From NCBI RefSeq assembly GCF_021568775.1, contig NZ_JAKGSG010000040.1, positions 1-64,000 of the forward strand: 64,000 nt of DNA, in the 5' to 3' direction. This document shows positions 1 through 64,000 of the stretch, piece by piece. The notes under the pieces were generated by a model. That model was not told where the DNA came from, did no database searches, and saw only the letters and a program-made list of their open reading frames with translations. Each line of letters opens with the position of its first letter. The first letter of the stretch is position 1. The translations under genes and the position numbers were made by a program. Source of the stretch: Antribacter soli (GTDB lineage: Bacteria > Actinomycetota > Actinomycetes > Actinomycetales > Cellulomonadaceae).

Positions 1-34
1 CGCATGATCGGCAGTTCAAGCTGCCGATCATGCG
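1..34. terminator. perfect hairpin after pxpBC
   Basis: A perfect 14-bp inverted repeat (arm CGCATGATCGGCAG) closes on a 6-nt TTCAAG loop, 12 nt beyond the stop of the leftward pxpBC gene. There is no T-run. The arm begins at base 1, so the stem may extend outside the window. Confidence 0.6.
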
Positions 35-46
35 ACGAACTACCGA

Positions 47-1618
47 TCACACGGGGCCGCGGAGGACGAACCGCGCCCGCGCGCCCGGCGGGAGCTGGCC
101 GGCGAGCGGTACGTCCTCGGCCACGACCGCGCCGACGACCGGGTAGCCGCCCGTAACCGGCCGGTCGGCGAGGAAGAGCACCGGCTGCCCGTCCGGCGGC
201 ACCTGGATCGCCCCGGTGACGCAGCCCTCGCTCGGCAGCTCGCCCTCCCGCGCGTGGGTGAGCGCCTCGCCGGACAACCGGAGTCCCACCCGGTTGGATC
301 GTTCCGTGACCAGCCAGTCCTGTCCGGTCAGGGACTCGATCGCGGTCGCGTCGAACCAGTCGTCGCGCGGTCCGAGCACGATCCGCAGGCGCACGACGTC
401 GCCCGGCGCGGGCAGCGGGTCAGCGTCCGACTCTGCGGGAGCCGGGTCGACCGCCGGCAGGCCGTGTCGTGGGGTCGAGACCGGGAGCACCGTCCCTGCG
501 GTGAGCGGCGCGGGCCCGAGGCCGCCGAGCACGTCCGTGGACCGGCTGCCCAGCACGGGCGGCACGTCCAGGCCGCCCCTGACCGCGAGGTAGGTCCGCA
601 CGCCACGGTCGGGCGGGTCGAGCACGAGCTCCTCGCCGTCGTGCAGCAGGAACGGCTCCCTGGGGCCGGGGCGGCGCTCGACGCCCGACGCCGGGACGAC
701 GGTCAACGGTGCCGGTGCGCCGGCCGTCGCGACGACCAGCGACCCTCGGGCCCGGACCCGCAGCCCGTACGCCGCCTCGATCGCGGCCGCGCCCGGCTCG
801 TTGCCCACGGCCCGGTTCGCCGCGCGCAGCGCAGCCGGGTCCAGGGCGCCGGACGGTGACGCACCGGCGCCGGCCCCGCGGGGCCTCCCGAGGTCCTCGA
901 CGAGGCTCACGGCGGCCGCGACGACCTCGAGCGCCGGCCCGTTCTCCGACGTCGGACCGGTCGCCTCAGGACTCGACCGGGCGGCGGGTCCGACGGCGTG
1001 CGCCGGGACCGGGACGAAGCGGACCCTGTCCCCGGGCCGCAGGAGGGCCGGGCGCTCGCGGTCGGCGTCCCACACGGCGACCCGCGTTGTCCCGACGAGC
1101 TGCCACCCGCCCGGGCTCTCCCGCGGGTAGACGCCGCTGTACGGGCCTGCGAGCGCGACCGATCCGGCGGGCACGCGGGTGCGTGGCGTGACACGCCGAG
1201 GAACCAGGAGGGCGGCGTCGTCGCCGGTCAGGTACGCGAAGCCAGGCGCGAAGCCGACGAAGCCGACGGTCCAGGCGGCCGCCGTATGGCGGCGCACCAG
1301 CTCCTCGGGGCTCCAGCCCAGGAGGCCGGCGACCTCGGCGAGGTCCTCGCCGTCGTAGACCGTGGGGATCTCGACCGTGCCGGCCGCCGCGGCCGGACGT
1401 CGGACCAGCGACCGCCGGCACAGCTCCGCCGCGAGCCCGGCGGCGCTGACTGCCGACGGCCGGAAGGGGACCAGCAGGGTGCGCGCGCCCGGCACGGGCT
1501 CGCCGACGCCCGCGACCGGGCTCTCCGCGAGTGACTCGAACAGGGCGATCGCCTGGTCGAGGTCGTCCACCTCGACGAGCAGCGCGTCGTCCCGGGCGGT
1601 GAGGATCCGCACGCTCAC
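47..1618 (-). CDS. pxpBC: 5-oxoprolinase subunits B and C, fused (PxpB-PxpC)
   Basis: A fusion of the two small subunits of prokaryotic 5-oxoprolinase, which with PxpA opens 5-oxoproline to glutamate using ATP in the cytoplasm. The protein has 523 aa. Residues 1-205 are KipI/PxpB-like (GFAPGFAYL at about 122-130, SPGGWQLVG at about 168-176), and residues from about 228 to the end are KipA/PxpC-like (biotin-dependent carboxyltransferase fold). The two halves are separate genes in many bacteria, but fusions are known. The GTG start at 1616-1618 overlaps the TGA of pxpA in a GTGA motif, which fixes the start and suggests translational coupling. Function is assigned from family and gene order. 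Confidence 0.88.
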
Positions 1619-2421
1619 CCGCCCGGCGTACCCGGCGCGGCGGCGCGCGACGCCGGAAGGCCCAGCGCAAACGGCGCGAGGCGCACGCCCTCGGCGTCGA
1701 ACACCGCGCGGATGCGCTCCGCCATGGCGACCGCGTCCGGGGAGTCCCCGTGCACGCAGATCGAGTCGGCCTGGACGGGCACCACGGTGCCGTCGACGGC
1801 GACGACGACGCCCTCGGTGACCAGGCGCAGCATGCGCCGGGCGACGTCGTCCGGGTCGTGCAGCACGGCGCCCGGTTCGCGCCGCGGGACGAGGCGCCCC
1901 TCTGGCGTGTACGCCCGGTCGGCGAACGCCTCCGCCGCGGTGCGCAGGCCTGCGGCCCCGGCCGCGGAGAGGGCCGCGCTTCCGGGCAGCCCCAGCATCA
2001 CGAGCGAGGGGTCGACGGCCGCGACCGCGACGGCGACCGCCGTCGCGACCCGCTCGTCCACGGCTGCCGTGTTGTAGAGGGCACCGTGCGGCTTGACGTA
2101 CGTGACGGTGCCGCCCTCGGCGGCGGCCAGGCCCTTGAGCGCGCCGACCTGGTAGACGACGTCGGCCTCGAGCTCGTCGCTCGGCACGTCCATGTTCCGT
2201 CGGCCGAAACCAGCGAGGTCGCGGTAGCCGACGTGCGCGCCGAGCGCGACGCCGCGGGCCACCGCGCCCTGGACCGTCCGGCGGATGGTCGCAGGGTCGC
2301 CCGCGTGGAACCCGCACGCGACGTTCGCGCTGGTGACGATCGCGAGCATGCGCTCGTCGTCGCCGAGGGTCCAGCGGCCGAACCCCTCGCCGAGGTCGCT
2401 GTTGAGGTCCATCGACGGCAT
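1615..2421 (-). CDS. pxpA: 5-oxoprolinase subunit A (LamB/YcsF family)
   Basis: A 268-aa LamB/YcsF-family protein, the PxpA subunit of 5-oxoprolinase. Family motifs are visible: [11 protein letters not shown] near the N-terminus, then [16 protein letters not shown] and a C-terminal ICVHGD. It is the first gene of the leftward pxpA-pxpBC operon and overlaps pxpBC by 4 nt. The ATG at 2419-2421 is preferred because GAGG lies 13 nt upstream; ATG 2410-2412 is the alternative. A 151-bp region separates it from the divergent nadC and must carry both promoters. Confidence 0.9.
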
Positions 2422-2572
2422 GTGGTCAGTCTGACCTCGCGCGTTGCGTATCCGCAACGGCCGGCCGGCCCGGCAGGGGACAGGCCGCGTCGTCGTGCCC
2501 ACGCCCGACGGAGCCGCGCCCGGCCCTGGCCCGCCACGGCGCCCGCTCCGCCGCGCGAAGTACCGTGTGCCG

Positions 2573-3523
2573 GTGAGCACTTCCGACGCCCCCGGCACGC
2601 TGCCCGTCTTCGCCGCCCCGTCCGCCGTCGAGCCGGGTCTGGACCCGGCGTGGGTCGCTCGCGTGGTCGAGCTCGCCCTCGACGAGGACCTCGGCCCCGC
2701 TCCGGGGCGGGACGTGACCACCCAGGCGACCGTCCCGGCGTCGGCCACGGGGACGGCGGACCTCGTGGCGCGCGAGGACGGCGTCGTGGCCGGCCTGGTC
2801 GTGGTGCCGGAGGTCCTGGCGCAGGTGGCCCGACGGCTGGGCCTGGGCGAGCCGGCAGTGACGTTCCACGCGCAGGACGGCGAGGCCGTCGCGAAGGGCC
2901 AGGTGCTCGCCGCCCTCAGCGGCCCCACGCAGGTGCTGCTCATCGCCGAGCGGACACTGCTGAACCTGGCGAGCCGGGCGTCGGGGGTCGCGACGGCGGC
3001 GGCCGCGTGGACGCGCGAGCTCGCGGGCACGGGTGCTCAGGTCCTCGACACGCGCAAGACCACGCCGGGCCTGCGGGCCCTGCAGAAGTACGCGGTGCGG
3101 GCTGGTGGCGGCACGAACAAGCGCATGGGCCTGTACGACGTCGCGATGGTCAAGGACAACCACGTCGTCGCGGCGGGGTCGGTGCGGGCCGCGATCGAGG
3201 CCGTGCGCCGCGCGTTCCCCGACGTCCTGGTGCAGGTCGAGGCCGACACGACCGCCCAGGCCGTCGAGGCGCTCGACGCCGGCGCGGACTTCCTCCTGCT
3301 CGACAACATGCCCACGCCCGTCCTGGCCGAGACCGTCGCCGCGGTACGCGCGCGAGAGGGCCGCGACGGCGTCCCTGCGCACGTCGAGCTCGAGGCCACC
3401 GGCAACCTCACGCTCGACCGTGCCCGAGAGGTCGCCGCCACGGGCGTCGACTATCTGTCCGTCGGCGCGCTCACGCACAGCGCCCCGATCCTGGACCTCG
3501 CCCTGGACCTGCGCCCGGCCTGA
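2573..3523 (+). CDS. nadC: nicotinate-nucleotide pyrophosphorylase (quinolinate phosphoribosyltransferase)
   Basis: Converts quinolinate and PRPP to nicotinate mononucleotide, CO2 and PPi in de novo NAD synthesis. The 316-aa protein shows TRKTTPGLR (about 160-168), the substrate loop [12 protein letters not shown] (about 178-189), KDNH (194-197), LLLDN and ELEATGN, all typical of NadC. The GTG at 2573 is chosen because TACCGT ends exactly 6 nt upstream, giving a leaderless transcript; no Shine-Dalgarno is present. No nadA or nadB is adjacent, so the gene stands alone here. A long hairpin follows the stop. Confidence 0.93.
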
Positions 3524-3533
3524 CCCGGTCGTC

Positions 3534-3589
3534 GAGTGCGGGACATCTGTTGGGTCCGGGGCCTCGGACCCAGCAGATGTCCCGCACTC
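3534..3589 (+). terminator. 25-bp stem hairpin after nadC
   Basis: Two 25-nt arms (3534-3558 and 3565-3589) are complementary except for one pair, with a 6-nt GGGCCT loop. It starts 11 nt after the nadC stop and has no T-run. It is one of several unusually long gene-end hairpins in this window. Confidence 0.75.
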
Positions 3590-3702
3590 AACGGGAGGGC
3601 ACCCGGGTGAAAGGGGGTGCCGCCCCGACGTGGGGCACCTCACGTGCCCGCCGGCCGGTACCGGGCTGCAGGCGGGTCGGGCCGCCTCGGTAGGATTGCG
3701 GG

Positions 3703-5238
3703 GTGACCACCGACCCAAGCTCCACGCCGGGCGTGCCCGCCGACGCTCCCGAGACCGACGACCTGCCCGAGCAGCTCCGGATCCGGCGCGAGAAGCGCGA
3801 GCGCCTGCTCGCCAAGGGTGTCGAGGCGTATCCGGTGGGCGTCCCGGTGACGCGCACGATCGCGGCGGTCCGCGAGGGATACGGTCACCTCGAGGCGGGG
3901 CAGGAGACGGACGACGTCGCAGGCATTGCCGGCCGTGTCGTGTTCCTGCGCAACACCGGGAAGCTGTGCTTCGTCGCACTTCAGGACGGTGAGGGAAATC
4001 GTCTTCAGGCGATGCTCAGCCAGGCCGTGGTGGGCGAGGAATCACTCGCGGACTTCAAGAGCGACGTCGACCTCGGTGACCATCTCTTCGTGCACGGCCG
4101 GATCGGTTCGTCGCGCCGCGGTGAGCTGAGCGTGTTCGTGGACGAATGGCAGATCGCCGCCAAGTCGCTGCGCCCTCTCCCGGTGCTGTACAAGGACCTT
4201 TCCGAGGAGGCGCGGGTCCGCCGTCGCTATGTGGACCTGATTGCTCGCCCGGCCGCGCGCGACATGGTGCGTTTCCGTGCCGGTGTGGTGCGTTCCCTGC
4301 GCGATAATTTCCACCGTCGGGGCTTCCTGGAGATCGAGACCCCGATGCTCCAGACGCAGGCCGGCGGCGCCACTGCGCGTCCTTTCTCGACCCACATGAA
4401 TGCCTTCGACATGGAGCTGTTCCTGCGCATCGCGCCGGAGCTGTTCCTCAAGCGCGCCGTGGTGGGTGGCGTGGAGAAGGTGTTCGAGATCAACCGCAAC
4501 TTCCGCAACGAGGGCGCCGACTCCACGCACTCGCCCGAGTTCGCGATGCTCGAGGCCTACGAGGCGTACGGCGACTACGACACCATCGGCGCGTTGACGC
4601 AGGACCTCGTGCAGACCGCGGCCCAGGAGGTGCTGGGCACCACGCTGATCACGCTGTCCGACGGAACCGAGTACGAGGTGGGCGGCGAATGGCCGCGCCT
4701 GCGGATGTACGACTCGCTGTCGGAGGCGCTCGGCGAGGAGATCACGGCGGACACGTCGGTGGAGCACCTCGAGAAGCTCGCGGACCGGCTCGGCATCGAG
4801 CTGGCCACGAAGCGGGTCATCAGCCACGGCAAGCTCGTCGAGACGCTGTGGGAGCACCAGGTGGGCGACCACCTGTACGCGCCCACGTTCGTCCGTGACT
4901 TCCCGGTGGAGACCTCCCCGCTCACCCGTGACCACCGGTCCTCGAAGGGCCAGGTCGAGAAGTGGGACCTCTACGTGCGCGGCTTCGAGCTGGCGACCGG
5001 CTACTCGGAGCTTGTGGACCCCGTGATCCAGCGGCAGCGCTTCGAGGCGCAGGCGCTGCTCGCCGCGGCGGGCGACGACGAGGCCATGCGCGTCGACGAG
5101 GACTTCCTGGAGGCGATGGAGCACGCCATGCCGCCGGCCGGCGGCATGGGCATGGGTATCGACCGTCTCCTGATGGCGCTCACCGGTCACGGAATCCGCG
5201 AGACGATTCTTTTCCCGCTCGTCAAGCCACAGGCCTGA
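3703..5238 (+). CDS. lysS: lysyl-tRNA synthetase, class II
   Basis: Charges tRNA-Lys with lysine. The 511-aa protein has an N-terminal OB-fold anticodon-binding domain (about 60-160) and a class II catalytic core: motif 1 around FLEIETPML (about 206), motif 2 [14 protein letters not shown] (about 266-280) and motif 3 [11 protein letters not shown] (about 482-492). Length is normal for LysS without the MprF-like domain of LysX. A TAGGAT -10 box at 3691-3696 ends 6 nt before the GTG start, so the mRNA is predicted to be leaderless. A small membrane-protein gene follows after 22 nt. Confidence 0.96.
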
Positions 5239-5260
5239 CGACCAGCGCGAGGATGTGGTG

Positions 5261-5488
5261 ATGGATACCTTCTGGGCAAGTGTTGCGGCTCTGGTCCCTT
5301 CGGCGGGCGTGGGCCTGCTGTTCTGGTTCGCGATGCGAAAGATCGTTCGCGCCGACCGTGACGAGCGGCTCGCACTGGACCGAATGGACCGCGAGCGGCT
5401 GTCCGCAGAACGGTCCGCAGAACCGGCCGTGCAGCCTGCTGATGACGGCACAGCCCGGCCGTCCGCGGGAAATGAGGCCGGGCACTAG
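5261..5488 (+). CDS. small membrane protein of unknown function
   Basis: A 75-aa protein that I do not recognise. Residues about 5-25 form one hydrophobic segment (VAALVPSAGVGLLFWFAM), followed by a highly charged Arg/Asp/Glu-rich stretch likely to be cytoplasmic. The ATG at 5261 is preferred over the GTGs at 5255 and 5258 because GAGG ends 8 nt upstream. It sits 22 nt after lysS and is probably co-transcribed with it. Confidence 0.7.
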   Translation: MDTFWASVAALVPSAGVGLLFWFAMRKIVRADRDERLALDRMDRERLSAERSAEPAVQPADDGTARPSAGNEAGH

Positions 5489-5575
5489 CGGACCTTTCCG
5501 TTGATGCCCTGGCGATCATCGTGGGTGAACCACCCGCCGGGCCGATTTTCGCGCGGGCGTTTTCCCGTGGCATTA

Positions 5576-5653
5576 TTGACAGATAATGGCCCGGTAGGGC
5601 ATGCTCACGAACTGCACGAGCTTTAAAAGGGTTGGCGCGGAAAGGTGGGCCAG
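5576..5653 (+). promoter_or_regulatory. lsr2 promoter and leader
   Basis: A consensus -35 TTGACA (5576-5581) is followed after 18 bp by CATGCT as a plausible -10. The surrounding 5570-5640 segment is clearly more A+T-rich than its neighbours, which would suit binding and autoregulation by Lsr2, although that is inference. AAAGGTGG at 5641-5648 is the ribosome-binding site for the ATG at 5654. Confidence 0.5.
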
Positions 5654-5986
5654 ATGGTTCAGAAGGTTCAGGTTGTTCTGGTGGACGACATCGACGGCGG
5701 GGTCGCCGAGGAGACCGTGACTTTCGGTCTCGACGGTGTCTCCTACGAGATCGACCTCAGCGCCGCGCACGCGTCCGAGCTCCGTGAGGCTTTCGCCATG
5801 TGGGTCGGGCATGCCCGGAAGGCGTCGTCGCGTCCTGCGGCCGCCCGCCCGGCCGCCCGCCGCTCGCGCGGTTCGTCGAACACGGCTGCGGTGCGCGAGT
5901 GGGCGAAGTCGACCGGTCTTGCGGTGAGCGACCGCGGACGGATCTCCACGGAGATCCAGGAGGCGTACGACAAGGCGCACGCCTGA
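5654..5986 (+). CDS. lsr2: Lsr2 nucleoid-associated protein
   Basis: A bridging, H-NS-like xenogeneic silencer that binds AT-rich DNA. The 110-aa protein begins MVQKVQVVLVDDIDGG, the conserved Lsr2 N-terminal dimerisation strand. It has a basic Ala/Arg/Pro linker and a C-terminal DNA-binding domain with the AT-hook-like RGR (about 94-96). The ATG at 5654 fits the family N-terminus and a Shine-Dalgarno at 5641-5648; a GTG at 5645 is an unlikely alternative. It stands alone with its own promoter. Confidence 0.95.
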   Translation: MVQKVQVVLVDDIDGGVAEETVTFGLDGVSYEIDLSAAHASELREAFAMWVGHARKASSRPAAARPAARRSRGSSNTAAVREWAKSTGLAVSDRGRISTEIQEAYDKAHA

Positions 5987-6110
5987 CACGACGCTTGTCC
6001 TCGGAGCCCCGGCACGTCATCGACGTCGCCGGGGTTCCTTGCGTCACAGCCGCGGGCCGGGGCTGTGGACGGCCGTCCGGCGGGCGCCCGCGCGGACCTA
6101 CGCTTGTGAC

Positions 6111-7193
6111 ATGGCCTCTTCCCCGTCCCGCTCGCTGTGGATCGGCAGCTACCCTCGCCGCGACGCGGCCGCCGGCACCGGCGAGGGCGTGTGGCGCGTC
6201 GCCGTGGACGCGGCCGGCGCCTTCGGCCCCGCCGAGCGCGTCGTCGAGGTCCCCGCACCGTCGTTCCTCGCCCTGCACCCGTCGGGGCGCGCGCTCTACG
6301 CGGTCACGGAGACGGACCAGGGCGCGCTCACGGCCTTCGCGCTGCCCGACGCCGGAGGGCCGGCTCCCACCGGCACCGTCGACTCCGGCGGAGCTCACCC
6401 GTGCCACGTGGTCGCGACGACGGACCACGTCTGGGTCGCGAACTACTCCAGCGGCACGGCCGGCGTGTGGCCGGTGGACGCCGACGGCCGGCTCACGGGG
6501 GAGGGCCGCATCTTCGAGCACACGGGCAGCGGTCCCGAGACCGACCGGCAGGAGGGGCCGCACGCCCACTACGTGCACGTGCAGGGCGACCGCGTGCTGG
6601 TCAGCGACCTCGGCACGGACGAGCTGCGGGCGTACCCGCTCGACGGTTCGGGTGAGGGCAGCGTCGTCGCGACCCTGCCTCCCGGCACCGGGCCGCGGCA
6701 CCTGGTGGAGCGTGCGGACGGGACGGTGCTCGTGGCCGGAGAGCTCGACTGCCGCCTGCACGTGCTGGTCCCCGACGACGGGGGTGCGCTGCGGCACGCC
6801 GGCTCCGTCCCGCTCACCGGCGCGACCTCGGCCGACGGGTCGGCGGGCTTCCCGGCGCACGTCACGCTCAGCCCGGACGGGCGCCGCGTCTACACGGGGG
6901 TGCGCGGGCCGGACGTGCTCGCGGTGCTCGCGGTGAGCCCCGCCGAGGGCGAGGGCGACGGGGACGTCGTCGGGCACCTGCGGCTGGAGCACCTGGCGGA
7001 CGTGCCGCTGGGGGCCGCCACGTGGCCGCGCCATCACGCGGTCCTGGACGGCCCGGACCAGGACCTCGTCGTCGTGGCGGCGCAGGGGACCGACGCGCTG
7101 CTGTCGGTCACGGTCGACCGCGGGACCGGCAAGGGCGAGGTCGTGGGGACCCTCCGCCTGCCGGTGCCTCCCGCCTGCGTGCTGGAGGCGTAG
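6111..7193 (+). CDS. lactonase-family beta-propeller protein (6-phosphogluconolactonase-like)
   Basis: A 360-aa seven-bladed beta-propeller of the YbhE/Pgl-type lactonase family. Signs are the N-terminal [47 protein letters not shown] and a late [17 protein letters not shown], repeated blade-like motifs. Family members hydrolyse 6-phosphogluconolactone, but many are uncharacterised, so the substrate is not certain. TACGCT at 6099-6104 ends 6 nt before the ATG, predicting a leaderless message. The stop TAG shares its last base with the GTG of mshA, so the two are probably co-translated. Confidence 0.85.
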
Positions 7194-8671
7194 TGCGCGA
7201 CACGGTGCCCCCTCACCTCGCGGAGCCCGACGCGCCGCGCCCCCTGCGGGTCGCGATGGTCTCGGTCCACACGTCGCCGCTGGAGCAGCCCGGCACCGGC
7301 GACGCCGGCGGCATGAACGTCTACGTGCTCGAGCTGTCGCGCGCGCTCGCGCGGCACGGCGTGCAGGTCGAGATCTACACGCGGGCGACGACGTCGGCGC
7401 AGCCCAAGGTGGTCGACGCCGAGCCCGGGATCCGGGTGGTGCACATCCCGGCCGGGCCGTTCGAGGGCCTGGACAAGAACGACCTGCCGGGCCAGCTCTG
7501 CGCCTTCACCGCGGGCGTCCTGCGGGCCGAGGCGCACCGGCCCGAGGGCTGGTACGACGTGGTGCACACGCACTACTGGCTGTCGGGGCAGGTCGGCTGG
7601 CTCGCCGCGGAGCGGTGGGACGTCCCGCTGGTACACACCATGCACACGATGGCGCGCGTGAAGAACGCCGCGCTCGCGCCCGGCGACTCACCCGAACCGC
7701 GGGGCCGGATCATCGGCGAGGAGCAGGTCGTCGCGGAGGCGGACGCCCTCGTCGCCTCCACGGAGCAGGAGGCCGAAGACCTCGTCCGCGACTACGCGGC
7801 CGACCCCGCGCGTGTGCACGTGGTCGCGCCGGGCGTGGACCTCGACGTGTTCTCGCCGCTCGGCGCGGTCCCCGGCGCCGCGGCCGACGACGGCGTGGTC
7901 CCGGACGTCGGAGCTGCCGCCGCCGCGGCCGACGACGGCGTGGTCCCGGACGTCGGAGCTGCCGCCGCCGCGGCCGACGACGGCCGTGCGGCCCGCGCCG
8001 AGGCGCGCCGCGCCCTTCGCCGTCGGCTCGACCTGCCGGAGCACCGGCCGGTGGTCCTGTTCGCCGGTCGCGTTCAGCTCCTCAAGGGCCCCGACGTGCT
8101 GGTCCGGGCGCTGGGGGAGTGGCCCGGGACGGACGGCACCGCGGACGGCACCCCGGGCGGCGGGACCGCGCGGGGCGACCGGTCCGGCGTCGTGCAGCGG
8201 CCCCTGCTGGTGGTCCTCGGCGGGCCGTCGGGTCGTCGTACCGCGGTCCGGGAGCTGGAGGCGCTGGCCTATCAGGCGGGGGTGGCCGACGACGTCGTCG
8301 TGCGTCCGCCGGTGCCGCGCGAGACGCTCGTGGAGTACTTCCGGGCGTCCGACCTGGTGGCGGTGCCGTCGCACAACGAGTCGTTCGGGCTGGTCGCCGC
8401 GGAGGCGCAGGCGAGCGGCACGCCCGTGATCGCGGCTGCCGTCGGCGGCCTGCGGACCGTCGTGGAGGACGGGATCTCCGGCGTCCTCGTCCCGGACCAC
8501 GAGCCGGCGACGTGGGCGCGCGTCCTGGCGGATCTGCTGGGCGACGACGAGCGCCGGGAACGGCTCGCCGCCGGCGCGCGCCGTTCGGCGGCGCGGTTCG
8601 GCTGGGAGGCGGCGGCGCGGCAGATGCTCGACGTGTACGAGCAGGCCCGCAAGGTGCGCGCCACCCGCTGA
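7193..8671 (+). CDS. mshA: D-inositol-3-phosphate glycosyltransferase (mycothiol synthesis)
   Basis: Catalyses the first step of mycothiol synthesis, transferring GlcNAc from UDP-GlcNAc to 1L-myo-inositol-1-phosphate. The 492-aa GT-B, family GT4 protein shows the N-terminal [10 protein letters not shown] loop, [19 protein letters not shown] and the C-terminal nucleotide site with [24 protein letters not shown] and GGLRTVV. The linker between the two Rossmann domains (about residues 228-265) is enlarged by two and a fraction copies of a 15-residue Ala/Asp-rich repeat. The GTG at 7193 overlaps the preceding stop by one base; GTG 7205 is an alternative. Confidence 0.93.
7881..7983 (+). repeat. 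45-bp in-frame tandem repeat inside mshA
   Basis: Two exact 45-bp units (7881-7925 and 7926-7970) and a 13-bp partial third add repeated [10 protein letters not shown] plus poly-Ala segments to the interdomain linker of MshA. Exact identity of the copies suggests recent slippage. Confidence 0.9.
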
Positions 8672-8692
8672 TCCGGAGGTGAGAATGGCGAC

Positions 8693-9133
8693 ATGCCGAT
8701 CACCGGAGAGTACGGCCCCAGCCCGTCCGAGCGTGCACGCAGGCAGGTGGAGCGATACGAGGCGTCGGGTGGGACCGAGGGCACCCTGCTCATGGGCAAG
8801 CCGTGCGTCATCCTCACGACGCGCGGGGCCAAGACCGGGAAGGTCCGCAAGGTTCCGCTGATGCGGGTCGAGCACGAGGGCGTCTATGCGGTCGTCGCGT
8901 CGCTGGGCGGCGCGCCCAAGCACCCCGTCTGGTACTACAACGTCGTCGCCCACCCCGAGGTGGAGCTGCAGGACGGGCCCGCGAAGCACGAGTACGTGGC
9001 CCGCGAGGTCACCGGCGACGAGAAGGCCGTGTGGTGGGAGCGCGCCGTCGCGGCGTGGCCCGACTACGCCCGGTATCAGAAGCGCACGGACCGCGAGATC
9101 CCGGTGTTCGTGCTCGAGCGCGAGGATCGGTGA
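8693..9133 (+). CDS. deazaflavin (F420)-dependent nitroreductase-family protein
   Basis: A 146-aa member of the Ddn/DUF385 family, split-barrel F420-dependent oxidoreductases of actinobacteria. Characteristic are [26 protein letters not shown] (in two conserved blocks), [17 protein letters not shown] and the C-terminal PVFVLER. The physiological substrate cannot be read from sequence. The ATG at 8693 lies 6 nt after a GAGAAT -10-like hexamer, which suggests a leaderless start; GGAGG at 8675-8679 is 13 nt away and less convincing. It lies between mshA and gpmA in the same direction. Confidence 0.85.
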
Positions 9134-9185
9134 CCACCCTTCGGGACTGCCTGCCACAGCCCGGAGGACAGTGCAGGATGGTGCC

Positions 9186-9926
9186 ATGACCTACACCCTC
9201 GTGCTGCTCCGCCACGGCGAGAGCGAGTGGAACGCCAAGAACCTGTTCACCGGCTGGGTGGACGTCGCGCTGTCGGAGAAGGGCACCGAGGAGGCCAAGC
9301 GCGGCGGCGAGCTCCTGAAGGACGCCGGCGTGACGCCGGACGTGGTCCACACGTCGCTCCTTCGCCGCGCGATCATGACGGCGAACCTCGCCCTGGACAC
9401 CGCGGACCGGCACTGGATCCCCGTGAAGCGCTCCTGGCGCCTCAACGAGCGCCACTACGGCGCGCTGCAGGGCAAGGACAAGAAGCAGACGCTGGCCGAG
9501 TTCGGCGAGGAGCAGTTCATGCTCTGGCGCCGCTCGTACGACGTGCCGCCGCCCGAGATCGAGCTGGGCTCGGAATTCTCGCAGGACTCGGACCCGCGCT
9601 ACGCCGACGCCCCCGTGGTTCGCACGGAAGCCCTCAAGCAGGTGCTCGACCGCGCGCTGCCGTACTGGGAGGCGGAGATCGTCCCCGACCTCAAGGCGCG
9701 CAAGACGGTGCTCGTCGCCGCGCACGGCAACTCGCTGCGGGCGCTCGTGAAGCACCTGGACGGCATCGACGACGACACGATCGCCGGCCTGAACATCCCG
9801 ACGGGCATCCCGCTGGTCTACGAGCTCGACGAGGAGACGCTCCTCCCGGTCAAGCCGGGTGGCACGTACCTCGACCCGGAGGCGGCGAAGGACGCGATCG
9901 CGGCGGTCGCGAACCAGGGCCGCTGA
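9186..9926 (+). CDS. gpmA: 2,3-bisphosphoglycerate-dependent phosphoglycerate mutase
   Basis: Interconverts 3- and 2-phosphoglycerate in glycolysis. The 246-aa protein carries the phospho-histidine motif [10 protein letters not shown] (His about 9), [13 protein letters not shown] and the second catalytic histidine in [10 protein letters not shown]. Length matches the dPGM family. CAGGAT (9174-9179) ends 6 nt before the ATG, so a leaderless message is predicted. In many actinobacteria gpmA lies beside phoU/senX3/regX3, as here. It converges on phoU across a long hairpin. Confidence 0.96.
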
Positions 9927-9942
9927 CCCGGCGCACCTCGCT

Positions 9943-10040
9943 GTGGGTATGGGCACGGCGTGAACTCGGGCTCCGAGCGGACGCCCGGCCCCTACCCACC
10001 AACGGGGGGCGCCGGGGAGTCACGCCGTGCCCATACCCAC
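9943..10040. terminator. long inverted repeat between convergent gpmA and phoU
   Basis: Perfect 20-nt arms (9943-9962 and 10021-10040, extendable by one A-T pair) enclose a GC-rich spacer of about 58 nt. It lies between two converging genes and could stop transcription in both directions. There is no T-run. Confidence 0.6.
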
Positions 10041-10051
10041 AACGGGGAGGC

Positions 10052-10708
10052 TCAGGAGAGGTGGTCCTCCGCGAAGTCGCCCGTGACCAGGAACGTCACA
10101 CGCTTGGCCACGGACACGCCGTGGTCGCCGAACCGCTCGTAGTAGCGGCCGACGAGCGTGATGTCGATCGCCTCCTGCACGGTGCCGTCCCACTCGGGCG
10201 CGAGGAGCTTGTTGAAGGTCTCCGCGTGCAGCTCGTCGAGCAGGTCGTCGTCGCGCTCGATCGCCGCAGCGACCTCGAGGTCGCGCGTCGTGAGCAGCGT
10301 CGTGGTGCGCTGGGCCACACGGATCGCGGCCTCGCTCATGCGGGCGAACGTCTCCTCTGCGGCGGGCACGATGGCGCGCGCCGGGTACCGGCCGCGGGCC
10401 ACCTGGGCGACGTGCCGGGCGAGGTCACCCATGCGCTCGAGCGACGCGCTCATGCGCAGTGCGCTGACGACGACGCGGAGGTCGGTCGCGACGGGCGCCT
10501 GCTGGGCGAGGATGTGCACGCATCGCTCGTCGAGCGATGCCTCGATCTGGTCGATCGTCTTGTCGGAGGCGATGACCTCCTGGGCGAGCTCGAGGTCCGC
10601 CTCCAGCAAGGCCTTGCCGGCTCTGGTGATGGCCGACTCCACGAGCCGGCTCATCTCGGCAAGGTCCTCGCCGACCTGACGCAGCTCGGCGTCGAAGATC
10701 TCTCGCAT
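10052..10708 (-). CDS. phoU: phosphate transport regulator PhoU
   Basis: A 218-aa all-helical PhoU protein that links the Pst transporter to the sensor kinase. Both three-helix repeats are visible, each with the metal-binding E/DxxxD pattern (for example ALRMSASLERMGDLARHV and LVGRYYERFGDHGVSVA). The ATG at 10706-10708 has AGAGG 7 nt upstream. It diverges from senX3-regX3 and converges on gpmA. PHO-box-like repeats lie in the shared upstream region, so autoregulation by RegX3 is likely. Confidence 0.95.
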   Translation of the reverse strand: MREIFDAELRQVGEDLAEMSRLVESAITRAGKALLEADLELAQEVIASDKTIDQIEASLDERCVHILAQQAPVATDLRVVVSALRMSASLERMGDLARHVAQVARGRYPARAIVPAAEETFARMSEAAIRVAQRTTTLLTTRDLEVAAAIERDDDLLDELHAETFNKLLAPEWDGTVQEAIDITLVGRYYERFGDHGVSVAKRVTFLVTGDFAEDHLS

Positions 10709-10772
10709 CACATTCCTCTCGATGGTGGGCGCACGGCCGACACCACGCGCAACCTCAGCATCGCACCGGGCC

Positions 10773-10812
10773 GTGAACCTCCAGGTGAACGAATGTCCCC
10801 CTCGGGATGAAC
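10773..10812 (-). promoter_or_regulatory. PHO-box-like repeats upstream of phoU
   Basis: On the minus strand GTTCAT (10807-10812), GTTCACC (10784-10790) and GTTCAC (10773-10778) recur. The first two are exactly 22 bp apart, two turns of the 11-bp period of actinobacterial PhoP-type boxes; the third is one base out of phase. Assignment to RegX3 is inferred from position between phoU and senX3. Confidence 0.55.
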
Positions 10813-10850
10813 AGTAAGCGACGCGATCGGGAGCATCCACCTTCTCGGCC

Positions 10851-10872
10851 GTGACCCCGCCGTGACCCCGCC
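10851..10872 (+). promoter_or_regulatory. 11-bp tandem repeat abutting the senX3 -10 box
   Basis: GTGACCCCGCC occurs twice in perfect tandem (10851-10861, 10862-10872) directly against the senX3 -10 hexamer TACGCT (10873-10878). The 11-bp period and the -35 position are what a direct-repeat-binding OmpR-type activator such as RegX3 would use. That it is such a site is inference. Confidence 0.45.
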
Positions 10873-10884
10873 TACGCTGGAGTG

Positions 10885-12099
10885 GTGGACGGATTCATCA
10901 CCGGGGCGTCGCTGGTTGCGGTCGGTGCCCTCGGCGTCGTCGTGGGTGTGGTCGCGGCTGTTGCGTTCCGCGTCTCCGAGCGGCAGCAGCGCAACCTCCC
11001 CGAGAGCCCACCGGCCGAGCTCGACGAGGGGCTCGTGCGGGTGCTCTCGGTGCTGCGCTCCGCCGCCGTCGTGCTGGCGGAGGACGACGAGGTCGTGCGC
11101 GCCTCGCCCCCGGCCTACGCGCTGGGCGTGGTGCGCAACGACGCGCTGGTTCACCCTGCGATCAAGGACATGGTGCGCGCGGTCCGCCGTGACGGCGTGA
11201 TCCGGGAGCTGGAGCTCGAGCTGCCCCGCGGGCCCATCGGCTCGGGCACCGTGCTGCTGCAGGTGCGCGTCGCCCCTCTGGGCCTGGATCGCGTGCTCGT
11301 GCTCGCGGAGGACCGCACCGAGGCGCACCGCGTCGAGGCCATCCGCCGCGACTTCGTCGTCAACGTCTCCCACGAGCTCAAGACTCCGGTGGGTGCACTC
11401 GCCCTCCTCGCCGAGACCCTCCAGGACGCCGCGGACGATCCGGTGGCCGTCCGGCGTTTCACCGAGCGCATGCAGAGGGAGGCCACGCGCTTGTCCGCAC
11501 TCGTCCAGGAGATCATCGAGCTGTCGCGCCTGCAGGTTGCGGGCGCGCTGCAGAACCCGTCGCCCGTCCCGGTGCGCGAGGTGGTGGAAGAGGCCGTGGA
11601 CCGCGCCCGGACGACGGCCCAGGCGAAGAACATCGCGATCACGCTCGGCGGGTCGCTGGACTGCGTCGTGTACGGCGACCACAACCTGCTGGTCACCGCC
11701 GTGCGCAACCTTCTCGACAACGCGGTGGCCTACAGCAGCCCGGCGACCCGGGTCGGCGTCGGCGTCTCCGAGCGCAACGGCCTGGTCGAGATCGCCGTCG
11801 TGGACCAGGGGATCGGCATCTCGGAGCCGGAGCAGGAGCGCGTCTTCGAGCGCTTCTACCGCGTGGACCAGGCCCGGTCGCGCGACACCGGCGGGACCGG
11901 TCTCGGCCTGAGCATCGTCAAGCACGTGGCCGCCGACCACGGCGGCGATGTCACCATGTGGTCGGAGCCCGGCCGGGGCTCGACCTTCACCCTGCGGATC
12001 CCGTCCGCGGACATCCCGGCACCGTCCGGGAACCCGCCGGGGCCGGCCGCCGACACGACCACGAGCACGACCGCGACGAACGAGGAGGTGGATGCGTGA
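10885..12099 (+). CDS. senX3: phosphate-sensing histidine kinase SenX3
   Basis: Membrane sensor kinase of the phosphate two-component system. The 404-aa protein has one strong N-terminal membrane segment (about 2-28), a PAS-like region (about 60-145), the HisKA box VSHELKTPVGA with His163 and an HATPase domain with N, G1 and G2 motifs (NLLDNAVAYS, DQGIGIS, GGTGLGLSIVKH). The GTG at 10885 is preferred over 10882 because TACGCT ends exactly 6 nt before it. The final TGA overlaps the regX3 GTG. Its C-terminal tail is a Pro/Thr-rich extension. Confidence 0.94.
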   Translation: MDGFITGASLVAVGALGVVVGVVAAVAFRVSERQQRNLPESPPAELDEGLVRVLSVLRSAAVVLAEDDEVVRASPPAYALGVVRNDALVHPAIKDMVRAVRRDGVIRELELELPRGPIGSGTVLLQVRVAPLGLDRVLVLAEDRTEAHRVEAIRRDFVVNVSHELKTPVGALALLAETLQDAADDPVAVRRFTERMQREATRLSALVQEIIELSRLQVAGALQNPSPVPVREVVEEAVDRARTTAQAKNIAITLGGSLDCVVYGDHNLLVTAVRNLLDNAVAYSSPATRVGVGVSERNGLVEIAVVDQGIGISEPEQERVFERFYRVDQARSRDTGGTGLGLSIVKHVAADHGGDVTMWSEPGRGSTFTLRIPSADIPAPSGNPPGPAADTTTSTTATNEEVDA

Positions 12100-12800
12100 C
12101 GCGCATCCTGGTGGTGGAGGACGAGGAGTCGTACCGCGACCCGCTGACGTACCAGCTGACGCGGGAGGGCTTCGAGGTGGTGGAGGCCGCGAACGGCCAC
12201 GACGCGCTCGCGGCGTACGACGAGGGCGGCGCCGACCTTGTGCTCCTGGACCTCATGCTCCCCGGCCTCTCGGGCACGGAGGTGTGCCGAGAGCTCCGCA
12301 TCCGCGGCGACGTGCCCGTCATCATGCTGACGGCGAAGGACAGCGAGATCGACAAGGTCGTGGGCCTGGAGCTCGGCGCCGACGACTACGTCACCAAGCC
12401 GTACTCGTTCCGCGAGCTGCTGGCGCGCATGCGCGCGGTGCTGCGCCGCCGCCAGCCGACGGAGGGCCAGGCCGCCGACGACGACGGCGCGGGGATCCTC
12501 GAGGTGGGACCCGTCCGCATGGACGTCGAGCGGCACACCGTCATGGTGGACGGCCACCAGGTCTCGCTCCCGCTCAAGGAGTTCGACCTCCTCGAGCTCC
12601 TGCTGCGCAACGCCGGCCGCGTGCTCACGCGCGGCCAGCTCATCGACCGGGTCTGGGGTGCGGACTACGTCGGCGACACGAAGACCCTCGATGTCCACGT
12701 GAAGCGCATCCGCTCCAAGATCGAGCCCGACCCCGGCACGCCCCGGTACCTGCTGACCGTCCGCGGCCTGGGGTACAAGCTCGCCGACTCGGAGGGATGA
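12096..12800 (+). CDS. regX3: phosphate response regulator RegX3
   Basis: A 234-aa OmpR/PhoB-type response regulator that activates phosphate-starvation genes such as pstSCAB. The receiver domain (1-120) has acidic ED at 8-9, phospho-acceptor Asp52 in LLDLMLPG and Lys in YVTKPYS. The C-terminal winged helix (about 135-230) shows LPLKEFDLLELLLRNAGRVLTR and RGLGYKL. The GTG start overlaps the senX3 stop (GTGA), with GAGGAGGTG as ribosome-binding site. Its last codons and stop lie in the first copy of a tandem duplication. Confidence 0.95.
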   Translation: MTRILVVEDEESYRDPLTYQLTREGFEVVEAANGHDALAAYDEGGADLVLLDLMLPGLSGTEVCRELRIRGDVPVIMLTAKDSEIDKVVGLELGADDYVTKPYSFRELLARMRAVLRRRQPTEGQAADDDGAGILEVGPVRMDVERHTVMVDGHQVSLPLKEFDLLELLLRNAGRVLTRGQLIDRVWGADYVGDTKTLDVHVKRIRSKIEPDPGTPRYLLTVRGLGYKLADSEG

Positions 12801-12968
12801 CCCGGAGCGCAGCGCACGGTGCGGGCCGAGGGACGAGGCACGCGCCGGGAGCGGAGCGCAGGGTCGTCACGACCCGTCAGGTTTGAGGGATGACCCGGAG
12901 CGCAGCGCACGGTGCGGGCCGCGGGACGAGGCACGCGCCGGGAGCGGAGCGCAGGGTCGTCACGACCC
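12792..12968 (+). repeat. 93-bp-period tandem duplication at the regX3 3' end
   Basis: An 84-bp unit beginning GAGGGATGACCC occurs at 12792-12875 and 12885-12968, separated by 9 bp, with one visible mismatch. The first copy holds the last two codons and stop of regX3, so the second repeats that gene end as non-coding DNA. Each copy ends in the small palindrome GGGTCGTCACGACCC. Confidence 0.9.
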
Positions 12969-12972
12969 AGGT

Positions 12973-13024
12973 GCCCGACGGCGGAGCTCGCCTTCCGGAC
13001 GGAAGGTGAGCTCCGCCGTCGGGC
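12973..13024 (+). terminator. 24-bp stem hairpin downstream of regX3
   Basis: Arms 12973-12996 and 13001-13024 pair over 24 nt with one mismatch around a GGAC tetraloop. A short TCCTCTTGG follows, with no true T-run. It separates the two-component operon from pstS. Confidence 0.75.
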
Positions 13025-13103
13025 ATCCTCTTGGTGCCGTTCGTCACGACAGGGTAACGAAACGTGAGTAGAGTGGCGGGTTTCACTCTCCACTCGGTGC
13101 ACT

Positions 13104-13125
13104 GTTCATCTTCCGTTCACCTCGT
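13104..13125 (+). promoter_or_regulatory. PHO box upstream of pstS
   Basis: Two adjacent 11-bp direct repeats, GTTCATCTTCC (13104-13114) and GTTCACCTCGT (13115-13125), match the GTTCACC-type half-sites bound by PhoP/RegX3-family regulators in actinobacteria. The box lies 93 bp before the pstS start. TACCGT at 13153-13158 is a possible -10. Confidence 0.7.
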
Positions 13126-13218
13126 CCTGGGGATCAGGTCATCCGGCGTGCCTACCGTCCGTGACGTCGGCGCTCGCCGGCAGAGACCACGATCTTCGTG
13201 AACAGGATGGAACGACAC

Positions 13219-14331
13219 GTGAAGCTCAGCCGATTCTCCCGCGCTGGTTCCGCCGTGATGGTCGGCGCGGTTGCGCTCTCCCTGGCGGCCTGCGGCAACA
13301 CCGACCCTGTCGCCTCGTCCACTGACGAGGCCGCCGACGAGCCCACCGTCGAGATCTCGGGCGAGTTCTCGGGCGCCGGCGCCAGCTCGCAGGAGTCCGC
13401 GATGGAGGCCTGGGTTGCCGGGTTCCAGAGCCAGTACCCCGACGTGACGATCAACTACGACGCCGCGGGTTCCGGCGCCGGCCGCGAGCAGTTCCTCGCC
13501 GGTGGCGTCGTCTTCGCGGGCTCGGACTCCGCGCTGAAGGACGAGGAGATCGCCTCCTCGACCGAGGTCTGCGGCCCCGACGGCGCGATCGACCTGCCGG
13601 TGTACGTCTCCCCGATCGCCGTGGCGTTCAACCTGCCGGGCATCGACTCCCTGAACCTCGACCCTGCCACGATCGCCGGCATCTTCGCGGGCACCATCAC
13701 CACGTGGAACGACCCGGCGATCGCCGCCACGAACGAGGGCGTCGAGCTCCCGGCCACGACGATCACGCCGGTGCACCGCTCCGACGACTCGGGCACCACG
13801 AAGAACTTCACCGAGTACGTTGCCGCCACCGCGCCCGACGTGTGGACGTACGAGGCCGACGGCGTCTGGCCGCTCGAGTCCGGCGACTCGGCCGAGGGCA
13901 CCTCGGGTGTCGTCGGTGTCGTCACCGACACCGAGGGTGCTGTGACCTACGCCGACGCCTCGAAGGTCAGCGAGCTGGGCACCGCCGCGATCAAGGTCGG
14001 CGAGGAGTTCGTGCCGATCTCCGCGGAGGCCGCCGCCGCCGTCGTCGACGCGTCGCCCCTCGTCGAGGGCCGCCACGAGCACGACTTCGCGATCAAGATC
14101 GACCGCACCACGACCGAGCCGGGCGCCTACCCGCTGGTGCTCGTCTCCTACGAGGTCGTCTGCCTGAACTACACGGACGAGGCCACCGGCAACTTCGTCA
14201 AGGCGTTCCTCGGCTACATCGCCTCGGAGGAGGGCCAGGAGGCCGCCGCCAGCGCGGCGGGCAGCTCCCCGATCACGGCCGACACCGCCACCCAGGTCCA
14301 GGCCTCGATCGACGCGATCACGGTCGGCTGA
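13219..14331 (+). CDS. pstS: phosphate-binding lipoprotein PstS
   Basis: Extracytoplasmic phosphate receptor of the high-affinity Pst ABC transporter. The 370-aa precursor has a basic N-terminus, a hydrophobic core and a lipobox LAAC with Cys25 as the lipid-modified residue. Phosphate-binding motifs are visible: GAGASSQE, YDAAGSGAGREQF, FAGSD and HRSDDSGTTKNF. The GTG at 13219 gives the best signal-peptide N-terminus; in-frame GTG 13198 and ATG 13207 are possible alternatives. It is first in pstSCAB, behind a PHO box. Confidence 0.95.
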   Translation: MKLSRFSRAGSAVMVGAVALSLAACGNTDPVASSTDEAADEPTVEISGEFSGAGASSQESAMEAWVAGFQSQYPDVTINYDAAGSGAGREQFLAGGVVFAGSDSALKDEEIASSTEVCGPDGAIDLPVYVSPIAVAFNLPGIDSLNLDPATIAGIFAGTITTWNDPAIAATNEGVELPATTITPVHRSDDSGTTKNFTEYVAATAPDVWTYEADGVWPLESGDSAEGTSGVVGVVTDTEGAVTYADASKVSELGTAAIKVGEEFVPISAEAAAAVVDASPLVEGRHEHDFAIKIDRTTTEPGAYPLVLVSYEVVCLNYTDEATGNFVKAFLGYIASEEGQEAAASAAGSSPITADTATQVQASIDAITVG

Positions 14332-14358
14332 CGCTGTCATCCTGAGCAGCACCCGGCC

Positions 14359-14499
14359 GGGGGGGGGGGCCCCCCCCCCCACCCCCCCGCCCCCGGGCCG
14401 CCCCCCCCCCCCGCCCCCCCCCCCCCCCGGCCCCCCCCACCCCGGCCCGGGCCCCCCCCCCCCCCCCCCCCCCCCGCGGCCCCCCCCCCCCCCCCCCCC
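14359..14499. other. 141-bp G/C homopolymer tract between pstS and pstC
   Basis: After ten or more G, the + strand is almost uninterrupted C with isolated A, G or CGG breaks. No ORF, hairpin terminator or ribosome-binding site can be read. A pstS-downstream hairpin would be expected here, so this may be a mis-resolved or mis-assembled structure rather than true sequence. Confidence 0.85.
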
Positions 14500-14590
14500 A
14501 CGGCCGTACCGGACACTGGTCCCCAGAGCCCGCGTCCAGCACGGCCCGCCCTTCCCACCGCAGCCCCAGCGAGCCGAGGAGCCCCTCGAG

Positions 14591-15586
14591 ATGACCACCG
14601 CCAGCCCGCCCGCCCACGCCACGAGGCACGAGCCGAGACGCCGGCGCGCCAGCGGCGACACGGAGCGCGGATTCAGCAGGGTGTTCCGCTGGATCACCAC
14701 CGGCGCGGGCGTCCTGCTGCTCGGCGTGCTGGCGGCGGTCGCCGCGTTCCTCGTGGCGCGTGCGCTCCCCGCATTCACCGCGAGCCAGGCGGAGCTGCTG
14801 GCAGACGGCAAGCTGCCGGCCGGCGTCACGTCGATCGCGCAGTACGTCGGGCCGCTGGTGTTCGGCACGCTCCTCGCCGCGGCGATGGCGCTGGCCATCG
14901 CGACGCCGATCGCGATGGGCATCGCGCTGTTCATCTCGCACTACGCGCCCCGCCGCATCGCGTCGGGCATCGGCTACGTCGTCGACCTGCTGGCGGCCAT
15001 CCCGTCGGTGGTCTTCGGCCTCTGGGGCGGGCGCGTGCTCGCGCCGCTGATCGCCGACTTCTGGGTGTGGCTCGTCGGGGTTCTCAACGTCCTGCCGTTC
15101 GTCGAGTTCCGGGCGACCGCCACGGGCCGGTCGCTCGCCACCGCGTCCATCGTGCTCGCCGTCATGATCCTGCCGATCATCACTGCTGTCTCGCGCGAGG
15201 TGTTCCTGCAGACGCCCAAGCTGCACGAAGAGGCGGCCCTGGCACTCGGCGCCACGCGCTGGGAGATGATCCGCACCGCCGTGCTGCCGTTCGGCCGCTC
15301 CGGCGTGATCTCGGCCGCGATGCTGGGTCTGGGCCGCGCGCTCGGCGAGACGATGGCGGTCCTCATGATCCTGTCGACGGGCCTCGGGTACTCGCTGCAG
15401 ATCTTCGGGGCCGGCGAGCTGACCACCATCGCCGCGAACATCGCGTCGCGCTTCCCCGAGGCGAGCGGCCTCGCGGTGAACGTGCTGATCGCCACGGGCC
15501 TCGCCCTCTTCATCATCACCCTGGCCGTCAACATGGCCGCGCGCGCGATCGTGGCGCGTCGCAAGGACTTCTCGGGAGCCAACTGA
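14591..15586 (+). CDS. pstC: phosphate ABC transporter permease PstC
   Basis: A 331-aa inner-membrane permease of the Pst transporter. After a basic cytoplasmic N-terminus there are about six hydrophobic segments. The EAA coupling loop reads EEAALALGATRWEMIRTAVLP, and GLGRALGETMAVLM follows, both typical of PstC. Its TGA overlaps the ATG of pstA by one base (TGATG), which indicates coupled translation. The upstream poly-C tract separates it from pstS. Confidence 0.95.
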   Translation: MTTASPPAHATRHEPRRRRASGDTERGFSRVFRWITTGAGVLLLGVLAAVAAFLVARALPAFTASQAELLADGKLPAGVTSIAQYVGPLVFGTLLAAAMALAIATPIAMGIALFISHYAPRRIASGIGYVVDLLAAIPSVVFGLWGGRVLAPLIADFWVWLVGVLNVLPFVEFRATATGRSLATASIVLAVMILPIITAVSREVFLQTPKLHEEAALALGATRWEMIRTAVLPFGRSGVISAAMLGLGRALGETMAVLMILSTGLGYSLQIFGAGELTTIAANIASRFPEASGLAVNVLIATGLALFIITLAVNMAARAIVARRKDFSGAN

Positions 15587-16539
15587 TGAGCGCCGTCACG
15601 GTCGGCACGTCCGACGAAACCGAGCAGATCCGCTCGCTCCTGACCAGCGGCGACAAGGGTCGTAAGCGCACCGACCGCATCATGACCATGCTGGTCTACG
15701 GGGCCTTCGGGCTCGCGATGCTGCCGCTGGTGTCGCTGCTGTGGACGGTCGTCGTCAACGGTGCGTCGAAGTTCAACCCGTACTTCCTGTCGGTCACCAT
15801 GCGCGGCGTCTTCGGCGGCATGGACGCCGGCGGCGCGTACCACGCGATCATCGGCACGCTCGTGATCACCCTGTGCGCCTCGGTCCTCTCGGTGCCGATC
15901 GGCCTGCTCACGGCCGTCTACCTGGTCGAGTACGGACGCGGCCCGCTGGCCCGCGCCGTGACGTTCTTCGTGGACGTCATGACGGGCATCCCGTCGATCG
16001 TGGCGGGCCTCTTCGCGTTCGCGCTGTTCACCATCTTCCTCGGGCCCGGCGCAAAGCTCGGCATCATCGCCGCCGTGGCGCTGTCGGTCCTGATGATCCC
16101 GGTGGTGGTGCGCTCCTGCGAGGAGATGCTCAAGCTCGTCCCGAACGAGCTGCGCGAGGCGTCCTATGCCCTGGGCGTGCCGAAGTGGCTGACGATCATC
16201 AAGATCGTGCTCCGCACCTCCGTCGCCGGCCTCACCACCGGCATCCTGCTCGCCGTCGCCCGCGTCATCGGCGAGACCGCCCCGATCCTGATCACGGCCG
16301 GCACGACGGACTCGCTGAACTTCAACCCGTTCGACGACCGCATGATGTCGCTGCCGGTCTACATCTACCGGCAGTACGCGCAGGGTGTGGCGACGTGCCG
16401 CGACGGGCAGCTCGACTGCATCCCGGACATCAACTACATGCGTGCCTGGGCCGCGGCCCTCACGCTCGTCCTCATCGTCATGCTCCTGAACCTCGCGGGC
16501 CGCCTCGTGACCCGCTGGTTCTCCCCGAAGCTGCGCTGA
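15586..16539 (+). CDS. pstA: phosphate ABC transporter permease PstA
   Basis: A 317-aa second permease subunit of Pst, pairing with PstC to form the channel. About six membrane segments are visible. The coupling loop is LREASYALGVPKWLTIIKIVLR, and RVIGETAPILITAG is the PstA signature. The start overlaps the pstC stop by one base. pstB follows after 48 nt. Confidence 0.95.
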   Translation: MSAVTVGTSDETEQIRSLLTSGDKGRKRTDRIMTMLVYGAFGLAMLPLVSLLWTVVVNGASKFNPYFLSVTMRGVFGGMDAGGAYHAIIGTLVITLCASVLSVPIGLLTAVYLVEYGRGPLARAVTFFVDVMTGIPSIVAGLFAFALFTIFLGPGAKLGIIAAVALSVLMIPVVVRSCEEMLKLVPNELREASYALGVPKWLTIIKIVLRTSVAGLTTGILLAVARVIGETAPILITAGTTDSLNFNPFDDRMMSLPVYIYRQYAQGVATCRDGQLDCIPDINYMRAWAAALTLVLIVMLLNLAGRLVTRWFSPKLR

Positions 16540-16587
16540 CGCGCAGGCCCCTTCCCCTCAGCCGCAGCACAAGACAGGATCACTCTC

Positions 16588-17367
16588 ATGGCCCAGCGCA
16601 TCGACGTGAAGGACCTCAACATCTACTACGGCGACTTCATGGCCGTACAGGGTGTCTCGATGACCATCGAGCCCAAGTCGGTGACGGCGTTCATCGGCCC
16701 GTCGGGCTGCGGGAAGTCGACCTTCCTGCGCACCCTGAACCGCATGCACGAGGTCATCCCGGGGGCGCACGTGGAGGGCTCGGTCGAGCTCGAGGGCGTG
16801 GACCTGTACGGCCCCGAGGTGGACCCGGTGGCGGTGCGTCGCACGGTCGGCATGGTCTTCCAGCGCCCGAACCCGTTCCCCACGATGTCCATCCGGGAGA
16901 ACGTCCTCGCGGGCGTGAAGCTCAACAACAAGAAGATCTCGAAGACCGACGCGGACGACCTGGTCGAGCGGTCGCTGCGCGGCGCCAACCTGTGGAACGA
17001 GGTCAAGGACCGTCTCGACCGGCCGGGCTCGGGCCTGTCGGGTGGCCAGCAGCAGCGCCTGTGCATCGCCCGCGCCATCGCGGTGCGGCCCCAGGTGCTC
17101 CTGATGGACGAGCCGTGCTCGGCCCTGGACCCGATCTCCACGCTGGCGATCGAGGACCTGATCCAGGAGCTGAAGAAGGACTACACGATCGTCATCGTCA
17201 CGCACAACATGCAGCAGGCGGCGCGAGTGAGCGACCGGACGGCGTTCTTCAACATCGCGGGCACGGGCAAGCCGGGCCGCCTCATCGAGATGAACGACAC
17301 CGCGACGATCTTCTCCGCGCCGAGCGAGAAGGCGACGGAGGACTACGTCTCGGGCCGCTTCGGGTGA
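16588..17367 (+). CDS. pstB: phosphate ABC transporter ATPase PstB
   Basis: A 259-aa ATPase that drives Pst phosphate import. Walker A GPSGCGKS is at 37-44, the Q-loop FQRPNPFP follows, the signature is [14 protein letters not shown], Walker B is [13 protein letters not shown] and the switch His is in IVTHNM. Length and motifs match PstB throughout. It is last in the operon and is followed by a strong hairpin at 17387-17428. Confidence 0.97.
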
Positions 17368-17386
17368 CCTTCCCCGTCTGGGGGAT

Positions 17387-17428
17387 ACGGAACGGGCGGC
17401 TCTCCCTCGGGAGAGCCGCCCGTTCCGT
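17387..17428 (+). terminator. terminator of the pst operon
   Basis: A perfect 19-bp stem (17387-17405 with 17410-17428) on a CTCG tetraloop, 19 nt after the pstB stop. A short TTA follows. Confidence 0.85.
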
Positions 17429-17500
17429 TACGCGGGTGCCCGACGGCGGACCGGCCGGCTCCGCGGGAGGTGCGCCACCGGCGCCGGGCAGCGGGCGGCC

Positions 17501-17558
17501 CCGACCAGGACCTGGGTCGCGGAACCGGGGCTCTTACCGCTACCCAGGTCCTGGTCGG
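17501..17558 (-). terminator. inverted repeat after the lpqE-like gene
   Basis: Perfect 17-nt arms (17501-17517 and 17542-17558) with a 24-nt spacer lie 16 nt beyond the stop of the leftward lipoprotein gene. It could also act on transcription arriving from pstB. Confidence 0.6.
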
Positions 17559-17574
17559 CCCGCCGGTCCCCCCG

Positions 17575-18048
17575 TCAGGGGAGGTAGTCGGCGTACTCCG
17601 GCAGGGTGTCGTCGAAGACGGGGAGCTCGAACTCCTGCGACTCGTCGCCGGCGGTCAGGACCGCGGGGATGCTTCCGCCAGGGATCGCGTCGACGACGTC
17701 GAGCTGCACGTCCTCGCCGTCGGCGGTGCCGAGGTAGACCGTCTCCCCGGCGTCCACGGAGATCGTGACAGGAGCAGCACCCTCGGCCTCGAGGCGGAAC
17801 GTCTCGGCGTCGCCGGTGTGGTTCGTCAGCGCACCCAGGAGGTTGCCCGGCTCGCCGTCGCCCTCGGAGACCACGAGGAGGTTGATCCCGCGCAGCTTCA
17901 GGTCGGCGAGGTCGACACGCACGCCGTCCGACGGCGCGTAGTTCAGCGTCGTGGTCGTGGGGGCGCAGGCCGCCAGGAGGAGGGCGCCCGCCGCGGCGCT
18001 GGCCGCGAGGGCGGCGACGCGAGCGGTGGTGGTGGCGCGACGGGACAC
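17575..18048 (-). CDS. lpqE: LpqE-like lipoprotein
   Basis: A 157-aa secreted lipoprotein. The signal sequence ends in the lipobox LAAC with Cys28, and the mature part has a beta-rich, acidic character with the conserved-looking LRGINLLVV and EFELPVFDDTLPEYADYLP. LpqE in mycobacteria is encoded next to carD in divergent orientation, exactly as here, which is the main basis for the name. Family relation to copper-chaperone-like DUF461 proteins is possible but not shown. The GTG start at 18048 has AGGGAG 6 nt upstream. Confidence 0.7.
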   Translation of the reverse strand: MSRRATTTARVAALAASAAAGALLLAACAPTTTTLNYAPSDGVRVDLADLKLRGINLLVVSEGDGEPGNLLGALTNHTGDAETFRLEAEGAAPVTISVDAGETVYLGTADGEDVQLDVVDAIPGGSIPAVLTAGDESQEFELPVFDDTLPEYADYLP

Positions 18049-18374
18049 GGTGAACTCCCTGGTCTTCGTAGGCTCGAACGGTGCACGGCACCCGCGGGAG
18101 CGCTCGGCTCGCCGGCGCGTGCGCACCCCGCGCCATCTTAGTGGGCGCCGACAGGTGCCCGCGCCCGGCCGGGGACGCCGGACGGCCCGTCACGGTGTGC
18201 CGAATGAAACGTCACGGCCGGTCGCGAGCGGAGTGTGATACCCCATCAACGGTCCGCGGCAACGCCGTGACCTGCAGAAACGCTCCACTGATGGCTCCGG
18301 GCAAACACCAAGCGGGTGAGTTGTCCAGATCATGGCGTGGTAACCTGGTGTCCTGGGAAAGGGGACATCTGCAG
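18049..18374. promoter_or_regulatory. divergent promoter region lpqE-carD
   Basis: A 326-bp region without a credible ORF, between two divergent genes. A TAACCT -10 for carD lies at 18341-18346, giving a leader of roughly 27 nt with GGAAAGGGGAC about 11 nt before the ATG. No strong -35 element or operator is recognised. Confidence 0.45.
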
Positions 18375-18857
18375 ATGACGTTCACAGTAGGCGAGACGGT
18401 TGTCTACCCGCACCACGGAGCGGCGCTGATCGAAGAGATCAAGACCCGCACCATCCGCGGCGAAGAGAAGATGTACCTGAAGCTCAAGGTCGCCCAGGGT
18501 GATCTGACCATCGAGGTCCCGGCGGAGAACGTCGACCTGGTGGGTGTGCGCGACGTGGTCGGGCAGGAGGGTCTCGACCGCGTCTTCGAGGTGCTTCGCG
18601 CACCGTACACGGAGGAGCCCACCAACTGGTCGCGCCGGTACAAGGCGAACCTGGAGAAGCTGGCGTCCGGTGACGTCATCAAGGTCGCGGAGGTCGTTCG
18701 CGACCTGTCGCGCCGCGACGCCGACCGCGGCCTCTCCGCAGGTGAGAAGCGCATGCTCGCAAAGGCCCGGCAGATCCTCGTCTCCGAGCTCGCGCTCGCC
18801 GAGCACACGGAAGAGGACAAGGCCGAGGCGATCCTCGACGAGGTGCTCGCCAGCTGA
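18375..18857 (+). CDS. carD: CarD-family RNA polymerase-binding transcription factor
   Basis: A 160-aa global regulator that binds RNA polymerase beta and stabilises open complexes at many promoters. The N-terminal Tudor-like domain ([21 protein letters not shown]) and the helical DNA-binding C-terminal domain with the conserved [17 protein letters not shown] are clear. Size is close to that of mycobacterial CarD. The 3' end overlaps the unusual CTG start of ispD, so ispD translation probably depends on carD. Confidence 0.96.
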
Positions 18858-19567
18858 CGACCCTCGCGATCCTGACAGCCGCAGGCTCGGGAACCCGGCT
18901 GGGACGTGACCTGCCGAAGGCCCTCGTCGAGCTGGGTGGCCTGCCGCTCGTCCTGCACGCCGCCCGTCGCCTCGCGGCGTCGGGCGTCGTGGATGGTCTC
19001 GTGGTCACCGCCCCGGCGGGCCTTGCCGCGGTGGTGACCGAGGTCGTGGCTCGTGACCCGCACATCGAGGTGCCTGTGCGCGTCGTCGAAGGCGGCGCCA
19101 CCCGACAGGCCTCCGTCGCCACCGGGCTTCGCATGGCTCGCGCGGCGGACGACGTCGTCCTGGTGCACGACGCGGCCCGTCCCCTCGTTCCCCCTTCTCT
19201 CGTGCGGCGTGTCGTCGAGGCCGTCAGGTCGGGTCACCGCGCCGTCGTCCCTGGCCTGCCCGTGACCGACACGATCAAGCAGGTGATTCCCGGCCCCGGC
19301 GCCGAGCTCGTCGTCGGGACCCCCGACCGCTCGCTGCTCCGTGCGGTCCAGACCCCGCAGGGTTTTGAGCGCGGCCTCCTCGTCCGCGCGCACGAGGCCG
19401 GCGCTGTCCGAGCGGCGGCGGAGCACCTCGCGGCCACCGACGACGCGGGGCTGGTCGAGGCGCTCGGCGAGAAGGTGCACATCGTGCCCGGCGACGACCT
19501 CGCCTTCAAGATCACGACCGAGCGGGACCTGTGGCTGGCCGAGCTCGTCCTCCAGGAGGCAGCATGA
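18854..19567 (+). CDS. ispD: 2-C-methyl-D-erythritol 4-phosphate cytidylyltransferase
   Basis: Third step of the MEP isoprenoid pathway: makes CDP-methylerythritol from CTP and MEP. The 237-aa reading shows the nucleotide motif [26 protein letters not shown] and [11 protein letters not shown]. No in-frame ATG or GTG lies before residue 46, which is beyond the catalytic loop. The only sensible start is CTG at 18854, overlapping the carD stop (CTGA), with GAGGTG 8 nt upstream. The 3' end overlaps ispF by 4 nt (ATGA). A sequencing error near the start is the alternative. Confidence 0.9.
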
Positions 19568-20085
19568 CCGCCCCCCAACCCCCGATCCCGCGCACCGGGG
19601 TCGGGGTCGACGTCCATGCGTTCGCTCCCGAGGATTCCGGCCGTGAGCTGTGGCTCGGTGGCCTGCACTGGCCGGGCGAGCGGGGCCTGGCCGGTCACTC
19701 CGACGCCGACGTGGCGGCCCACGCCGCCGCCGACGCGCTCTTCTCCGCCGCCGGCCTGGGCGACCTCGGTTCGCACTTCGGCACCTCCCGGCCGGAGTGG
19801 TCCGGCGCCTCCGGGACCACCCTCCTGGCCGAGGCCGCCCGGCGCGTTCGCTCCGCGGGGTACATGATCGGGAACGTGGCAGTCCAGGTGATCGGCAACA
19901 GACCACGCGTGGGGTCCCGTCGCGACGAGGCGCAGGCGGCGCTCTCCGCCGCCGCGGGCGCGCCGGTGTCGCTGTCGGCGACCACCACCGACGGGCTTGG
20001 GCTCACAGGCCGGGGCGAGGGCGTCGCCGCGATCGCGACCGCGCTCGTCGTGGCGCTCCCCGTGCCCGAGGAGGAGGGGCGGTGA
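19564..20085 (+). CDS. ispF: 2-C-methyl-D-erythritol 2,4-cyclodiphosphate synthase
   Basis: Fifth step of the MEP pathway, forming the cyclodiphosphate with loss of CMP. The 173-aa protein shows the metal ligands in GVDVHAF (Asp16, His18), the [16 protein letters not shown] block and the C-terminal [14 protein letters not shown]. Start and stop overlap ispD (ATGA) and the TetR gene (GTGA), making a tightly coupled carD-ispD-ispF-tetR unit. Confidence 0.96.
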
Positions 20086-20771
20086 AGCGCAAGCCGCTGG
20101 AGGAGCGGCGGGCAGAGATCGTCGAGGCGGCACTGCGGGTCGCGATGCGCGACGGCGTCGAGGCCGTCACCGTGCGCCAGGTCGCGCGCGAGGCCGACAT
20201 CTCCCTCGGCACGGTGCACTACTGCTTCGACGACAAGGACGCCCTGCTGCGGGCCATGGGCCGTGCGATCGCCCTCGCCGCCTCCGAGCCGGTGCTCAAC
20301 GCGCTCGAGGCCGGTCACGACGCCGAGACGCTCGCCGAGGCCGCCGCGAAGTCGCTGCTCACGGGCCTCAAGGAGAACCGGCACATGCGGCTGCTGACGT
20401 TCGAGTTCGCGACGAACGGCGCCCGCACGCCGGTGCTGCGCGAGGTTGCGCAGGCCCACCTCGCGCAGAGCGTCGCCTTCACCCGCGAATACCTCGACCG
20501 GCTCGCGGACAAGGCGGGCGTGAAGTACCGGACGGACCCGACGTTCCTGGCGCGGTTCGTCGCGCAGCAGATCGACGGCATCGAGCTCGCGTGGCTCGTC
20601 GACCAGGACGACGACGCTGCTCAGGCGGCGTTCGACGAGCTCGGGCGGATCGTCCTGGGGTACATGGACCACCCGGTCGTGAAGCCGGCCGACGGCGCGC
20701 GGTCCGACGGCGCGCCGGCTGATCCGGTCAGGCCTCAGCCGGCGCCCGCGCCGAGGACCCGGTCCGTGTAG
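20082..20771 (+). CDS. TetR-family transcriptional regulator
   Basis: A 229-aa TetR repressor. The N-terminal HTH (about 10-55) reads [17 protein letters not shown] then [28 protein letters not shown]. The C-terminal ligand-binding domain is helical and ends in a Pro/Ala-rich tail. The GTG start overlaps the ispF stop by 4 nt, an odd arrangement for a regulator of MEP genes. Its tail overlaps the 3' end of the converging flavoenzyme gene by 37 bp. Target and ligand are unknown. Confidence 0.85.
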
Positions 20772-22180
20772 GCGTTGCGGAACACCCCGTCCGGGTCGGC
20801 CTCGGCTCGCACGCGCTGGAAGTCCGCGAACCGCGGGTAGAGCGGCGCCAGCTCCGACGCGGTCCGGGTGTGCAGCTTGCCCCAGTGCGGGCGACCGCCC
20901 GCCGCGGCCAGGATCTGCTCCGCCGCGGAGAAGTACCGGCCGAACGGCAGCCGCCAGTACTGGTGCACCGCGACGTACGCGGTGTCGCGGCCGTGCGCGG
21001 TGGAGAGCCAGACGTCGTCGGGCGCGGCGAACCGCACCTCGACCGGGAACGGGACGTTCTCCCCGCTTGCCAGGAGCCAGGCGTCGAGCTCGGCGAGCAC
21101 GTCCCGCAGCGCTGCCCGCGGAACCGCGTACTCCATCTCGCGGAACCGGACCCGGCGGTGCGAGCAGAACACCTCGTACGACGGCGCGGTGTACGTGCGG
21201 GCGCTCAGGGCCCGGGCCGAGAAGTCGTTGAGCCGGGGCGTCGTCTGCGGGTACGCGGTCGCGACCCGGTTCACCAGGCCGAACGCACCGTTCGACAGCG
21301 CTTCCTCGTCCACCCAGCTCCGAGCGCGCGTCGCGACGCGTGCCGTCGCGCGGGCGGCGGACCGCGCAGACCTGGCCGCGGAGCGGACCCGCCGCAGCGC
21401 GGCGTTCATGCTCGGGTCGTCGGGAGCTGCCTCGTCCCGCGGCAGCCGCGTGTTGCGCAGAGTGAGCGCGCGCCGCGTGAGCGGGAACCAGTAGAACTCG
21501 AAGTGGTCGTTGCCGTCGACGAGGTCGTCGAGCCCCTCCAGGACGCGTTCCAGGGGCCACGGCTCCTCCTGGGCCCGCAGGTCGTACGCGGGTACCACCT
21601 CGAGCGTCACCGCGCTGAGGATGCCCGTCGCGCCGAGGCCCAGGCGGGACGCCTCGAAGAGGTCGTCGCCGGCGACCGTCTCACGGACCGTGCCGTCCGG
21701 GCCCACCACCCGCAGGCCACGGACCTGGGTGGCGAGGCCGCCGAGCCGCGCGCCTGTGCCGTGCGTACCCGTAGAGATCGCGCCCGCGACCGACTGGCGG
21801 TCGATGTCGCCGAGGTTGCGCATCGCCAGGCCGCGCGCCGCCAGCAGCGCGTTGAGGTCGTGCAGGCGGGTACCGGCGCCGACGGTGACGAGCGTGGCGT
21901 CGGACGGCCCCCGGTCGAGGCGCAGCAGCCCCGAGACGGCGTCCAGGTTCAGCATCAGGCCGTCCGTCGCGGCGGCCGGCGTGAAGGAGTGGCCGGCGCC
22001 GACGGCGCGCACGCGCAGGCCGTCGCCGGCCGCCGCGGTCACAACCTGGGCGAGCTCGGCCTCATCCCGGGGCGCCGCGGTGCGCGCGGGCGTGGCCGAG
22101 ACGGTACGGGCCCAGTTGGTCCAGGGGCGGCCGGTCCGGAAGGGGCCGGCGGGCACGGGCGTGGAGGTAGGGGCTGCCAC
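20735..22180 (-). CDS. FAD-linked lactone oxidase (arabinono/gulono-1,4-lactone oxidase type)
   Basis: A 481-aa flavoprotein of the D-arabinono/L-gulono-1,4-lactone oxidase family. The N-terminal FAD-binding PCMH domain (about 20-190) shows VRAVGAGHSF, NLDAVSGLL, DIDRQSVAGAISTGTHGTG and GATGILSAVTL. The C-terminal ALO domain has HFEFYWFP and the family end HWGKLHTR. In actinobacteria such genes often pair with the PLP deaminase/aldolase encoded divergently here. A GATAGT -10-like hexamer ends 6 nt before the GTG, predicting a leaderless message. The actual substrate is not known. Confidence 0.85.
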   Translation of the reverse strand: MAAPTSTPVPAGPFRTGRPWTNWARTVSATPARTAAPRDEAELAQVVTAAAGDGLRVRAVGAGHSFTPAAATDGLMLNLDAVSGLLRLDRGPSDATLVTVGAGTRLHDLNALLAARGLAMRNLGDIDRQSVAGAISTGTHGTGARLGGLATQVRGLRVVGPDGTVRETVAGDDLFEASRLGLGATGILSAVTLEVVPAYDLRAQEEPWPLERVLEGLDDLVDGNDHFEFYWFPLTRRALTLRNTRLPRDEAAPDDPSMNAALRRVRSAARSARSAARATARVATRARSWVDEEALSNGAFGLVNRVATAYPQTTPRLNDFSARALSARTYTAPSYEVFCSHRRVRFREMEYAVPRAALRDVLAELDAWLLASGENVPFPVEVRFAAPDDVWLSTAHGRDTAYVAVHQYWRLPFGRYFSAAEQILAAAGGRPHWGKLHTRTASELAPLYPRFADFQRVRAEADPDGVFRNAYTDRVLGAGAG

Positions 22181-22274
22181 GGGAGCACTATCCCACGCCG
22201 AAGTCCCCGCGAGGAGCCCCCATCTGCGCCGATGGGTACTACCTCCGCGGCGGGCGGAGCGGTACGTTCGTCGC
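22181..22274. promoter_or_regulatory. divergent leaderless promoters
   Basis: A 94-bp gap between two divergent GTG starts. GATAGT (minus, 22187-22192) and TACGTT (plus, 22263-22268) each end exactly 6 nt before the respective start codon. No Shine-Dalgarno is visible in either direction, and no palindrome is obvious. Confidence 0.6.
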
Positions 22275-23540
22275 GTGGCGTCCCCCTCCGACGCACCGGC
22301 AAAGTCCGGCGCTCCGAACCCCACCGCTCCGGCGCGATCCGGCGGCGGCCCGCTCGAACCCCTCGAGCACCTGACCGCGCGGCTCTCCGCGGCGACGGCG
22401 CACCTGCCGGCGCCGGTCGCCGTCGTCGACCTCGACGCGTTCGACGGGAACGCGGCCGACCTGCTGCGCCGCGCCGGAGGTGTCCCGGTGCGCCTCGCGA
22501 GCAAGTCGGTGCGGGTGCGCAGCCTGGTGACCCGCGGCCTGGCGGCCGGATTCACCGGCGTCATGACGTACTCCCTGCGGGAGGCCCTGTGGCTGGTCGG
22601 CGAGGGCGTGCGGGACGTCCTGGTCGGCTACCCGACCGTGGACCGCGCGGCGCTCGCCGAGCTCGCGGCGGACCCGGTGGCGCGTCGGGAGATCACCCTG
22701 ATGGCCGACTCCGGAGCCCACCTCGAGCTGATCGCCGCGGCTGTCGAGGGGCCGGGCGGGGACGACGTCGGCGTGTGCCTCGACGTCGACTCGTCGCTGC
22801 GCCTCGGCGCCGGGCCGCTGACCGCGCACCTCGGCGTGCGCCGGTCCCCGCTGCGCGAGCCGGCGGACGTCGCTTCGGTGGCGCACCGGGCGGAGGCGAC
22901 GCCGGGCCTGCGCGTGCGCGGCCTCATGTTCTACGAGGCGCAGGTCGCGGGCCTGCAGGACAGCAGCGCGGCCGTTCGCCTCGTGAAGCGGCTGTCGGTC
23001 CGGGAGGTGAGCCGCCGCAGGGCGCTGGTCGTCGCGGAGGTGAGCTCCGCCGTCGGACACCGGCTGGACCTCGTGAACGCGGGCGGGACGGGGTCGCTCG
23101 AGGTCTCGGCCGGGGCCGAAGGGGTGACCGAGGTGACGGCCGGTTCGGGCCTGTTCGTCCCCGGGCTGTTCGACGGGTACCGCGCGTTCACGCCGCGGCC
23201 CGCGGCCTGGTTCGGGCTGGACGTGGTGCGCGAGCCCGGGCCGGGCTGGGCGACGGCGTTCGGTGGCGGCTACATCGCGTCGGGCCCGTCGGGCCGGGAC
23301 CGCCTGCCGCGGGTCGTGACGCCCGGCTGGGAGCTGAGCGGCACGGAGGGGGCGGGGGAGGTGCAGACCCCGCTGAGACGGCGGGGCGGGGCGCCGCTGC
23401 GGACCGGGGACCGGGCCTGGTTCCGGCACGCGAAGGGGGGCGAGCTCGCCGAGCGGTTCACGGAGGTCCACCTTGTCCGTGGCGACCAGGTCGTCGAGAC
23501 GGTGCCGACCTACCGCGGGGAGGGCAAGGCCTTCGGCTGA
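22275..23540 (+). CDS. PLP-dependent amino acid deaminase/aldolase (alanine racemase N-terminal fold)
   Basis: A 421-aa fold-type III PLP enzyme of the D-threonine aldolase/D-serine dehydratase-like group. The Schiff-base lysine is in VRLASKSVRVRS. The barrel continues with GFTGVMTYSLREA, DSGAHLELI, CLDVDSSLRLG and GLMFYEAQVAG, and the C-terminal domain has a GGGYIASGPSG-type segment and a metal-site-like FRHAKGGE. The divergent FAD lactone oxidase is its usual neighbour in actinobacteria, hinting at a shared pathway that is not established. Predicted leaderless from TACGTT. Confidence 0.8.
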   Translation: MASPSDAPAKSGAPNPTAPARSGGGPLEPLEHLTARLSAATAHLPAPVAVVDLDAFDGNAADLLRRAGGVPVRLASKSVRVRSLVTRGLAAGFTGVMTYSLREALWLVGEGVRDVLVGYPTVDRAALAELAADPVARREITLMADSGAHLELIAAAVEGPGGDDVGVCLDVDSSLRLGAGPLTAHLGVRRSPLREPADVASVAHRAEATPGLRVRGLMFYEAQVAGLQDSSAAVRLVKRLSVREVSRRRALVVAEVSSAVGHRLDLVNAGGTGSLEVSAGAEGVTEVTAGSGLFVPGLFDGYRAFTPRPAAWFGLDVVREPGPGWATAFGGGYIASGPSGRDRLPRVVTPGWELSGTEGAGEVQTPLRRRGGAPLRTGDRAWFRHAKGGELAERFTEVHLVRGDQVVETVPTYRGEGKAFG

Positions 23541-23632
23541 CCGCAGGCTCGGACGAGAGAAGGCGTCGGCTGATCGGGGTTACCGCCCGGGCCGGCGGTG
23601 ACGAGGCGGCGACGGCGTGGTTCCATGACGCC

Positions 23633-24910
23633 ATGAACGCGAGTCATGACGCCGCGCCAGCGGTCCGCAGGGTGCGGCAGATGTCCGGTCGGGACCCCCG
23701 CGAGACCTTCCGGACCGCCACGCCCCTGGAGCTCCTCTTCGACCTGTCTTTCGTCGTCGCGTTCGGCGTGGCGGGCGAGGAGGCCGCGCACCTCCTGGTC
23801 GAAGAGCACGCCGGGGCGGGCGTGCTCGGCTTCGCGTTCTCGATGTTCGCGATCGTGTGGGCGTGGATCAACTTCTCGTGGTTCGCGTCCGCGTTCGACA
23901 CGGACGACTGGGTCTACCGCGTGACCACGATGGTGCAGATGATCGGCGTCGTGGTGCTCGCCCTCGGCCTGCCCGCGATGTTCGAGTCCCTCGTGGAGGG
24001 CGAGCGCGTCCACAACGAGGTGATGGTGGCCGGCTACGTCGTGATGCGGCTCGCGATGCTTGTCCAGTGGCTGCGGGTCGCCCGGCAGGCGCCGGAGTAC
24101 CGCGGCGTCGCGCTCACGTACGTCCGCAGCCTCGTCCTCACGCAGACCGGGTGGATCGTCCTCGTGCTGGCTCCCGTCAGCGTCGCGACGTTCTTCGCGA
24201 TCGCCGTGCCGCTCTCGGTGGTGGAGATGTTCGGTCCCTGGCTCGCCGAGCGCACCCGCGGACGCCCCATCACGCCGTGGCACCCCCACCACATCGCCGA
24301 GCGGTACGGACTGCTGGCGATCATCACCCTCGGCGAGGGTGTGATCGGCACGGTCGCCTCGTTGTCGGCCGTGATCCGCGAGGACGGGTGGACGCTCGAC
24401 GCCGTCCTCGTGGTCGTCGCCGGGATCGGGCTCACGTTCGGGCTGTGGTGGACGTACTACATCACCCCTGCCGGCGAGATGCTGCACCGCCACCGCGATC
24501 GCTCGTTCCGCTGGGGATACGGACACCTGGCGGTCTTCACCGCGCTCGCGGGCGTGGGCGCCGGCCTGCACGTCGCCGCGTTCTACCTCGCGGGCGAGTC
24601 GCACCTCGGCCCGATCGGGACCGTGCTCGCCGTGGCGGTGCCCGTCATGCTGTTCGTCGTCGCGGACTACGCCCTGTACTGGGTGCTCGTGCGCACGATC
24701 GACCCGCTGCACCTGTGGCTGGCGCTCGGCGGGGTCGCCATGCTGGGCGCGGCCGTGGCGGCCGTCGCGGCAGGCGCCTCGATGGCGTGGGCTCTGCTCA
24801 TCGTCATGCTCGCGCCCGCGGTGACCGTCGTGGGGTACGAGACGGTGGGTCACCGGCACGTCGCACAGCTCCTGGAGGAGGAGTCTCAGGCGTCGGAGGA
24901 CCCCGCCTGA
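23633..24910 (+). CDS. low temperature requirement protein A (LtrA) family membrane protein
   Basis: A 425-aa polytopic membrane protein of the LtrA family. About ten hydrophobic segments are visible. The family motif ELLFDLSFVVAFG sits at the first membrane segment, and HPHHIAERYGLLAIITLGEGVIG in the middle is diagnostic. The biochemical role of LtrA proteins is unknown; the name comes from Listeria growth at low temperature. It follows the aldolase gene after 92 nt in the same direction. Confidence 0.85.
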   Translation: MNASHDAAPAVRRVRQMSGRDPRETFRTATPLELLFDLSFVVAFGVAGEEAAHLLVEEHAGAGVLGFAFSMFAIVWAWINFSWFASAFDTDDWVYRVTTMVQMIGVVVLALGLPAMFESLVEGERVHNEVMVAGYVVMRLAMLVQWLRVARQAPEYRGVALTYVRSLVLTQTGWIVLVLAPVSVATFFAIAVPLSVVEMFGPWLAERTRGRPITPWHPHHIAERYGLLAIITLGEGVIGTVASLSAVIREDGWTLDAVLVVVAGIGLTFGLWWTYYITPAGEMLHRHRDRSFRWGYGHLAVFTALAGVGAGLHVAAFYLAGESHLGPIGTVLAVAVPVMLFVVADYALYWVLVRTIDPLHLWLALGGVAMLGAAVAAVAAGASMAWALLIVMLAPAVTVVGYETVGHRHVAQLLEEESQASEDPA

Positions 24911-24973
24911 GCGGGCACCGCCGTCGACCGGGGCGTCCGCACACCGAGACGCCCGGCCCGGTACCCTTGACAG

Positions 24974-26383
24974 GTGAGCCTTCGCCTCTATGACACCGCG
25001 ACACGGGACGTGCGCGACTTCGTTCCCCTGACTCCGGGCGAGGTCGGCATCTACCTGTGTGGTGCCACGGTGCAGGCTCCTCCCCACGTGGGCCACCTCC
25101 GCCCGGCCATCGCGTTCGACGTGCTGCGCCGCTGGTTGCTGCGCAAGGGTCTCAACGTCACGCTGATCCGGAACGTCACGGACATCGAGGACAAGATCCT
25201 GACCAAGGCCGCGGCGGCGGGCGTCGAGTGGTGGGCGCACGCCGCGCACTACGAGCGCGTGTTCACGGCCGCGTACGACGCGCTGGGCGTGCTCCCGCCG
25301 ACGTACGAGCCGCGGGCGACCCAGCACGTGCCGCAGATGGTCGAGCTGATGGAGCGGCTCGTGGAGCGCGGTCACGCGTACGCCACGGGCGACGGCGACG
25401 TCTGGTTCGACGTGCGGTCGTGGACGTCGTACGGCGAGCTGACGCGGCAGCGCCTCGAGGACCTCAACCCGGAGGGTGGGGACGACGCGGACACGGCCAA
25501 GCACGACCCGCACGACTTCGCGCTGTGGAAGTCCGCGAAGCCGGGCGAGCCGGAGACCGCGTCGTGGGCCACGCCGTTCGGCCGCGGCCGCCCCGGCTGG
25601 CACCTGGAGTGCTCCGCCATGGCGCAGCGCTACCTGGGCGACACGTTCGACATCCACGGCGGCGGCCTGGACCTGCGGTTCCCGCACCACGAGAACGAGC
25701 AGGCGCAGTCCCGCGCCGCTGGCTACGGCTTCGCGCAGCGCTGGATGCACTGCGCGTGGGTGACGCAGTCGGGCGTGAAGATGTCCAAGTCCCTCGGCAA
25801 CGGGCTGCTCGTCTCCGAGCTGCTCGCGCAGGCTCCGGCGGCGGTCGTGCGGTACGCCCTCGCGTCCGTCCAGTACCGGTCGATGCTCGAGTGGTCCCCG
25901 GACACGCTCGACGAGGCCCGGACCACGTGGGAGCGGCTCTCCGGCTTCGTCGCCCGCGCGACCGAGCGGGTCGGGGACGCGGCGGCCGAGGAGGTCGCCA
26001 AGGCCGAGCTGCCTGACGGGTTCACCGTCGCGATGGACGACGACCTGAACGTCCCGGCGGCGCTTGCCGTGGTGCACGAGCACCTGCGGGCGGGCAACAC
26101 GGCCCTCGCGAACGGCGACGACGGCGCGGCCCGCGCCCAGCTTGTCGCGCTGCGGGCGATGCTCTCCGTGCTCGGGCTCGACCCGGCCGAGTGGACGACG
26201 GCCGCCGACGACCGGTACGCGACCGCGCTCGACGCCCTCGTCGGCGCCGAGCTCGACGCCCGTGCCGCCGCGCGCGCCGCGCGCGACTGGGCCACCTCGG
26301 ACGCGATCCGGGACCGGCTCAGCGCCGCCGGGATCACGGTCCAGGACTCGGCCGACGGCGCCCGCTGGACGCTCGCGAACTGA
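24974..26383 (+). CDS. cysS: cysteinyl-tRNA synthetase
   Basis: Charges tRNA-Cys. The 469-aa class I synthetase has the HIGH-type motif HVGHLRP, KMSKS in [11 protein letters not shown] and zinc ligands in [17 protein letters not shown] and [10 protein letters not shown]. The helical C-terminal domain is complete, which with the length distinguishes it from the mycothiol ligase MshC. TACCCT (24962-24967) ends 6 nt before the GTG start, so the mRNA should be leaderless. rlmB follows after a hairpin. Confidence 0.95.
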
Positions 26384-26394
26384 CATCAACGGGT

Positions 26395-26417
26395 GGCCGC
26401 CCCGCTCCGGGGCGGCC
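26395..26417 (+). terminator. hairpin between cysS and rlmB
   Basis: A perfect 10-bp GC stem (26395-26404 with 26408-26417) on a CTC loop, 11 nt after cysS. No T-run; it may attenuate rather than end transcription. Confidence 0.55.
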
Positions 26418-26478
26418 GCCGCACGACAACCCTCGGTGGTCTCGCACGACCTGACCACCGGCGCAGAGACGAGACACC

Positions 26479-27486
26479 ATGGCAGCAAACGCAAAGCGCC
26501 CCGGCGCGGTCCGCAAGGCGGGCTCCAAGAAGGGCCCCCAGGTGGGCACGGGCGGCCACGGCCGCAAGGCCCTCCAGGGCCGCGGCCCCACGCCCAAGGC
26601 CGAGGACCGGCAGTACCACCCGGCCCACAAGCGCAAGGCCGAGGCGGAGAAGCGTGAGGTAGCCGGCGGCCGACGCCGGTCGGGCGGCTCGGGCGCGCCC
26701 GGCGGGCCCCGCTCCGGCCGCACGGGCGCGCGGGACTTCGAGGTGGTCGCCGGCCGGAACGCGGTGCTGGAGGCGCTCCGGACCGACATGCCGGTGTCGA
26801 CGCTGTACTTGGCGACCCGCCTCGAGGCCGACGACCGCACGCGCGAGATCCTGCAGATCGCGTCCGGCCGCGGCTACAACCTGCTCGAGGTCACGAAGCC
26901 CGAGCTCGACCGGATGACCGACGGTGCCGTGCACCAGGGCGTCGCCCTGCAGGTGCCGCCATACGTGTACCGGGACGTCGACGACCTGCTCGACGCGGCG
27001 GCCGCGGCGGGCGTGCCGCCGCTGATCGTCGCCCTCGACGGCGTGACCGACCCGCGCAACCTGGGGGCGGTGCTGCGGTCCGCCGGGGCGTTCGGTGCCC
27101 ACGGCGTGCTCGTGCCCGAGCGGCGGGCGGCCGGCGTCACGGCGTCGGCGTGGAAGGTCTCGGCGGGGGCGGCGGCACGTGTGCCGGTCGCCCGTGCGAC
27201 CAACCTGACGCGGGCGCTCGAAGAGCTGAAGAAGGCCGGCTGCTTCGTCGTGGGCCTGGACGCCGGTGGCGACACCGAGGTGGGCGACGTCGCGTTCGCG
27301 GCGGACCCGCTCGTGCTCGTGGTCGGCTCCGAGGGCAAGGGTCTGTCCCGTCTGGTGCGCGAGGCGTGCGACGTCGTGGCGTCGATCCCGATCGCGGCGA
27401 CGACCGAGTCGCTCAACGCGGCGGTCGCGGGCGGCATCGCGCTGTACGAGGTGGCGCGTCGCCGCAAGGAAGAGGCGGCGAAGTGA
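26479..27486 (+). CDS. rlmB: 23S rRNA (guanosine-2'-O-)-methyltransferase RlmB (SpoU/TrmH family)
   Basis: Methylates the ribose of a conserved 23S rRNA guanosine. The 335-aa protein has a very basic Lys/Arg/Gly N-terminal extension (about 1-80), the L30e-like substrate-binding domain (FEVVAGRNAVLEAL) and the SPOUT domain with motif 1 GVTDPRNLGAVLRSAGAFG, motif 2 VVGSEGKGLSRLV and motif 3 SLNAAVAGGIALYE. cysS-rlmB adjacency is conserved in actinobacteria, for example M. tuberculosis. Confidence 0.93.
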   Translation: MAANAKRPGAVRKAGSKKGPQVGTGGHGRKALQGRGPTPKAEDRQYHPAHKRKAEAEKREVAGGRRRSGGSGAPGGPRSGRTGARDFEVVAGRNAVLEALRTDMPVSTLYLATRLEADDRTREILQIASGRGYNLLEVTKPELDRMTDGAVHQGVALQVPPYVYRDVDDLLDAAAAAGVPPLIVALDGVTDPRNLGAVLRSAGAFGAHGVLVPERRAAGVTASAWKVSAGAAARVPVARATNLTRALEELKKAGCFVVGLDAGGDTEVGDVAFAADPLVLVVGSEGKGLSRLVREACDVVASIPIAATTESLNAAVAGGIALYEVARRRKEEAAK

Positions 27487-27495
27487 CCCCGCTCT

Positions 27496-27539
27496 CGCCG
27501 AGGTAGTCGGTCGGTCTGGACCGACCGACTGCCTCGGCG
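27496..27539. terminator. bidirectional hairpin between rlmB and DUF4032 gene
   Basis: A 21-bp stem with one mismatch (27496-27516 with 27519-27539) between two converging genes, 9 nt from each stop. Confidence 0.8.
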
Positions 27540-27548
27540 GGGAGCAGG

Positions 27549-28838
27549 TCAGCCGAACAGCTCGTCGCCCGCGCCCTGGCCGCCCAGCTCGTCCTCGCCC
27601 TCGATCGGGCTCTCGCCGGGCGCCAGGCCCAGGATCGCCTTCTCGTCCGGCCGGTGCCGCAGCACGTTCTCCACGTAGGAGTGTGTGGCCTCCACCATCG
27701 GCACGTCCCGGCGGGCCTGCTCGGAGACGAACCAGCGGTGGTCGAGGATCTCGTGGAAGAGCTGGGCGGGCTCGAGCTTGCGCCGCAGGTCGCGCGGCAC
27801 GGCGCTGATGGTGGGCTCGAAGACCAGGCGCAGCCAGTCGTGCGCCACGAACTCCTCCTCGTCGCCCTGCCGGTCGGACGCGGCGCGGAACGAGTCGAGG
27901 TCGTTGAGCATGCGGCGTGCCTGGTTCTCCTGGACGTCGAGCCCGGTGAGGCGCAGCAGGCGGCGGGAGTGGTGCCCGGCGTCGACCACCTTGGGCTGGA
28001 TCCGGACCGAGGTGCCGTCGATATCGGTGGTGATCTCGAGCTCGCCGACGTCGAAGCCGAGATTGTTGAGCTGGTCGATGCGGGCCGCGACGCGCCAGCG
28101 CTCGTCGGCCTGGAAGGCCTCGGCGAAGGTCAGGGCGTTCCACAGCTCGCTGTACCGCGAGACGAGAGCGTCGCCGATGGAGATCTCGTCGGTCTCCTCG
28201 TCGAGGAGCTCGCCGGCGGCCAGGTCCATGAGCTCGCCGATGATGTTGGTGCGGGCGAGGTCGAGGTCGTAGGCGCGCTGCTTGGGCGAGAGCGCGCGGT
28301 GCAGGTCTCCCGTCTCGGCGTCGACAAGGTAGGCGGAGAAGCGGTCGGCGTCGCGGCGGAACAGCGTGTTGGACAGGGACACGTCACCCCAGTAGAAGCC
28401 GGCGAGGTGCAGCCGCACGAGCAGCACCGCGAGGGCGTCGATGAGCCGGGTCGCCGTGTCTGGCCGCAGGGCCTGGGAGAACAGCGCGCGGTAGGGCAGC
28501 GAGAACTGGAGGTGCTCGGTCACGAGCACGGCCTCCAGGTGCTCGCCGTCCGGCGAGCGGCGGCCCGTGATGACGCCGACGGGCACGACGGAGGGCACGT
28601 CGAGGCGGCGGAGCTGACGCAGCAGCTCGTACTCGCGGTACGCGACGGACTCGCCGATCTCCTTGATCGCGATGACGCGTCCGGACATCCGCACGAAGCG
28701 CACGACGTGCCGGGAGATGCCTCGCGGGAGCGCCGCCAGCACCTCGGCCGGCCAGTCCTCGAGCGGGACTTCCCACGGCAGGTCCAGCAGGGCCGGGTCC
28801 GGCGCCGCGGCCGTGATCTGGAGGTTCTGGGTGGTCAT
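27549..28838 (-). CDS. DUF4032 domain protein (kinase-like fold)
   Basis: A 429-aa protein of a widespread but uncharacterised actinobacterial family. The N-terminal half resembles a lipopolysaccharide-kinase/atypical-kinase fold, with VIAIKEIGE as a likely lysine site, HLAGFYWGDVSLSNTLF as a catalytic-loop-like segment and AYLVDAETGDLH as a metal-site-like segment. The C-terminal half is the DUF4032 region ending in an acidic tail. The ATG at 28838 has AAGGA 5 nt upstream; the CTT-side alternative further upstream lacks one. Substrate unknown. Confidence 0.8.
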   Translation of the reverse strand: MTTQNLQITAAAPDPALLDLPWEVPLEDWPAEVLAALPRGISRHVVRFVRMSGRVIAIKEIGESVAYREYELLRQLRRLDVPSVVPVGVITGRRSPDGEHLEAVLVTEHLQFSLPYRALFSQALRPDTATRLIDALAVLLVRLHLAGFYWGDVSLSNTLFRRDADRFSAYLVDAETGDLHRALSPKQRAYDLDLARTNIIGELMDLAAGELLDEETDEISIGDALVSRYSELWNALTFAEAFQADERWRVAARIDQLNNLGFDVGELEITTDIDGTSVRIQPKVVDAGHHSRRLLRLTGLDVQENQARRMLNDLDSFRAASDRQGDEEEFVAHDWLRLVFEPTISAVPRDLRRKLEPAQLFHEILDHRWFVSEQARRDVPMVEATHSYVENVLRHRPDEKAILGLAPGESPIEGEDELGGQGAGDELFG

Positions 28839-28865
28839 GGGGTCCTTCACGTCCGGTCGCAGAGT

Positions 28866-28948
28866 TACGGGCCGAAGTAGAACGGAACGCGGTCAGCGCC
28901 GGGCGATATGCCCGGGCTGTCCCGCGCCCCGTCCTACTTCGGCCCGTA
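28866..28948 (-). terminator. nested inverted repeat after the ABC ATPase gene
   Basis: Perfect 15-nt outer arms (28866-28880 and 28934-28948) enclose a smaller hairpin with arms CCGGGC/GCCCGG around GATAT near 28898-28914. It lies between the ABC ATPase stop and the DUF4032 start, both leftward. Confidence 0.6.
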
Positions 28949-28968
28949 CTACCTCGGCTGGTGGAACG

Positions 28969-30087
28969 TCAGCTCAGGCGCTCGCCCGTGGAGGCGGAGA
29001 ACGCGTGGGTCTGGCCGGCCTGGATGGCGACGGAGATGGTCTCGCCCTTGGCCGGGACGTTGCGCGGGTCGATGCGCACGATGACCTGGTTGGAGTCGCC
29101 GGCGCCCAGGTCGCCCGCACCCACCTTGGACTTGAGCGAGCCGTACACGAACGCGTCGGAACCGAGCTCCTCGACGAGGTTGACCTCGACGTCGAACGCG
29201 CCCGCGGTGCCGGAGCCGACGACGTCGAGAGCCTCCGGGCGGAAGCCCAGCGTGATCTTGCCGGCGTCGGCCTCGGTGATCTTGTCGGCGATGGAGCGCT
29301 CGAGCGGGATGTCCGCGGCGCCGACGCTGACCTTGCCGTCGGTCACGGTGAAGTGACCGATGTTCATGGCGGGGGAGCCGATGAAGCCCGCGACGAACAC
29401 GTTCGACGGCTTGTCGTACATCTCACGCGGCGTGCCGACCTGCTGGAGGATGCCCGCGTTGAGGACCGCGATGCGGTCGCCCATCGTCAGGGCCTCGGTC
29501 TGGTCGTGCGTGACGTAGACCGTGGTGACGCCGAGGCGGCGCTGCAGCGACGCGATCTGCGTACGGGTCTGGACACGGAGCTTGGCGTCGAGGTTCGACA
29601 GCGGCTCGTCCATGAGGAACACCTGCGGCTGGCGCACGATGGCGCGGCCCATGGCGACACGCTGACGCTGACCACCGGACAGGGCCTTCGGCTTACGGTC
29701 CAGGTACTCGGTCAGGTCGAGGATCTTCGCAGCCTCCTCGACGCGCTGGCGGATCTCCGCCTTCGGGGTGCCGGCGATCTTGAGCGCGAAGCCCATGTTG
29801 TCCGCGACGGACATGTGCGGGTACAGAGCGTAGTTCTGGAACACCATCGCGATGTCGCGGTCCTTCGGCTGGACGTCGGTGACGTCGCGCTCGCCGATGA
29901 AGATGTGACCGCCGTTGACGTCCTCCAGGCCCGCGAGCATGCGCAGGGAGGTGGACTTTCCGCAGCCCGACGGGCCCACGAGGACGAGGAACTCGCCGTC
30001 CTCGATGTGCAGGTTGAGCTGGTCGACAGCAGGGCGTTCGGTCCCCGGGTAGACCCGGGTCGAGTGGTCAAAAGTGACCGTGGCCAT
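28969..30087 (-). CDS. sugar ABC transporter ATP-binding protein (MsiK/UgpC type)
   Basis: A 372-aa CUT1-family ATPase. Walker A is GPSGCGKST, the signature LSGGQRQRVAMGRA, Walker B VFLMDEPLSNLDAKLR, followed by THDQTEALTMGDR and a C-terminal TOBE/OB regulatory domain (about 240-372). No permease or binding-protein gene is adjacent. In actinobacteria such a lone ATPase (MsiK) energises several sugar importers, so a shared role is likely. A TAGGAT -10 lies on the minus strand at 30189-30194, leaving a leader of about 95 nt. Confidence 0.88.
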   Translation of the reverse strand: MATVTFDHSTRVYPGTERPAVDQLNLHIEDGEFLVLVGPSGCGKSTSLRMLAGLEDVNGGHIFIGERDVTDVQPKDRDIAMVFQNYALYPHMSVADNMGFALKIAGTPKAEIRQRVEEAAKILDLTEYLDRKPKALSGGQRQRVAMGRAIVRQPQVFLMDEPLSNLDAKLRVQTRTQIASLQRRLGVTTVYVTHDQTEALTMGDRIAVLNAGILQQVGTPREMYDKPSNVFVAGFIGSPAMNIGHFTVTDGKVSVGAADIPLERSIADKITEADAGKITLGFRPEALDVVGSGTAGAFDVEVNLVEELGSDAFVYGSLKSKVGAGDLGAGDSNQVIVRIDPRNVPAKGETISVAIQAGQTHAFSASTGERLS

Positions 30088-30249
30088 GGTGATACATCCC
30101 TCCACCGGCAGGTACGTGCCGGACGATCCGTTGTGGTCGGGTGCCGTTGCTTCCACTCGCGTGTCCGCGGTGACACTGTTGCAGCGCGATCCTACATTGA
30201 GCCGGGTGATTCTCCACCATGTGCCCGGTCGTGATAGGTCAGGATGCGG

Positions 30250-32580
30250 TCAGGTCGACGTCAAGGCGTCGGCCAGGTCCTCGAGGACTGCGGCGAGGGC
30301 GTCGGAGTCCTGTACGCGGTGTCCTGCCAGCGTATCGCCCATGCCGACCTTGATCGCGAGGTCGCCCTGCTCGAGGGCGGCGAACGCGTGCTCGTCGGTG
30401 GTGTCGTCGCCTGCGTAGAGCACGCGGACGTGACCCGTGTGGCACTCGGCGGCGACCGACTCGCGCAGACGCCGCAGGGCCTCGCCCTTCGACGTGGTCA
30501 CGACGGACACCTCGACCACGTCCTTGCCGTGCATGGGCGTCAGGCCCAGGTTGGCCGCCACCTCGTCGGCCGCGACCGTGACGACCGAGGCGTCGTCGAC
30601 GCCCGCGAGGCGCGTGTGCACGACGGCGGCGCCGGGCTTGACCTGTACCCACGCCCCCTCGCGGTCCACCACGGCGGCCTCGAACCCGGCGACGAGGGAG
30701 TCGAGCTGCTGCGACTGCTGAGGGGTCAGGCGCAGCGGCACCGACTCGACGCCGGTCGCGCTGGTCCGTCCGGCCTCGGCGCCGTGGCTGCCCACGAGGA
30801 AGGTCCCGCGGGGCGCGTGCGTGCGATCGGCCAGGTCCTGCAGGTCGCGGCCCGAGACGAGCGCGATCCGCACGGGCAGCTCCCGGGCCAGCCCGGCGAG
30901 CCGCTCGACCGCTGCCCGCGCGGCCCGCGTCATGGCCGACGTCTTCGGGTCGTCGACCAGCGGGGCGAGGGTCCCGTCGAAGTCGAGCGCCACCAGCCAC
31001 GCGATCTTCGCGCCGGTGCCCGACGTCGTCGGCTCGCCTTCCGCGTAGTGCTCGGCGTCGCTCTCGGTCACGGGGGCGGGAGCCGACGTGAAGGCGTGCA
31101 GGTGCTCCGGGAGGCTGCCGTGGCGCGGGTCGGCCGAGCGCGGCTCCGCGGTGACAGGGTGCACGGGGATCGAGCCGAGGACGGAGAGGAAGCCGGCGGA
31201 CCACTTCGCGACGTCGTCGGCGAGGACCTTGCGGCGCAGGCGGCGCATGCGCCGGCGCTGCTCACGCGGGTCCATCGTCGCGGCCGCGACGATGATGTCC
31301 TTGAGGCCGTCGATGTCGTGCGGGTTCACCAGCAGGGGGCCGGGTGCCAGCTCGTCGGCCGCGCCGGTGAACTCGGACAGCACGAGGACACCGCGGTCGT
31401 CGGAGCGGGCAGCGATGTACTCCTTCGCGACGAGATTCATGCCGTCGCGCAGGGACGTCACGAGCATGACGTCGGCGGCGAGGTACAGGGCCGCCATCTC
31501 CTCCTGCGGGTACGAGTGGTGCAGGTAGTGGATCGCCGAGTGCCCGAGCTCGCCGAACTCGCCGTTGATCCGGCCGACGAGGATCTCGACGTGCTCCCGC
31601 AGCTCCTGGTAGGCGCCCACGTTCTCCCGGCTCGGGCTCGCGATCTGCACGAGCGTCGCGTGCTCCACGTCGAGGCGCCCGTCCTCCAGGATCTCGCCGT
31701 ACGCCTTGATGCGGTGCCGGATGCCCTTGGTGTAGTCGAGGCGGTCGACGCCGAGCATGAGGATCTCGGGCTCACCGAGGTCGGCGCGGATCTCCTTGGC
31801 GCGGCTCTGCACCTCGGGCCGGCGGGCCAGCTCGTCGAAGCTCGCCGAGTCGATCGAGATGGGGAACGCCCCGGCCCGGACGTGGCGGCCCTGGCGGCCC
31901 TCCGAGTCCAGCATGGTGATGATCGGCCCGCGCGTCGCGTGGTCGGTCAGGCGACGGACGGCCCGGACGAAGTTCGCCGCGTCGCCGTTGCGCTGGAAGC
32001 CGACCAGGTCCGCGCCGAGCAGGCCGTCGATGATCTGCCGCCGCCACGGGAGCTGGCCGAACAGCTCGACCGGGGGGAACGGGATGTGGTCGAAGAACCC
32101 GATGCGCAGGTCCGGGCGCAGGTCGCGCAGCAGGCGGGGGACGAGCTGGAGCTGGTAGTCGTGGACCCAGACGACAGCACCGTCCGCCGCCTGCTCGGCC
32201 GCGGCGTCCGCGAAGCGCTGGTTCACGCGGCGATAGGCGTCCCACCACTGCCGGTGATAGGTGGGCGGGGCGATCACGTCGTGATACAGCGGCCACAGCG
32301 TGTCGTTCGAGAAGCCCTCGTAGTAACGCTCGATCTCGGTGGCGCTCAGCGTGACGGGGACGAGACGCATCCCTTCGGCGTCGAACGGCTCATGCTTCAG
32401 GTCCGGGGCACCGGACCAGCCGATCCAGGCGCCGTCGGCGTTCTGCATCACGGGTTCGAGGGCCGTGACGAGGCCCCCCGGGGAACGCTGCCAGGACAGG
32501 CTCCCGTCCAGGCCTACGCTGAAGTCGACGGGCAGCCGGTTGGCCACCACGACGAGGTCGTATCCGTCTTTGCCTGGCAA
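30250..32580 (-). CDS. otsA-otsB: bifunctional trehalose-6-phosphate synthase/phosphatase
   Basis: A 776-aa fusion making trehalose from UDP-glucose and glucose-6-phosphate. The GT20 synthase part (about 1-470) shows [46 protein letters not shown] and [12 protein letters not shown]. After a linker, the HAD phosphatase part (about 520-776) shows [19 protein letters not shown] and [12 protein letters not shown]. The start is TTG at 32578-32580 with AAGGGG 7 nt upstream and no in-frame ATG before the conserved N-terminus. A TACCCT -10 on the minus strand lies at 32625-32630. Separate otsA and otsB are commoner in actinobacteria. Confidence 0.95.
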
Positions 32581-32774
32581 TGGACTACCCCTTAGTTTCG
32601 TATTACCAATGTGATGTCGTCTCTAGGGTAACGATATCGACGTCCTCTCCACAGTAACGAGGCTGGGAGTGCCCGGAGTCATTCACCCGTCCAGCTGCTG
32701 GTCAGGGGCGGGTTGCAGCGAGCAAGGCCAGGTTCCGGGAGCTACCGTGTGCACCATGAGAGGGGGTGGGGGCG

Positions 32775-34706
32775 ATGACCGAGGCGCAGCCCGCTGAAGC
32801 GAATCAGCCCTCAGAGGTGCCCGCCGTCGTCGGCGGCTACACCATCGACGCACCCATCGGCTCGGGCGCCATGGGCGCCGTCTACCGGGCCCACGACGAC
32901 GGTGGCAACCCGGTCGCGATCAAGCTCCTCCACCGCCACCTCGACGACCCGTCCGCCCGCGAGCGGCTGCGCCGTGAGGCGCGCGCCCTCCAGAAGCTGC
33001 GCCACCCCGCCGTCGCCGCCGTGCTCGATGCAGAGCTCGACGGCGCCGAGGCCTTCATCGTCACCGAGCTCGTCCTGGGCCCGACCCTCGAGGAGGAGGT
33101 CGACAACCGCGGCGCCCTCGACGCGCGCGACCTGTTCGAGCTCGCCGACCAGCTCGCCGACGCCCTCGAGGCCGTCCACAGCGCCGGCGTCGTGCATCGC
33201 GACCTGACCCCGTCGAACGTGCTGATCTCCGAGCACGGACCCGTGCTCATCGACTTCGGGCTCGCGCAGAACCTCGGCGACGCACGGGCCACGCGCACCG
33301 GCTTCGTCATGGGGACGCCCGGCTACCTCGCACCCGAGCTCCTCGACGGCGCCGAGCCGGGCCCGGACACCGACTGGTGGAGCTGGGCCGCCGTGCTCGC
33401 CTTCGCGGGCACCGGCAGGCCGCCGTTCGGCGTGCGGCCCACCGAGGCCGTGCTCCGGCGCTCGCGGGAGGGGCGTGTCGACCTCATCGGGCTGCCGTCC
33501 CGCTCCGCGCGGGCGCTGGGCGCCGCGCTGCGGGCGGAGCCGGAGAAGCGGTGGGGGCCCACCGAGGTGGCGCGTGCCCTGCGGCGCGCGTCCGAGGAGT
33601 ACCAGGCGGTGCTCGCCGGGGCCGGCGGCGACGACACGCAGGAGCTCGGGTCGGCGACGGACGTCCTCGGCGCCGGGGCGACTCAGGTGCTCGACGGTGC
33701 GGGGGGAGCCGGCGGCGGGACCCTGCGCCTCGTCGGCGGCGCCGACGCGGCCGCGGCGCTCGCCGCCGCGGGCGACACGGCGGTGCTGCCGAAAGGAGAC
33801 ACGCCGGCCGCGGCCCTGGGCGCTGCCGGAGCGGTCGCGGCGGGTTCTCCGACGAGCCCCGCGAGCGGACGCTCCGGACGATCCGTGACCGGTCGCGCCG
33901 TGGGCATGCCGGTCAGGCCGCTCGGGGAGGACCGGTACCGCGCCGTGGGCGACGTCCCGCCGGAGCCGGAGGACGAGCCCGTCCGCGCCTATCGAGGTCG
34001 CGGGCCGGCGGCGGTGGTCGCGACGGGTTCGGGCGCTGTGCCGGTCGTCGTGCCGCCGGTGATGGCCGCGTCGCGCCGGATGTTCGCCCGGCGTCCCGGC
34101 ACCGTCGCCGCGCTCGCCCTCCCCCTCGTGCTGATCGGCGCAACGCGGCCCGGCACCGCGTTCGCCGCCCTGGTCGGGCTCGTGCTGCTGTCGCGCTTCA
34201 CCGGCATCACCGTCGACGAGTTCCACCGACGGCGGGAGCGCCGCGCGACGCGACGCGGCGACGGTCTGGTCGCGGTGCTCGCAGCTCCCTGGCACCTGGT
34301 CCGGGCCGCGTTCGCCGTGCTGCCCTCGGTGCTGGTTGCGGCTTGCGCCGGCGTGCTCGTCGTCATCATCGGCTTCTGGCTGCTCGCACCCGGACGACTC
34401 ATCCTCGTCCCCGTGAACACGGTGGAAGCTCGGTCGGCCGGTGGCATGAACGACCCCGTCACCGACACGTGGGTGCTGCTCCTGGCGACCGTGGTCGTCG
34501 TGCTCGTCGCCTGGTTCGGTCCGGCGGCGATGGGAACCCGCGTCGGGGCGCGGCCGCTGCTCGCCATCCTGGCGCCCGGCGCCGTCGGGGCCGTCGCGTT
34601 CGTCGTCCTCGCGCTGGTCGCTGCGTGGTTCATCGTGTCCGCCATCTTCGAGGGCGCTCCGGTGGTCGATTGGTGGCCGTTCCCTGGGCGGCCCGAGCTG
34701 CGCTAG
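32775..34706 (+). CDS. membrane-bound Ser/Thr protein kinase
   Basis: A 643-aa Hanks-type kinase. The N-terminal kinase domain (20-290) has glycine loop GSGAMGAVY, Lys50 in VAIK, catalytic loop HRDLTPSN (141-148, Thr replacing the usual Lys after HRDL) and IDFG (159-162). A long Ala/Gly/Pro-rich linker follows, then about four or five hydrophobic segments (from about 430). The domain therefore lies in the cytoplasm and no PASTA or other extracellular sensor is visible. The ATG at 32775 has AGGGGG 8 nt upstream and is preferred over GTG 32766. Confidence 0.88.
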   Translation: MTEAQPAEANQPSEVPAVVGGYTIDAPIGSGAMGAVYRAHDDGGNPVAIKLLHRHLDDPSARERLRREARALQKLRHPAVAAVLDAELDGAEAFIVTELVLGPTLEEEVDNRGALDARDLFELADQLADALEAVHSAGVVHRDLTPSNVLISEHGPVLIDFGLAQNLGDARATRTGFVMGTPGYLAPELLDGAEPGPDTDWWSWAAVLAFAGTGRPPFGVRPTEAVLRRSREGRVDLIGLPSRSARALGAALRAEPEKRWGPTEVARALRRASEEYQAVLAGAGGDDTQELGSATDVLGAGATQVLDGAGGAGGGTLRLVGGADAAAALAAAGDTAVLPKGDTPAAALGAAGAVAAGSPTSPASGRSGRSVTGRAVGMPVRPLGEDRYRAVGDVPPEPEDEPVRAYRGRGPAAVVATGSGAVPVVVPPVMAASRRMFARRPGTVAALALPLVLIGATRPGTAFAALVGLVLLSRFTGITVDEFHRRRERRATRRGDGLVAVLAAPWHLVRAAFAVLPSVLVAACAGVLVVIIGFWLLAPGRLILVPVNTVEARSAGGMNDPVTDTWVLLLATVVVVLVAWFGPAAMGTRVGARPLLAILAPGAVGAVAFVVLALVAAWFIVSAIFEGAPVVDWWPFPGRPELR

Positions 34707-34894
34707 CGGCCGTCCCCGGGACGCCTCGTGGCGGCGAGGGGAGCCGGCTGAACGGCCGACGTCGGGCAACCGTGTCCATCGCGTGCTGGTTTGTCTCAGT
34801 CCACGTTCAGGTAATCCGAGTACCCTGGCGGGGTAGGCGCCCCGTGCGCCGCGCCGACCCGTCGCAGAACGCCGCGCCGACCCGAAGGACCCCG

Positions 34895-35722
34895 ATGTCG
34901 ACCAGCCAGTCCAACCAGACCAAGGCGCAGCGCCGCGACGCCGCGCGTGCCGAGGCCCTCTCCCTGCAGAAGAAGCAGCAGGCGCGCGAGAAGACCTTCC
35001 GTGTCGCCACGCTGAGCGTCCTCGGCGGCCTCGTGGTCCTCCTCGGCGTCGCGATCTGGTTCATCATGCAGGAGAGCGGCAAGTCCGCGATGGAGAAGGT
35101 CAGCGCCTTCCCCGCCGGCGTGATCGAGGAGACCGGCATCCCGGTGGGTGCGTCCGGCGCGGCCGGCACGCAGAACGAGGGCGCCGAGCGGCTCGACGTG
35201 TACCTCGACTACATGTGCCCCATCTGCGGGCAGTTCGAGTCGATCAACGGGGCGAGCATCGACCAGATGCGCGAGGACGGCGACCTCACGCTCGTCGTGC
35301 ACCCGGTCTCGATCCTCGACCGCGCGTCGCAGGGCACCGACTACTCGACGCGTTCCGCCGCTGCTGCGGCGTGGGTCGCGGACCGCGCGCCCGAGGCGTT
35401 CGCCGAGTACAACGACCTGCTGTTCGCGAACCAGCCCGAGGAGAACACCACGGGCCTCACCGACGCCCAGCTCGGCGACCTCGCGGTGCAGGCCGGCGTT
35501 GCCGCGGACGTCGCAGAGGGAATCACCGACGGCGAGGCCGACGACACCTTCCGCGAGTGGGTCACCGCCGCCACCGAGGTGGCTGTCGACGACCCCGATC
35601 TCTTGAACCCGGAGACCGGCTCCTTCGGCACGCCGACCGTCCTCGTCGGCGGCGAGCGCTTCGCCGACTGGGGGACCGTCGGCAACCTGACCACGGCGAT
35701 CACCGGCGAGTCCGGCAACTGA
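34895..35722 (+). CDS. membrane-anchored DsbA-like thioredoxin-fold protein
   Basis: A 275-aa protein with a charged cytoplasmic N-terminus, one membrane segment (about 42-62, VLGGLVVLLGVAIWFIM) and an extracytoplasmic DsbA/thioredoxin_4 domain. The active-site CxxC is CPIC in DYMCPICGQFE, and the cis-proline loop is in FGTPTVLVGG. It probably oxidises or isomerises disulfides in exported proteins, in the manner of actinobacterial DsbA-like proteins. A TACCCT -10 at 34821-34826 gives a leader of about 60 nt. A hairpin closes the gene, and tRNA-Thr follows. Confidence 0.88.
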   Translation: MSTSQSNQTKAQRRDAARAEALSLQKKQQAREKTFRVATLSVLGGLVVLLGVAIWFIMQESGKSAMEKVSAFPAGVIEETGIPVGASGAAGTQNEGAERLDVYLDYMCPICGQFESINGASIDQMREDGDLTLVVHPVSILDRASQGTDYSTRSAAAAAWVADRAPEAFAEYNDLLFANQPEENTTGLTDAQLGDLAVQAGVAADVAEGITDGEADDTFREWVTAATEVAVDDPDLLNPETGSFGTPTVLVGGERFADWGTVGNLTTAITGESGN

Positions 35723-35737
35723 CGCTCGGCTGAGCAC

Positions 35738-35770
35738 GGGGCTGCGTCGTCGGGCCGACGACGCAGCCCC
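35738..35770 (+). terminator. hairpin after dsbA-like gene
   Basis: 16-nt complementary arms (35738-35753 and 35755-35770) form a tight GC hairpin 15 nt past the stop. No T-run. Confidence 0.75.
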
Positions 35771-35854
35771 GCGGCGGCTGACCGCCGCGCCGACACGTTA
35801 GGCTGGTCCCGCGTTCTGGGCTGCCGTGGCTGCCCCGCGCGGGCACCCGCCCTC

Positions 35855-35927
35855 GCCGCCTTAGCTCAGCTGGTAGAGCTCCCGTCTTGTAAACGGAAGG
35901 TCGTCGGTTCGAATCCGACAGGCGGCT
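35855..35927 (+). tRNA. tRNA-Thr (anticodon TGT)
   Basis: A 73-nt cloverleaf: acceptor GCCGCCT pairs with AGGCGGC, D-arm GCTC/GAGC, anticodon loop CTTGTAA with anticodon TGT, and T-arm GTCGG-TTCGAAT-CCGAC. CCA is not encoded. The 3' half from 35891 is the left attachment core, so the mobile element has integrated here and supplies the current 3' end of the gene. TAGGCT at 35799-35804 is a candidate -10. Confidence 0.95.
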
Positions 35928-35928
35928 C
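35891..35928 (+). repeat. attL core (38 bp, tRNA-Thr 3' end)
   Basis: The 38 bp from the anticodon stem to just past the tRNA 3' end recur exactly at 56518-56555. This is the direct repeat expected from integrase-mediated insertion into a tRNA gene. The repeat stops where A (here) and C (right copy) differ. Confidence 0.95.
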
Positions 35929-35931
35929 AGA

Positions 35932-35960
35932 AGGCCCGGAATCCCTTGGATTCCGGGCCT
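35932..35960 (+). terminator. element-borne terminator behind tRNA-Thr
   Basis: 13-bp perfect stem (35932-35944 with 35948-35960), four bases after the attL core, followed by CGCTGTTTCG. Its sequence is nearly the same as the hairpin behind attR (56568-56600), so the element brings a stand-in for the host terminator it displaces. Confidence 0.8.
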
Positions 35961-35984
35961 CGCTGTTTCGTTACAAGGCGTCGC

Positions 35985-36003
35985 CCCAGCGGAATCCCAG
36001 CGC
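35985..36003. promoter_or_regulatory. putative integrase arm-type site, left end
   Basis: CCCAGCGGAATCCCAGCGC, an imperfect repeat of CCCAGC/CCCAGCG spaced 11 bp, recurs near the right end (56381) and internally (53454) in the same orientation. Position just inside attL suggests an Int/Xis arm-binding site; this is inference. Confidence 0.45.
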
Positions 36004-36986
36004 TATCCATCGCCGAACTGCTCTGTGCGCTTCTCTCGGAGCTCGGCCGGCGTGATGATCGGTCGGTGCTTGTGGAGCACGCGATGGCACGTTGGACAGA
36101 CCAGTGCGAGGTCGTTCAAGGTCGTGACGCTGACGCCGATCTTGTGGAGCGGCACCACGTGGTGGACGTCGATGACACCCTCGACGTCGTACGTTTCAGA
36201 CGACTCGAAGTCGCAGACCTCGCAGGCGAGGCTGCCCGCCTTCTTGAGAACAGCCTGCTTCTTCCTGGCAACAAGGTTTCGGTCTCGCTCGTAGCGGCGG
36301 TGCTCGCGGTAGAGAATCCGACCCTCCGTCGCCCCGTACTCTTCCTCCTCACCGGTGGCCTCGGGGGCATCGTCAGTCGCGCCGTAAGCGCGGATCAGCG
36401 CGACGGCCTCCCTGAGCTCGTCTGGTCGGTGTGCCCAGGCTTCCCACACCCGGACGTCCCCAGCACCTCCGTGAGCCATCCCCTGACCTGCATGGGCAGG
36501 GTCGATCGATGAGAAGTTGTACAGCTTGAGCGTGACGCCAGACGGGTTGCGGAAGCGATCGTTGGACCGGACCTCGTCAGGGAAGATGCGTAGCGATCGC
36601 AGCTCGGCGCTGAGGTCCGCGACGGCCTGCGCAGTGGCCTTGCCGTTGGCCCGTAGGTAGAGGTCGAGCGCCAGCATCAGCTCATCGGTGGACCAGTCGG
36701 GCAGGCCTACCGGACGGGTGACCTCGAAGCCGAGTTTGCCGACACGGTTCGCCACAGTGGCGCTGCCGCCAGAGAACATGTCGGCTGTCAGGAGCTCCCC
36801 GTGCTGGTACAGGTGGGCGACACCCGTAATGGCCTTTGAGTCGTACATCTTGTCGTCGACGACGATGAAGTAGTCCTTGGCGGGGTCGAATCCGTACCTC
36901 TTGAGGAAAGTATCGCGCCCGATCGCATCGAACTCCGCAATCGCCCGGCGCACCGCTTCCGGATCGGTCAGGTCTGCAAGGGCCAT
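36003..36986 (-). CDS. HNH endonuclease, McrA-like modification-dependent restriction candidate
   Basis: A 327-aa three-part protein. Residues 1-95 resemble the N-terminal head domain of Streptomyces ScoMcrA-type enzymes (FLKRYGFDPAKDYFIVVD, YDSKAITGVAH, MFSGG). Residues about 100-210 form a domain with RNPSGVTLKLYNFSSIDP. The C-terminal HNH motif has CEVC (255-258), DVHHVVPL (His275-276) and CPTCH (297-301). This architecture suggests a type IV enzyme cutting modified foreign DNA, but the modification read is unknown. TACCGT ends 7 nt before the ATG, a possible leaderless start. The stop touches the arm-type repeat at the element end. Confidence 0.75.
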   Translation of the reverse strand: MALADLTDPEAVRRAIAEFDAIGRDTFLKRYGFDPAKDYFIVVDDKMYDSKAITGVAHLYQHGELLTADMFSGGSATVANRVGKLGFEVTRPVGLPDWSTDELMLALDLYLRANGKATAQAVADLSAELRSLRIFPDEVRSNDRFRNPSGVTLKLYNFSSIDPAHAGQGMAHGGAGDVRVWEAWAHRPDELREAVALIRAYGATDDAPEATGEEEEYGATEGRILYREHRRYERDRNLVARKKQAVLKKAGSLACEVCDFESSETYDVEGVIDVHHVVPLHKIGVSVTTLNDLALVCPTCHRVLHKHRPIITPAELREKRTEQFGDG

Positions 36987-37076
36987 ACGGGTGACGGTAC
37001 TAGGGCTTGTGACCGGCAGGTCGGCAGCTATGGGGTCGTGGGTGCGGCCGGGAGGCATGCCGCCCCGCCTGGTCCT

Positions 37077-38996
37077 CTACAACGAATTGGGCGTCGCGAC
37101 GGCTTCGGCGGCGAGCCGGGATCGCCAGTACGCGGCAGCGTCCTGACCGGACTGCATCGCGCTGTACTCCTCGGTTCGTTCCGCAAGCACTACGGCCGGT
37201 GCGGTGCCCTCGACGTACGACTCGAGGCCGAGCTGTAGCGCGGTGCCGCTCAGGAAGTTGGCGTATTCGCGCACGGACTCAACAACTGCGAAGTTTGCTG
37301 GGTTGCCGTGCACGAGAGCGTTCCGCACGCGGCGGCGCCTGGCTTCCAGCACGTCACCTTCATTGGTGTACTCCTGGATCAGCTCGCGGTAAGCAGCGAA
37401 GTCGCTCACGCTGTGCAGCATCCGGGCGATCCATGCGCGCTCGGATTCGATTCGGCACATCGAATGCAGATCTGCCGCGCGGTCAGCGACGAGCAGGATC
37501 CAAGGGCGCACCGGATTTCTCGCGAGCCATTCGCGAGTCAGTTCGTTGCGGAGCTCCTGTCGCTCGCCGCCGCCGGACAGGCACAGGTGAACGGCCCGCC
37601 GCACGTCGGTCAGCCACCGGGCGTGCGGCCAGTGCTGGCCCAGCAGATCGAACGCGTCGTTCGGATCGAGCGCGGCGTGCGCAGCGACGTGCTGCACCAC
37701 CCGGTCGGCGAGCGGGATCACGCTGCGGAGGTCCGCCTCGGAGGGCTTTCGGAGCGCCATGTCGCGGCTGAACGGGTGGTCGGCGGTGGTTTGGACCTCG
37801 AGCGCGGCAGCCAGAAATCGAGGGAGCTCCTCGCGGCTGAGTGCCTCTGCGATCCGCGGTCCGTGCGTCGCGATCGCCTCAGCGGTGAGGTTCGCACCGT
37901 AGTGGTCGTCGGGAAAGCCCGTCGCGCGACTGGAAATCATGAGGGTGGAAGAACCCGGGCGGCCGGAGCGCAGGAGGGCGTGCTGGGAGAGGCCCGGGCG
38001 GATTCCGCCGGCGTTGTGGATGGAGACGTTCAGGATCGTGTTGACAATGTCGACGGCCCGCGTCACCGCGCCTGCCGCCGTGGTCTCGCCGAGGTCCACG
38101 CGAACGAGGAAGTCCACGTCGGACTCTTCGTCGATGCGCTCAGCCACCTTGAACAGGTAGCCGTGCTGCACCAGCTCCCAGAGCTCCGCCTTGTGCTCGA
38201 AGTCTTGGCGCCCGGGGCGCGCGTTCGGGACGTGCCAGTGCGCGTCCATGAAGGAAACCCGCCCGGCGCTGAGCTGTGGGAAGGCACGGCCCTCGTAGCC
38301 GAGCCACACCACGATCGGCTCGATCTTGGCCGCCGTACTCACGAGCGCGCGGGCGCGCGCGATCCGTTCCTCGAGCGCTACGTCCTTCTGGCCGATCGGG
38401 ACGTCTTCGGGCTCCCGGCCGAAGGCGACCAAGTCCACAAGGTCGCTAAACGTCGCCTCCGCGCTCAGGCCGCGCCTCCGCAGCTGGTCGAAGAGAAGCT
38501 CCGCGATCGGCCGGTACTCCCTGCCCTTCAGGGCACGGTCCCGGGCTGTGGCCACCAGGTCGTCCCAGCTGGCGCCGGCCGCGTCGTCTGCCTCGAGGGC
38601 GGTCAAGAGATCTCGTGCGGCGCCGGTCACGTCCGTCCACAACGCATCGGTGCGTGTGCCTGGCGGCTGCGCCAGGACACTGCCTGGGCTACCCGTGAGG
38701 TGAGACAAGGCGGCCTGGAACTGGGCGAGAGGTCCCGCGATGCTCGCGCGAAGCGAGGGGCCGACCGCTCCGACCGACTCGTCCACGTCGAGCCACAGCG
38801 AAGTGCGGTTCGCGGACTTCTTCCAGGCGTCGACGCCGCTCGCGAGGTCCAGCCACTCGACGATCTCGTCCACGATGACAGTTAGCGGCAGGACGGTACT
38901 GACCCCGTGACGGCGGTAGAGGGACGAGACGAGGGACTTCAGCCACTCGGGATCGTCATCCGACCAGTGGTCGCTGACGTTGTACTCGGTCATCAT
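37077..38996 (-). CDS. unrecognised 639-aa protein with C-terminal HEPN-like RNase motif
   Basis: I do not recognise a family over most of the length. The N-terminal 200 residues are helical, the middle (about 230-400) has mixed strands (IVVWLGYEGRAF, SFMDAHWHVP, DVDFLVRVDLGE), and the C-terminal 150 residues are helical with RRRRVRNALVHGN. Arg558 and His563 form the Rx4H signature of HEPN-domain ribonucleases. No membrane segment or signal is seen. It lies at the defence-rich left end, upstream of the HNH gene in the same direction, 90 bp apart. A single-gene RNA-targeting abortive-infection protein is a reasonable hypothesis, not a finding. ATG 38991-38993 is an alternative start. Confidence 0.75.
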   Translation of the reverse strand: MMTEYNVSDHWSDDDPEWLKSLVSSLYRRHGVSTVLPLTVIVDEIVEWLDLASGVDAWKKSANRTSLWLDVDESVGAVGPSLRASIAGPLAQFQAALSHLTGSPGSVLAQPPGTRTDALWTDVTGAARDLLTALEADDAAGASWDDLVATARDRALKGREYRPIAELLFDQLRRRGLSAEATFSDLVDLVAFGREPEDVPIGQKDVALEERIARARALVSTAAKIEPIVVWLGYEGRAFPQLSAGRVSFMDAHWHVPNARPGRQDFEHKAELWELVQHGYLFKVAERIDEESDVDFLVRVDLGETTAAGAVTRAVDIVNTILNVSIHNAGGIRPGLSQHALLRSGRPGSSTLMISSRATGFPDDHYGANLTAEAIATHGPRIAEALSREELPRFLAAALEVQTTADHPFSRDMALRKPSEADLRSVIPLADRVVQHVAAHAALDPNDAFDLLGQHWPHARWLTDVRRAVHLCLSGGGERQELRNELTREWLARNPVRPWILLVADRAADLHSMCRIESERAWIARMLHSVSDFAAYRELIQEYTNEGDVLEARRRRVRNALVHGNPANFAVVESVREYANFLSGTALQLGLESYVEGTAPAVVLAERTEEYSAMQSGQDAAAYWRSRLAAEAVATPNSL

Positions 38997-39226
38997 TGGC
39001 GGGTTCCGATCGCGCGGGCATGGCCATGGTCACGACGATGACGTGGCTCTCACAACTGCGGTCACCAGGGTAGTCATCACTGCAGGTCACAGACCACTTC
39101 CGAAACAGGCCCGAGGAGGGGCGGGCGAGCCGGGCCAACATGCACCGTCGGAGCAGAGTCGGACAACGATGTGGTGTCGGACGTGCCAACCCGCGACACG
39201 CCGACGACGAGCTCGGCGGTCCATTG

Positions 39227-39244
39227 TCGAACACGCATGTTCGA
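39227..39244. promoter_or_regulatory. palindrome of unknown function
   Basis: Perfect 7-bp arms TCGAACA/TGTTCGA around CGCA. It resembles a LexA box but the TCGAAC and GTTCGA halves are 6 bp apart instead of 4. It lies 231 bp upstream of the HEPN-like gene. Confidence 0.4.
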
Positions 39245-39378
39245 GAACGTGCCAAGACTTCAAAAAGAAGCCGCGTCGCCTACGGGTGTGCGCCGCGAGC
39301 TGAGGGACGCGCGTACGCCGTGGTGATTGCCGGCGGTCCGCCGTGCCAGCATTTCTGAAGGTCGGGCAGCGGCGATGT

Positions 39379-39409
39379 GAAGGGGCGGGGGCTGGCCCCC
39401 GCCCCCTTC
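39379..39409 (-). terminator. hairpin after integrase gene
   Basis: Complementary arms GAAGGGGCGGGGGC and GCCCCCGCCCCCTTC (one bulged base) close on TG, 22 nt downstream of the integrase stop. Confidence 0.65.
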
Positions 39410-39431
39410 CGTTGGCGCTCACTTCCGGTGA

Positions 39432-40655
39432 TTAGCCGAGGTGTGCCGGTGTCTCGCCGAACCGTTCCAGGATCGCCCGGTGGTCCGGCCCGAGGTCGGG
39501 CGTGGCAACGTAGTGCTTGGCAGTGATCGCGGTCCGCGTGTGCCCGAGCTGAGCGGCTGCGGCTTCGATGTCGGCGCCACGCTCGACGGCGGTCCCGACA
39601 CTCTTGCGGAATGTGTGCGGCGTGATCCAGCTCCATTCGGCGTGATGCACGCGGAACGTGCGCCACTGGCGATCGACGGTGGACACCTCCCGTAGCCCAG
39701 CGCGCACCGAGGGAAAGACGAGCCCGAGTTCGCCCGGCGGCACCTCGGCTGCACGGCGTTCGAGCATCGTCACGGCGAACTCGGGGATGAGGTGTCCTCG
39801 GGCCTTCTTGCCCTTGGTCGTGTCCTGCCGGAACAGGCCCACACGCTCCTCACGAACGACCGTCCCGGTCAGGTAGACCACGTGCTTGTCGAGGTCGACG
39901 TCTACCCAGCGCAGCGCGAGGGCTTCGCCGATGCGGCAGCCGGTGGCGAGCATGACGTCGACCAAGTCGCCGAGGTCCTGCGCCCTCGCCTTGGCGTCGG
40001 ACAAGAGGGCGGCGCGCAGCGTGACGACATCTTCGACCGATAGTGCCTGCACGTCCTTGGAAGCGGTGGCCGGTACCGGGGTTACCGAGGTCGCGGGGTT
40101 CGCCGTGATGGCGTCCTCGCGAACGGCGACGTCGAACATGCTCTTCAAGCAACTGAGCGCGATTCGCGCTGTCGCTTGGTGCTTCTCGACCTCACCGGCA
40201 ACCCATGCCTCCAAGCGCGAGACGGTGCACTCGCGCAGCAGCAGCCCGCCGAGTCCGGGGATGACGTACTGCTCGGTGGTGTACCGGTAGCGCTGCTTTG
40301 TGTTCACGGCTCGCTTGCTCGGATCGACCTTCGTCCGGAGCCAATAGTCGGCGAGGACTTCGAGACGCGTGTCCGCAGTGATCGTGTCCGAGGCAGCGCG
40401 CTTGCGGGCGGTGAGCTCGTCACGCAGGCGGCGTTCGGCCTCGGCACCAGTGGCGCCCCATGCCTCGACAGGTCGGGTGCGTCCGTCGTTGTCCCGGAAC
40501 CGGCAGCGGGCGGCCCAGCGGATCGACCTCAGGGGCACGAGCTCCCCGCCGGGCGTGTACCAGCTCTTGCCCTCACCGACGAGCTGCACGCGACCCAGGT
40601 AAGGGGTGCGGTTGATGTTCCCGTGGGATCCCACGGGCAGCGGCTTACGCGACAT
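39432..40655 (-). CDS. int: tyrosine site-specific integrase
   Basis: A 407-aa phage-type integrase. An N-terminal AP2-like/arm-binding region is followed by a SAM-like core-binding domain (about 100-190) and the catalytic domain. Catalytic residues are visible: Arg in GCRIGEALALRW, HTFRKS (HxxR), His in GHTRTAITAKHY and the Tyr nucleophile in KHYV. The ATG at 40653-40655 has GGAGG 9 nt upstream and overlaps the rep 3' end by 11 bp, so int, rep and xis form one leftward unit. It should catalyse insertion at tRNA-Thr. Confidence 0.94.
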   Translation of the reverse strand: MSRKPLPVGSHGNINRTPYLGRVQLVGEGKSWYTPGGELVPLRSIRWAARCRFRDNDGRTRPVEAWGATGAEAERRLRDELTARKRAASDTITADTRLEVLADYWLRTKVDPSKRAVNTKQRYRYTTEQYVIPGLGGLLLRECTVSRLEAWVAGEVEKHQATARIALSCLKSMFDVAVREDAITANPATSVTPVPATASKDVQALSVEDVVTLRAALLSDAKARAQDLGDLVDVMLATGCRIGEALALRWVDVDLDKHVVYLTGTVVREERVGLFRQDTTKGKKARGHLIPEFAVTMLERRAAEVPPGELGLVFPSVRAGLREVSTVDRQWRTFRVHHAEWSWITPHTFRKSVGTAVERGADIEAAAAQLGHTRTAITAKHYVATPDLGPDHRAILERFGETPAHLG

Positions 40656-42471
40656 GGTGTGCAACCTCCAGGGTGGTGAGGGTGTGGTTCGGGCGGCACC
40701 GGGCCGTGTAGCCCGGGCCGGTCAGGGGCTCGCCGCAGTCGGGGCAGGGGGCGTCCTGAGATGAGGGGGAAGCGACACCCGCAACACCCGCAACACCCGC
40801 AACGTGGGGTCTGACCTGCGGGAACGCCTGCGGGTGTCGGTGCGGGTGTTCGCGGGTGTGCGGGTGTTTGACACCCGCGCCCCGCGCAACACCCGCGGGT
40901 ACACCTGCACCGTTTCCGGAGAATTCGCCCTGGTCAGCGGCGTGGTTGCGGGTGTGCGGGTGTTGCGGGTGTTCCTCCCCGGTCATCTCAGGTGGGACCA
41001 GCCGCCAGACGGCGACCTTCTGCCGAGTACGACCGGGGAGGTCGTCCACGACCCAGCCCGCGGACCGCAGCGCGGGTGCGTTGCGCTTCAGGACACCGGC
41101 GGCAGCCCGGGAGTTGCGCGGCCAGGTTCGCGGCAGGGCGCCGTCGGGCTGGACGATGCCCAGCAGCTCGGCGGCGGTGCCCTGCCAATGGGTCGTGACG
41201 TGCTCGGTGATGGCGGCGAGGAACGGGTCCGACGTGACCGCGTCGGCGGCCATGCTGTTGGCCTGGTCCTGGTAGGCGGCCAGGCTGTTGGTGCCGTGCA
41301 CCTGGTCCAGCGCTGCCAGCACCATCGCGAAGTCGGCCATGCGAGGCATGGCGTCCAACCGCACCGACCGGATGCGGGCCTTGCCCACGGCGACCTGTGA
41401 CAGCAGCGCGCCGAACACGCGCGGCCACGCGGCCTCCCACGCGGTCATGAGCTGGGACTCGGGGCGGCGCCGGTCCTCGGTGATCCGGTCGAGGTTGACC
41501 ACGATGGACCGGTCCGCGAGGTCCGGCGCCATCGCGCCGACGTCGATGCCGTTCATCACGAGCACGCGGCGGAACGAGAACACGGCAAGCCCGTCGTCGC
41601 TGTAGAGCTGGCGGCGCACGTCGCCGTCACCGGTCACGGCCCGGCACAGCGAGTCCGACAGCCACGCGGGGATGGTGGACATGTTGTCCAGCCCGACGAC
41701 CCAGGAGCCCTGGGCGGCGGTCACCCACGCCTCGACGTCCTTGGGCGGCTTGCGCACCGACACCGGGGACGGGTCCACGAGCTGAACCAGGTTCCGGGTC
41801 GCCGAGCTCTTGCCGGTGCCCTGCTCCCCGAGCAGGGCGAGCATCGGGTGCGGGATGCGCGCCCACCCGAGGGCCGCCACGAGCCAGCCCAGCACGAGCG
41901 GCCGGTCCGACGGAGTGACGTTCAGCAGCTCCCACAGCTCGTCCAGGCTCCCGCCCGGTTCCGGAGTCGGCAGCGCCGCGGTCAGGACGCTCCGGCGGAA
42001 GAGCACCGGGCACTCGGCCACGACCTCCCAGCCGCGTGCGTCCACGCGGACCACGCGCTCGGTGGTGTCGCCCAGGTCGATCCAGGTTGCGCCGTCGTGC
42101 TCGGCGACGCGGACATGCACTGCCTCGGGCTCGCACTCGGCGGCGGTGCCCTCCAGGACGAGCAGCGCGTCCGCGAGGGCCTGCCCACCAGCGATTGCGC
42201 CGGTGTGCTGCCGGTAGGCCTTGGCGAGCTCGGCGCGCAGCGAGCCCTTGCCGCGCAGCATCCGCACCACGTTCCCGCCCGTGCGGGGCACCGCGTAGGG
42301 CTCCCCGTCCGGGGTGCAGCCGAGGTCGTAGCGCTCCAACGCCAGGTCCACCAGGATCGCGGCGGCAGACTTCCGCTCGGCCGAAGCCTCGCCCGCCGCG
42401 GTCTCTGCCGGGGCCGTGCCCTCGGCCGGAGCTTGGTCGGTGACCTTCTCGTCCTTGCGGGGGGCGCTCAT
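40645..42471 (-). CDS. P-loop replication protein of the AICE
   Basis: A 608-aa protein with a central ATPase resembling phage/plasmid helicase-type replication proteins: Walker A GEQGTGKSS (215-223), VVGLDN, and RRVLVMNGIDVGAMAPDLADRSIVVNLDRI. A C-terminal CPDCG plus ARC may bind zinc. Between about 530 and 575 it has low-complexity VAGVAGVAGVA and HPHTREHPHRHP, encoded by a repeated GCGGGTGT DNA array. Position between excisionase and integrase, with a Prim-Pol upstream, supports a role in autonomous replication. Start overlaps the excisionase stop (ATGA). Confidence 0.8.
   Translation of the reverse strand: MSAPRKDEKVTDQAPAEGTAPAETAAGEASAERKSAAAILVDLALERYDLGCTPDGEPYAVPRTGGNVVRMLRGKGSLRAELAKAYRQHTGAIAGGQALADALLVLEGTAAECEPEAVHVRVAEHDGATWIDLGDTTERVVRVDARGWEVVAECPVLFRRSVLTAALPTPEPGGSLDELWELLNVTPSDRPLVLGWLVAALGWARIPHPMLALLGEQGTGKSSATRNLVQLVDPSPVSVRKPPKDVEAWVTAAQGSWVVGLDNMSTIPAWLSDSLCRAVTGDGDVRRQLYSDDGLAVFSFRRVLVMNGIDVGAMAPDLADRSIVVNLDRITEDRRRPESQLMTAWEAAWPRVFGALLSQVAVGKARIRSVRLDAMPRMADFAMVLAALDQVHGTNSLAAYQDQANSMAADAVTSDPFLAAITEHVTTHWQGTAAELLGIVQPDGALPRTWPRNSRAAAGVLKRNAPALRSAGWVVDDLPGRTRQKVAVWRLVPPEMTGEEHPQHPHTRNHAADQGEFSGNGAGVPAGVARGAGVKHPHTREHPHRHPQAFPQVRPHVAGVAGVAGVASPSSQDAPCPDCGEPLTGPGYTARCRPNHTLTTLEVAHHVA
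40775..40972. repeat. iteron-like GCGGGTGT array (candidate oriV)
   Basis: Twelve exact copies of the octamer GCGGGTGT or its complement ACACCCGC lie within 198 bp inside the 3' part of rep: three at a 9-bp period from 40775, four between 40830 and 40867, two inverted at 40871 and 40889 and three between 40948 and 40972. Clustered short repeats within or beside a rep gene are typical of iteron origins. The role is inferred. Confidence 0.65.
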
Positions 42472-42686
42472 GCTGCGCTCCGGCCGAACTGCTCATCGAT
42501 CCACGCCTCGACGTCGGCGAGGCGGTAGCGCAGGTGGCGGCCGATCTTGACCCCGGGCGGGGTCGGGCGTCCGGCGGAGCGCTGCCCGTACAGGGTCCGC
42601 ACCGGGATGCGGAGCATGTCGGCCACCTCCTGCGGCGTGAGCAGCACGGGGACAGCGCGGACGGGCCGGATGGTCTGTGCGGTCAT
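42468..42686 (-). CDS. xis: excisionase-like helix-turn-helix protein
   Basis: A 72-aa MerR/excisionase-type HTH protein: LLTPQEVADMLRIPVRTLYGQRSAGRPTPPGVKIGRHLRYRLADVEAWI is the usual winged-HTH pattern of AICE Xis proteins (given here as a reading of the whole domain, residues 15-65). It overlaps rep by 4 nt and lies two genes from int. It should bend att DNA to favour excision. Confidence 0.85.
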   Translation of the reverse strand: MTAQTIRPVRAVPVLLTPQEVADMLRIPVRTLYGQRSAGRPTPPGVKIGRHLRYRLADVEAWIDEQFGRSAA

Positions 42687-42702
42687 GGCGTGTTCCTCCA
42701 GT

Positions 42703-42906
42703 TCAGGCGTTGGGGCTCGTGGTCATGTGCGACGGGCGGAGCTGGAACCGGCCGAAGCGGCCCGACGTCGCCCGGGCGGGTGCGCACGTCGTGCACAGGC
42801 CCTTGCCCCGGTAGAGCCGGGACTCGGCGGGTCGGTCGTCGGCGCGGGTGCCGGCGGAGTGCACGGGATACCCGCAGCCGGTGCAGTGCGTGGGCCGTGT
42901 GGTCAT
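42703..42906 (-). CDS. small zinc-ribbon-like protein
   Basis: A 67-aa protein with two CxxC pairs (CTGC near residue 8 and CTTC near 39), a likely zinc ribbon. Function unknown. Its ATG overlaps the stop of the next gene upstream (ATGA at 42903-42906), so it is translated as part of the leftward AICE operon. Confidence 0.65.
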   Translation of the reverse strand: MTTRPTHCTGCGYPVHSAGTRADDRPAESRLYRGKGLCTTCAPARATSGRFGRFQLRPSHMTTSPNA

Positions 42907-43349
42907 CGCTGGTCCCCCTCGACGTCGTCGGCCTCGGAGCGGTCGGCGGCCTCGCGCTTCTCGGCCTCGGTGCGGTCGTCCAGCGGTCGGCCGTCGTAGC
43001 CCTCGCCATAGACCCGGCCCGGGGCGTCGTCGGGCAGGACCCGCACCACGGGGACGGTGAGGATGCGGGCGCGAACGGCCGTGGCGAGGTGGTGGCCGAG
43101 GCGCTCGGCGACGTCGCGCCAGGACTCGCCCGGCCCGGGCGTGACGTCCCGGGCCGGGATGGCGTGCAGCTCGACGGCGAGCACGCGGGCGAGGTGGTCC
43201 AGGTCCAGGGCGGCGTCCAGGGCGCGCAGGGCGACGGTGCGCCAGTAGGCGCGGCGGGCCGGGGAGCGCCGCTCCCACGGGATGGCGGAGTCCGGGCGGG
43301 TGTAGGCGGCGCGGGCCGCGCGCTCCAGCGGCGTCAGGTCGGTGCTCAT
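42903..43349 (-). CDS. AICE operon protein of unknown function
   Basis: A 148-aa, mainly helical, charged protein without a recognised domain. It begins MSTDLTPLERAARAAY and ends in an acidic/basic tail. The ATG has AGGAG 7 nt upstream. Codon use and overlap with the following zinc-ribbon gene support it being real. It probably belongs to the replication/transfer region, but no specific role can be given. Confidence 0.65.
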   Translation of the reverse strand: MSTDLTPLERAARAAYTRPDSAIPWERRSPARRAYWRTVALRALDAALDLDHLARVLAVELHAIPARDVTPGPGESWRDVAERLGHHLATAVRARILTVPVVRVLPDDAPGRVYGEGYDGRPLDDRTEAEKREAADRSEADDVEGDQR

Positions 43350-43365
43350 GGCTGTCTCCTGCGGG

Positions 43366-43644
43366 TCAGAGCGGGCGGATGGTGTAGTGGGCGGGGCCGT
43401 ACCCGCAGGCCGGGCAGGCGCCGTCAAACTCGGCCGGTGCCTCGGCGCACCAGGCGCACGCCCTCTCGTGGGTGTCGTGCCCGCAGCCGGGGCAGTAGGT
43501 GTGCACCGTCCGGGTGGCGGGCGCTCCGCACGGGTCCTCGAGGTGGTAGATCCCGTCGGCGAGGTCGGCGTCCCACACGTCCCAGACCATGAGCCGCACC
43601 TCGCAGGTGCCCGGGGCGGTGGTGCGCGGGGTGGTGGTGTGCAT
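43366..43644 (-). CDS. small multi-CxxC protein
   Basis: A 92-aa protein with three CxxC motifs (CPGC, CAWC, CPAC), suggesting one or two zinc-binding ribbons. Function unknown. It lies 13 nt downstream of the Prim-Pol gene and 16 nt upstream of the next ORF, in the same direction. Confidence 0.6.
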   Translation of the reverse strand: MHTTTPRTTAPGTCEVRLMVWDVWDADLADGIYHLEDPCGAPATRTVHTYCPGCGHDTHERACAWCAEAPAEFDGACPACGYGPAHYTIRPL

Positions 43645-43657
43645 GGTGGTTCTCCTC

Positions 43658-44641
43658 TCAGGCAGCCCGGCGGGCGGTGATCGTGCGGGGGGTGCGGGCG
43701 CCGCGGCGCAGCCCGGACCGGACGGTCGCGAGGGCTTCGGCGTCGGTGAACGCCCGGGCGGTGACGTGCCCGGCGGCGGCGTCGAGGAGGGCGTTCGTGG
43801 CGGTGTGCTCGGTCAGCGCGCCCCCGCCAACGAGCTGCCCGAGCGCGACGGCGGCGATGAACAGCGAGTGATTCCGGGTGCCCTCGGTCGCCTCCCGCAC
43901 GCGGGCGGTCTCCCCCTCGACGGCGGCCCGGACGTACCCGGTGACGCGGTCGAGGTCGGCCGGGACGGTGCGCGCTGTGCGGCTTCCGGGGTCGGGCATC
44001 GTCGGGCCGGTGAGCAGATCGGTCAGCCATCCGGGCAGGGGTGCGGGGGCGGCGTAGCTGACGACGTCGTAGACGCCGGTGTTGGTCCGGGTCGGCGGGG
44101 CGACGACGTAGCCGCCGGTCGCGCGGGTGTCGATCAGCCAGCCGAGGCGCCCGGCGGTGTTGCCCAACTCGATGCCGTCCGGACGGGTGTAGTACCGGTG
44201 GATGCCTCCGGACGGGGTCCGGACGGTCCAGGTGTCCGGCAGGGGCTCGTGATCAGCGACGAGGGCGGACAGCACGTCCTCGCCCGACGTCGCGCGGCCG
44301 GTCCACTCGGCGGGGGTGCGGGCGCCGGGCTTGGGGGTGTCGGTGTCGATCACCAGCAGCCCGGACGGGCCGGTCGCGATCCCGATGCCGTAGGGACGGC
44401 TGGACCAGGCGCGGGTGATCCGGCCCTGGTCGGTCGTGGCGCGCTGCTGCCAGCCGGTGTGCCCGTTGCGGCACCACCAGTCGGTGCGGCGGTCGCACTC
44501 GTGCTCGGGGTGCCGCGGTGCGGCGGGGCGCTTCCCGCCGGGGATGAGGGGGAACAGGTGCCAGTTGCGGGCGGCGTACTCCAGGGCGGAGGCGAGCAGC
44601 GCGCCGTTCGGCGTCGAGCTCGCGCGGTTCGTGGTGGTCAT
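43658..44641 (-). CDS. bifunctional DNA primase/polymerase (Prim-Pol)
   Basis: A 327-aa archaeo-eukaryotic-type Prim-Pol domain protein. Visible are WHLFPLIPGGKRPA, GIGIATGPSGLLVIDTD (catalytic acidic residues), TPSGGIHRYY (conserved His) and GGYVVAPP, all family hallmarks. It likely primes or copies the element during its extrachromosomal phase, with the P-loop Rep protein as helicase. This marks the element as RepPP-like rather than RepSA-like. The ATG at 44641 has GGAGGG 10 nt upstream; an in-frame start 14 codons earlier is possible. Confidence 0.88.
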   Translation of the reverse strand: MTTTNRASSTPNGALLASALEYAARNWHLFPLIPGGKRPAAPRHPEHECDRRTDWWCRNGHTGWQQRATTDQGRITRAWSSRPYGIGIATGPSGLLVIDTDTPKPGARTPAEWTGRATSGEDVLSALVADHEPLPDTWTVRTPSGGIHRYYTRPDGIELGNTAGRLGWLIDTRATGGYVVAPPTRTNTGVYDVVSYAAPAPLPGWLTDLLTGPTMPDPGSRTARTVPADLDRVTGYVRAAVEGETARVREATEGTRNHSLFIAAVALGQLVGGGALTEHTATNALLDAAAGHVTARAFTDAEALATVRSGLRRGARTPRTITARRAA

Positions 44642-44699
44642 GTCGAGCGTCCCTCCGTGCTGGTCCAGCTCTGTTTTGGGCATGGCTCACGCAGGGGGC

Positions 44700-44880
44700 A
44701 TGGCTAGCGCTAGCGCGCGGACCGGTCCCTGAGCGGGCGGGTAGACGGGGTTTGCGGGGCTGCGGTGGCGGGTCGCTAACCCGCTAGATCGGCGGTATCT
44801 GGCGGTTTCCCGGGCTAGCGGGAGTGCTAGGGCTAGCGGCCGGGGGCCTAGCCCCCGCCCGGCCTGCGGCGGCCGGGCGG
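44700..44880. promoter_or_regulatory. CTAG-rich intergenic region
   Basis: The 258-bp gap between the Spd and Prim-Pol genes has seven CTAG tetramers within about 150 bp, including the perfect palindrome GCTAGCGCTAGC (44703-44714) and GCTAGC at 44814 and 44832. CTAG is normally rare in high-GC genomes. It ends in a GGGGGCCTAGCCCCC hairpin (44843-44857) that could terminate the Spd transcript. Regulator binding or a transfer locus is possible. Confidence 0.5.
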
Positions 44881-44899
44881 GGCAGCGCGGGTGCTACCG

Positions 44900-45970
44900 C
44901 TACGCCCCGGCGCGGACGGTCTCCAGGTCGCGGCGGGCGGTGCGGTCGGTGACGTCGTGCCCGGCAGCGGTGAGAGCTGCGAGGGCGGCGGCGGAGTCGG
45001 CGGCGGGGTCCTCGGCAACGAGGGCGGAGACAATGGCCAGGCGAGCGGCCTTGTCGGCGTTGGCGGGTCCGGCGGGGCGGACGGACCGGCGGACGGTGCG
45101 GGGCTTATCGGTCCGGACAGCCGGGCCGACGGTCGCCCGGACAACGGGGCGGGTCTGTCCGGCGGCGGACACCGGGGCGGACAGGGACCCGGACACGAGG
45201 GCGGACAGGTCGGCGGACACGGGGGCGGACAGGTGGCGGGTGTCCGGGACGGACAGCCCGGACATGGGGGCGGTCAGGATGCGGGCCAGGCGGGCGGTGT
45301 CCTCGGTGAACAGGGACGCGGTGTCCGCAGTGCCCTCCCCCACGGCCCGCATGGAGTCCAGCCAGGCGGTGACTGTGGCGCGCATCTGGTCGGGCGGGAC
45401 GGTGCGCAGCGCGACGGCGCGGGCGCGGCGGCGGGCGGCTTCGGCGCGGGCGATGCGGCGGCGGGCGGTGTGCGTGCCGTCGTCGGCGGCCTGGGCGCGG
45501 TAGAGGTCTTCGGTGGCGAGAAACAGGGCGTGCATCCGGCCTCCGGCGCGGACCTGGGTCCAGGTGCGGCCGGTGGCGAGGTGGCGGTCTCCGATGAGGG
45601 CGAGGTGCCACATCAGGGCGGCCAGGAGCGGGACGAGGAACCGGAAGAACGCGGCTCCGGCCTCGTGGCCGATGTAGAGCTCGTGCCAGGCGGCGAACCC
45701 GCCGGACGCGGAGGACAGGACCCAGGTGAGGGTGAGCAGGGTTCCGCCGGGGCGGTTGTCCCGGGCGGCCTCGCGGGCCAGGAGGGCCACGGTGATGAGG
45801 GACAGCTCGAACACGCCTGCGGTGGTGAACGCGACCGCGGGGCTCATGCCGAGCACGTCCAGGCCGAACGCGACCATGGCGAGGTAGGCGGAGCCGGTTG
45901 AGATGAGGGCGACGGACACGGCACCGGCCAGGACGAGGCGGCGGGAGCCGGGGGCGGGGGTGGTGGTCAT
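44900..45970 (-). CDS. DUF2637 / SpdB-like plasmid spread protein
   Basis: A 356-aa protein. The N-terminal 130 residues form about four membrane segments with the DUF2637 pattern (FGLDVLGMSPAVAFTTAGVFELSLITVALLAREA). The remainder is cytoplasmic, Ala/Arg-rich, with SAPVSADLSALVSGSL repeats and an HTH-like C-terminus (ALTAAGHDVTDRTARRDLETV). Such Spd proteins assist intramycelial or cell-to-cell spread beside TraB in Streptomyces plasmids and AICEs. The start follows AAGGAGG, 5 nt after the traB stop. Confidence 0.8.
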   Translation of the reverse strand: MTTTPAPGSRRLVLAGAVSVALISTGSAYLAMVAFGLDVLGMSPAVAFTTAGVFELSLITVALLAREAARDNRPGGTLLTLTWVLSSASGGFAAWHELYIGHEAGAAFFRFLVPLLAALMWHLALIGDRHLATGRTWTQVRAGGRMHALFLATEDLYRAQAADDGTHTARRRIARAEAARRRARAVALRTVPPDQMRATVTAWLDSMRAVGEGTADTASLFTEDTARLARILTAPMSGLSVPDTRHLSAPVSADLSALVSGSLSAPVSAAGQTRPVVRATVGPAVRTDKPRTVRRSVRPAGPANADKAARLAIVSALVAEDPAADSAAALAALTAAGHDVTDRTARRDLETVRAGA

Positions 45971-45975
45971 GGTGG

Positions 45976-48213
45976 TCAGTCCTCCTTGTCGTCGTGCGGG
46001 GTGTCGATGGTGTTGCCGAGGGCGGCCAGGACGTCGTTGCGGGCGATGGCGCGCTTGTTGACCTGGCGGCCGTCTACGACGCGGTTGTGCTGCACGGCGC
46101 GGATGCCGTAGGGCTTGAGCGCGGTGGTGACGTTCTGGGCGGTCCATCCGGCGTAGACGCCGGGCAGGTGCTCTGTGAGGCGGGCGGCGAGCTCGTCGGC
46201 CCAGACCTTGGGCTCGGTGCCGGGCCAGGCCGCGATCAGGTGGTCGAGCACGGACGACAGGTCCAGGTCGGCGGGGGTTTCGCCTGCGGCCATGCCGGTC
46301 AGGCGCCCGGCGGCGGCCCGGGCGACACGCGCGCGGGCGGCGATGGCGGCGGCGCCGTCGGCGTCCACGTAGCTCGTGCGGACGATGACGGGGTCGTCAC
46401 CCTCACCGGCGAGCCACGCGGTGCCCAGGTCCGAGCGGGAGAACATCGTTGCCCGGATGCCGGTGGAGTAGGCGCCGGTGCCCAGGACCATGTCGTTGGC
46501 GGTGTGGTCGGAGACCTTCAGGCACAGCCGCAGGATCGCGTTGGCCTTGATCCCCACGGGGATGGACTTGGCGTCCGGGCGCTGGGTGGCGCACCAGACC
46601 ATGATTCCGGCGGCGGGACCGCGCTTGACCAGGTCGGTGACGAGGTCGGAGATCGCCGAGCCGTGGTCGGGGTGCTCGAACGCGATCTGCGTTTCGTCGA
46701 TCGCCAGGAAGATCGGGTGCAACGCGAGCTCACGGCGGCCCGCGAGCTCGTCGGTCACCTTGGACTCGGGGCAGACCTCGCGCGGCAGGCCGCGCAGCAC
46801 CTTGTACCGGCGGCGCATCTCGGCCACCAGGGCCTTGAGGTCGGCCAGGATGAACGCGATGTCTTCGGGCTCGTCCCCGGCCCGGAACGCGTGCGCGACG
46901 TCGGCCAGCGGCAGGTGGTCCGCGCCGCCCTTCATGTCGAAGACGTGCAGCTCGACGCGGGGGTCCAGGGCGGCGGCGAGCTCGATCAGGCGCAGGCTGA
47001 ACGTCTTGCCCATGCGGGGCACCGCGCCCACGACACCGGATGCGTACATCAGGGTCGTGGTGACCTTCCGGCCGCGGTGGTCCACGCCCAGCGGGATGGG
47101 CGTGAACACGTTCGTGCGGCCCGCCTTGACCAGCGGCCACGGCGCGGGGCGGGCCTTGGACAGCGGGCGGTCCCCGACCCACAGCACCAGGCGCCCGGCG
47201 TGCGCCTCGGGGTCACGCTCTGGCCAGACCTGCGACTCGTGCCGCTGCAGACCCGATGCGAGCTTCTCGCGGCGGTCCATGACCTCGGCGGCCGTGGCGC
47301 CGGCGGGCAGGTCGATGTCCGCGCGGAACCCGGCACCGTCACGCACCAGCGCCAGGAACCGGATGGCCTTGGGGTCCTTGCCCGCGGGGCCGTTGATCGA
47401 GGACAGGCCCAACGAGGTCAGCGCGGCGGCGATCAGGTCAGCGGTCAGGCGCGGGGCCTCGGCCTTGTCCATCGCCCGGGATGTGATCCGCCCGTCCTTG
47501 GCCCGCCCGACCAGGCCCAGCACGCCGAGCGAGGCGGCCACGGCGATGGCCTGCGTCATGGGGTCGGCCTGAGCCGCGACCACGCCGCCCGACGCGAGGA
47601 CGGCCAGCCCGGACCCTGCAACGAACGCGCGGCCGCGAGCCTGGTTGCGGCGCTCCTCGCGAATCCTCAGGTAGCCCTCGGCGGTCACGCCCGAGGTGAG
47701 CAGCGCGCGGCGGGCGTCGCGGTGCTCGGAGTCGGCGACCCACCGCCACACGGCGGCGGTGATCCGGGCCGCGCCCCACGGTGAGCGAGCCGCGACCCGC
47801 AGCGCGTACAGCGGCAGGCGCACGCCGTGGAACGCGCCAGCCTTGCCGTAGTACCGGCAGGCCCACGACGTCGAACCCACCAGCGCCGAACGCGACGTTA
47901 GCCAGTCCGGCAGTACCGCGCGCTCGAACGCCTCGCCCCGGCGCGGACCACGGCGCCCGTCGTGGTCGCGGTGCTCGATCACCCGCGGCACCCGGCGCGC
48001 CGGGACGTCCTCGACCCGCTCGGGGTCGATGACCTCCCCGTCGAGCGCGTCGAGGGCGGCGAGCTCGTGACCGAGCGCGTCGAGGTCATTACCGTGCTGG
48101 ACCAGCGCGGCGCCCTGGTTCAGCCCCCGGGCCTCGACCTCGCGGCCGGGCTCGTCCTCGGTGCCGTACACGATCGCGTACAGCTCGCCGTCGTCCGGCG
48201 TGCGGTTCTCCAT
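45976..48213 (-). CDS. tra: FtsK/SpoIIIE-type conjugal DNA translocase (TraB/TraSA-like)
   Basis: A 745-aa transfer protein. After a variable N-terminus there are two likely membrane segments (about 205-240), then the motor domain with Walker A GAVPRMGKT (about 396-404), Walker B LAIDETQIAF and MVWCATQRPD. A winged-helix C-terminus (about 680-735) could recognise clt repeats. In actinomycete conjugation a single protein of this type moves double-stranded DNA. Its ATG overlaps the upstream stop by one base, so it is part of a leftward transfer operon starting near 49,096. Confidence 0.92.
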   Translation of the reverse strand: MENRTPDDGELYAIVYGTEDEPGREVEARGLNQGAALVQHGNDLDALGHELAALDALDGEVIDPERVEDVPARRVPRVIEHRDHDGRRGPRRGEAFERAVLPDWLTSRSALVGSTSWACRYYGKAGAFHGVRLPLYALRVAARSPWGAARITAAVWRWVADSEHRDARRALLTSGVTAEGYLRIREERRNQARGRAFVAGSGLAVLASGGVVAAQADPMTQAIAVAASLGVLGLVGRAKDGRITSRAMDKAEAPRLTADLIAAALTSLGLSSINGPAGKDPKAIRFLALVRDGAGFRADIDLPAGATAAEVMDRREKLASGLQRHESQVWPERDPEAHAGRLVLWVGDRPLSKARPAPWPLVKAGRTNVFTPIPLGVDHRGRKVTTTLMYASGVVGAVPRMGKTFSLRLIELAAALDPRVELHVFDMKGGADHLPLADVAHAFRAGDEPEDIAFILADLKALVAEMRRRYKVLRGLPREVCPESKVTDELAGRRELALHPIFLAIDETQIAFEHPDHGSAISDLVTDLVKRGPAAGIMVWCATQRPDAKSIPVGIKANAILRLCLKVSDHTANDMVLGTGAYSTGIRATMFSRSDLGTAWLAGEGDDPVIVRTSYVDADGAAAIAARARVARAAAGRLTGMAAGETPADLDLSSVLDHLIAAWPGTEPKVWADELAARLTEHLPGVYAGWTAQNVTTALKPYGIRAVQHNRVVDGRQVNKRAIARNDVLAALGNTIDTPHDDKED

Positions 48214-48596
48214 CAGGCAGCCCTCCCAGCGTTCTCGTCGTGCACGGGTGCGGTGCTCTCCCACTCGGCCAGCCACGCCGCCGGGACGTCCACGGCGGCG
48301 TCGGCGGGCCACTCCGTGCGGGCGGCCAGCCACTCACGCTCAAACCGCTCCAGGGACGGGCGACCCACGGTCTCGAAGTGCTCGACCAGCTCACGCGAGC
48401 CGTACGCCTCCACACGGGCGTACGGCCCGGTCATCAGCGAGAACGAGTCGATACCGGCGGCCCTGCCGCGACGGTTGAGCAGACACGCGTTCGTCACCTC
48501 CTCGGCGGCCTCATAGGCGGCCTGGACGACCAGGTCGAACTCAGCGCGCATCGCCACCCACTGCCGGGCGGCCTCATCGAAGATCGGCGAACCCAT
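48213..48596 (-). CDS. transfer-operon protein of unknown function
   Basis: A 127-aa soluble protein, not recognised. It is helical with many Glu/Ala residues (FDLVVQAAYEAAEEVTNACLL) and a Trp-rich end (EWESTAPVHDENAG). Both ends overlap neighbours by one base (TGATG), which places it firmly in the tra operon. Confidence 0.7.
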   Translation of the reverse strand: MGSPIFDEAARQWVAMRAEFDLVVQAAYEAAEEVTNACLLNRRGRAAGIDSFSLMTGPYARVEAYGSRELVEHFETVGRPSLERFEREWLAARTEWPADAAVDVPAAWLAEWESTAPVHDENAGRAA

Positions 48597-48802
48597 CAGG
48601 CACCCGCCACCGACGCGACACCCGAGACCAGACCGTTCAGCAGCGACTGGAACGCGTCCAACACCGGAGCGCCGAACGACGTCGCGGCCAGCGACAGGCC
48701 GAACAGGATGCCAAGGATCAGCGAGCCGTTGGACAGCTTCTTCAGCCAGACACCAACGACGACCGCGACGAGCAGGACAAAGAACAGCGACATGGTGACC
48801 AT
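48596..48802 (-). CDS. small membrane protein of the transfer operon (SpdA-like)
   Basis: A 68-aa protein with two hydrophobic segments (VTMSLFFVLLVAVVVGVWL and LILGILFGLSLAATSFGA), like the small Spd proteins encoded next to traB in Streptomyces elements. The ATG at 48800-48802 has AAAGGAG about 9 nt upstream; ATG 48791-48793 is the alternative. Confidence 0.65.
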   Translation of the reverse strand: MVTMSLFFVLLVAVVVGVWLKKLSNGSLILGILFGLSLAATSFGAPVLDAFQSLLNGLVSGVASVAGA

Positions 48803-48817
48803 CGAGACCAACTCCTT

Positions 48818-49096
48818 TCAGGCAGCGACCGACGCCACGGCAGCGACGGTCATGGAACGGGAACCGGCGCCCGCCACACGGCGGACCTTCTCGACCGCCA
48901 CACGGGCGGCCCGGGTGGTGCGAGTGCGGGCGGTGGCCTCCAGGGCCTTCACCGCACGACGGTGCGCCCGGACCGCAAGAGCGTCCGACGAAAGGGCAAG
49001 GCGGCACTCCGCCTCGACAACGGCCAACTCGGCCTCGATGACCGGCCACTCGGACGCGATGGCGTCCAGTTCGCGGCGGGACGGTTCGGTACTCAC
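48818..49096 (-). CDS. small helical protein, first gene of the transfer operon
   Basis: A 92-aa Ala/Arg-rich helical protein without recognised domain. The GTG at 49094-49096 has GAGGAGG 7 nt upstream. It is the promoter-proximal gene of the leftward tra operon and faces the GntR-kinase gene across a region with five CAACTGTTAG-type sites, so it is likely controlled by that regulator. Confidence 0.6.
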   Translation of the reverse strand: MSTEPSRRELDAIASEWPVIEAELAVVEAECRLALSSDALAVRAHRRAVKALEATARTRTTRAARVAVEKVRRVAGAGSRSMTVAAVASVAA

Positions 49097-49130
49097 TGTG
49101 GGCCTCCTCACAGGCTCGGCTGACCCACAT

Positions 49131-49256
49131 CTAACAACTGGTCTGCTGACCGTGTCAACTGTTAGGTGTGACGAGTCTGGACTTGGCGCGGTTCCGCCTG
49201 TCGGTGGATGATCAACTGTTAGGCGGTTGTTAGGCCCTCGACCGTCCAACTGATAG
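49131..49256. promoter_or_regulatory. operator array (CAACTGTTAG-type) between tra operon and GntR-kinase gene
   Basis: Five near-copies of one 10-mer: CTAACAACTG (inverted, 49131-49140), CAACTGTTAG (49156-49165), CAACTGTTAG (49213-49222), CGGTTGTTAG (49224-49233) and CAACTGATAG (49247-49256). They fill the 183-bp divergent promoter region. A KorSA-like repressor role for the adjacent GntR protein is the natural inference. Confidence 0.65.
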
Positions 49257-49279
49257 CCCAAACCCAGGAGGCGCACCGC

Positions 49280-50113
49280 ATGGCGAGCCACGACGACATC
49301 GACGGCAAGAAGGCCCGCGTCGCGCGGACCATCCGCAACGACATCGAGGCCGGGGTGCTCCGCGACGGGGAAGCGCTGCCCTCCACGCGGGCCCTCGCTG
49401 AGCAGATGGACGTCAGCGTCTTCACGATCAACGAGGCCATGAAGCTGCTGTCCGCTGAGGGACTGATCGAGAACCAGTCCCGCTCTCGTCGCGTCGTGCG
49501 CAGCGGCGTCGTCCGCCCGGCAGCGCGCACAGGGCGACCGCCTCACGCCTTCCTCGTTGGTGGCTACGCCGGCAGTGGCAAGTCCGAGTTCGGGCGCGTC
49601 CTGTCGCGCCTGACTGGAGCGCCGATCATCGACAAGGACACGATCACCAGGCCCGTAGTGGAAACCGCCCTGGAGGTCATGGGCTTACCGCCGCACGACC
49701 GAGACTCTGAGGTCTACCTCGAGCGCGTTCGCCCGCGGGAGTACGAGGCGCTGATCGACGCAACCCTGGAGAACGCCGAGGTCGGGGTTGGACCCATCGT
49801 CACAGCACCGTTCGTCAGGGAGTTCGGCGACAAGGCGTGGATCGAGCGCGTGACCACGCAGCTCCGCACCCGTGGCGTAGGTGTCACGTTGGTCTGGGTG
49901 GATTGCGACGTCGAGACGATGCACACCTACCTGCGCCGCCGCGGTGCCGCAAGGGACTCGATCAAGCTCGGCGACTGGGACGGCTACCTCTCGAAGATCA
50001 ACGTCGACTTTCGGCCCAAGGCTGAGCACCTGGTCATCAACAACTCGGCCTCCAGCGAGCCGCTGCAGGCGCAGGCCATGCGACTGCTCGCCAACGTCGT
50101 CGAGCACGCATGA
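49280..50113 (+). CDS. GntR-type regulator fused to a P-loop (zeta-toxin-like) kinase
   Basis: A 277-aa fusion. Residues 1-78 are a GntR winged HTH (VARTIRNDIEAGVLRDGEALP, RALAEQMDVSVFTINEAMKLL). Residues 88-277 are a P-loop kinase with Walker A GGYAGSGKS (94-102), IIDKDTIT and an Arg-rich lid (YLRRRGAARD), close to AAA_33/zeta-type small-molecule kinases. GntR repressors (KorSA) control transfer in AICEs, but the kinase fusion is unusual. The ATG has AGGAGG 9 nt upstream. The stop overlaps the next gene (ATGA). Confidence 0.82.
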   Translation: MASHDDIDGKKARVARTIRNDIEAGVLRDGEALPSTRALAEQMDVSVFTINEAMKLLSAEGLIENQSRSRRVVRSGVVRPAARTGRPPHAFLVGGYAGSGKSEFGRVLSRLTGAPIIDKDTITRPVVETALEVMGLPPHDRDSEVYLERVRPREYEALIDATLENAEVGVGPIVTAPFVREFGDKAWIERVTTQLRTRGVGVTLVWVDCDVETMHTYLRRRGAARDSIKLGDWDGYLSKINVDFRPKAEHLVINNSASSEPLQAQAMRLLANVVEHA

Positions 50114-50646
50114 CAGGCGGCTCCGTGGGCGTGATCCTCTACGGCCCGCCCGCCGCCGGGAAGGACACCATCGAGCGGGCGCTCACGAAGCTCTCGGACA
50201 GGTTCCAGCACTACGCGCGGATCAAGGTCGGGTCGGGTCGGCGAGAGGGCTACAGACTCACCAGCGCGGAGGAGCTGGACCAACTGCGGGTTGCGGGGCA
50301 CGTGATCTGGGAGAACCGGGCGTACGGAGCTGTCTACGCCATCGATGGGCCGTCCCTCCGGTCGGCTCTTGCCGACGGGTCACCGGTGGTACATGTCGGC
50401 CAACCGGCCGCTGTCGAGGCAATCCAACGCGCCGCTGGTCCGGCGTGGGTTGTCGTTGACCTGTGGTGCCCTCGCGAGACGACGGCGGAACGCCTCACAG
50501 GCCGAGGAGCGAAGGACGTCCAGGAGCGGTTGAGGGTGTGGGACAACACGCCTCGCCTCCTCGGCGCGGACCTTGCAATCAACACGGGTCGGTTCGCGCC
50601 CGAAACGGCCGCAGCACTGATCGCCATGGCCGTTCGCGGCGCGTAG
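50110..50646 (+). CDS. guanylate-kinase-like P-loop kinase
   Basis: A 178-aa nucleotide-kinase-like protein. P-loop GPPAAGKDT (12-20) is followed by an internal block (GSGRREGYRLTSAEELDQL, then WENRAYGAVYAI) reminiscent of the GMP-binding segment of guanylate kinase, and a lid with RETTAERLTGRG. It is shorter and more diverged than the housekeeping enzyme. Translational coupling to the GntR-kinase gene (ATGA overlap) suggests the two P-loop proteins work together. Substrate unknown. Confidence 0.72.
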   Translation: MTGGSVGVILYGPPAAGKDTIERALTKLSDRFQHYARIKVGSGRREGYRLTSAEELDQLRVAGHVIWENRAYGAVYAIDGPSLRSALADGSPVVHVGQPAAVEAIQRAAGPAWVVVDLWCPRETTAERLTGRGAKDVQERLRVWDNTPRLLGADLAINTGRFAPETAAALIAMAVRGA

Positions 50647-50823
50647 CGTTGGCCGAGTGCGCCCCGCGCCCGATCGACTGTCCCTCCCGTGACGCGCTGG
50701 GAGTCGCGCGCAGGCCCGAGTACGGGTGAATCGTCGCCCCAGATCCGTGGCATCAGTGCCGTTCGCGGGTACCGTACCGAGGACGTGCTGCACGCTCGGA
50801 CCGGGCCATCTAATGAAGGAACC

Positions 50824-51888
50824 ATGAGCACACCAATTGCGCCGCTTCCTAGTGCGATCGTCGGACTCCAATTGAACGATGGCTGGCGAATCGACTCAGA
50901 AGTCGTGATGACTGCTGCACAGACCGGCGGAAATTTCTCACTCTCATACAAGGGTTCTGACGCACAGGGCCGCCAAGGATTTATTAAAGTACTGAACTAC
51001 GAATATGCGCTCTCAACCCCCGACCCACCGGCGACCATGCAGGCGATGACGGAGGCTTATACCTTTGAGCGTCAACTCGTGGAGCGATGCAGTGCCGGGC
51101 GTCTAAGCAAGATCGTAAGGGCCTATTCGCACGGATCTGTGTATACGGCCGCGTGGGGGTTTGTGCCGGTATCGTACATCGTCTTCGAGCTTGCCGAATC
51201 CGATGTGCGGAAGGCGCTGGATCTCTCACAGAGTCTCGATCTTGTGGTCAAATTGCGACTCGCGCACAATGCGGCAACAGGGGCGGCGCAGCTCCATGGC
51301 ATCGGTGTAGCGCACCAGGACATTAAGCCGAGCAATCTTCTTGTTTTTGGAAGCAATTCGCCAAATGCAAATGACTCGAAGCTCGCGGATCTCGGCAGGG
51401 CAAGTGACCGAAACGTGGCGGCCTGGCACGATTCCCTTACGATCGCAGGAGACCCGGCATACGCGCCGCCGGAGCAACTGTATCGCGAGGCCCACGACTC
51501 GTTTGAAAAGCGACGTTTGGCGTGCGACATCTACCAGGTTGGCAACCTCGCCTCTTTCATCCTCACGGGTGTCTCGTTCAACGCGCGCCTCCATGCCCTC
51601 CTGCACCCCGTCCACAATTGGCACAACTGGCAAGGCGATTACGACGAGGTTCTACCGTACGTGCAAGCCGCACATGCCACAGCCGTCCAGCAGATAGAGG
51701 CCGAGATTGGAGGCCCCCTCGCGGGAAGAATTGCTTCGCTGATATCCAATCTCACCGACCCTGATATTGAGAATCGGGGCCATCCCGAGTCAAGGCGCAG
51801 GGGCGAGCCGTACGCCATGAATCGGATCGTTTCCGAGTTCGACCTGCTGTCCCGTCGTGCCGAACTGCTCGTAAAGGCGAACTGGTAA
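50824..51888 (+). CDS. protein kinase of the element's kinase-TPR operon
   Basis: A 354-aa diverged Ser/Thr protein kinase. The ATP lysine is probably Lys55 (GFIKVLNY), the catalytic loop is HQDIKPSN (164-171, Gln for the usual Arg) and the metal motif is DLG (189-191). AYAPPEQL and DIYQVGNLASFILTG follow, so the fold is complete. No membrane segment is seen. Base composition is clearly less GC-rich than the AICE backbone, suggesting later acquisition. The start has GAAGGA just upstream. Its TAA overlaps the ATG of the TPR gene (TAATG), so the pair forms one unit. Confidence 0.78.
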   Translation: MSTPIAPLPSAIVGLQLNDGWRIDSEVVMTAAQTGGNFSLSYKGSDAQGRQGFIKVLNYEYALSTPDPPATMQAMTEAYTFERQLVERCSAGRLSKIVRAYSHGSVYTAAWGFVPVSYIVFELAESDVRKALDLSQSLDLVVKLRLAHNAATGAAQLHGIGVAHQDIKPSNLLVFGSNSPNANDSKLADLGRASDRNVAAWHDSLTIAGDPAYAPPEQLYREAHDSFEKRRLACDIYQVGNLASFILTGVSFNARLHALLHPVHNWHNWQGDYDEVLPYVQAAHATAVQQIEAEIGGPLAGRIASLISNLTDPDIENRGHPESRRRGEPYAMNRIVSEFDLLSRRAELLVKANW

Positions 51889-53435
51889 TGGGCGTGCTCC
51901 TCCGTGTGTCCGAAGACCGACATGTAGTGCCGCGATGGCGGGCATTCGCGCGCACTTTGAGGAACGGCGAACTGGGCATCTTTGGACCAGACGGCGAACA
52001 GAGCCCCGGCCCCGCCCATCTTGACGCCCGGACGCGCGTCCAGATCGAGGCGGACCTGGCATCGTTTGAGTTGCACCCCGGGCGGTACCTGGCTAGTGAC
52101 CTGTTGAGCCGCGTGCTTGAGGGTCAGGTGGATCCTCGCAGGGCAGTGAGGATCGCGCGCCATGTGATCGACACGGAGGGTGCCGATACCTCGCTGCGGA
52201 GTGTCGCCGACGAAGCGGCGCGGCGATACGATCCCGAGCGGAGTGCGGAGGAACTGGTTCTAACGGCTCCACCACCGCCGATCGACCCCCGGGTGGTGGT
52301 CAGAGATGCGCGGAAAGTGTTGGCGAGGTCGCCGCGGAATGCCGTCGTGTGGACCGATCTTGCGCTCGCTCAAACTGAGTCTGGAGAACTCGCACGGGCT
52401 CACCGGTCCATCTCCGTCGCATTGTCCCTCGCGCCGCGAAACCGTTTCGTCGTCCGGTCCGCTGCACGGTTCTACGTGCATGTCGGCGAGCCCGATCGCG
52501 CCCGTTGGGTGCTCAATAGGGCAGAGCGATGGTCGGACCCGTGGATCGTTTCCGCCGATATCGCCGTGGCTACGATCCTGGGTGATGCGCCGCGGTCGTT
52601 CATGCGGCGTGCCGGGCGCTTGCTAGACGGCTCGCATGCTGCGCGCGACACAAGTGAACTGGCATGCGGTCTCGCGAGCCTTGAATTTAGTTCTGGGAAC
52701 CGGAAGTCCGGGAGAAGGCTGATCACTCTAGGCCTGGAGAACCCTACCGAGAACGCGGTAGCTCAGGCAGAGTTCGAGGCTCAGCGATCTGCTTTCGAAC
52801 TTCCGGAATCCATGGTCGAGGTTCCTGGCAGCCACGAGGCCCAGGCGCTGGATCTCCTTGACCGTGGCGAATGGGAGCCAGCGGCGTCCGCGGCACAAAA
52901 GTGGCAGGCCGATCAGCTCTTCGACCCGGACGCGGCTATGCACCTGTCATATTTGGCGTCCGTTGGCCTTGAGGACTTCGAGACGTCCAGGAGGGCCGCG
53001 CAATCTGGTCTGATTGCCAATCCAGATAACGCGATCCTCTGGAACAACGCGGCATTTGCGGCTGCGAATCTCGGCGAGTTGGCTGAGGCCACCACACTCC
53101 TGGAACGCGCTCGTCAGTTGCTCGTACTCGCACCGGGAGACGACGTGTCATTCACTGCCACTCAAGGCCTGATCGAGTTTCGATCTGGCAATATCGATCG
53201 GGGCCGAGCCGCGTACCGTCAGGCGGTGGAGTCCGCCCAGGGGCACAAGCTCACGAGTCTCGCGGCTCTTGCGGCCGCGTACTGGCTGCAAGAGGAGTCC
53301 TTAGCGAACGAGCACTTGGACCGCGGGGTGATAGAGGACGCCGTTTCACTGGTCCAGTCCAGCCGTGAAAAGGGTGCGCAGGCGGTGCTCGATCGCGTAG
53401 CTAAGCGGATCGGGTTGACAGCGGACGAGACCTAA
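51888..53435 (+). CDS. TPR-repeat protein paired with the kinase
   Basis: A 515-aa protein. Residues 1-130 form an N-terminal domain I do not recognise (MGVLLRVSEDRHVVPRW then a Leu/Asp-rich helical stretch). From about 140 to 500 there are tetratricopeptide-like helical pairs, for example RNAVVWTDLALAQTESGELARAHRS and NAILWNNAAFAAANLGELAEATTLLERA (each quoted as a family-like pattern). TPR arrays usually bind partner proteins, so it may sense a trigger or present substrates to the kinase. Coupled translation with the kinase and the defence-rich setting support a two-gene system. Confidence 0.72.
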   Translation: MGVLLRVSEDRHVVPRWRAFARTLRNGELGIFGPDGEQSPGPAHLDARTRVQIEADLASFELHPGRYLASDLLSRVLEGQVDPRRAVRIARHVIDTEGADTSLRSVADEAARRYDPERSAEELVLTAPPPPIDPRVVVRDARKVLARSPRNAVVWTDLALAQTESGELARAHRSISVALSLAPRNRFVVRSAARFYVHVGEPDRARWVLNRAERWSDPWIVSADIAVATILGDAPRSFMRRAGRLLDGSHAARDTSELACGLASLEFSSGNRKSGRRLITLGLENPTENAVAQAEFEAQRSAFELPESMVEVPGSHEAQALDLLDRGEWEPAASAAQKWQADQLFDPDAAMHLSYLASVGLEDFETSRRAAQSGLIANPDNAILWNNAAFAAANLGELAEATTLLERARQLLVLAPGDDVSFTATQGLIEFRSGNIDRGRAAYRQAVESAQGHKLTSLAALAAAYWLQEESLANEHLDRGVIEDAVSLVQSSREKGAQAVLDRVAKRIGLTADET

Positions 53436-53770
53436 GCGGTAGCGGGGGTCCAACCCAGCAGAAACCCAGCGCAATGCCCCAGCATCGAACGAGCAGGTAC
53501 GGGCATCTATGGCACTGGCGTCAGCCACTGAGTGCGCCGAACGAGAGGCGTCGAGACCCGGCGGAAAAGCGACGAGACCGCCACTTCTAGAATGAGGGGC
53601 TACGAAGGATCTGGCCGGCCTGGCGGTGGGCAGGCGGGCGAGATTAGCGGATCGCTAGCTGTTGACCACGCAACGTGACGGGGATGCTTCGCCCTGTCGC
53701 TCGCGAACGAGAAGAGTCTTTGGCGCCAGAAACGCGCTGGAAAGCTTTGACAGGACTCGACGACTTCGAC
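53436..53770. other. 335-bp intergenic region with a degenerate copy of the element's right end
   Basis: No credible ORF. Positions 53454-53600 align by eye with 56381-56527, the DNA just inside attR: CCCAGCAGAAACCCAGCG, then shared blocks TCTATGGCAC and GCGCCGAAC. At the place corresponding to the attR core there is only a faint resemblance. The rest (53601-53770) shows nothing recognisable. Confidence 0.6.
53454..53600. repeat. internal degenerate right-end copy (old attachment end?)
   Basis: See the matching segment at 56381-56527. The copy starts with the arm-type motif at 53454-53472 and keeps nearly the same spacing, about 137 bp, to where an att core would lie. The core itself is not conserved. 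Confidence 0.6.
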
Positions 53771-54367
53771 TCATTCCCGATGGAGGGTGGCAACCAGGTC
53801 CGGCATCGAAGTCGAAGGGTTGCCGCCCATGTTCGTTCTCCCAGGGTTCCCAGCTTCCACCGCCCGCCGGATCGCGTCGCCGAACTTCCCGTACGGAAAA
53901 TTTGACGGAATGCTCTTGTCGACGATTCCGAAGTTCTCCAGTCGGCGGCTGAGCGACTTGGGAGTCTCATGCCTTCGACAGTCTTCATGATGCCACAATA
54001 GCCAGATCTCAAAGCAGGGATTGGAAATGACCATCGGAATCTTGTGTTTCCGTGCTAGTGCGATTGCCTTGTCTAAGCTCGCATGTTCGTCAACATCAAC
54101 GACAGCCCAGACCTCGTCGAAGGCCTCATTGGCGCCTATGGCCCGATCGCGGTCATCAATAGCACGTTGAACGATCCTCTCAGGGTCCTGTCCCAGACCT
54201 TTCACATCAAGTCCGCGGACGCTGATTCCACTCCTGCGAAAGTGTTGAACTAGGCCCTGGAGATACTGCCTCTCGGTTACGGGTCCCTCGGCGACAATGA
54301 GAATCCGAGTCCGTTCTTTGCGTGGCCGGTTCGGCCGTTGAATACTACGACCCCGCTTTGCGGCCAT
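53771..54367 (-). CDS. RloB-like protein of an AAA ATPase/RloB (AbiL-type) defence pair
   Basis: A 198-aa RloB-family protein. After a basic N-terminus (KRGRSIQRPNRPRKERTR) come ILIVAEGPVTERQYLQGL, WAVVDVDEHASL and the conserved SNPCFEIWLLWHHED, the Toprim-like acidic and family signatures. RloB-type proteins act as the nuclease or effector partner of an AAA ATPase in phage-resistance pairs such as AbiL. The ATG shares a base with the ATPase stop (TGATG). Base composition is lower in GC than the AICE backbone. Confidence 0.82.
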   Translation of the reverse strand: MAAKRGRSIQRPNRPRKERTRILIVAEGPVTERQYLQGLVQHFRRSGISVRGLDVKGLGQDPERIVQRAIDDRDRAIGANEAFDEVWAVVDVDEHASLDKAIALARKHKIPMVISNPCFEIWLLWHHEDCRRHETPKSLSRRLENFGIVDKSIPSNFPYGKFGDAIRRAVEAGNPGRTNMGGNPSTSMPDLVATLHRE

Positions 54368-55701
54368 CAACCGCGCTCCCCGGTTGCGGCCTCAGGGATT
54401 GCATTTCGCTCGATAAGCGAAGCGAGGAATGCTGGCGCAACTGCCGGAACCGCCCCATATCGGCCCTGCAGGTACCGACGCGAGTAGTTGTGGTCGCTTC
54501 TGTGTGGGAAGTCGGCGAGGGAAAATATCGAACTTGCACCGTCGCGCCCCTTTTCAACAAAGAAGACTTCTTCAGGGGATATGTTCAACTCAGACGTAGG
54601 CGACAGAAAGTACGTGTCGTGCGTCGTGAATATCAGCTGGGCACGTCGGGGATTGGTTTCAGGGTCGGCGAACATTCGGATCATCACCTGAGCGAGCTGG
54701 GGATGAAGGCTGGCGTCCAACTCGTCAACAACGAATAGAGTACCGCGCCGCATCGCTGAAATCGCGGGGGCTGCGAGGGAGAGCCACGTCAGCGTCCCTG
54801 TACTTTGCAGATCCGATGGCAGGGAGTAGATGTCATGGTCGGCCCCGATGTGCTCAAAGAGCAGCACACGTGCAGCCTCGGCGGCGATCTTATCCAACTC
54901 CTCCTCGCTGATTTCTGATTCCTGCACCGCCTCGAAAACCGCCCGGAGAACTCGCAGCTCCTTGGGGTGCCGTTCGTTGACCTTTACCTGTGCACCGGCG
55001 ATCCCCACGTCGGCCACCTTAAGCATCGTTCGGAGATCCTCAATACGAAAGTCCCCGGTGGTGACCTCTTCAATCAGCGATTGCAAGCGAGTGAAGCGAT
55101 CCGATTCACCGAACTTGGCAACGTCGATTCCGTCGACAATTGCGCTGCAAAGGTCACCAAGTTGGTCGTTCCCCACCACCCGACCTTTGGAGAGCACAAG
55201 TTCCCTCTGACCCAGGGCTTGACGCAAGAGCGCTTCGCCACCGCCAAGCGCGCGCCCAAAGTTGAGGTCATGACCATTCCTCTCGAAGAGGATCCTCTTC
55301 CGGCCGGTCGGATACGAGTAGAGCCACTCCTCGATCACGGCATCACGCGTGACAGAGAACCCATATTCGTGACGGACACCGTTGTGCAGGAAGTCCATTA
55401 CGTATGTTGAAGGCTCTTTCCCAGAAGTGTGGTCGAGTCGAAAGTGCGACCTGCCCAACGTCTTTCTGGTAGACCACGAAGTGGCGGATTCCGCGATGAT
55501 CGTCTTGAAATAGAGGATGGCGTCGACGAACTGTGACTTTCCCGAGGCGTTCGCACCGTAGATCGCCGCAATTGACGCAACGTACGGCTCCCAGGATCCG
55601 TTCTTCGGCAGGCTTGTCTGCAGACTGCTTCGAACCAGGCTGAGCTCCGCTTCGTCACGGAAGCTCCCATGGTTCTGGACGGTGAACCGGAGCATGAACA
55701 T
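54367..55701 (-). CDS. AAA ATPase (AAA_15/OLD-like) of the AbiL-type defence pair
   Basis: A 444-aa ABC/SMC-like ATPase. MLRFTVQNHGSFRDEAELSL is the typical N-terminal strand, Walker A is GANASGKS (49-56), Walker B is LFVVDELDASLHPQL and the end has LIFTTHDTYFLSP. No Toprim nuclease is fused; the partner RloB gene follows with one-base overlap. The pair resembles AbiL/RloAB phage defence. The ATG at 55701 lies 6 nt after a good -10 (CATAAT, minus, 55708-55713) without Shine-Dalgarno, so a leaderless start is predicted. Confidence 0.85.
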   Translation of the reverse strand: MFMLRFTVQNHGSFRDEAELSLVRSSLQTSLPKNGSWEPYVASIAAIYGANASGKSQFVDAILYFKTIIAESATSWSTRKTLGRSHFRLDHTSGKEPSTYVMDFLHNGVRHEYGFSVTRDAVIEEWLYSYPTGRKRILFERNGHDLNFGRALGGGEALLRQALGQRELVLSKGRVVGNDQLGDLCSAIVDGIDVAKFGESDRFTRLQSLIEEVTTGDFRIEDLRTMLKVADVGIAGAQVKVNERHPKELRVLRAVFEAVQESEISEEELDKIAAEAARVLLFEHIGADHDIYSLPSDLQSTGTLTWLSLAAPAISAMRRGTLFVVDELDASLHPQLAQVMIRMFADPETNPRRAQLIFTTHDTYFLSPTSELNISPEEVFFVEKGRDGASSIFSLADFPHRSDHNYSRRYLQGRYGAVPAVAPAFLASLIERNAIPEAATGERG

Positions 55702-55713
55702 GCAAGTATTATG

Positions 55714-56070
55714 CACGCTCGTGCCCGGATGCGTCGAGTTTCGACAGCCCAGGACGTGAGCGTGCATCCGATCCGACGTTCCCGGGGGGCCGATCCGATG
55801 ACTTCCATTGACGGGGGGAAACTAGCCCCTGCCAACTCGTGCGGGTGGTGCGCGGATGCTCAGCGCTTGAATGCGCGAGGCTTCCCGCTGGCCGCCCTCG
55901 GGGCGGTCCTCGCGGGCGTCCCCTTCTTGTTCGACTCCTGGCGGTGGGCGCCCCTTCTCCTCTCGCGCTTGCCTCTGCGGCGTGGAGCCTGTGGGAGTCG
56001 TCGCGGTTACCCTTCTTGCCGGCTTCTCGGAGATTCCACAACCCGCCCTGGAGGGGTCGACCCGACCGCC
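55714..56070. other. 357-bp region without a supported gene
   Basis: Between the AAA ATPase promoter and the 3' end of the small right-end gene. Arg/Pro-rich open frames exist on both strands but show no start signal, domain or convincing codon bias. A -35 for the ATPase promoter would fall near 55,730. Nothing else recognised. Confidence 0.5.
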
Positions 56071-56367
56071 CTAGCGGCGCTCGACGTCCCCCGGGTCCAG
56101 CCAGACGCCACGAAACAGGTAGCGCTGGTCGACGAGCTGCACAAGCACGAGGCGGCTTGTCCAGGCGAACGCGACAGTGTCAATCCACTGCTCGCCGTCG
56201 TGCTCCCACGCGATCCGAGCCCGCACAAGGATGTGACCCGAGGTCTGCAGCCGACGCTCGGGGATAGCGTGAGCGTTCAGGATCTTCTGCCACTGGTCGA
56301 CGTCGTACGCCGCCCGTAGGCCTTGGAACGGTTCGTCGTCGGTCACATCCTCAGTGTCCATGCCCAT
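56071..56367 (-). CDS. small protein of unknown function at the element's right end
   Basis: A 98-aa protein, not recognised. Sequence is protein-like with mixed strands (SGHILVRARIAWEHDGEQWIDTVAFAWTSRLVLVQLVDQRYLFRGVWLDPGDVERR covers residues 44-98, read here as four to five strands). The ATG at 56365-56367 is used, with another ATG two codons in. It starts just inside the arm-type repeat next to attR. No Shine-Dalgarno is clear. Confidence 0.55.
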   Translation of the reverse strand: MGMDTEDVTDDEPFQGLRAAYDVDQWQKILNAHAIPERRLQTSGHILVRARIAWEHDGEQWIDTVAFAWTSRLVLVQLVDQRYLFRGVWLDPGDVERR

Positions 56368-56380
56368 GGCGGTCCGCGGG

Positions 56381-56399
56381 CCCAGCAGAAAGCCAGCGG
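56381..56399. promoter_or_regulatory. putative integrase arm-type site, right end
   Basis: CCCAGCAGAAAGCCAGCGG, matching the left-end motif (35985) and the internal copy (53454) in the same orientation. It lies 119 bp inside attR. Confidence 0.45.
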
Positions 56400-56517
56400 A
56401 ATGGTCTGCACGCAACGAACATGTACGTGCGTCTATGGCACCGGCCGCAGCCGTGCCGCCGCGCCGAACAAGGCGAGACGAGCGCCAGCGGTAATCGGGT
56501 GAGAACAAGCGTTCCAG

Positions 56518-56555
56518 AAACGGAAGGTCGTCGGTTCGAATCCGACAGGCGGCTC
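56518..56555 (+). repeat. attR core (38 bp tRNA-Thr 3' fragment)
   Basis: Exact copy of 35891-35928. It is the original chromosomal 3' end of tRNA-Thr, now cut off from its 5' half, and is not a functional tRNA. The next base (C instead of A) and the hairpin at 56568 are the host flank. Confidence 0.95.
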
Positions 56556-56567
56556 CACACGAGACAG

Positions 56568-56600
56568 CGAGGCCCGGAATCCTGCGGATTCCGGGCCTCG
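56568..56600 (+). terminator. original host terminator of tRNA-Thr
   Basis: Perfect 15-bp stem (56568-56582 with 56586-56600) on a TGC loop, 12 nt after the attR core. It closely resembles the hairpin behind attL. Confidence 0.8.
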
Positions 56601-56680
56601 GTGCTGCCGCTTCGATGTCCGCGTCGCGCGCCGATCGGAGGCTCTCCGGGTGGCGACCATGGGCGCGATGACGCCGAAGT

Positions 56681-57439
56681 TCATCCGGATGAGTGTCGGG
56701 CCTGCTCCAGGTTCGACTGGTGGGGGCCGGAGAGCCAGCCTTGACGCAGACGCGCGTCGACCGGTTCCTCTCCTCGCCGCAGCGCGTCGATGTAGGCATG
56801 ATCGGCGGCGAGGCGGGCCGCGACCTCGGGACCCTCGGCGACGGCCCCGTGGCCCGGGACCAGGACATCGACGTGCCGGGCAGCCTCACCCAGCCGGTCG
56901 AGTGCCGTCTCGTGGGCGCCCACCTGATCTGGGCGGCGAGGGTCGAGGAGCGGGATCAGGACGTCGGAGAGCATGTCGCCGGCGAGCAGGACGCCACGGT
57001 CGGCGAGGAGGACCGCGGCGTGGCCGATGGCGTGCGCCTGATGCTCGACGATCTCGCCCGGCAGGGGTCCCCCGTCCGCGGGCAGCGGGGTGAGGAGCCC
57101 GATCAGCTCGAGGGGGATGCCCGATGCGCTGTCCGCCGCCATCCTCTGCGCCGGCTCTCGGGCTTCACTGGCTGCCTGGGCGCCGGCGGGGGTGGCGTAG
57201 CGCTGCACGTCGCCGAACCGGGAATGCCAGAGCAGGTGGTCCCAGTGGGGATGGGTGGAGAACCCAGCGACCACCGGAATGCCGAGCTGGTCCACGTCAT
57301 CGGCGAGCTGGATCAGATCGGAACCGTCGATGCCGGGATCGACCAGGATCAACCCACCATCCCCGCGCACCACGGTGGCATTGCTCCAGACCCACTCGCT
57401 CTGCCGGACCCAGACGCCGTCGGCCACCTGATTCAGCAT
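56681..57439 (-). CDS. MBL-fold metallo-hydrolase
   Basis: A 252-aa metallo-beta-lactamase-fold hydrolase. The metal motif HxHxDH is THPHWDHLLWH; further ligands are in HAIGHAAVL, LLAGDML and VLVPGHGAV. The family includes many lactonases, glyoxalase II and unassigned enzymes, so the substrate is not predictable. It is the first chromosomal gene right of the element and points towards it. ATG 57437-57439 is used. Confidence 0.85.
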   Translation of the reverse strand: MLNQVADGVWVRQSEWVWSNATVVRGDGGLILVDPGIDGSDLIQLADDVDQLGIPVVAGFSTHPHWDHLLWHSRFGDVQRYATPAGAQAASEAREPAQRMAADSASGIPLELIGLLTPLPADGGPLPGEIVEHQAHAIGHAAVLLADRGVLLAGDMLSDVLIPLLDPRRPDQVGAHETALDRLGEAARHVDVLVPGHGAVAEGPEVAARLAADHAYIDALRRGEEPVDARLRQGWLSGPHQSNLEQARHSSG

Positions 57440-57535
57440 CGGTCCACTTTGTCAGGTGCTCCGTCCGGCGCGAGTTACGACGCCACGCTCTTCGGGTCCG
57501 GATACCCCACGCCATCGACGCCCTAGCCTGGCACC

Positions 57536-57856
57536 ATGTCCATAACCCCCTATGTCTGGCTGCTGATCCCGCTGGGCGCGCTGCTCGCGATCATCCTGGG
57601 TGGCGTGCTGATCACGCGCCAGCAGAAGAAGATCGGCACGAGGGCCTCGGCGCTGGCGGGCCGGCCGACCGTCAATGGCTTCCAGCAGGCGGCCGGAGAG
57701 TCCCGCGAAGATTTCGTCCGCAGGCACCAGAACCGGTCCGGCGTGGTCGCCAACGGCGCGACGCTGGTGGACCTGTACGACCGGGTCCGGCGGCTCGAGG
57801 AACGCATCACTGCGGTCGAGAGCGACCAGGACCGGCAGGGCGACGGGAGTGCCTGA
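57536..57856 (+). CDS. small membrane protein with charged coiled tail
   Basis: A 106-aa protein, not recognised. One N-terminal membrane segment (VWLLIPLGALLAIILGGVL) is followed by a basic stretch and an acidic, possibly coiled-coil end (LYDRVRRLEERITAVESD). TAGCCT (57524-57529) ends 6 nt before the ATG, so the message is probably leaderless. Confidence 0.7.
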   Translation: MSITPYVWLLIPLGALLAIILGGVLITRQQKKIGTRASALAGRPTVNGFQQAAGESREDFVRRHQNRSGVVANGATLVDLYDRVRRLEERITAVESDQDRQGDGSA

Positions 57857-57884
57857 GCACACGACGCCAACTCGAGAGGGGCCC

Positions 57885-58253
57885 ATGTTCACTGGATCGA
57901 TCGTCGCCGAGTCTCTGCGCGATGATGCCCGCATCGAAGTCGACGGCGTGCACGTGACCTGTGTGAGTCGGTTCCGGGTGAGCGATCCGGGACCCAGGCA
58001 GCCACCGGTCTGGACGTTGCTGGAGATCAGTGTCGAACGTCCCAGCGTCGATCCGCTGAGGGAGGTCCTCGAGCGGTCGATCCGGACCGACGGCGGCTGG
58101 TACGCAGACTTCCGTGACGAGACCGAGCATGTCGTCGTCTTCGGAGATCGTTCCTTCCGCTACCGAAAGGGCGACGCGACAGGGCGACGGGCTGCGCAGG
58201 AGCATGCCCTTGCGCACGGTGTGCCACCGCACCAGGTCGATTGGGCCGACTGA
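57885..58253 (+). CDS. hypothetical protein
   Basis: A 122-aa soluble protein, not recognised. It is rich in beta strands (ARIEVDGVHVTCVSRFRV, WTLLEISVERP, EHVVVFGDRSFRYRKG). The ATG has GAGAGGGG about 5 nt upstream and follows the preceding gene by 28 nt, so both are probably one operon. A 23-nt-arm hairpin follows. Confidence 0.65.
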   Translation: MFTGSIVAESLRDDARIEVDGVHVTCVSRFRVSDPGPRQPPVWTLLEISVERPSVDPLREVLERSIRTDGGWYADFRDETEHVVVFGDRSFRYRKGDATGRRAAQEHALAHGVPPHQVDWAD

Positions 58254-58260
58254 CGGGGAC

Positions 58261-58308
58261 CTCTGCCGGCGACGTTCGGACCCGTGGGTCGGAACCTCGC
58301 CGGCAGAG
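58261..58308. terminator. hairpin between convergent small genes
   Basis: 23-nt arms (58261-58283 and 58286-58308) pair with two mismatches, between the stops of converging genes. Confidence 0.65.
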
Positions 58309-58320
58309 CCCGCGAGCCGA

Positions 58321-58467
58321 TCAGTCGCGCTCGGCCAGCAGCGCCTCGGCGACCTCGCGCACCCGGGCGCGCAGGTCGGGATCGAGGCGCGGACGCTCGG
58401 GCCAGTGGCCCTCGACGTCGTAGAAGGCCAGGTCTGCGCGGGCAAGCTCCTCGGCGATGTCAGCCAT
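58321..58467 (-). CDS. very small hypothetical protein (48 aa)
   Basis: Reads MADIAEELARADLAFYDVEG and ends LLAERD: an acidic, helical 48-aa protein. Support comes from strong third-position GC, clean ATG and TGA, and position directly before a shared terminator. No family recognised. Confidence 0.5.
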   Translation of the reverse strand: MADIAEELARADLAFYDVEGHWPERPRLDPDLRARVREVAEALLAERD

Positions 58468-58594
58468 GAAGCGAGGCTACGGCGGGAGCGCGAGAATCGC
58501 GCGCGACGCGCAACCTTTCCGGCGCGGGGTTCGGTCAGAGCGGCGGATCGCGCGGGTTGTCCCGGTCGGGTCCCGGCTCAGCGGGAGAGCGGCG

Positions 58595-59434
58595 TCAGGC
58601 GTGCGGCCACGCCTCCGGCGCCGGCCACTTGGGCGTGCGGCCGTCGCCGCTCGACGCGCCCGTCAGCCGTCGCCTGATCCACGGCGCCACGTGCATGCGA
58701 GCCCACGCGGCATTCGCGCGGGCCCGCTCGGCGAGCGTCGCGATCGGGCCGACGGGAAGCGGCACGTCCCACTCGTCGTCATCGGGCTCAAGGCCGAGGC
58801 CCACGAGCGCAGCCTGCGCCACCCGGTGGTGGCCTTCGGGGATCAGGTGGATGCGGTCGTCGGACCACACCCGCAGGTCCTGCAGCGCACGCATGCCCCA
58901 CACGTCCAGGACGTGCGCGCCGTGCCGGCGGGCGATGGTCCAGAGGTTCGCGTTGTAGACCCCCACGCGGCCGTTCGTCCAGCTCAGCGCGCCGCCTGCC
59001 TTGAAGCCGGTCGCCAGGAGCACGTCGGCGCCGGTCGCCCGGATGGTGGCCACGGCATCCTCGAGCACGCCGCTCAGGGCGTCGATGTCGGCAGCGGGCC
59101 GCAGGATGTCGTTGCCGCCGCCCACGAGCGACACGAGGTCGGGCTTCGCCTCCAGCGCGACCGGCAGCTGTTCGGCGAGGATCGAGCGCAGGAGGCGGCC
59201 CCGGATCGCGAGGTTGGCGTACTGCAGCGGCTCGGCATCGGCGGCGACGCGCCGCGCGCTGAGCGTCTCCGCGAGCCGGTCGGCCCAGCCGCGCTGGGTG
59301 TCGTCGAGCCCGGGGTGCGGGTCCCACAGGCCCTCCGTGAAGGAGTCGCCGATCGCGACGTAGCGCTCCCAGCGGATGGGGGTGGTCGGCGGAGTGCTCG
59401 TGGCGTCCGGTTCGGGGTGCGTCGTCGTGCTCAC
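58595..59434 (-). CDS. SGNH/GDSL-type hydrolase
   Basis: A 279-aa esterase-like protein of the SGNH fold. Block I GDSFTEG holds the nucleophilic Ser, block III GGGNDIL the Asn, and block V DRIHLIPEGH the Asp/His pair. No signal peptide is apparent, so it acts in the cytoplasm. Substrate unknown. The GTG at 59434 lies 6 nt after CAACAT, a weak leaderless signal; upstream frames lack coding character. Confidence 0.85.
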   Translation of the reverse strand: MSTTTHPEPDATSTPPTTPIRWERYVAIGDSFTEGLWDPHPGLDDTQRGWADRLAETLSARRVAADAEPLQYANLAIRGRLLRSILAEQLPVALEAKPDLVSLVGGGNDILRPAADIDALSGVLEDAVATIRATGADVLLATGFKAGGALSWTNGRVGVYNANLWTIARRHGAHVLDVWGMRALQDLRVWSDDRIHLIPEGHHRVAQAALVGLGLEPDDDEWDVPLPVGPIATLAERARANAAWARMHVAPWIRRRLTGASSGDGRTPKWPAPEAWPHA

Positions 59435-59541
59435 GCCCCTATGTTGCCTCAGGCGCAGGCCCTCGTGGGGCCCGGCCGGTGGTGATCTTGCGAACTCATC
59501 CAGGGCCGCCCTGGAGCGGCAGAAGCGTGCTCGCGTGCCGG

Positions 59542-59934
59542 TCAGGCCGACATCTCGGCGATCTGGATCAGGTTGCCGCACGTGTCGTCCAGGACGGCCG
59601 TGGTCACCGGTCCCATCTCGGTGGGCGGCTGCGTGAAGACGACGCCGAGCGCGGTGAGCCGGTCGTACTCGGCCTGCACGTCTTCGACGGCGAACGACGT
59701 GAACGGGATGCCGTCGGCAACGAGAGCCTCCTTGAACGGGCGGACGGCCGGGTGGCTGTCCGGCTCGAGCAGGAGTTCGACGCCATCGGGCTCACCGGGG
59801 CCGACGACCGTGAGCCAGCGGTACTCGTCGCTCACCGGGACCTCGGTCTTCTTCACGAAACCGAGCACCTGGGTGTAGAAGCGCAGGGCCTTGTCCTGGT
59901 CGTCGACGAGCACGCTGCAGACATTGATGCGCAT
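59542..59934 (-). CDS. VOC-family (glyoxalase-like) protein
   Basis: A 130-aa vicinal-oxygen-chelate protein. Two beta-alpha-beta-beta-beta repeats are visible: NVCSVLVDDQDKALRFYTQVLGF at the start, and VVFTQPPTEMGPVTTAVLDDTCGNLIQI at the end (residue blocks 3-25 and 98-126). The pattern is that of glyoxalase/bleomycin-resistance proteins. It follows the ArsR gene with a 2-nt gap, so it is probably repressed by it. Substrate unknown. Confidence 0.85.
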   Translation of the reverse strand: MRINVCSVLVDDQDKALRFYTQVLGFVKKTEVPVSDEYRWLTVVGPGEPDGVELLLEPDSHPAVRPFKEALVADGIPFTSFAVEDVQAEYDRLTALGVVFTQPPTEMGPVTTAVLDDTCGNLIQIAEMSA

Positions 59935-59936
59935 GG

Positions 59937-60212
59937 TCACTCCTTCGGGACGGGCCACCGTCGCGTGATCTCGCGCAGCGGCGTGGTGTCGAGGTCGTGG
60001 AACTTGTACCGGCCCTCGCGCCGGGTGTGGACGAGCCCGGCCGACTCGAGCACATCGAGGTGCTGCGAGATTGCCTGGCGCGACGAGCTCAGGCCGTGCC
60101 GGGTCATGAGCCGGCCGCAGAGCTCGAACAGGGTCTGCCCGTCACGCGCAGCCAGCTCGTCGAGGAGCGCTCGCCGGGTCGGGTCGGCCAGAGCCTTGAA
60201 GACGTCGCCCAC
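59937..60212 (-). CDS. ArsR-family transcriptional repressor
   Basis: A 91-aa winged-HTH repressor: VFKALADPTRRALLDELAARDGQ, RHGLSSSRQAISQHLDVLESAGLV and a wing with RREGRYKFHDLD. No metal-site cysteine is seen in the recognition helix, so a metal is unlikely as ligand. The GTG at 60212 lies 6 nt after a TATGAT -10 (minus, 60219-60224). A perfect inverted repeat AGGCAAG-N6-CTTGCCT occupies the spacer up to the -35, pointing to autoregulation together with the VOC gene. Confidence 0.88.
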   Translation of the reverse strand: MGDVFKALADPTRRALLDELAARDGQTLFELCGRLMTRHGLSSSRQAISQHLDVLESAGLVHTRREGRYKFHDLDTTPLREITRRWPVPKE

Positions 60213-60218
60213 CCCGCC

Positions 60219-60248
60219 ATCATAGGCAAGTGTCCGCTTGCCTGTCAC
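60219..60248 (-). promoter_or_regulatory. ArsR-VOC promoter with operator palindrome
   Basis: Minus-strand -35 GTGACA (60243-60248) and -10 TATGAT (60219-60224) are 18 bp apart. The 7-bp inverted repeat at 60224-60230 and 60237-60243 fills the spacer, so a bound repressor would block RNA polymerase. Confidence 0.75.
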
Positions 60249-60314
60249 CTGGTCCGACGACGCACGGGCGAACCGTCCGACGTCGGACCAGGACGTGGAC
60301 CGTAGAGCGGGACG

Positions 60315-61055
60315 TCAGGGCGTCGGGAGGGCCCAGTCCACCGGGGCCGCGCCCTGCGCCTCGAGCAGCCCGTTCACCCGCGAGAAGGGACGGGAGCCGA
60401 AGAAGCCGCGGCTCGCCGACAACGGTGACGGGTGGGCACTCTCGATGTACGGCACGTCGCCCAGCCAAGGCTTGAGCGACTGTGCGTCGCGACCCCACAG
60501 GATCGCGACCAGCGGCCCGCCCCGCGCGACCAGCGCGCGGATCGCCGCCTCGGTCACCGCCTCCCAGCCCTTGCCGCGGTGCGAGCCCGGCTCGCCCGGC
60601 TGCACCGTGAGGACCCTGTTCAGCAGCATCACGCCCTGGTCGGCCCACGGCCGCAGGTCGCCGTTGGCGGGCAGGGGCAGGCCGAGGTCCGCCTGAAGCT
60701 CCTTGAAGATGTTGACCAGGGACTTCGGGATCGGCCGCACGTTCGGCTGGACGGAGAACGACAGGCCCATCGGGTGACCGGGCGTCGGGTACGGGTCCTG
60801 GCCGACGACGAGCACCCGCACGTCCCCGAACGGGCGCTGGAACGCGGCCAGGATGTCGCCGGGCGCTGGGAGGTAGGCCCGGCCGGCCGCCGACTCGGCG
60901 CGCAGGAAGTCACCCATGGCGTGGATCTGGCCCTCCACGCCCCGCAGGACGTGAGCCCAGTCGGGTGCGATGACCTGCGACAAGGGCGGGCGGTCCGCCG
61001 TCACGGCGCCGGCAGGGGGCTGGGTCGGGGCGGGCTGCTGAGTCGTCGTCTCCAC
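60315..61055 (-). CDS. ung: uracil-DNA glycosylase, family 1
   Basis: Removes uracil from DNA at the start of base-excision repair. The 246-aa protein has the water-activating loop [18 protein letters not shown], the conserved VLLNRVLTV-type strand (reads [18 protein letters not shown]) and the minor-groove loop [13 protein letters not shown] with catalytic His. The N-terminal 25 residues are Pro/Gln-rich. TAGCCT (minus, 61063-61068) ends 7 nt before the GTG start, predicting a leaderless message, divergent from the DUF3263 gene. Confidence 0.95.
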
Positions 61056-61154
61056 GGGCGTGAGGCTACTCGCCGCCACCGACAAGCACCCCCGCACCGC
61101 CGGCGCGGGTGGGCGGGGTGCTCGGGAGGCGGGCGGGAGGCGAACAAGAGGTGA

Positions 61155-61189
61155 ATGACATGGGTGTTCTTCGGTCCTACTGTGGGGGG
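61155..61189 (+). promoter_or_regulatory. leaderless promoter of the DUF3263 gene
   Basis: ATGACA (61155-61160) and TACTGT (61178-61183) are 17 bp apart, and the -10 ends 6 nt before the ATG at 61190. Confidence 0.65.
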
Positions 61190-61645
61190 ATGAGCAAGAC
61201 GACGGCGACCGCACCCGAGACCGACAGCGAGAACCAGGTCGGCGAGGTGGTGGGGACCGTCCAGCTGCTCGCAGCGGACGTTCCCGTGCCGAGCGCGGAG
61301 CCCTCGGCCGCCGTCGTCGAGGCCGCGCCGGGCGCGGAGACCGAGACGGCGCAGGAGGCGGACCACGAGACGGCGCAGGAGCCCGGTGCCGACGGCCTGA
61401 CCGACCGCGACCGCGAGATCCTCGCCTTCGAGCGTCAGTGGTGGAAGTACGCCGGCGCGAAGGAGGAGGCAGTGCGGGAGTTGTTCGGTATGTCCGCGAC
61501 GCGCTATTACCAGGTCCTCAACGCTCTTGTCGATTCTTCGGCGGCCCTCGCGCACGACCCGATGCTGGTCAGGCGCCTGCGACGCGTGCGTTCCACCCGT
61601 CAGCGGGCCCGTTCCGCCCGTCGCCTCGCGGATGGCAAGGCCTGA
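61190..61645 (+). CDS. DUF3263 domain protein
   Basis: A 151-aa protein. The N-terminal 75 residues are acidic and Ala/Glu-rich and look disordered. The C-terminal part (about 78-135) is the actinobacterial DUF3263 domain, HTH-like: [28 protein letters not shown] and then [17 protein letters not shown]. It ends in an Arg-rich tail. DUF3263 next to a LytR_C protein is a common actinobacterial arrangement. The role is unknown, possibly DNA binding. Confidence 0.85.
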
Positions 61646-61676
61646 AACCCCATCCGGAGACGCTACCCTGTGGGCC

Positions 61677-62300
61677 GTGACCAAGAGCACGTACCCGTAC
61701 CCGCCTGACGAGTTCGACGTCGCCGTGCCCGGCGGCGCCCCGGTGGGCGTGCACCGCGCGCCGCGCAGCGGGTGGAGCTCGGTCTGGCCGTTCCTTCTCG
61801 TCGCGGTGATCTGCGCCGGCGTCGCCTGGGGCGGCATCACGCTTCTGAACGGCGACCCGGGTGCGGCCCAGGCGGAGACGCCCGGCGCCTCCGCGTCGCC
61901 GGACCCGTCCGCCTCGGCGAGCGCGCCCGCCGACCCGGCGGCGTCCGCCAGCCCCACGCCGGCGGCGGAGCCCCCGGCACCCACCTATCCGGGCGACCCC
62001 GCTCAGGCGAACCTGGCGGCGGTCATGGCTGTCTACAACGCCTCGGGACAGCAGGGCGTCGCGGGTAGCACGGTCGAGAAGCTGCAGGGAGCGGGCTTCA
62101 CCGGTGAGATCGCCGCCGAGACGGCGGGCGACGAGATGGTGGCCGCCAACCCTGCGAACACCGTGCTGTACGGCGCGGACCGGGCGGACACGGCAACCGC
62201 GGTCGCGCAGGCCCTCGGCATCACGAACCTCCAGGAGTCGGAGGACGTGACCGACTCGGCCCAGGCGGTCTGGGTCGTGATCGTCACGCCGATCCCCTGA
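61677..62300 (+). CDS. LytR_C-domain membrane protein
   Basis: A 207-aa protein with a cytoplasmic N-terminus, one membrane segment (about 38-58, WPFLLVAVICAGVAWGGITLL), a low-complexity Ala/Pro/Ser extracellular linker and a C-terminal LytR_C domain (about 115-207: VYNASGQQGVAGSTVEKLQGAGF and VLYGADRADTATAVAQALG). LytR_C domains accompany LCP cell-wall ligases, but no catalytic LCP domain is present, so an accessory wall role is likely. TACCCT ends 7 nt before the GTG start. Confidence 0.85.
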   Translation: MTKSTYPYPPDEFDVAVPGGAPVGVHRAPRSGWSSVWPFLLVAVICAGVAWGGITLLNGDPGAAQAETPGASASPDPSASASAPADPAASASPTPAAEPPAPTYPGDPAQANLAAVMAVYNASGQQGVAGSTVEKLQGAGFTGEIAAETAGDEMVAANPANTVLYGADRADTATAVAQALGITNLQESEDVTDSAQAVWVVIVTPIP

Positions 62301-62331
62301 GGTCGTGCCGGCGGCGAAGCGAAGTGCAGGA

Positions 62332-62402
62332 CGCGCCGAAGGTGAACTGAACGCGGGCACCCGGCATATCCGGGTGCCCGCGTTCGGTTCACCTTCGGCG
62401 CG
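62332..62402 (+). terminator. 33-bp stem hairpin after the LytR_C gene
   Basis: Arms 62332-62364 and 62370-62402 pair over 33 nt with one mismatch on a CATAT loop. This is the longest hairpin in the window and would form an RNase III-sized RNA duplex. Confidence 0.8.
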
Positions 62403-62637
62403 TTCCGCTTCGGCGGACTCATTGCGTGACGCGTTGCCCGACCGGCGAATATCGCAGTCCGTGATATGTCCTTACCGGCGCGTCGGCCCGGCGTGTCCCA
62501 ACCGGCCTGACCTGCGCGTTCGCTGTGCGCTAAATCGGGCATCCGCGACAATGTTGCTTCCGTGGTGTGAGTCGGACCACTAGGCTCGAATCACCACGGG
62601 TCGACCGCATGTCCCGTGCGAGAGGTAGGAGAAGTAC
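62403..62637 (+). promoter_or_regulatory. upstream and leader region of the cold-shock gene
   Basis: About 235 bp without an ORF, somewhat richer in A+T than its surroundings. TAGGAGAAG at 62626-62634 is the ribosome-binding site. A structured 5' leader is typical of cold-shock genes, but no specific fold is claimed. Confidence 0.4.
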
Positions 62638-62841
62638 ATGGCCGTGGGCACCGTCAAGTGGTTCAACGCCGAGAAGGGGTATGGCTTCATCACCCCCACC
62701 TCCGGTGGTCAGGACCTTTTCGTCCACTACAGCGCGATCGAGACCGACGGCTACCGCACCCTTGACGAGGGCCAGCAGGTCGAGTTCGAGGTGGGTCAGG
62801 GGCAGAAGGGCCCGCAGGCGGAGCAGGTCCGCCCGCTGTGA
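62638..62841 (+). CDS. cold-shock protein (CspA family)
   Basis: A 67-aa single cold-shock domain that binds single-stranded RNA and acts as an RNA chaperone. RNP1 is KGYGFIT and RNP2 is [21 protein letters not shown] is the classic N-terminus. The family is unmistakable, but which paralogue (CspA or another) cannot be decided from sequence. The ATG follows TAGGAGAAG with 3 nt spacing to the end of the motif. Confidence 0.95.
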
Positions 62842-62957
62842 CCGACGGGCCGACGGGCGGGGCCACCCGCCCGTCGCCCGGCCCCTCGTCCCCGGGGCGG
62901 CGACCACGCACGCCGCGCGGGCACAGAGGGTCGTCAGGAGCCCGGCACCGTCGCCGG

Positions 62958-63023
62958 CGCGTCTGACAAGCACCGCCGACGGTGTTGTGACGCGTCTGAC
63001 AAGCACCGCCGACGGTGTTGTGA
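62958..63023 (+). repeat. perfect 33-bp tandem repeat in the promoter of the FAD oxidoreductase gene
   Basis: Two exact 33-bp units (62958-62990, 62991-63023) end 8 nt before the ATG at 63031. Each holds a near-palindrome ACAAGCACCG-CCGA-CGGTGTTGT. Position and symmetry suggest paired operator sites. Confidence 0.85.
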
Positions 63024-63030
63024 TGGGAGC

Positions 63031-64000
63031 ATGACGCTGCTAGACGCCGTCGTCGTCGGCTCCGGGCCCAACGGGCTGGCCGCCGCCGTGACACTTGCCC
63101 GCGCGGGGCTCCGCGTCCGCGTGCTGGAGGCGCAGCCCACGGCCGGCGGGGGCGCCCGCACGCTCTCCGCCTCCGCCATGGGTTTCACGCTGCCCGACGC
63201 CGGTCCCGTCGCCCCGGGCGTAGCGCCCCCAGCGGGCACGGACCCGAGCACCGAGCCGGGTGCGCCGACGAGGCCCGAGCTCCTCTTCGACCTCTGCTCG
63301 GCCGTCCACCCGATGGCGTGGGCGTCGCCCTTCTTCAGCGCCTTCGACCTGCCCGCCCGCGGGGTGGAGCTGCGCGTCCCCGAGGTCTCCTACGCCCAGC
63401 CGCTCGACGGCGGCCGCGCCGCCCTCGCGTTCCACGACCTCGACCGCACCGTCGCAGGGCTCGGGCCCGACGGACCCGCCTGGCGCGCGCTGATCGGAAC
63501 GCTCGCCGAGTCGTGGGAGCACGTCGCGGCGCTGGTCCTCGGCGACAAGCGCACGGTGACGGGCATGACGGGAAGCCTCGGGGTGCCCGGGCCGAGTCCC
63601 GCCCACGGCGAGGCGGTGCACCGGGGCCCGACGGTGGCCGGCGTGCGCGCCGCGCTGCGATACGGCACCGGGCTGCTGGAGCTCGGAACCGGGCGCGACG
63701 TGCGCCGGTTCTCGGGCGACCTGGCACCCGCGCTGCTGGCGGGGGTGGCGGCCCACGGGATCGCGCGGGTGCCGTCGGCGGCCGCGGCCGGCGCGGCCCT
63801 CCTCCTGGCCGCGCTCGCCCACGGGCCGGGCGGGTGGCCGCTGCCCGTGGGCGGGTCGGGGGCGATCACGGCGGCACTCGTCGCGGACCTCGTCGCGCAC
63901 GGCGGCGAGATCGAGACCGAGCGTCCCGTCCGGACCGGGCGCGACCTGCCGCCCGCGCGGGCGTACCTCTTCGACACGGCTCCCGGCGCTGTGGCGCAGA
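63031..64000 (+). CDS. phytoene-dehydrogenase-like FAD oxidoreductase (partial, cut by window end)
   Basis: The first 323 codons of a larger flavoprotein. The N-terminal dinucleotide fold VVVGSGPNGLAAAVTLARAGLRVRVLEA is followed by PTAGGGARTL, and later VPSAAAAGAALLLAALAHG and PLPVGGSGAITAAL, as in CrtI/FAD-dependent amine-oxidase-like NAD(P)/FAD oxidoreductases. The substrate is unknown; no carotenoid genes are in view. The reading frame is open to the last base. A tandem repeat covers the promoter, and TGTGAT ends 6 nt before the ATG. Confidence 0.85.
   Translation, partial: MTLLDAVVVGSGPNGLAAAVTLARAGLRVRVLEAQPTAGGGARTLSASAMGFTLPDAGPVAPGVAPPAGTDPSTEPGAPTRPELLFDLCSAVHPMAWASPFFSAFDLPARGVELRVPEVSYAQPLDGGRAALAFHDLDRTVAGLGPDGPAWRALIGTLAESWEHVAALVLGDKRTVTGMTGSLGVPGPSPAHGEAVHRGPTVAGVRAALRYGTGLLELGTGRDVRRFSGDLAPALLAGVAAHGIARVPSAAAAGAALLLAALAHGPGGWPLPVGGSGAITAALVADLVAHGGEIETERPVRTGRDLPPARAYLFDTAPGAVAQ

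Follow-up and report, generated by a model that had tools for sequence, protein, structure and literature searches.

The window analysed here, a stretch of 64,000 nucleotides of the Antribacter soli contig NZ_JAKGSG010000040.1, contains a protein kinase gene directly followed by a gene for a TPR protein. Judged by sequence, the two are a member of PDC-M71, a family of two-gene candidate systems, and no difference of substance from that family was seen. The pair is very probably an anti-phage defence module. There is about an even chance that it works as a self-contained PDC-M71 module against phages or other mobile elements, in which recognition by the TPR protein would control a growth-stopping kinase.

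The sequence-only reading of this DNA had called the pair an undescribed system. That was wrong: the two genes are PDC-M71A and PDC-M71B of PADLOC-DB 2.0.0 of 2023, PDC being short for phage defence candidate (PMC11514479). The kinase matches the PDC-M71A model (PDLC04780) with E 3.2e-96 over profile positions 11-349 of 352, and the TPR protein matches the PDC-M71B model (PDLC04781) with E 1.8e-92 over positions 7-503 of 515; near end-to-end matches of this kind, to adjacent genes on the same strand, rule out an undescribed system. The window has the same two proteins in the same two-gene order as its relatives. A full-text search of open-licence PMC articles, taken without their supplementary tables, found no publication that names PDC-M71, and, judging by title, none of the articles listed there for kinase-TPR defence pairs deals with a test of one; no plating or biochemical result turned up. 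The pair belongs to a candidate family that is catalogued and, apparently, experimentally unexamined.

The first gene (50824..51888, + strand) encodes a PDC-M71A-type protein kinase of 354 aa. That it is complete, as had been claimed, is borne out by the open reading frame, by the catalytic loop HQDIKPSN (51313..51336, + strand) and the DLG motif (51388-51396), and by a match to the Pfam Pkinase model (E 7.3e-11). AlphaFold2 predicts, with pLDDT 90.7, a canonical kinase fold (best Z 25.7, rmsd 3.2, 272 residues aligned). The residues expected of an active eukaryote-like protein kinase are all present (VAIK Lys, αC Glu, HxD, Asn, DxG), and K55, E82, H164, D166, K168, N171, D189 and G191 are each kept in 26 of 26 aligned kinases; because the catalytic residues are intact throughout, catalysis is probably used. 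The catalytic loop is of the non-RD kind. The residue preceding the catalytic Asp, which is Arg in RD kinases, is Gln in the window, and in the 26 kinases it is Q in 20, N in 2, L in 2, M in 1 and R in 1, leaving 25 of the 26 non-RD. Within the same genome the comparison is thin: the HxD pattern was found in just two of seven other kinase loci, both of them HRD. As Arg precedes the catalytic Asp in just one kinase of the 26, control probably comes from the partner protein, and not from the usual activation-loop switch; a non-RD kinase does use its activation loop, to go by the title of PMC8463890.

The partner gene (51888..53435, + strand) encodes a PDC-M71B-type TPR protein of 515 aa, which matches several TPR models of Pfam (TPR_2 at E 1.7e-9). 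The TPR-like repeats noticed earlier are therefore real; the unrecognized N-terminal domain noticed along with them dissolves into further predicted helices (residues 47-119), and ahead of these stands a conserved peptide, RxxxPRWRxF, which reads RHVVPRWRAF in the window (51918..51947, + strand). In this peptide R11 and P15 are kept in 28 of 28 sequences, R16 and W17 in 25 and R18 in 22; it may be a built-in latch between receptor and kinase. The AlphaFold2 prediction is all-helical (pLDDT 86.0), a long TPR superhelix. In the VIA-align comparison, O-GlcNAc transferase TPR, Pex5, APPBP2, AimR and Rap are among the matches at Z 14.0-16.7. Reading a ligand from the fold was rejected: the structural matches are generic, their scores lie close together, and residues 1-97 are barely covered. 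A viral-protein library compared with the TPR fold gave mostly generic repeat proteins, and PDB sequence matches (the best 60 of 89 and the best 60 of 1136) were to generic TPR proteins and kinases only.

The two genes overlap in TAATG (51886..51890, + strand), the kinase TAA and the ATG of the 515-aa protein sharing one base, and a gap of 177 bp separates the kinase gene from the gene upstream. The GC content is 57.5% in the kinase gene, 63.5% in the TPR gene and 61.1% in the pair, as against 73.3% in the element backbone (39432-48596). The upstream neighbours, outside the pair, are a GntR/AAA_33 regulator (49280-50113) and a small P-loop gene (50110-50646), both on the + strand. Downstream, and convergent with it, the pair is adjoined by an AbiL-like ATPase/RloB pair (53771..55767), made up of RloB/AbiLii (53771-54370, - strand; PADLOC AbiLii 1.7e-24, Pfam RloB 4.7e-34) and an AAA ATPase/AbiLi (54367-55767, - strand; PADLOC AbiLi 1.3e-84). 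The overlap, the gap, the lower GC relative to the AICE backbone and the placement between a regulator module and an ATPase/RloB pair had all been read from the sequence beforehand, and all stand, the last of them on Pfam and PADLOC matches.

The coupling is general in the family. A collection of genomes from 84,980 species, scanned with an alignment of the TPR protein, gave 23 loci; plasmids gave three and IMG/VR one. By their record labels the relatives span about ten phyla, although many come from metagenome bins, where labelling may be in error. The kinase gene lies directly upstream of the TPR gene in all 26 loci where this can be seen, the window included; two further loci begin at a contig end and fall outside the 26. 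Since all 26 loci share the gene order and dedicated PADLOC models match both genes, the pairing is more than chance. Among the 25 loci with an intact kinase the genes overlap in 17 and are separated by 1-22 bp in eight, the starts being those chosen by a script. In the remaining case, L031, a frameshifted or truncated kinase stands beside an intact TPR gene, and one plasmid locus (L060) has only a truncated kinase, the TPR gene being gone.

Searches that start from the kinase agree. An alignment of the kinase found 10 loci in IMG/VR: seven full-length kinases, each followed immediately by the TPR gene, and three partial generic kinases, each lacking it. The kinase has matches in 19 plasmid records; three of these match over at least 80% of its length, and they are the very three that have the TPR gene. 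An intact PDC-M71-type kinase lacking the TPR gene was seen in none of the loci examined, the search for such orphans covering viral contigs and plasmids. Tree distances of the two proteins are correlated: across 25 pairs r is 0.75, a value that not one of 2000 permutations reached. Pairing is near-obligate. GenBank phage records held no match for P0001 or P0002, and to the kinase of the P2-like locus L064 they offered partial, weak kinase matches only.

The pair is also rare and patchy, an accessory possession. In 23 related genomes or records, PDC-M71B finds exactly one match apiece (E <= 1e-10). One genome matches among 396 of the phylum, one among 200 of the family and one of the two of the genus, and it is always the window's own. 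In the window the two genes travel as cargo of an AICE-like element of 20.6 kb, close to its right end. The left boundary, attL (35891..35928, + strand), is the 3' end of a tRNA-Thr(TGT) gene (35855-35928) and is repeated exactly, as a 38-bp direct repeat, at attR (56518..56555, + strand). In the genus mate G396 the corresponding site is empty (C46:161719-161842): the tRNA (100% identical over 74 bases) is contiguous with the right flank of attR (95% over 88 bases), the two sharing the 38 bp. A tyrosine integrase (39432..40655, - strand; Pfam Phage_integrase 9e-19), a Prim-Pol replication gene (43658..44641, - strand; Pfam Prim-Pol 4e-45) and an FtsK-like transfer gene (45976..48213, - strand; Pfam FtsK_SpoIIIE 1.1e-5) sit between the repeats, and a putative Rep (40645-42471) has no Pfam match. 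Because the three genes sit between the 38-bp repeats, the AICE label for the carrier is, as a sequence-based assignment, sound.

What surrounds the pair elsewhere was surveyed by taking up to five nearest proteins on each side of 27 loci, of which 207 of 289 proteins (at least 80 aa) were scanned; for controls from the same genomes, 144 of 191 proteins were scanned, from 15 of 20 stretches (L055-L059 left out), 11 of the 15 lying on the pair's own contig. Genes came from a simple caller that clips some starts, family matches were counted at E 1e-20, and the comparison covers defence models rather than mobility genes. Among the matches listed, neighbours match models for DISARM, for type IIG, III and II restriction, for pAgo and for other candidates; a type I match and one of the type IIG matches fall on a single protein, and the matches to DrmA, DrmC, PDC-S02 and type II restriction are known at the level of the set, among the 207 neighbours. 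The controls match only the DndA, SspA, capP, mad3 and Csa3 models, with one protein each. The neighbours are on average longer than the controls (72287 aa in 207 proteins against 54984 aa in 191), which favours matches among neighbours.

Twenty-nine neighbour proteins, chosen mostly by length, were also scanned singly, and nine matched (thresholds 1e-40 and 1e-20). Type IIG restriction lies beside L027 and L031, the latter with pAgo as well; DISARM DrmB lies beside L017. L023 is accompanied by type III restriction and a methylase, L020 by PDC-S39, L013 by a PDC-M55C-like gene and L032 by a BrxHI-like helicase, which may be a generic helicase. Mobility genes are seen too: MobF relaxases beside L010, L014 and L016, and integrases at L016 (with tRNA-Pro), L028 (with tRNA-Arg) and L035 (with tmRNA). 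At L015 the sole assignable gene is an IS3-type transposase. Plasmid carriers are typed mobilizable, conjugative and non-mobilizable. Of the 23 relatives whose flanks could be used, 16 either have a mobile or defence gene that can be assigned or belong to a plasmid or viral contig; in the other seven (L019, L022, L025, L026, L029, L033 and L034) no such gene could be assigned. This tally leaves out the short contigs L018, L021, L024 and L030. The sequence-only reading had named the neighbourhoods of homologous pairs as a check: mainly core, non-mobile settings, which would have told against it, are not what those 16 relatives show, and the seven leave that part of the check unassignable.

One way to understand the pair without any part in defence is as a housekeeping signalling kinase and its TPR partner. 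Actinobacteria commonly have kinase and TPR domains, the same genome holds 10 further matches to the kinase model, and the seven relatives just named would accommodate such a role. Yet 395 of 396 genomes of the phylum, 199 of 200 of the family and the one genus mate lack a match, the pair is located on a mobile element, and the genus mate has the empty site. From this distribution a housekeeping role is judged unlikely, and we would put it as very improbable.

Further evidence comes from viral contigs. The pair of L062 and that of L064 each have a gpA-type replication gene on one side and P2-type packaging genes on the other, the flanks matching a PHROG nicking protein and terminase; the portal protein is recognized by similarity in L064, and in L062 by position only, being called there as two frames. 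In the P4-like L063 the pair has psu (64% identity with P4 psu) on one side and an integrase on the other, and a primase gene stands farther off. The P2 gpA-gpQ and P4 psu-int intervals are described in PMC9122126 as reservoirs of anti-phage systems. The defence role proposed earlier from the sequence is well supported by context of these several kinds: defence neighbours, mobile carriers, hotspots and distribution. Co-occurrence with defence genes and mobile elements does not establish function, however, and toxin-antitoxin pairs and regulators of the elements show the same.

A second perspective, then, supposes that the pair governs excision, transfer or lysogeny of its carrier, and does not act on incoming phages. 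The carriers (AICE-like, MobF, MobQ, P2-like and P4-like) are what such a regulator would inhabit, and KKP, the kinase-kinase-phosphatase module of Pf prophages, also controls prophage production, as described in PMC11341870. With carriers this diverse, a control circuit shared by all of them seems unlikely; the pair also occurs in restriction, DISARM and pAgo neighbourhoods. We regard this account as improbable, though less so than a housekeeping role.

A pair with at least 99% identity to the one in strain TW10590 occurs in 13 of 5426 complete Escherichia coli genomes, TW10590 included; the thirteen records group under four strain names or series, namely TW10590, E500002, six labelled 0H and five labelled EC0026B (which are described as derived in the laboratory from a single isolate). 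The E. coli copy matches PDC-M71A and PDC-M71B as well (3e-94 and 5.8e-103) and sits on elements with a MobQ relaxase. ThsB-type TIR genes adjoin the pair in TW10590 and EC0026B, the EC0026B element having AbiP2-type and retron-type RT genes besides, and E500002 and EC0026B share one TIR accession. In TW10590 the pair is uninterrupted (L037, 13497-16220). In the six 0H records an IS5 stands at the kinase-TPR junction (seen at sequence level in 0H26, by annotation in its five sisters); therefore the pair is not kept intact everywhere. The E. coli, P2-like and P4-like copies make the system directly testable in K-12 with standard phages, as the actinobacterial window alone would not.

The IS5 insertion bears on a third perspective, that of a toxin-antitoxin or addiction module: a toxic kinase would be restrained by the TPR protein, the two would mainly stabilize the element that carries them, and any effect on phages would be secondary. 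A coupled two-gene order, often on mobile elements, is what this account expects; so is the failure to find an intact kinase alone in the loci examined, the kinases of L031 and L060 being broken. In 0H26, however, the catalytic core of the kinase is kept though IS5 parts it from the TPR gene. Antitoxins are usually small, and a 500-aa solenoid with strongly conserved positions would be unusual as one; in addition, placement in the P2 and P4 slots speaks for defence cargo. Addiction is a rather unlikely account of the pair.

The reading we prefer, of a TPR sensor with a growth-stopping kinase, would run as follows. The TPR solenoid would bind the kinase and recognize some product of infection; on recognition it would release or reposition the catalytically complete, non-RD kinase; the kinase would phosphorylate host, and possibly also phage, proteins; and growth or replication would halt before the phage is completed, an abortive infection. 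Anti-phage activity, physical binding, the sensing partner, the targets and the outcome are all things that we infer. This reading is favoured because catalysis is intact, the kinase is non-RD, and in 318 of 325 pairs (which are not independent) the TPR protein shows lower conservation than the kinase. Faster divergence is as expected of the recognizing partner, and a TPR sensor with a host-acting kinase, the division of labour first suggested from the sequence, would fit both it and the complete kinase; weaker constraint on the TPR protein could also produce it. TPRs serve as scaffolds and adaptors as commonly as they do as sensors.

That last point opens the way to a direct anti-phage kinase: the TPR protein would be an adaptor that brings in phage proteins, and their phosphorylation would block the phage and leave the cell unharmed. 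A faster-changing TPR protein is expected also when it tracks phage targets, and the long superhelix predicted for it would suit an adaptor. No phage target is known, and the solved TPR structures that match are generic; we consider direct action on the phage unlikely.

If the pair of the window is a defence module, phosphorylation under a separate receptor joins a small set of kinase-based phage defences. Stk2 and PD-T4-6, described as single-gene systems, have kinases of the same superfamily. The window kinase matches them more weakly and in part, over the kinase core only (Stk2 at 1e-7, the best PD-T4-6 at 1.3e-13, some 270 bits or more below PDC-M71A); the Stk2 match is confined to residues 137-254 and profile positions 213-321 of 500, with 29.1 bits. 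KKP is likewise borne by a mobile element and combines Ser/Thr kinase activity with phage defence and toxicity, its kinases defending through that toxicity, according to PMC11341870. It consists of two HRD/DFG kinases and a phosphatase, whereas the window pair is one HQD/DLG kinase and a TPR protein, and a Pfam scan of the four proteins beside the pair (49280-55767) revealed neither a further protein kinase nor a phosphatase. DS-6, found with DefensePredictor, is likewise a two-protein system of kinase and partner, and a catalytic residue of its kinase is needed for protection, as PMC13092281 describes it; unlike the window pair, it combines a HipA-related kinase with a DUF3037/DUF1829 protein, and neither window protein has a Pfam match to HipA or DUF3037/DUF1829.

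A wider comparison is possible, and we make it tentatively: a fast-evolving TPR receptor that directly switches a non-RD kinase may be a general bacterial immune module, spread over some ten phyla, that AICE-like elements, plasmids, MobF and MobQ elements, P2-like phages and P4-like satellites have all adopted as cargo. Its parallel would be the non-RD immune kinases of plants (EFR, for example), which share with the window kinase the missing Arg in HxD, a feature that PMC8463890 describes as linked to innate immune signalling across kingdoms. The likeness to plants is one of analogy only: the window kinase has no receptor ectodomain, and the common ground of the two is the kinase fold.

The AICE-like element that carries the kinase-TPR pair extends from 35891 to 56555, its exact borders being 38-bp att repeats at a tRNA-Thr gene, and the only other genome of the genus in the comparison carries the empty site (contig C46 of G396). 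The neighbours on one side of the pair (49280-50646) are a gene that combines a GntR regulator with an AAA_33 nucleotide-kinase-like domain and, after it and overlapping it, a second, small P-loop kinase-like gene; these two genes are a regulator of the element, of uncommon type. On the other side, an AbiL-like ATPase/RloB pair (53771-55767) is convergent with the kinase-TPR pair. A second stretch of cargo, bounded by attL and the integrase (36003-38996), encodes one protein with an HNH domain (Pfam HNH, 5.9e-6) and another, of 639 aa, that has no Pfam match at 1e-4; together they are possibly another defence pair.

In E. coli 0H26 (L039 13497-17419) an IS5 insertion occupies the kinase-TPR junction. 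The kinase there lacks its C-terminal tail, and the TPR protein does not differ from the one in strain TW10590; five sister records have an IS5 at the junction, by annotation. In E. coli MobQ elements a DotA/TraY-family gene, without a PADLOC match, lies directly upstream of the kinase (L037 10523-13180). On the Deinococcus wulumuqiensis plasmid pDrdB (L060 5944-7179) an IS6 element cuts off the kinase, leaving a remnant beside which the TPR gene is gone; the neighbours of this remnant are those of the intact pair in Deinococcus sp. NW-56, on whose plasmid (L012 14225-16553) annotation places Pycsar effector and nucleotide cyclase genes close to the pair.
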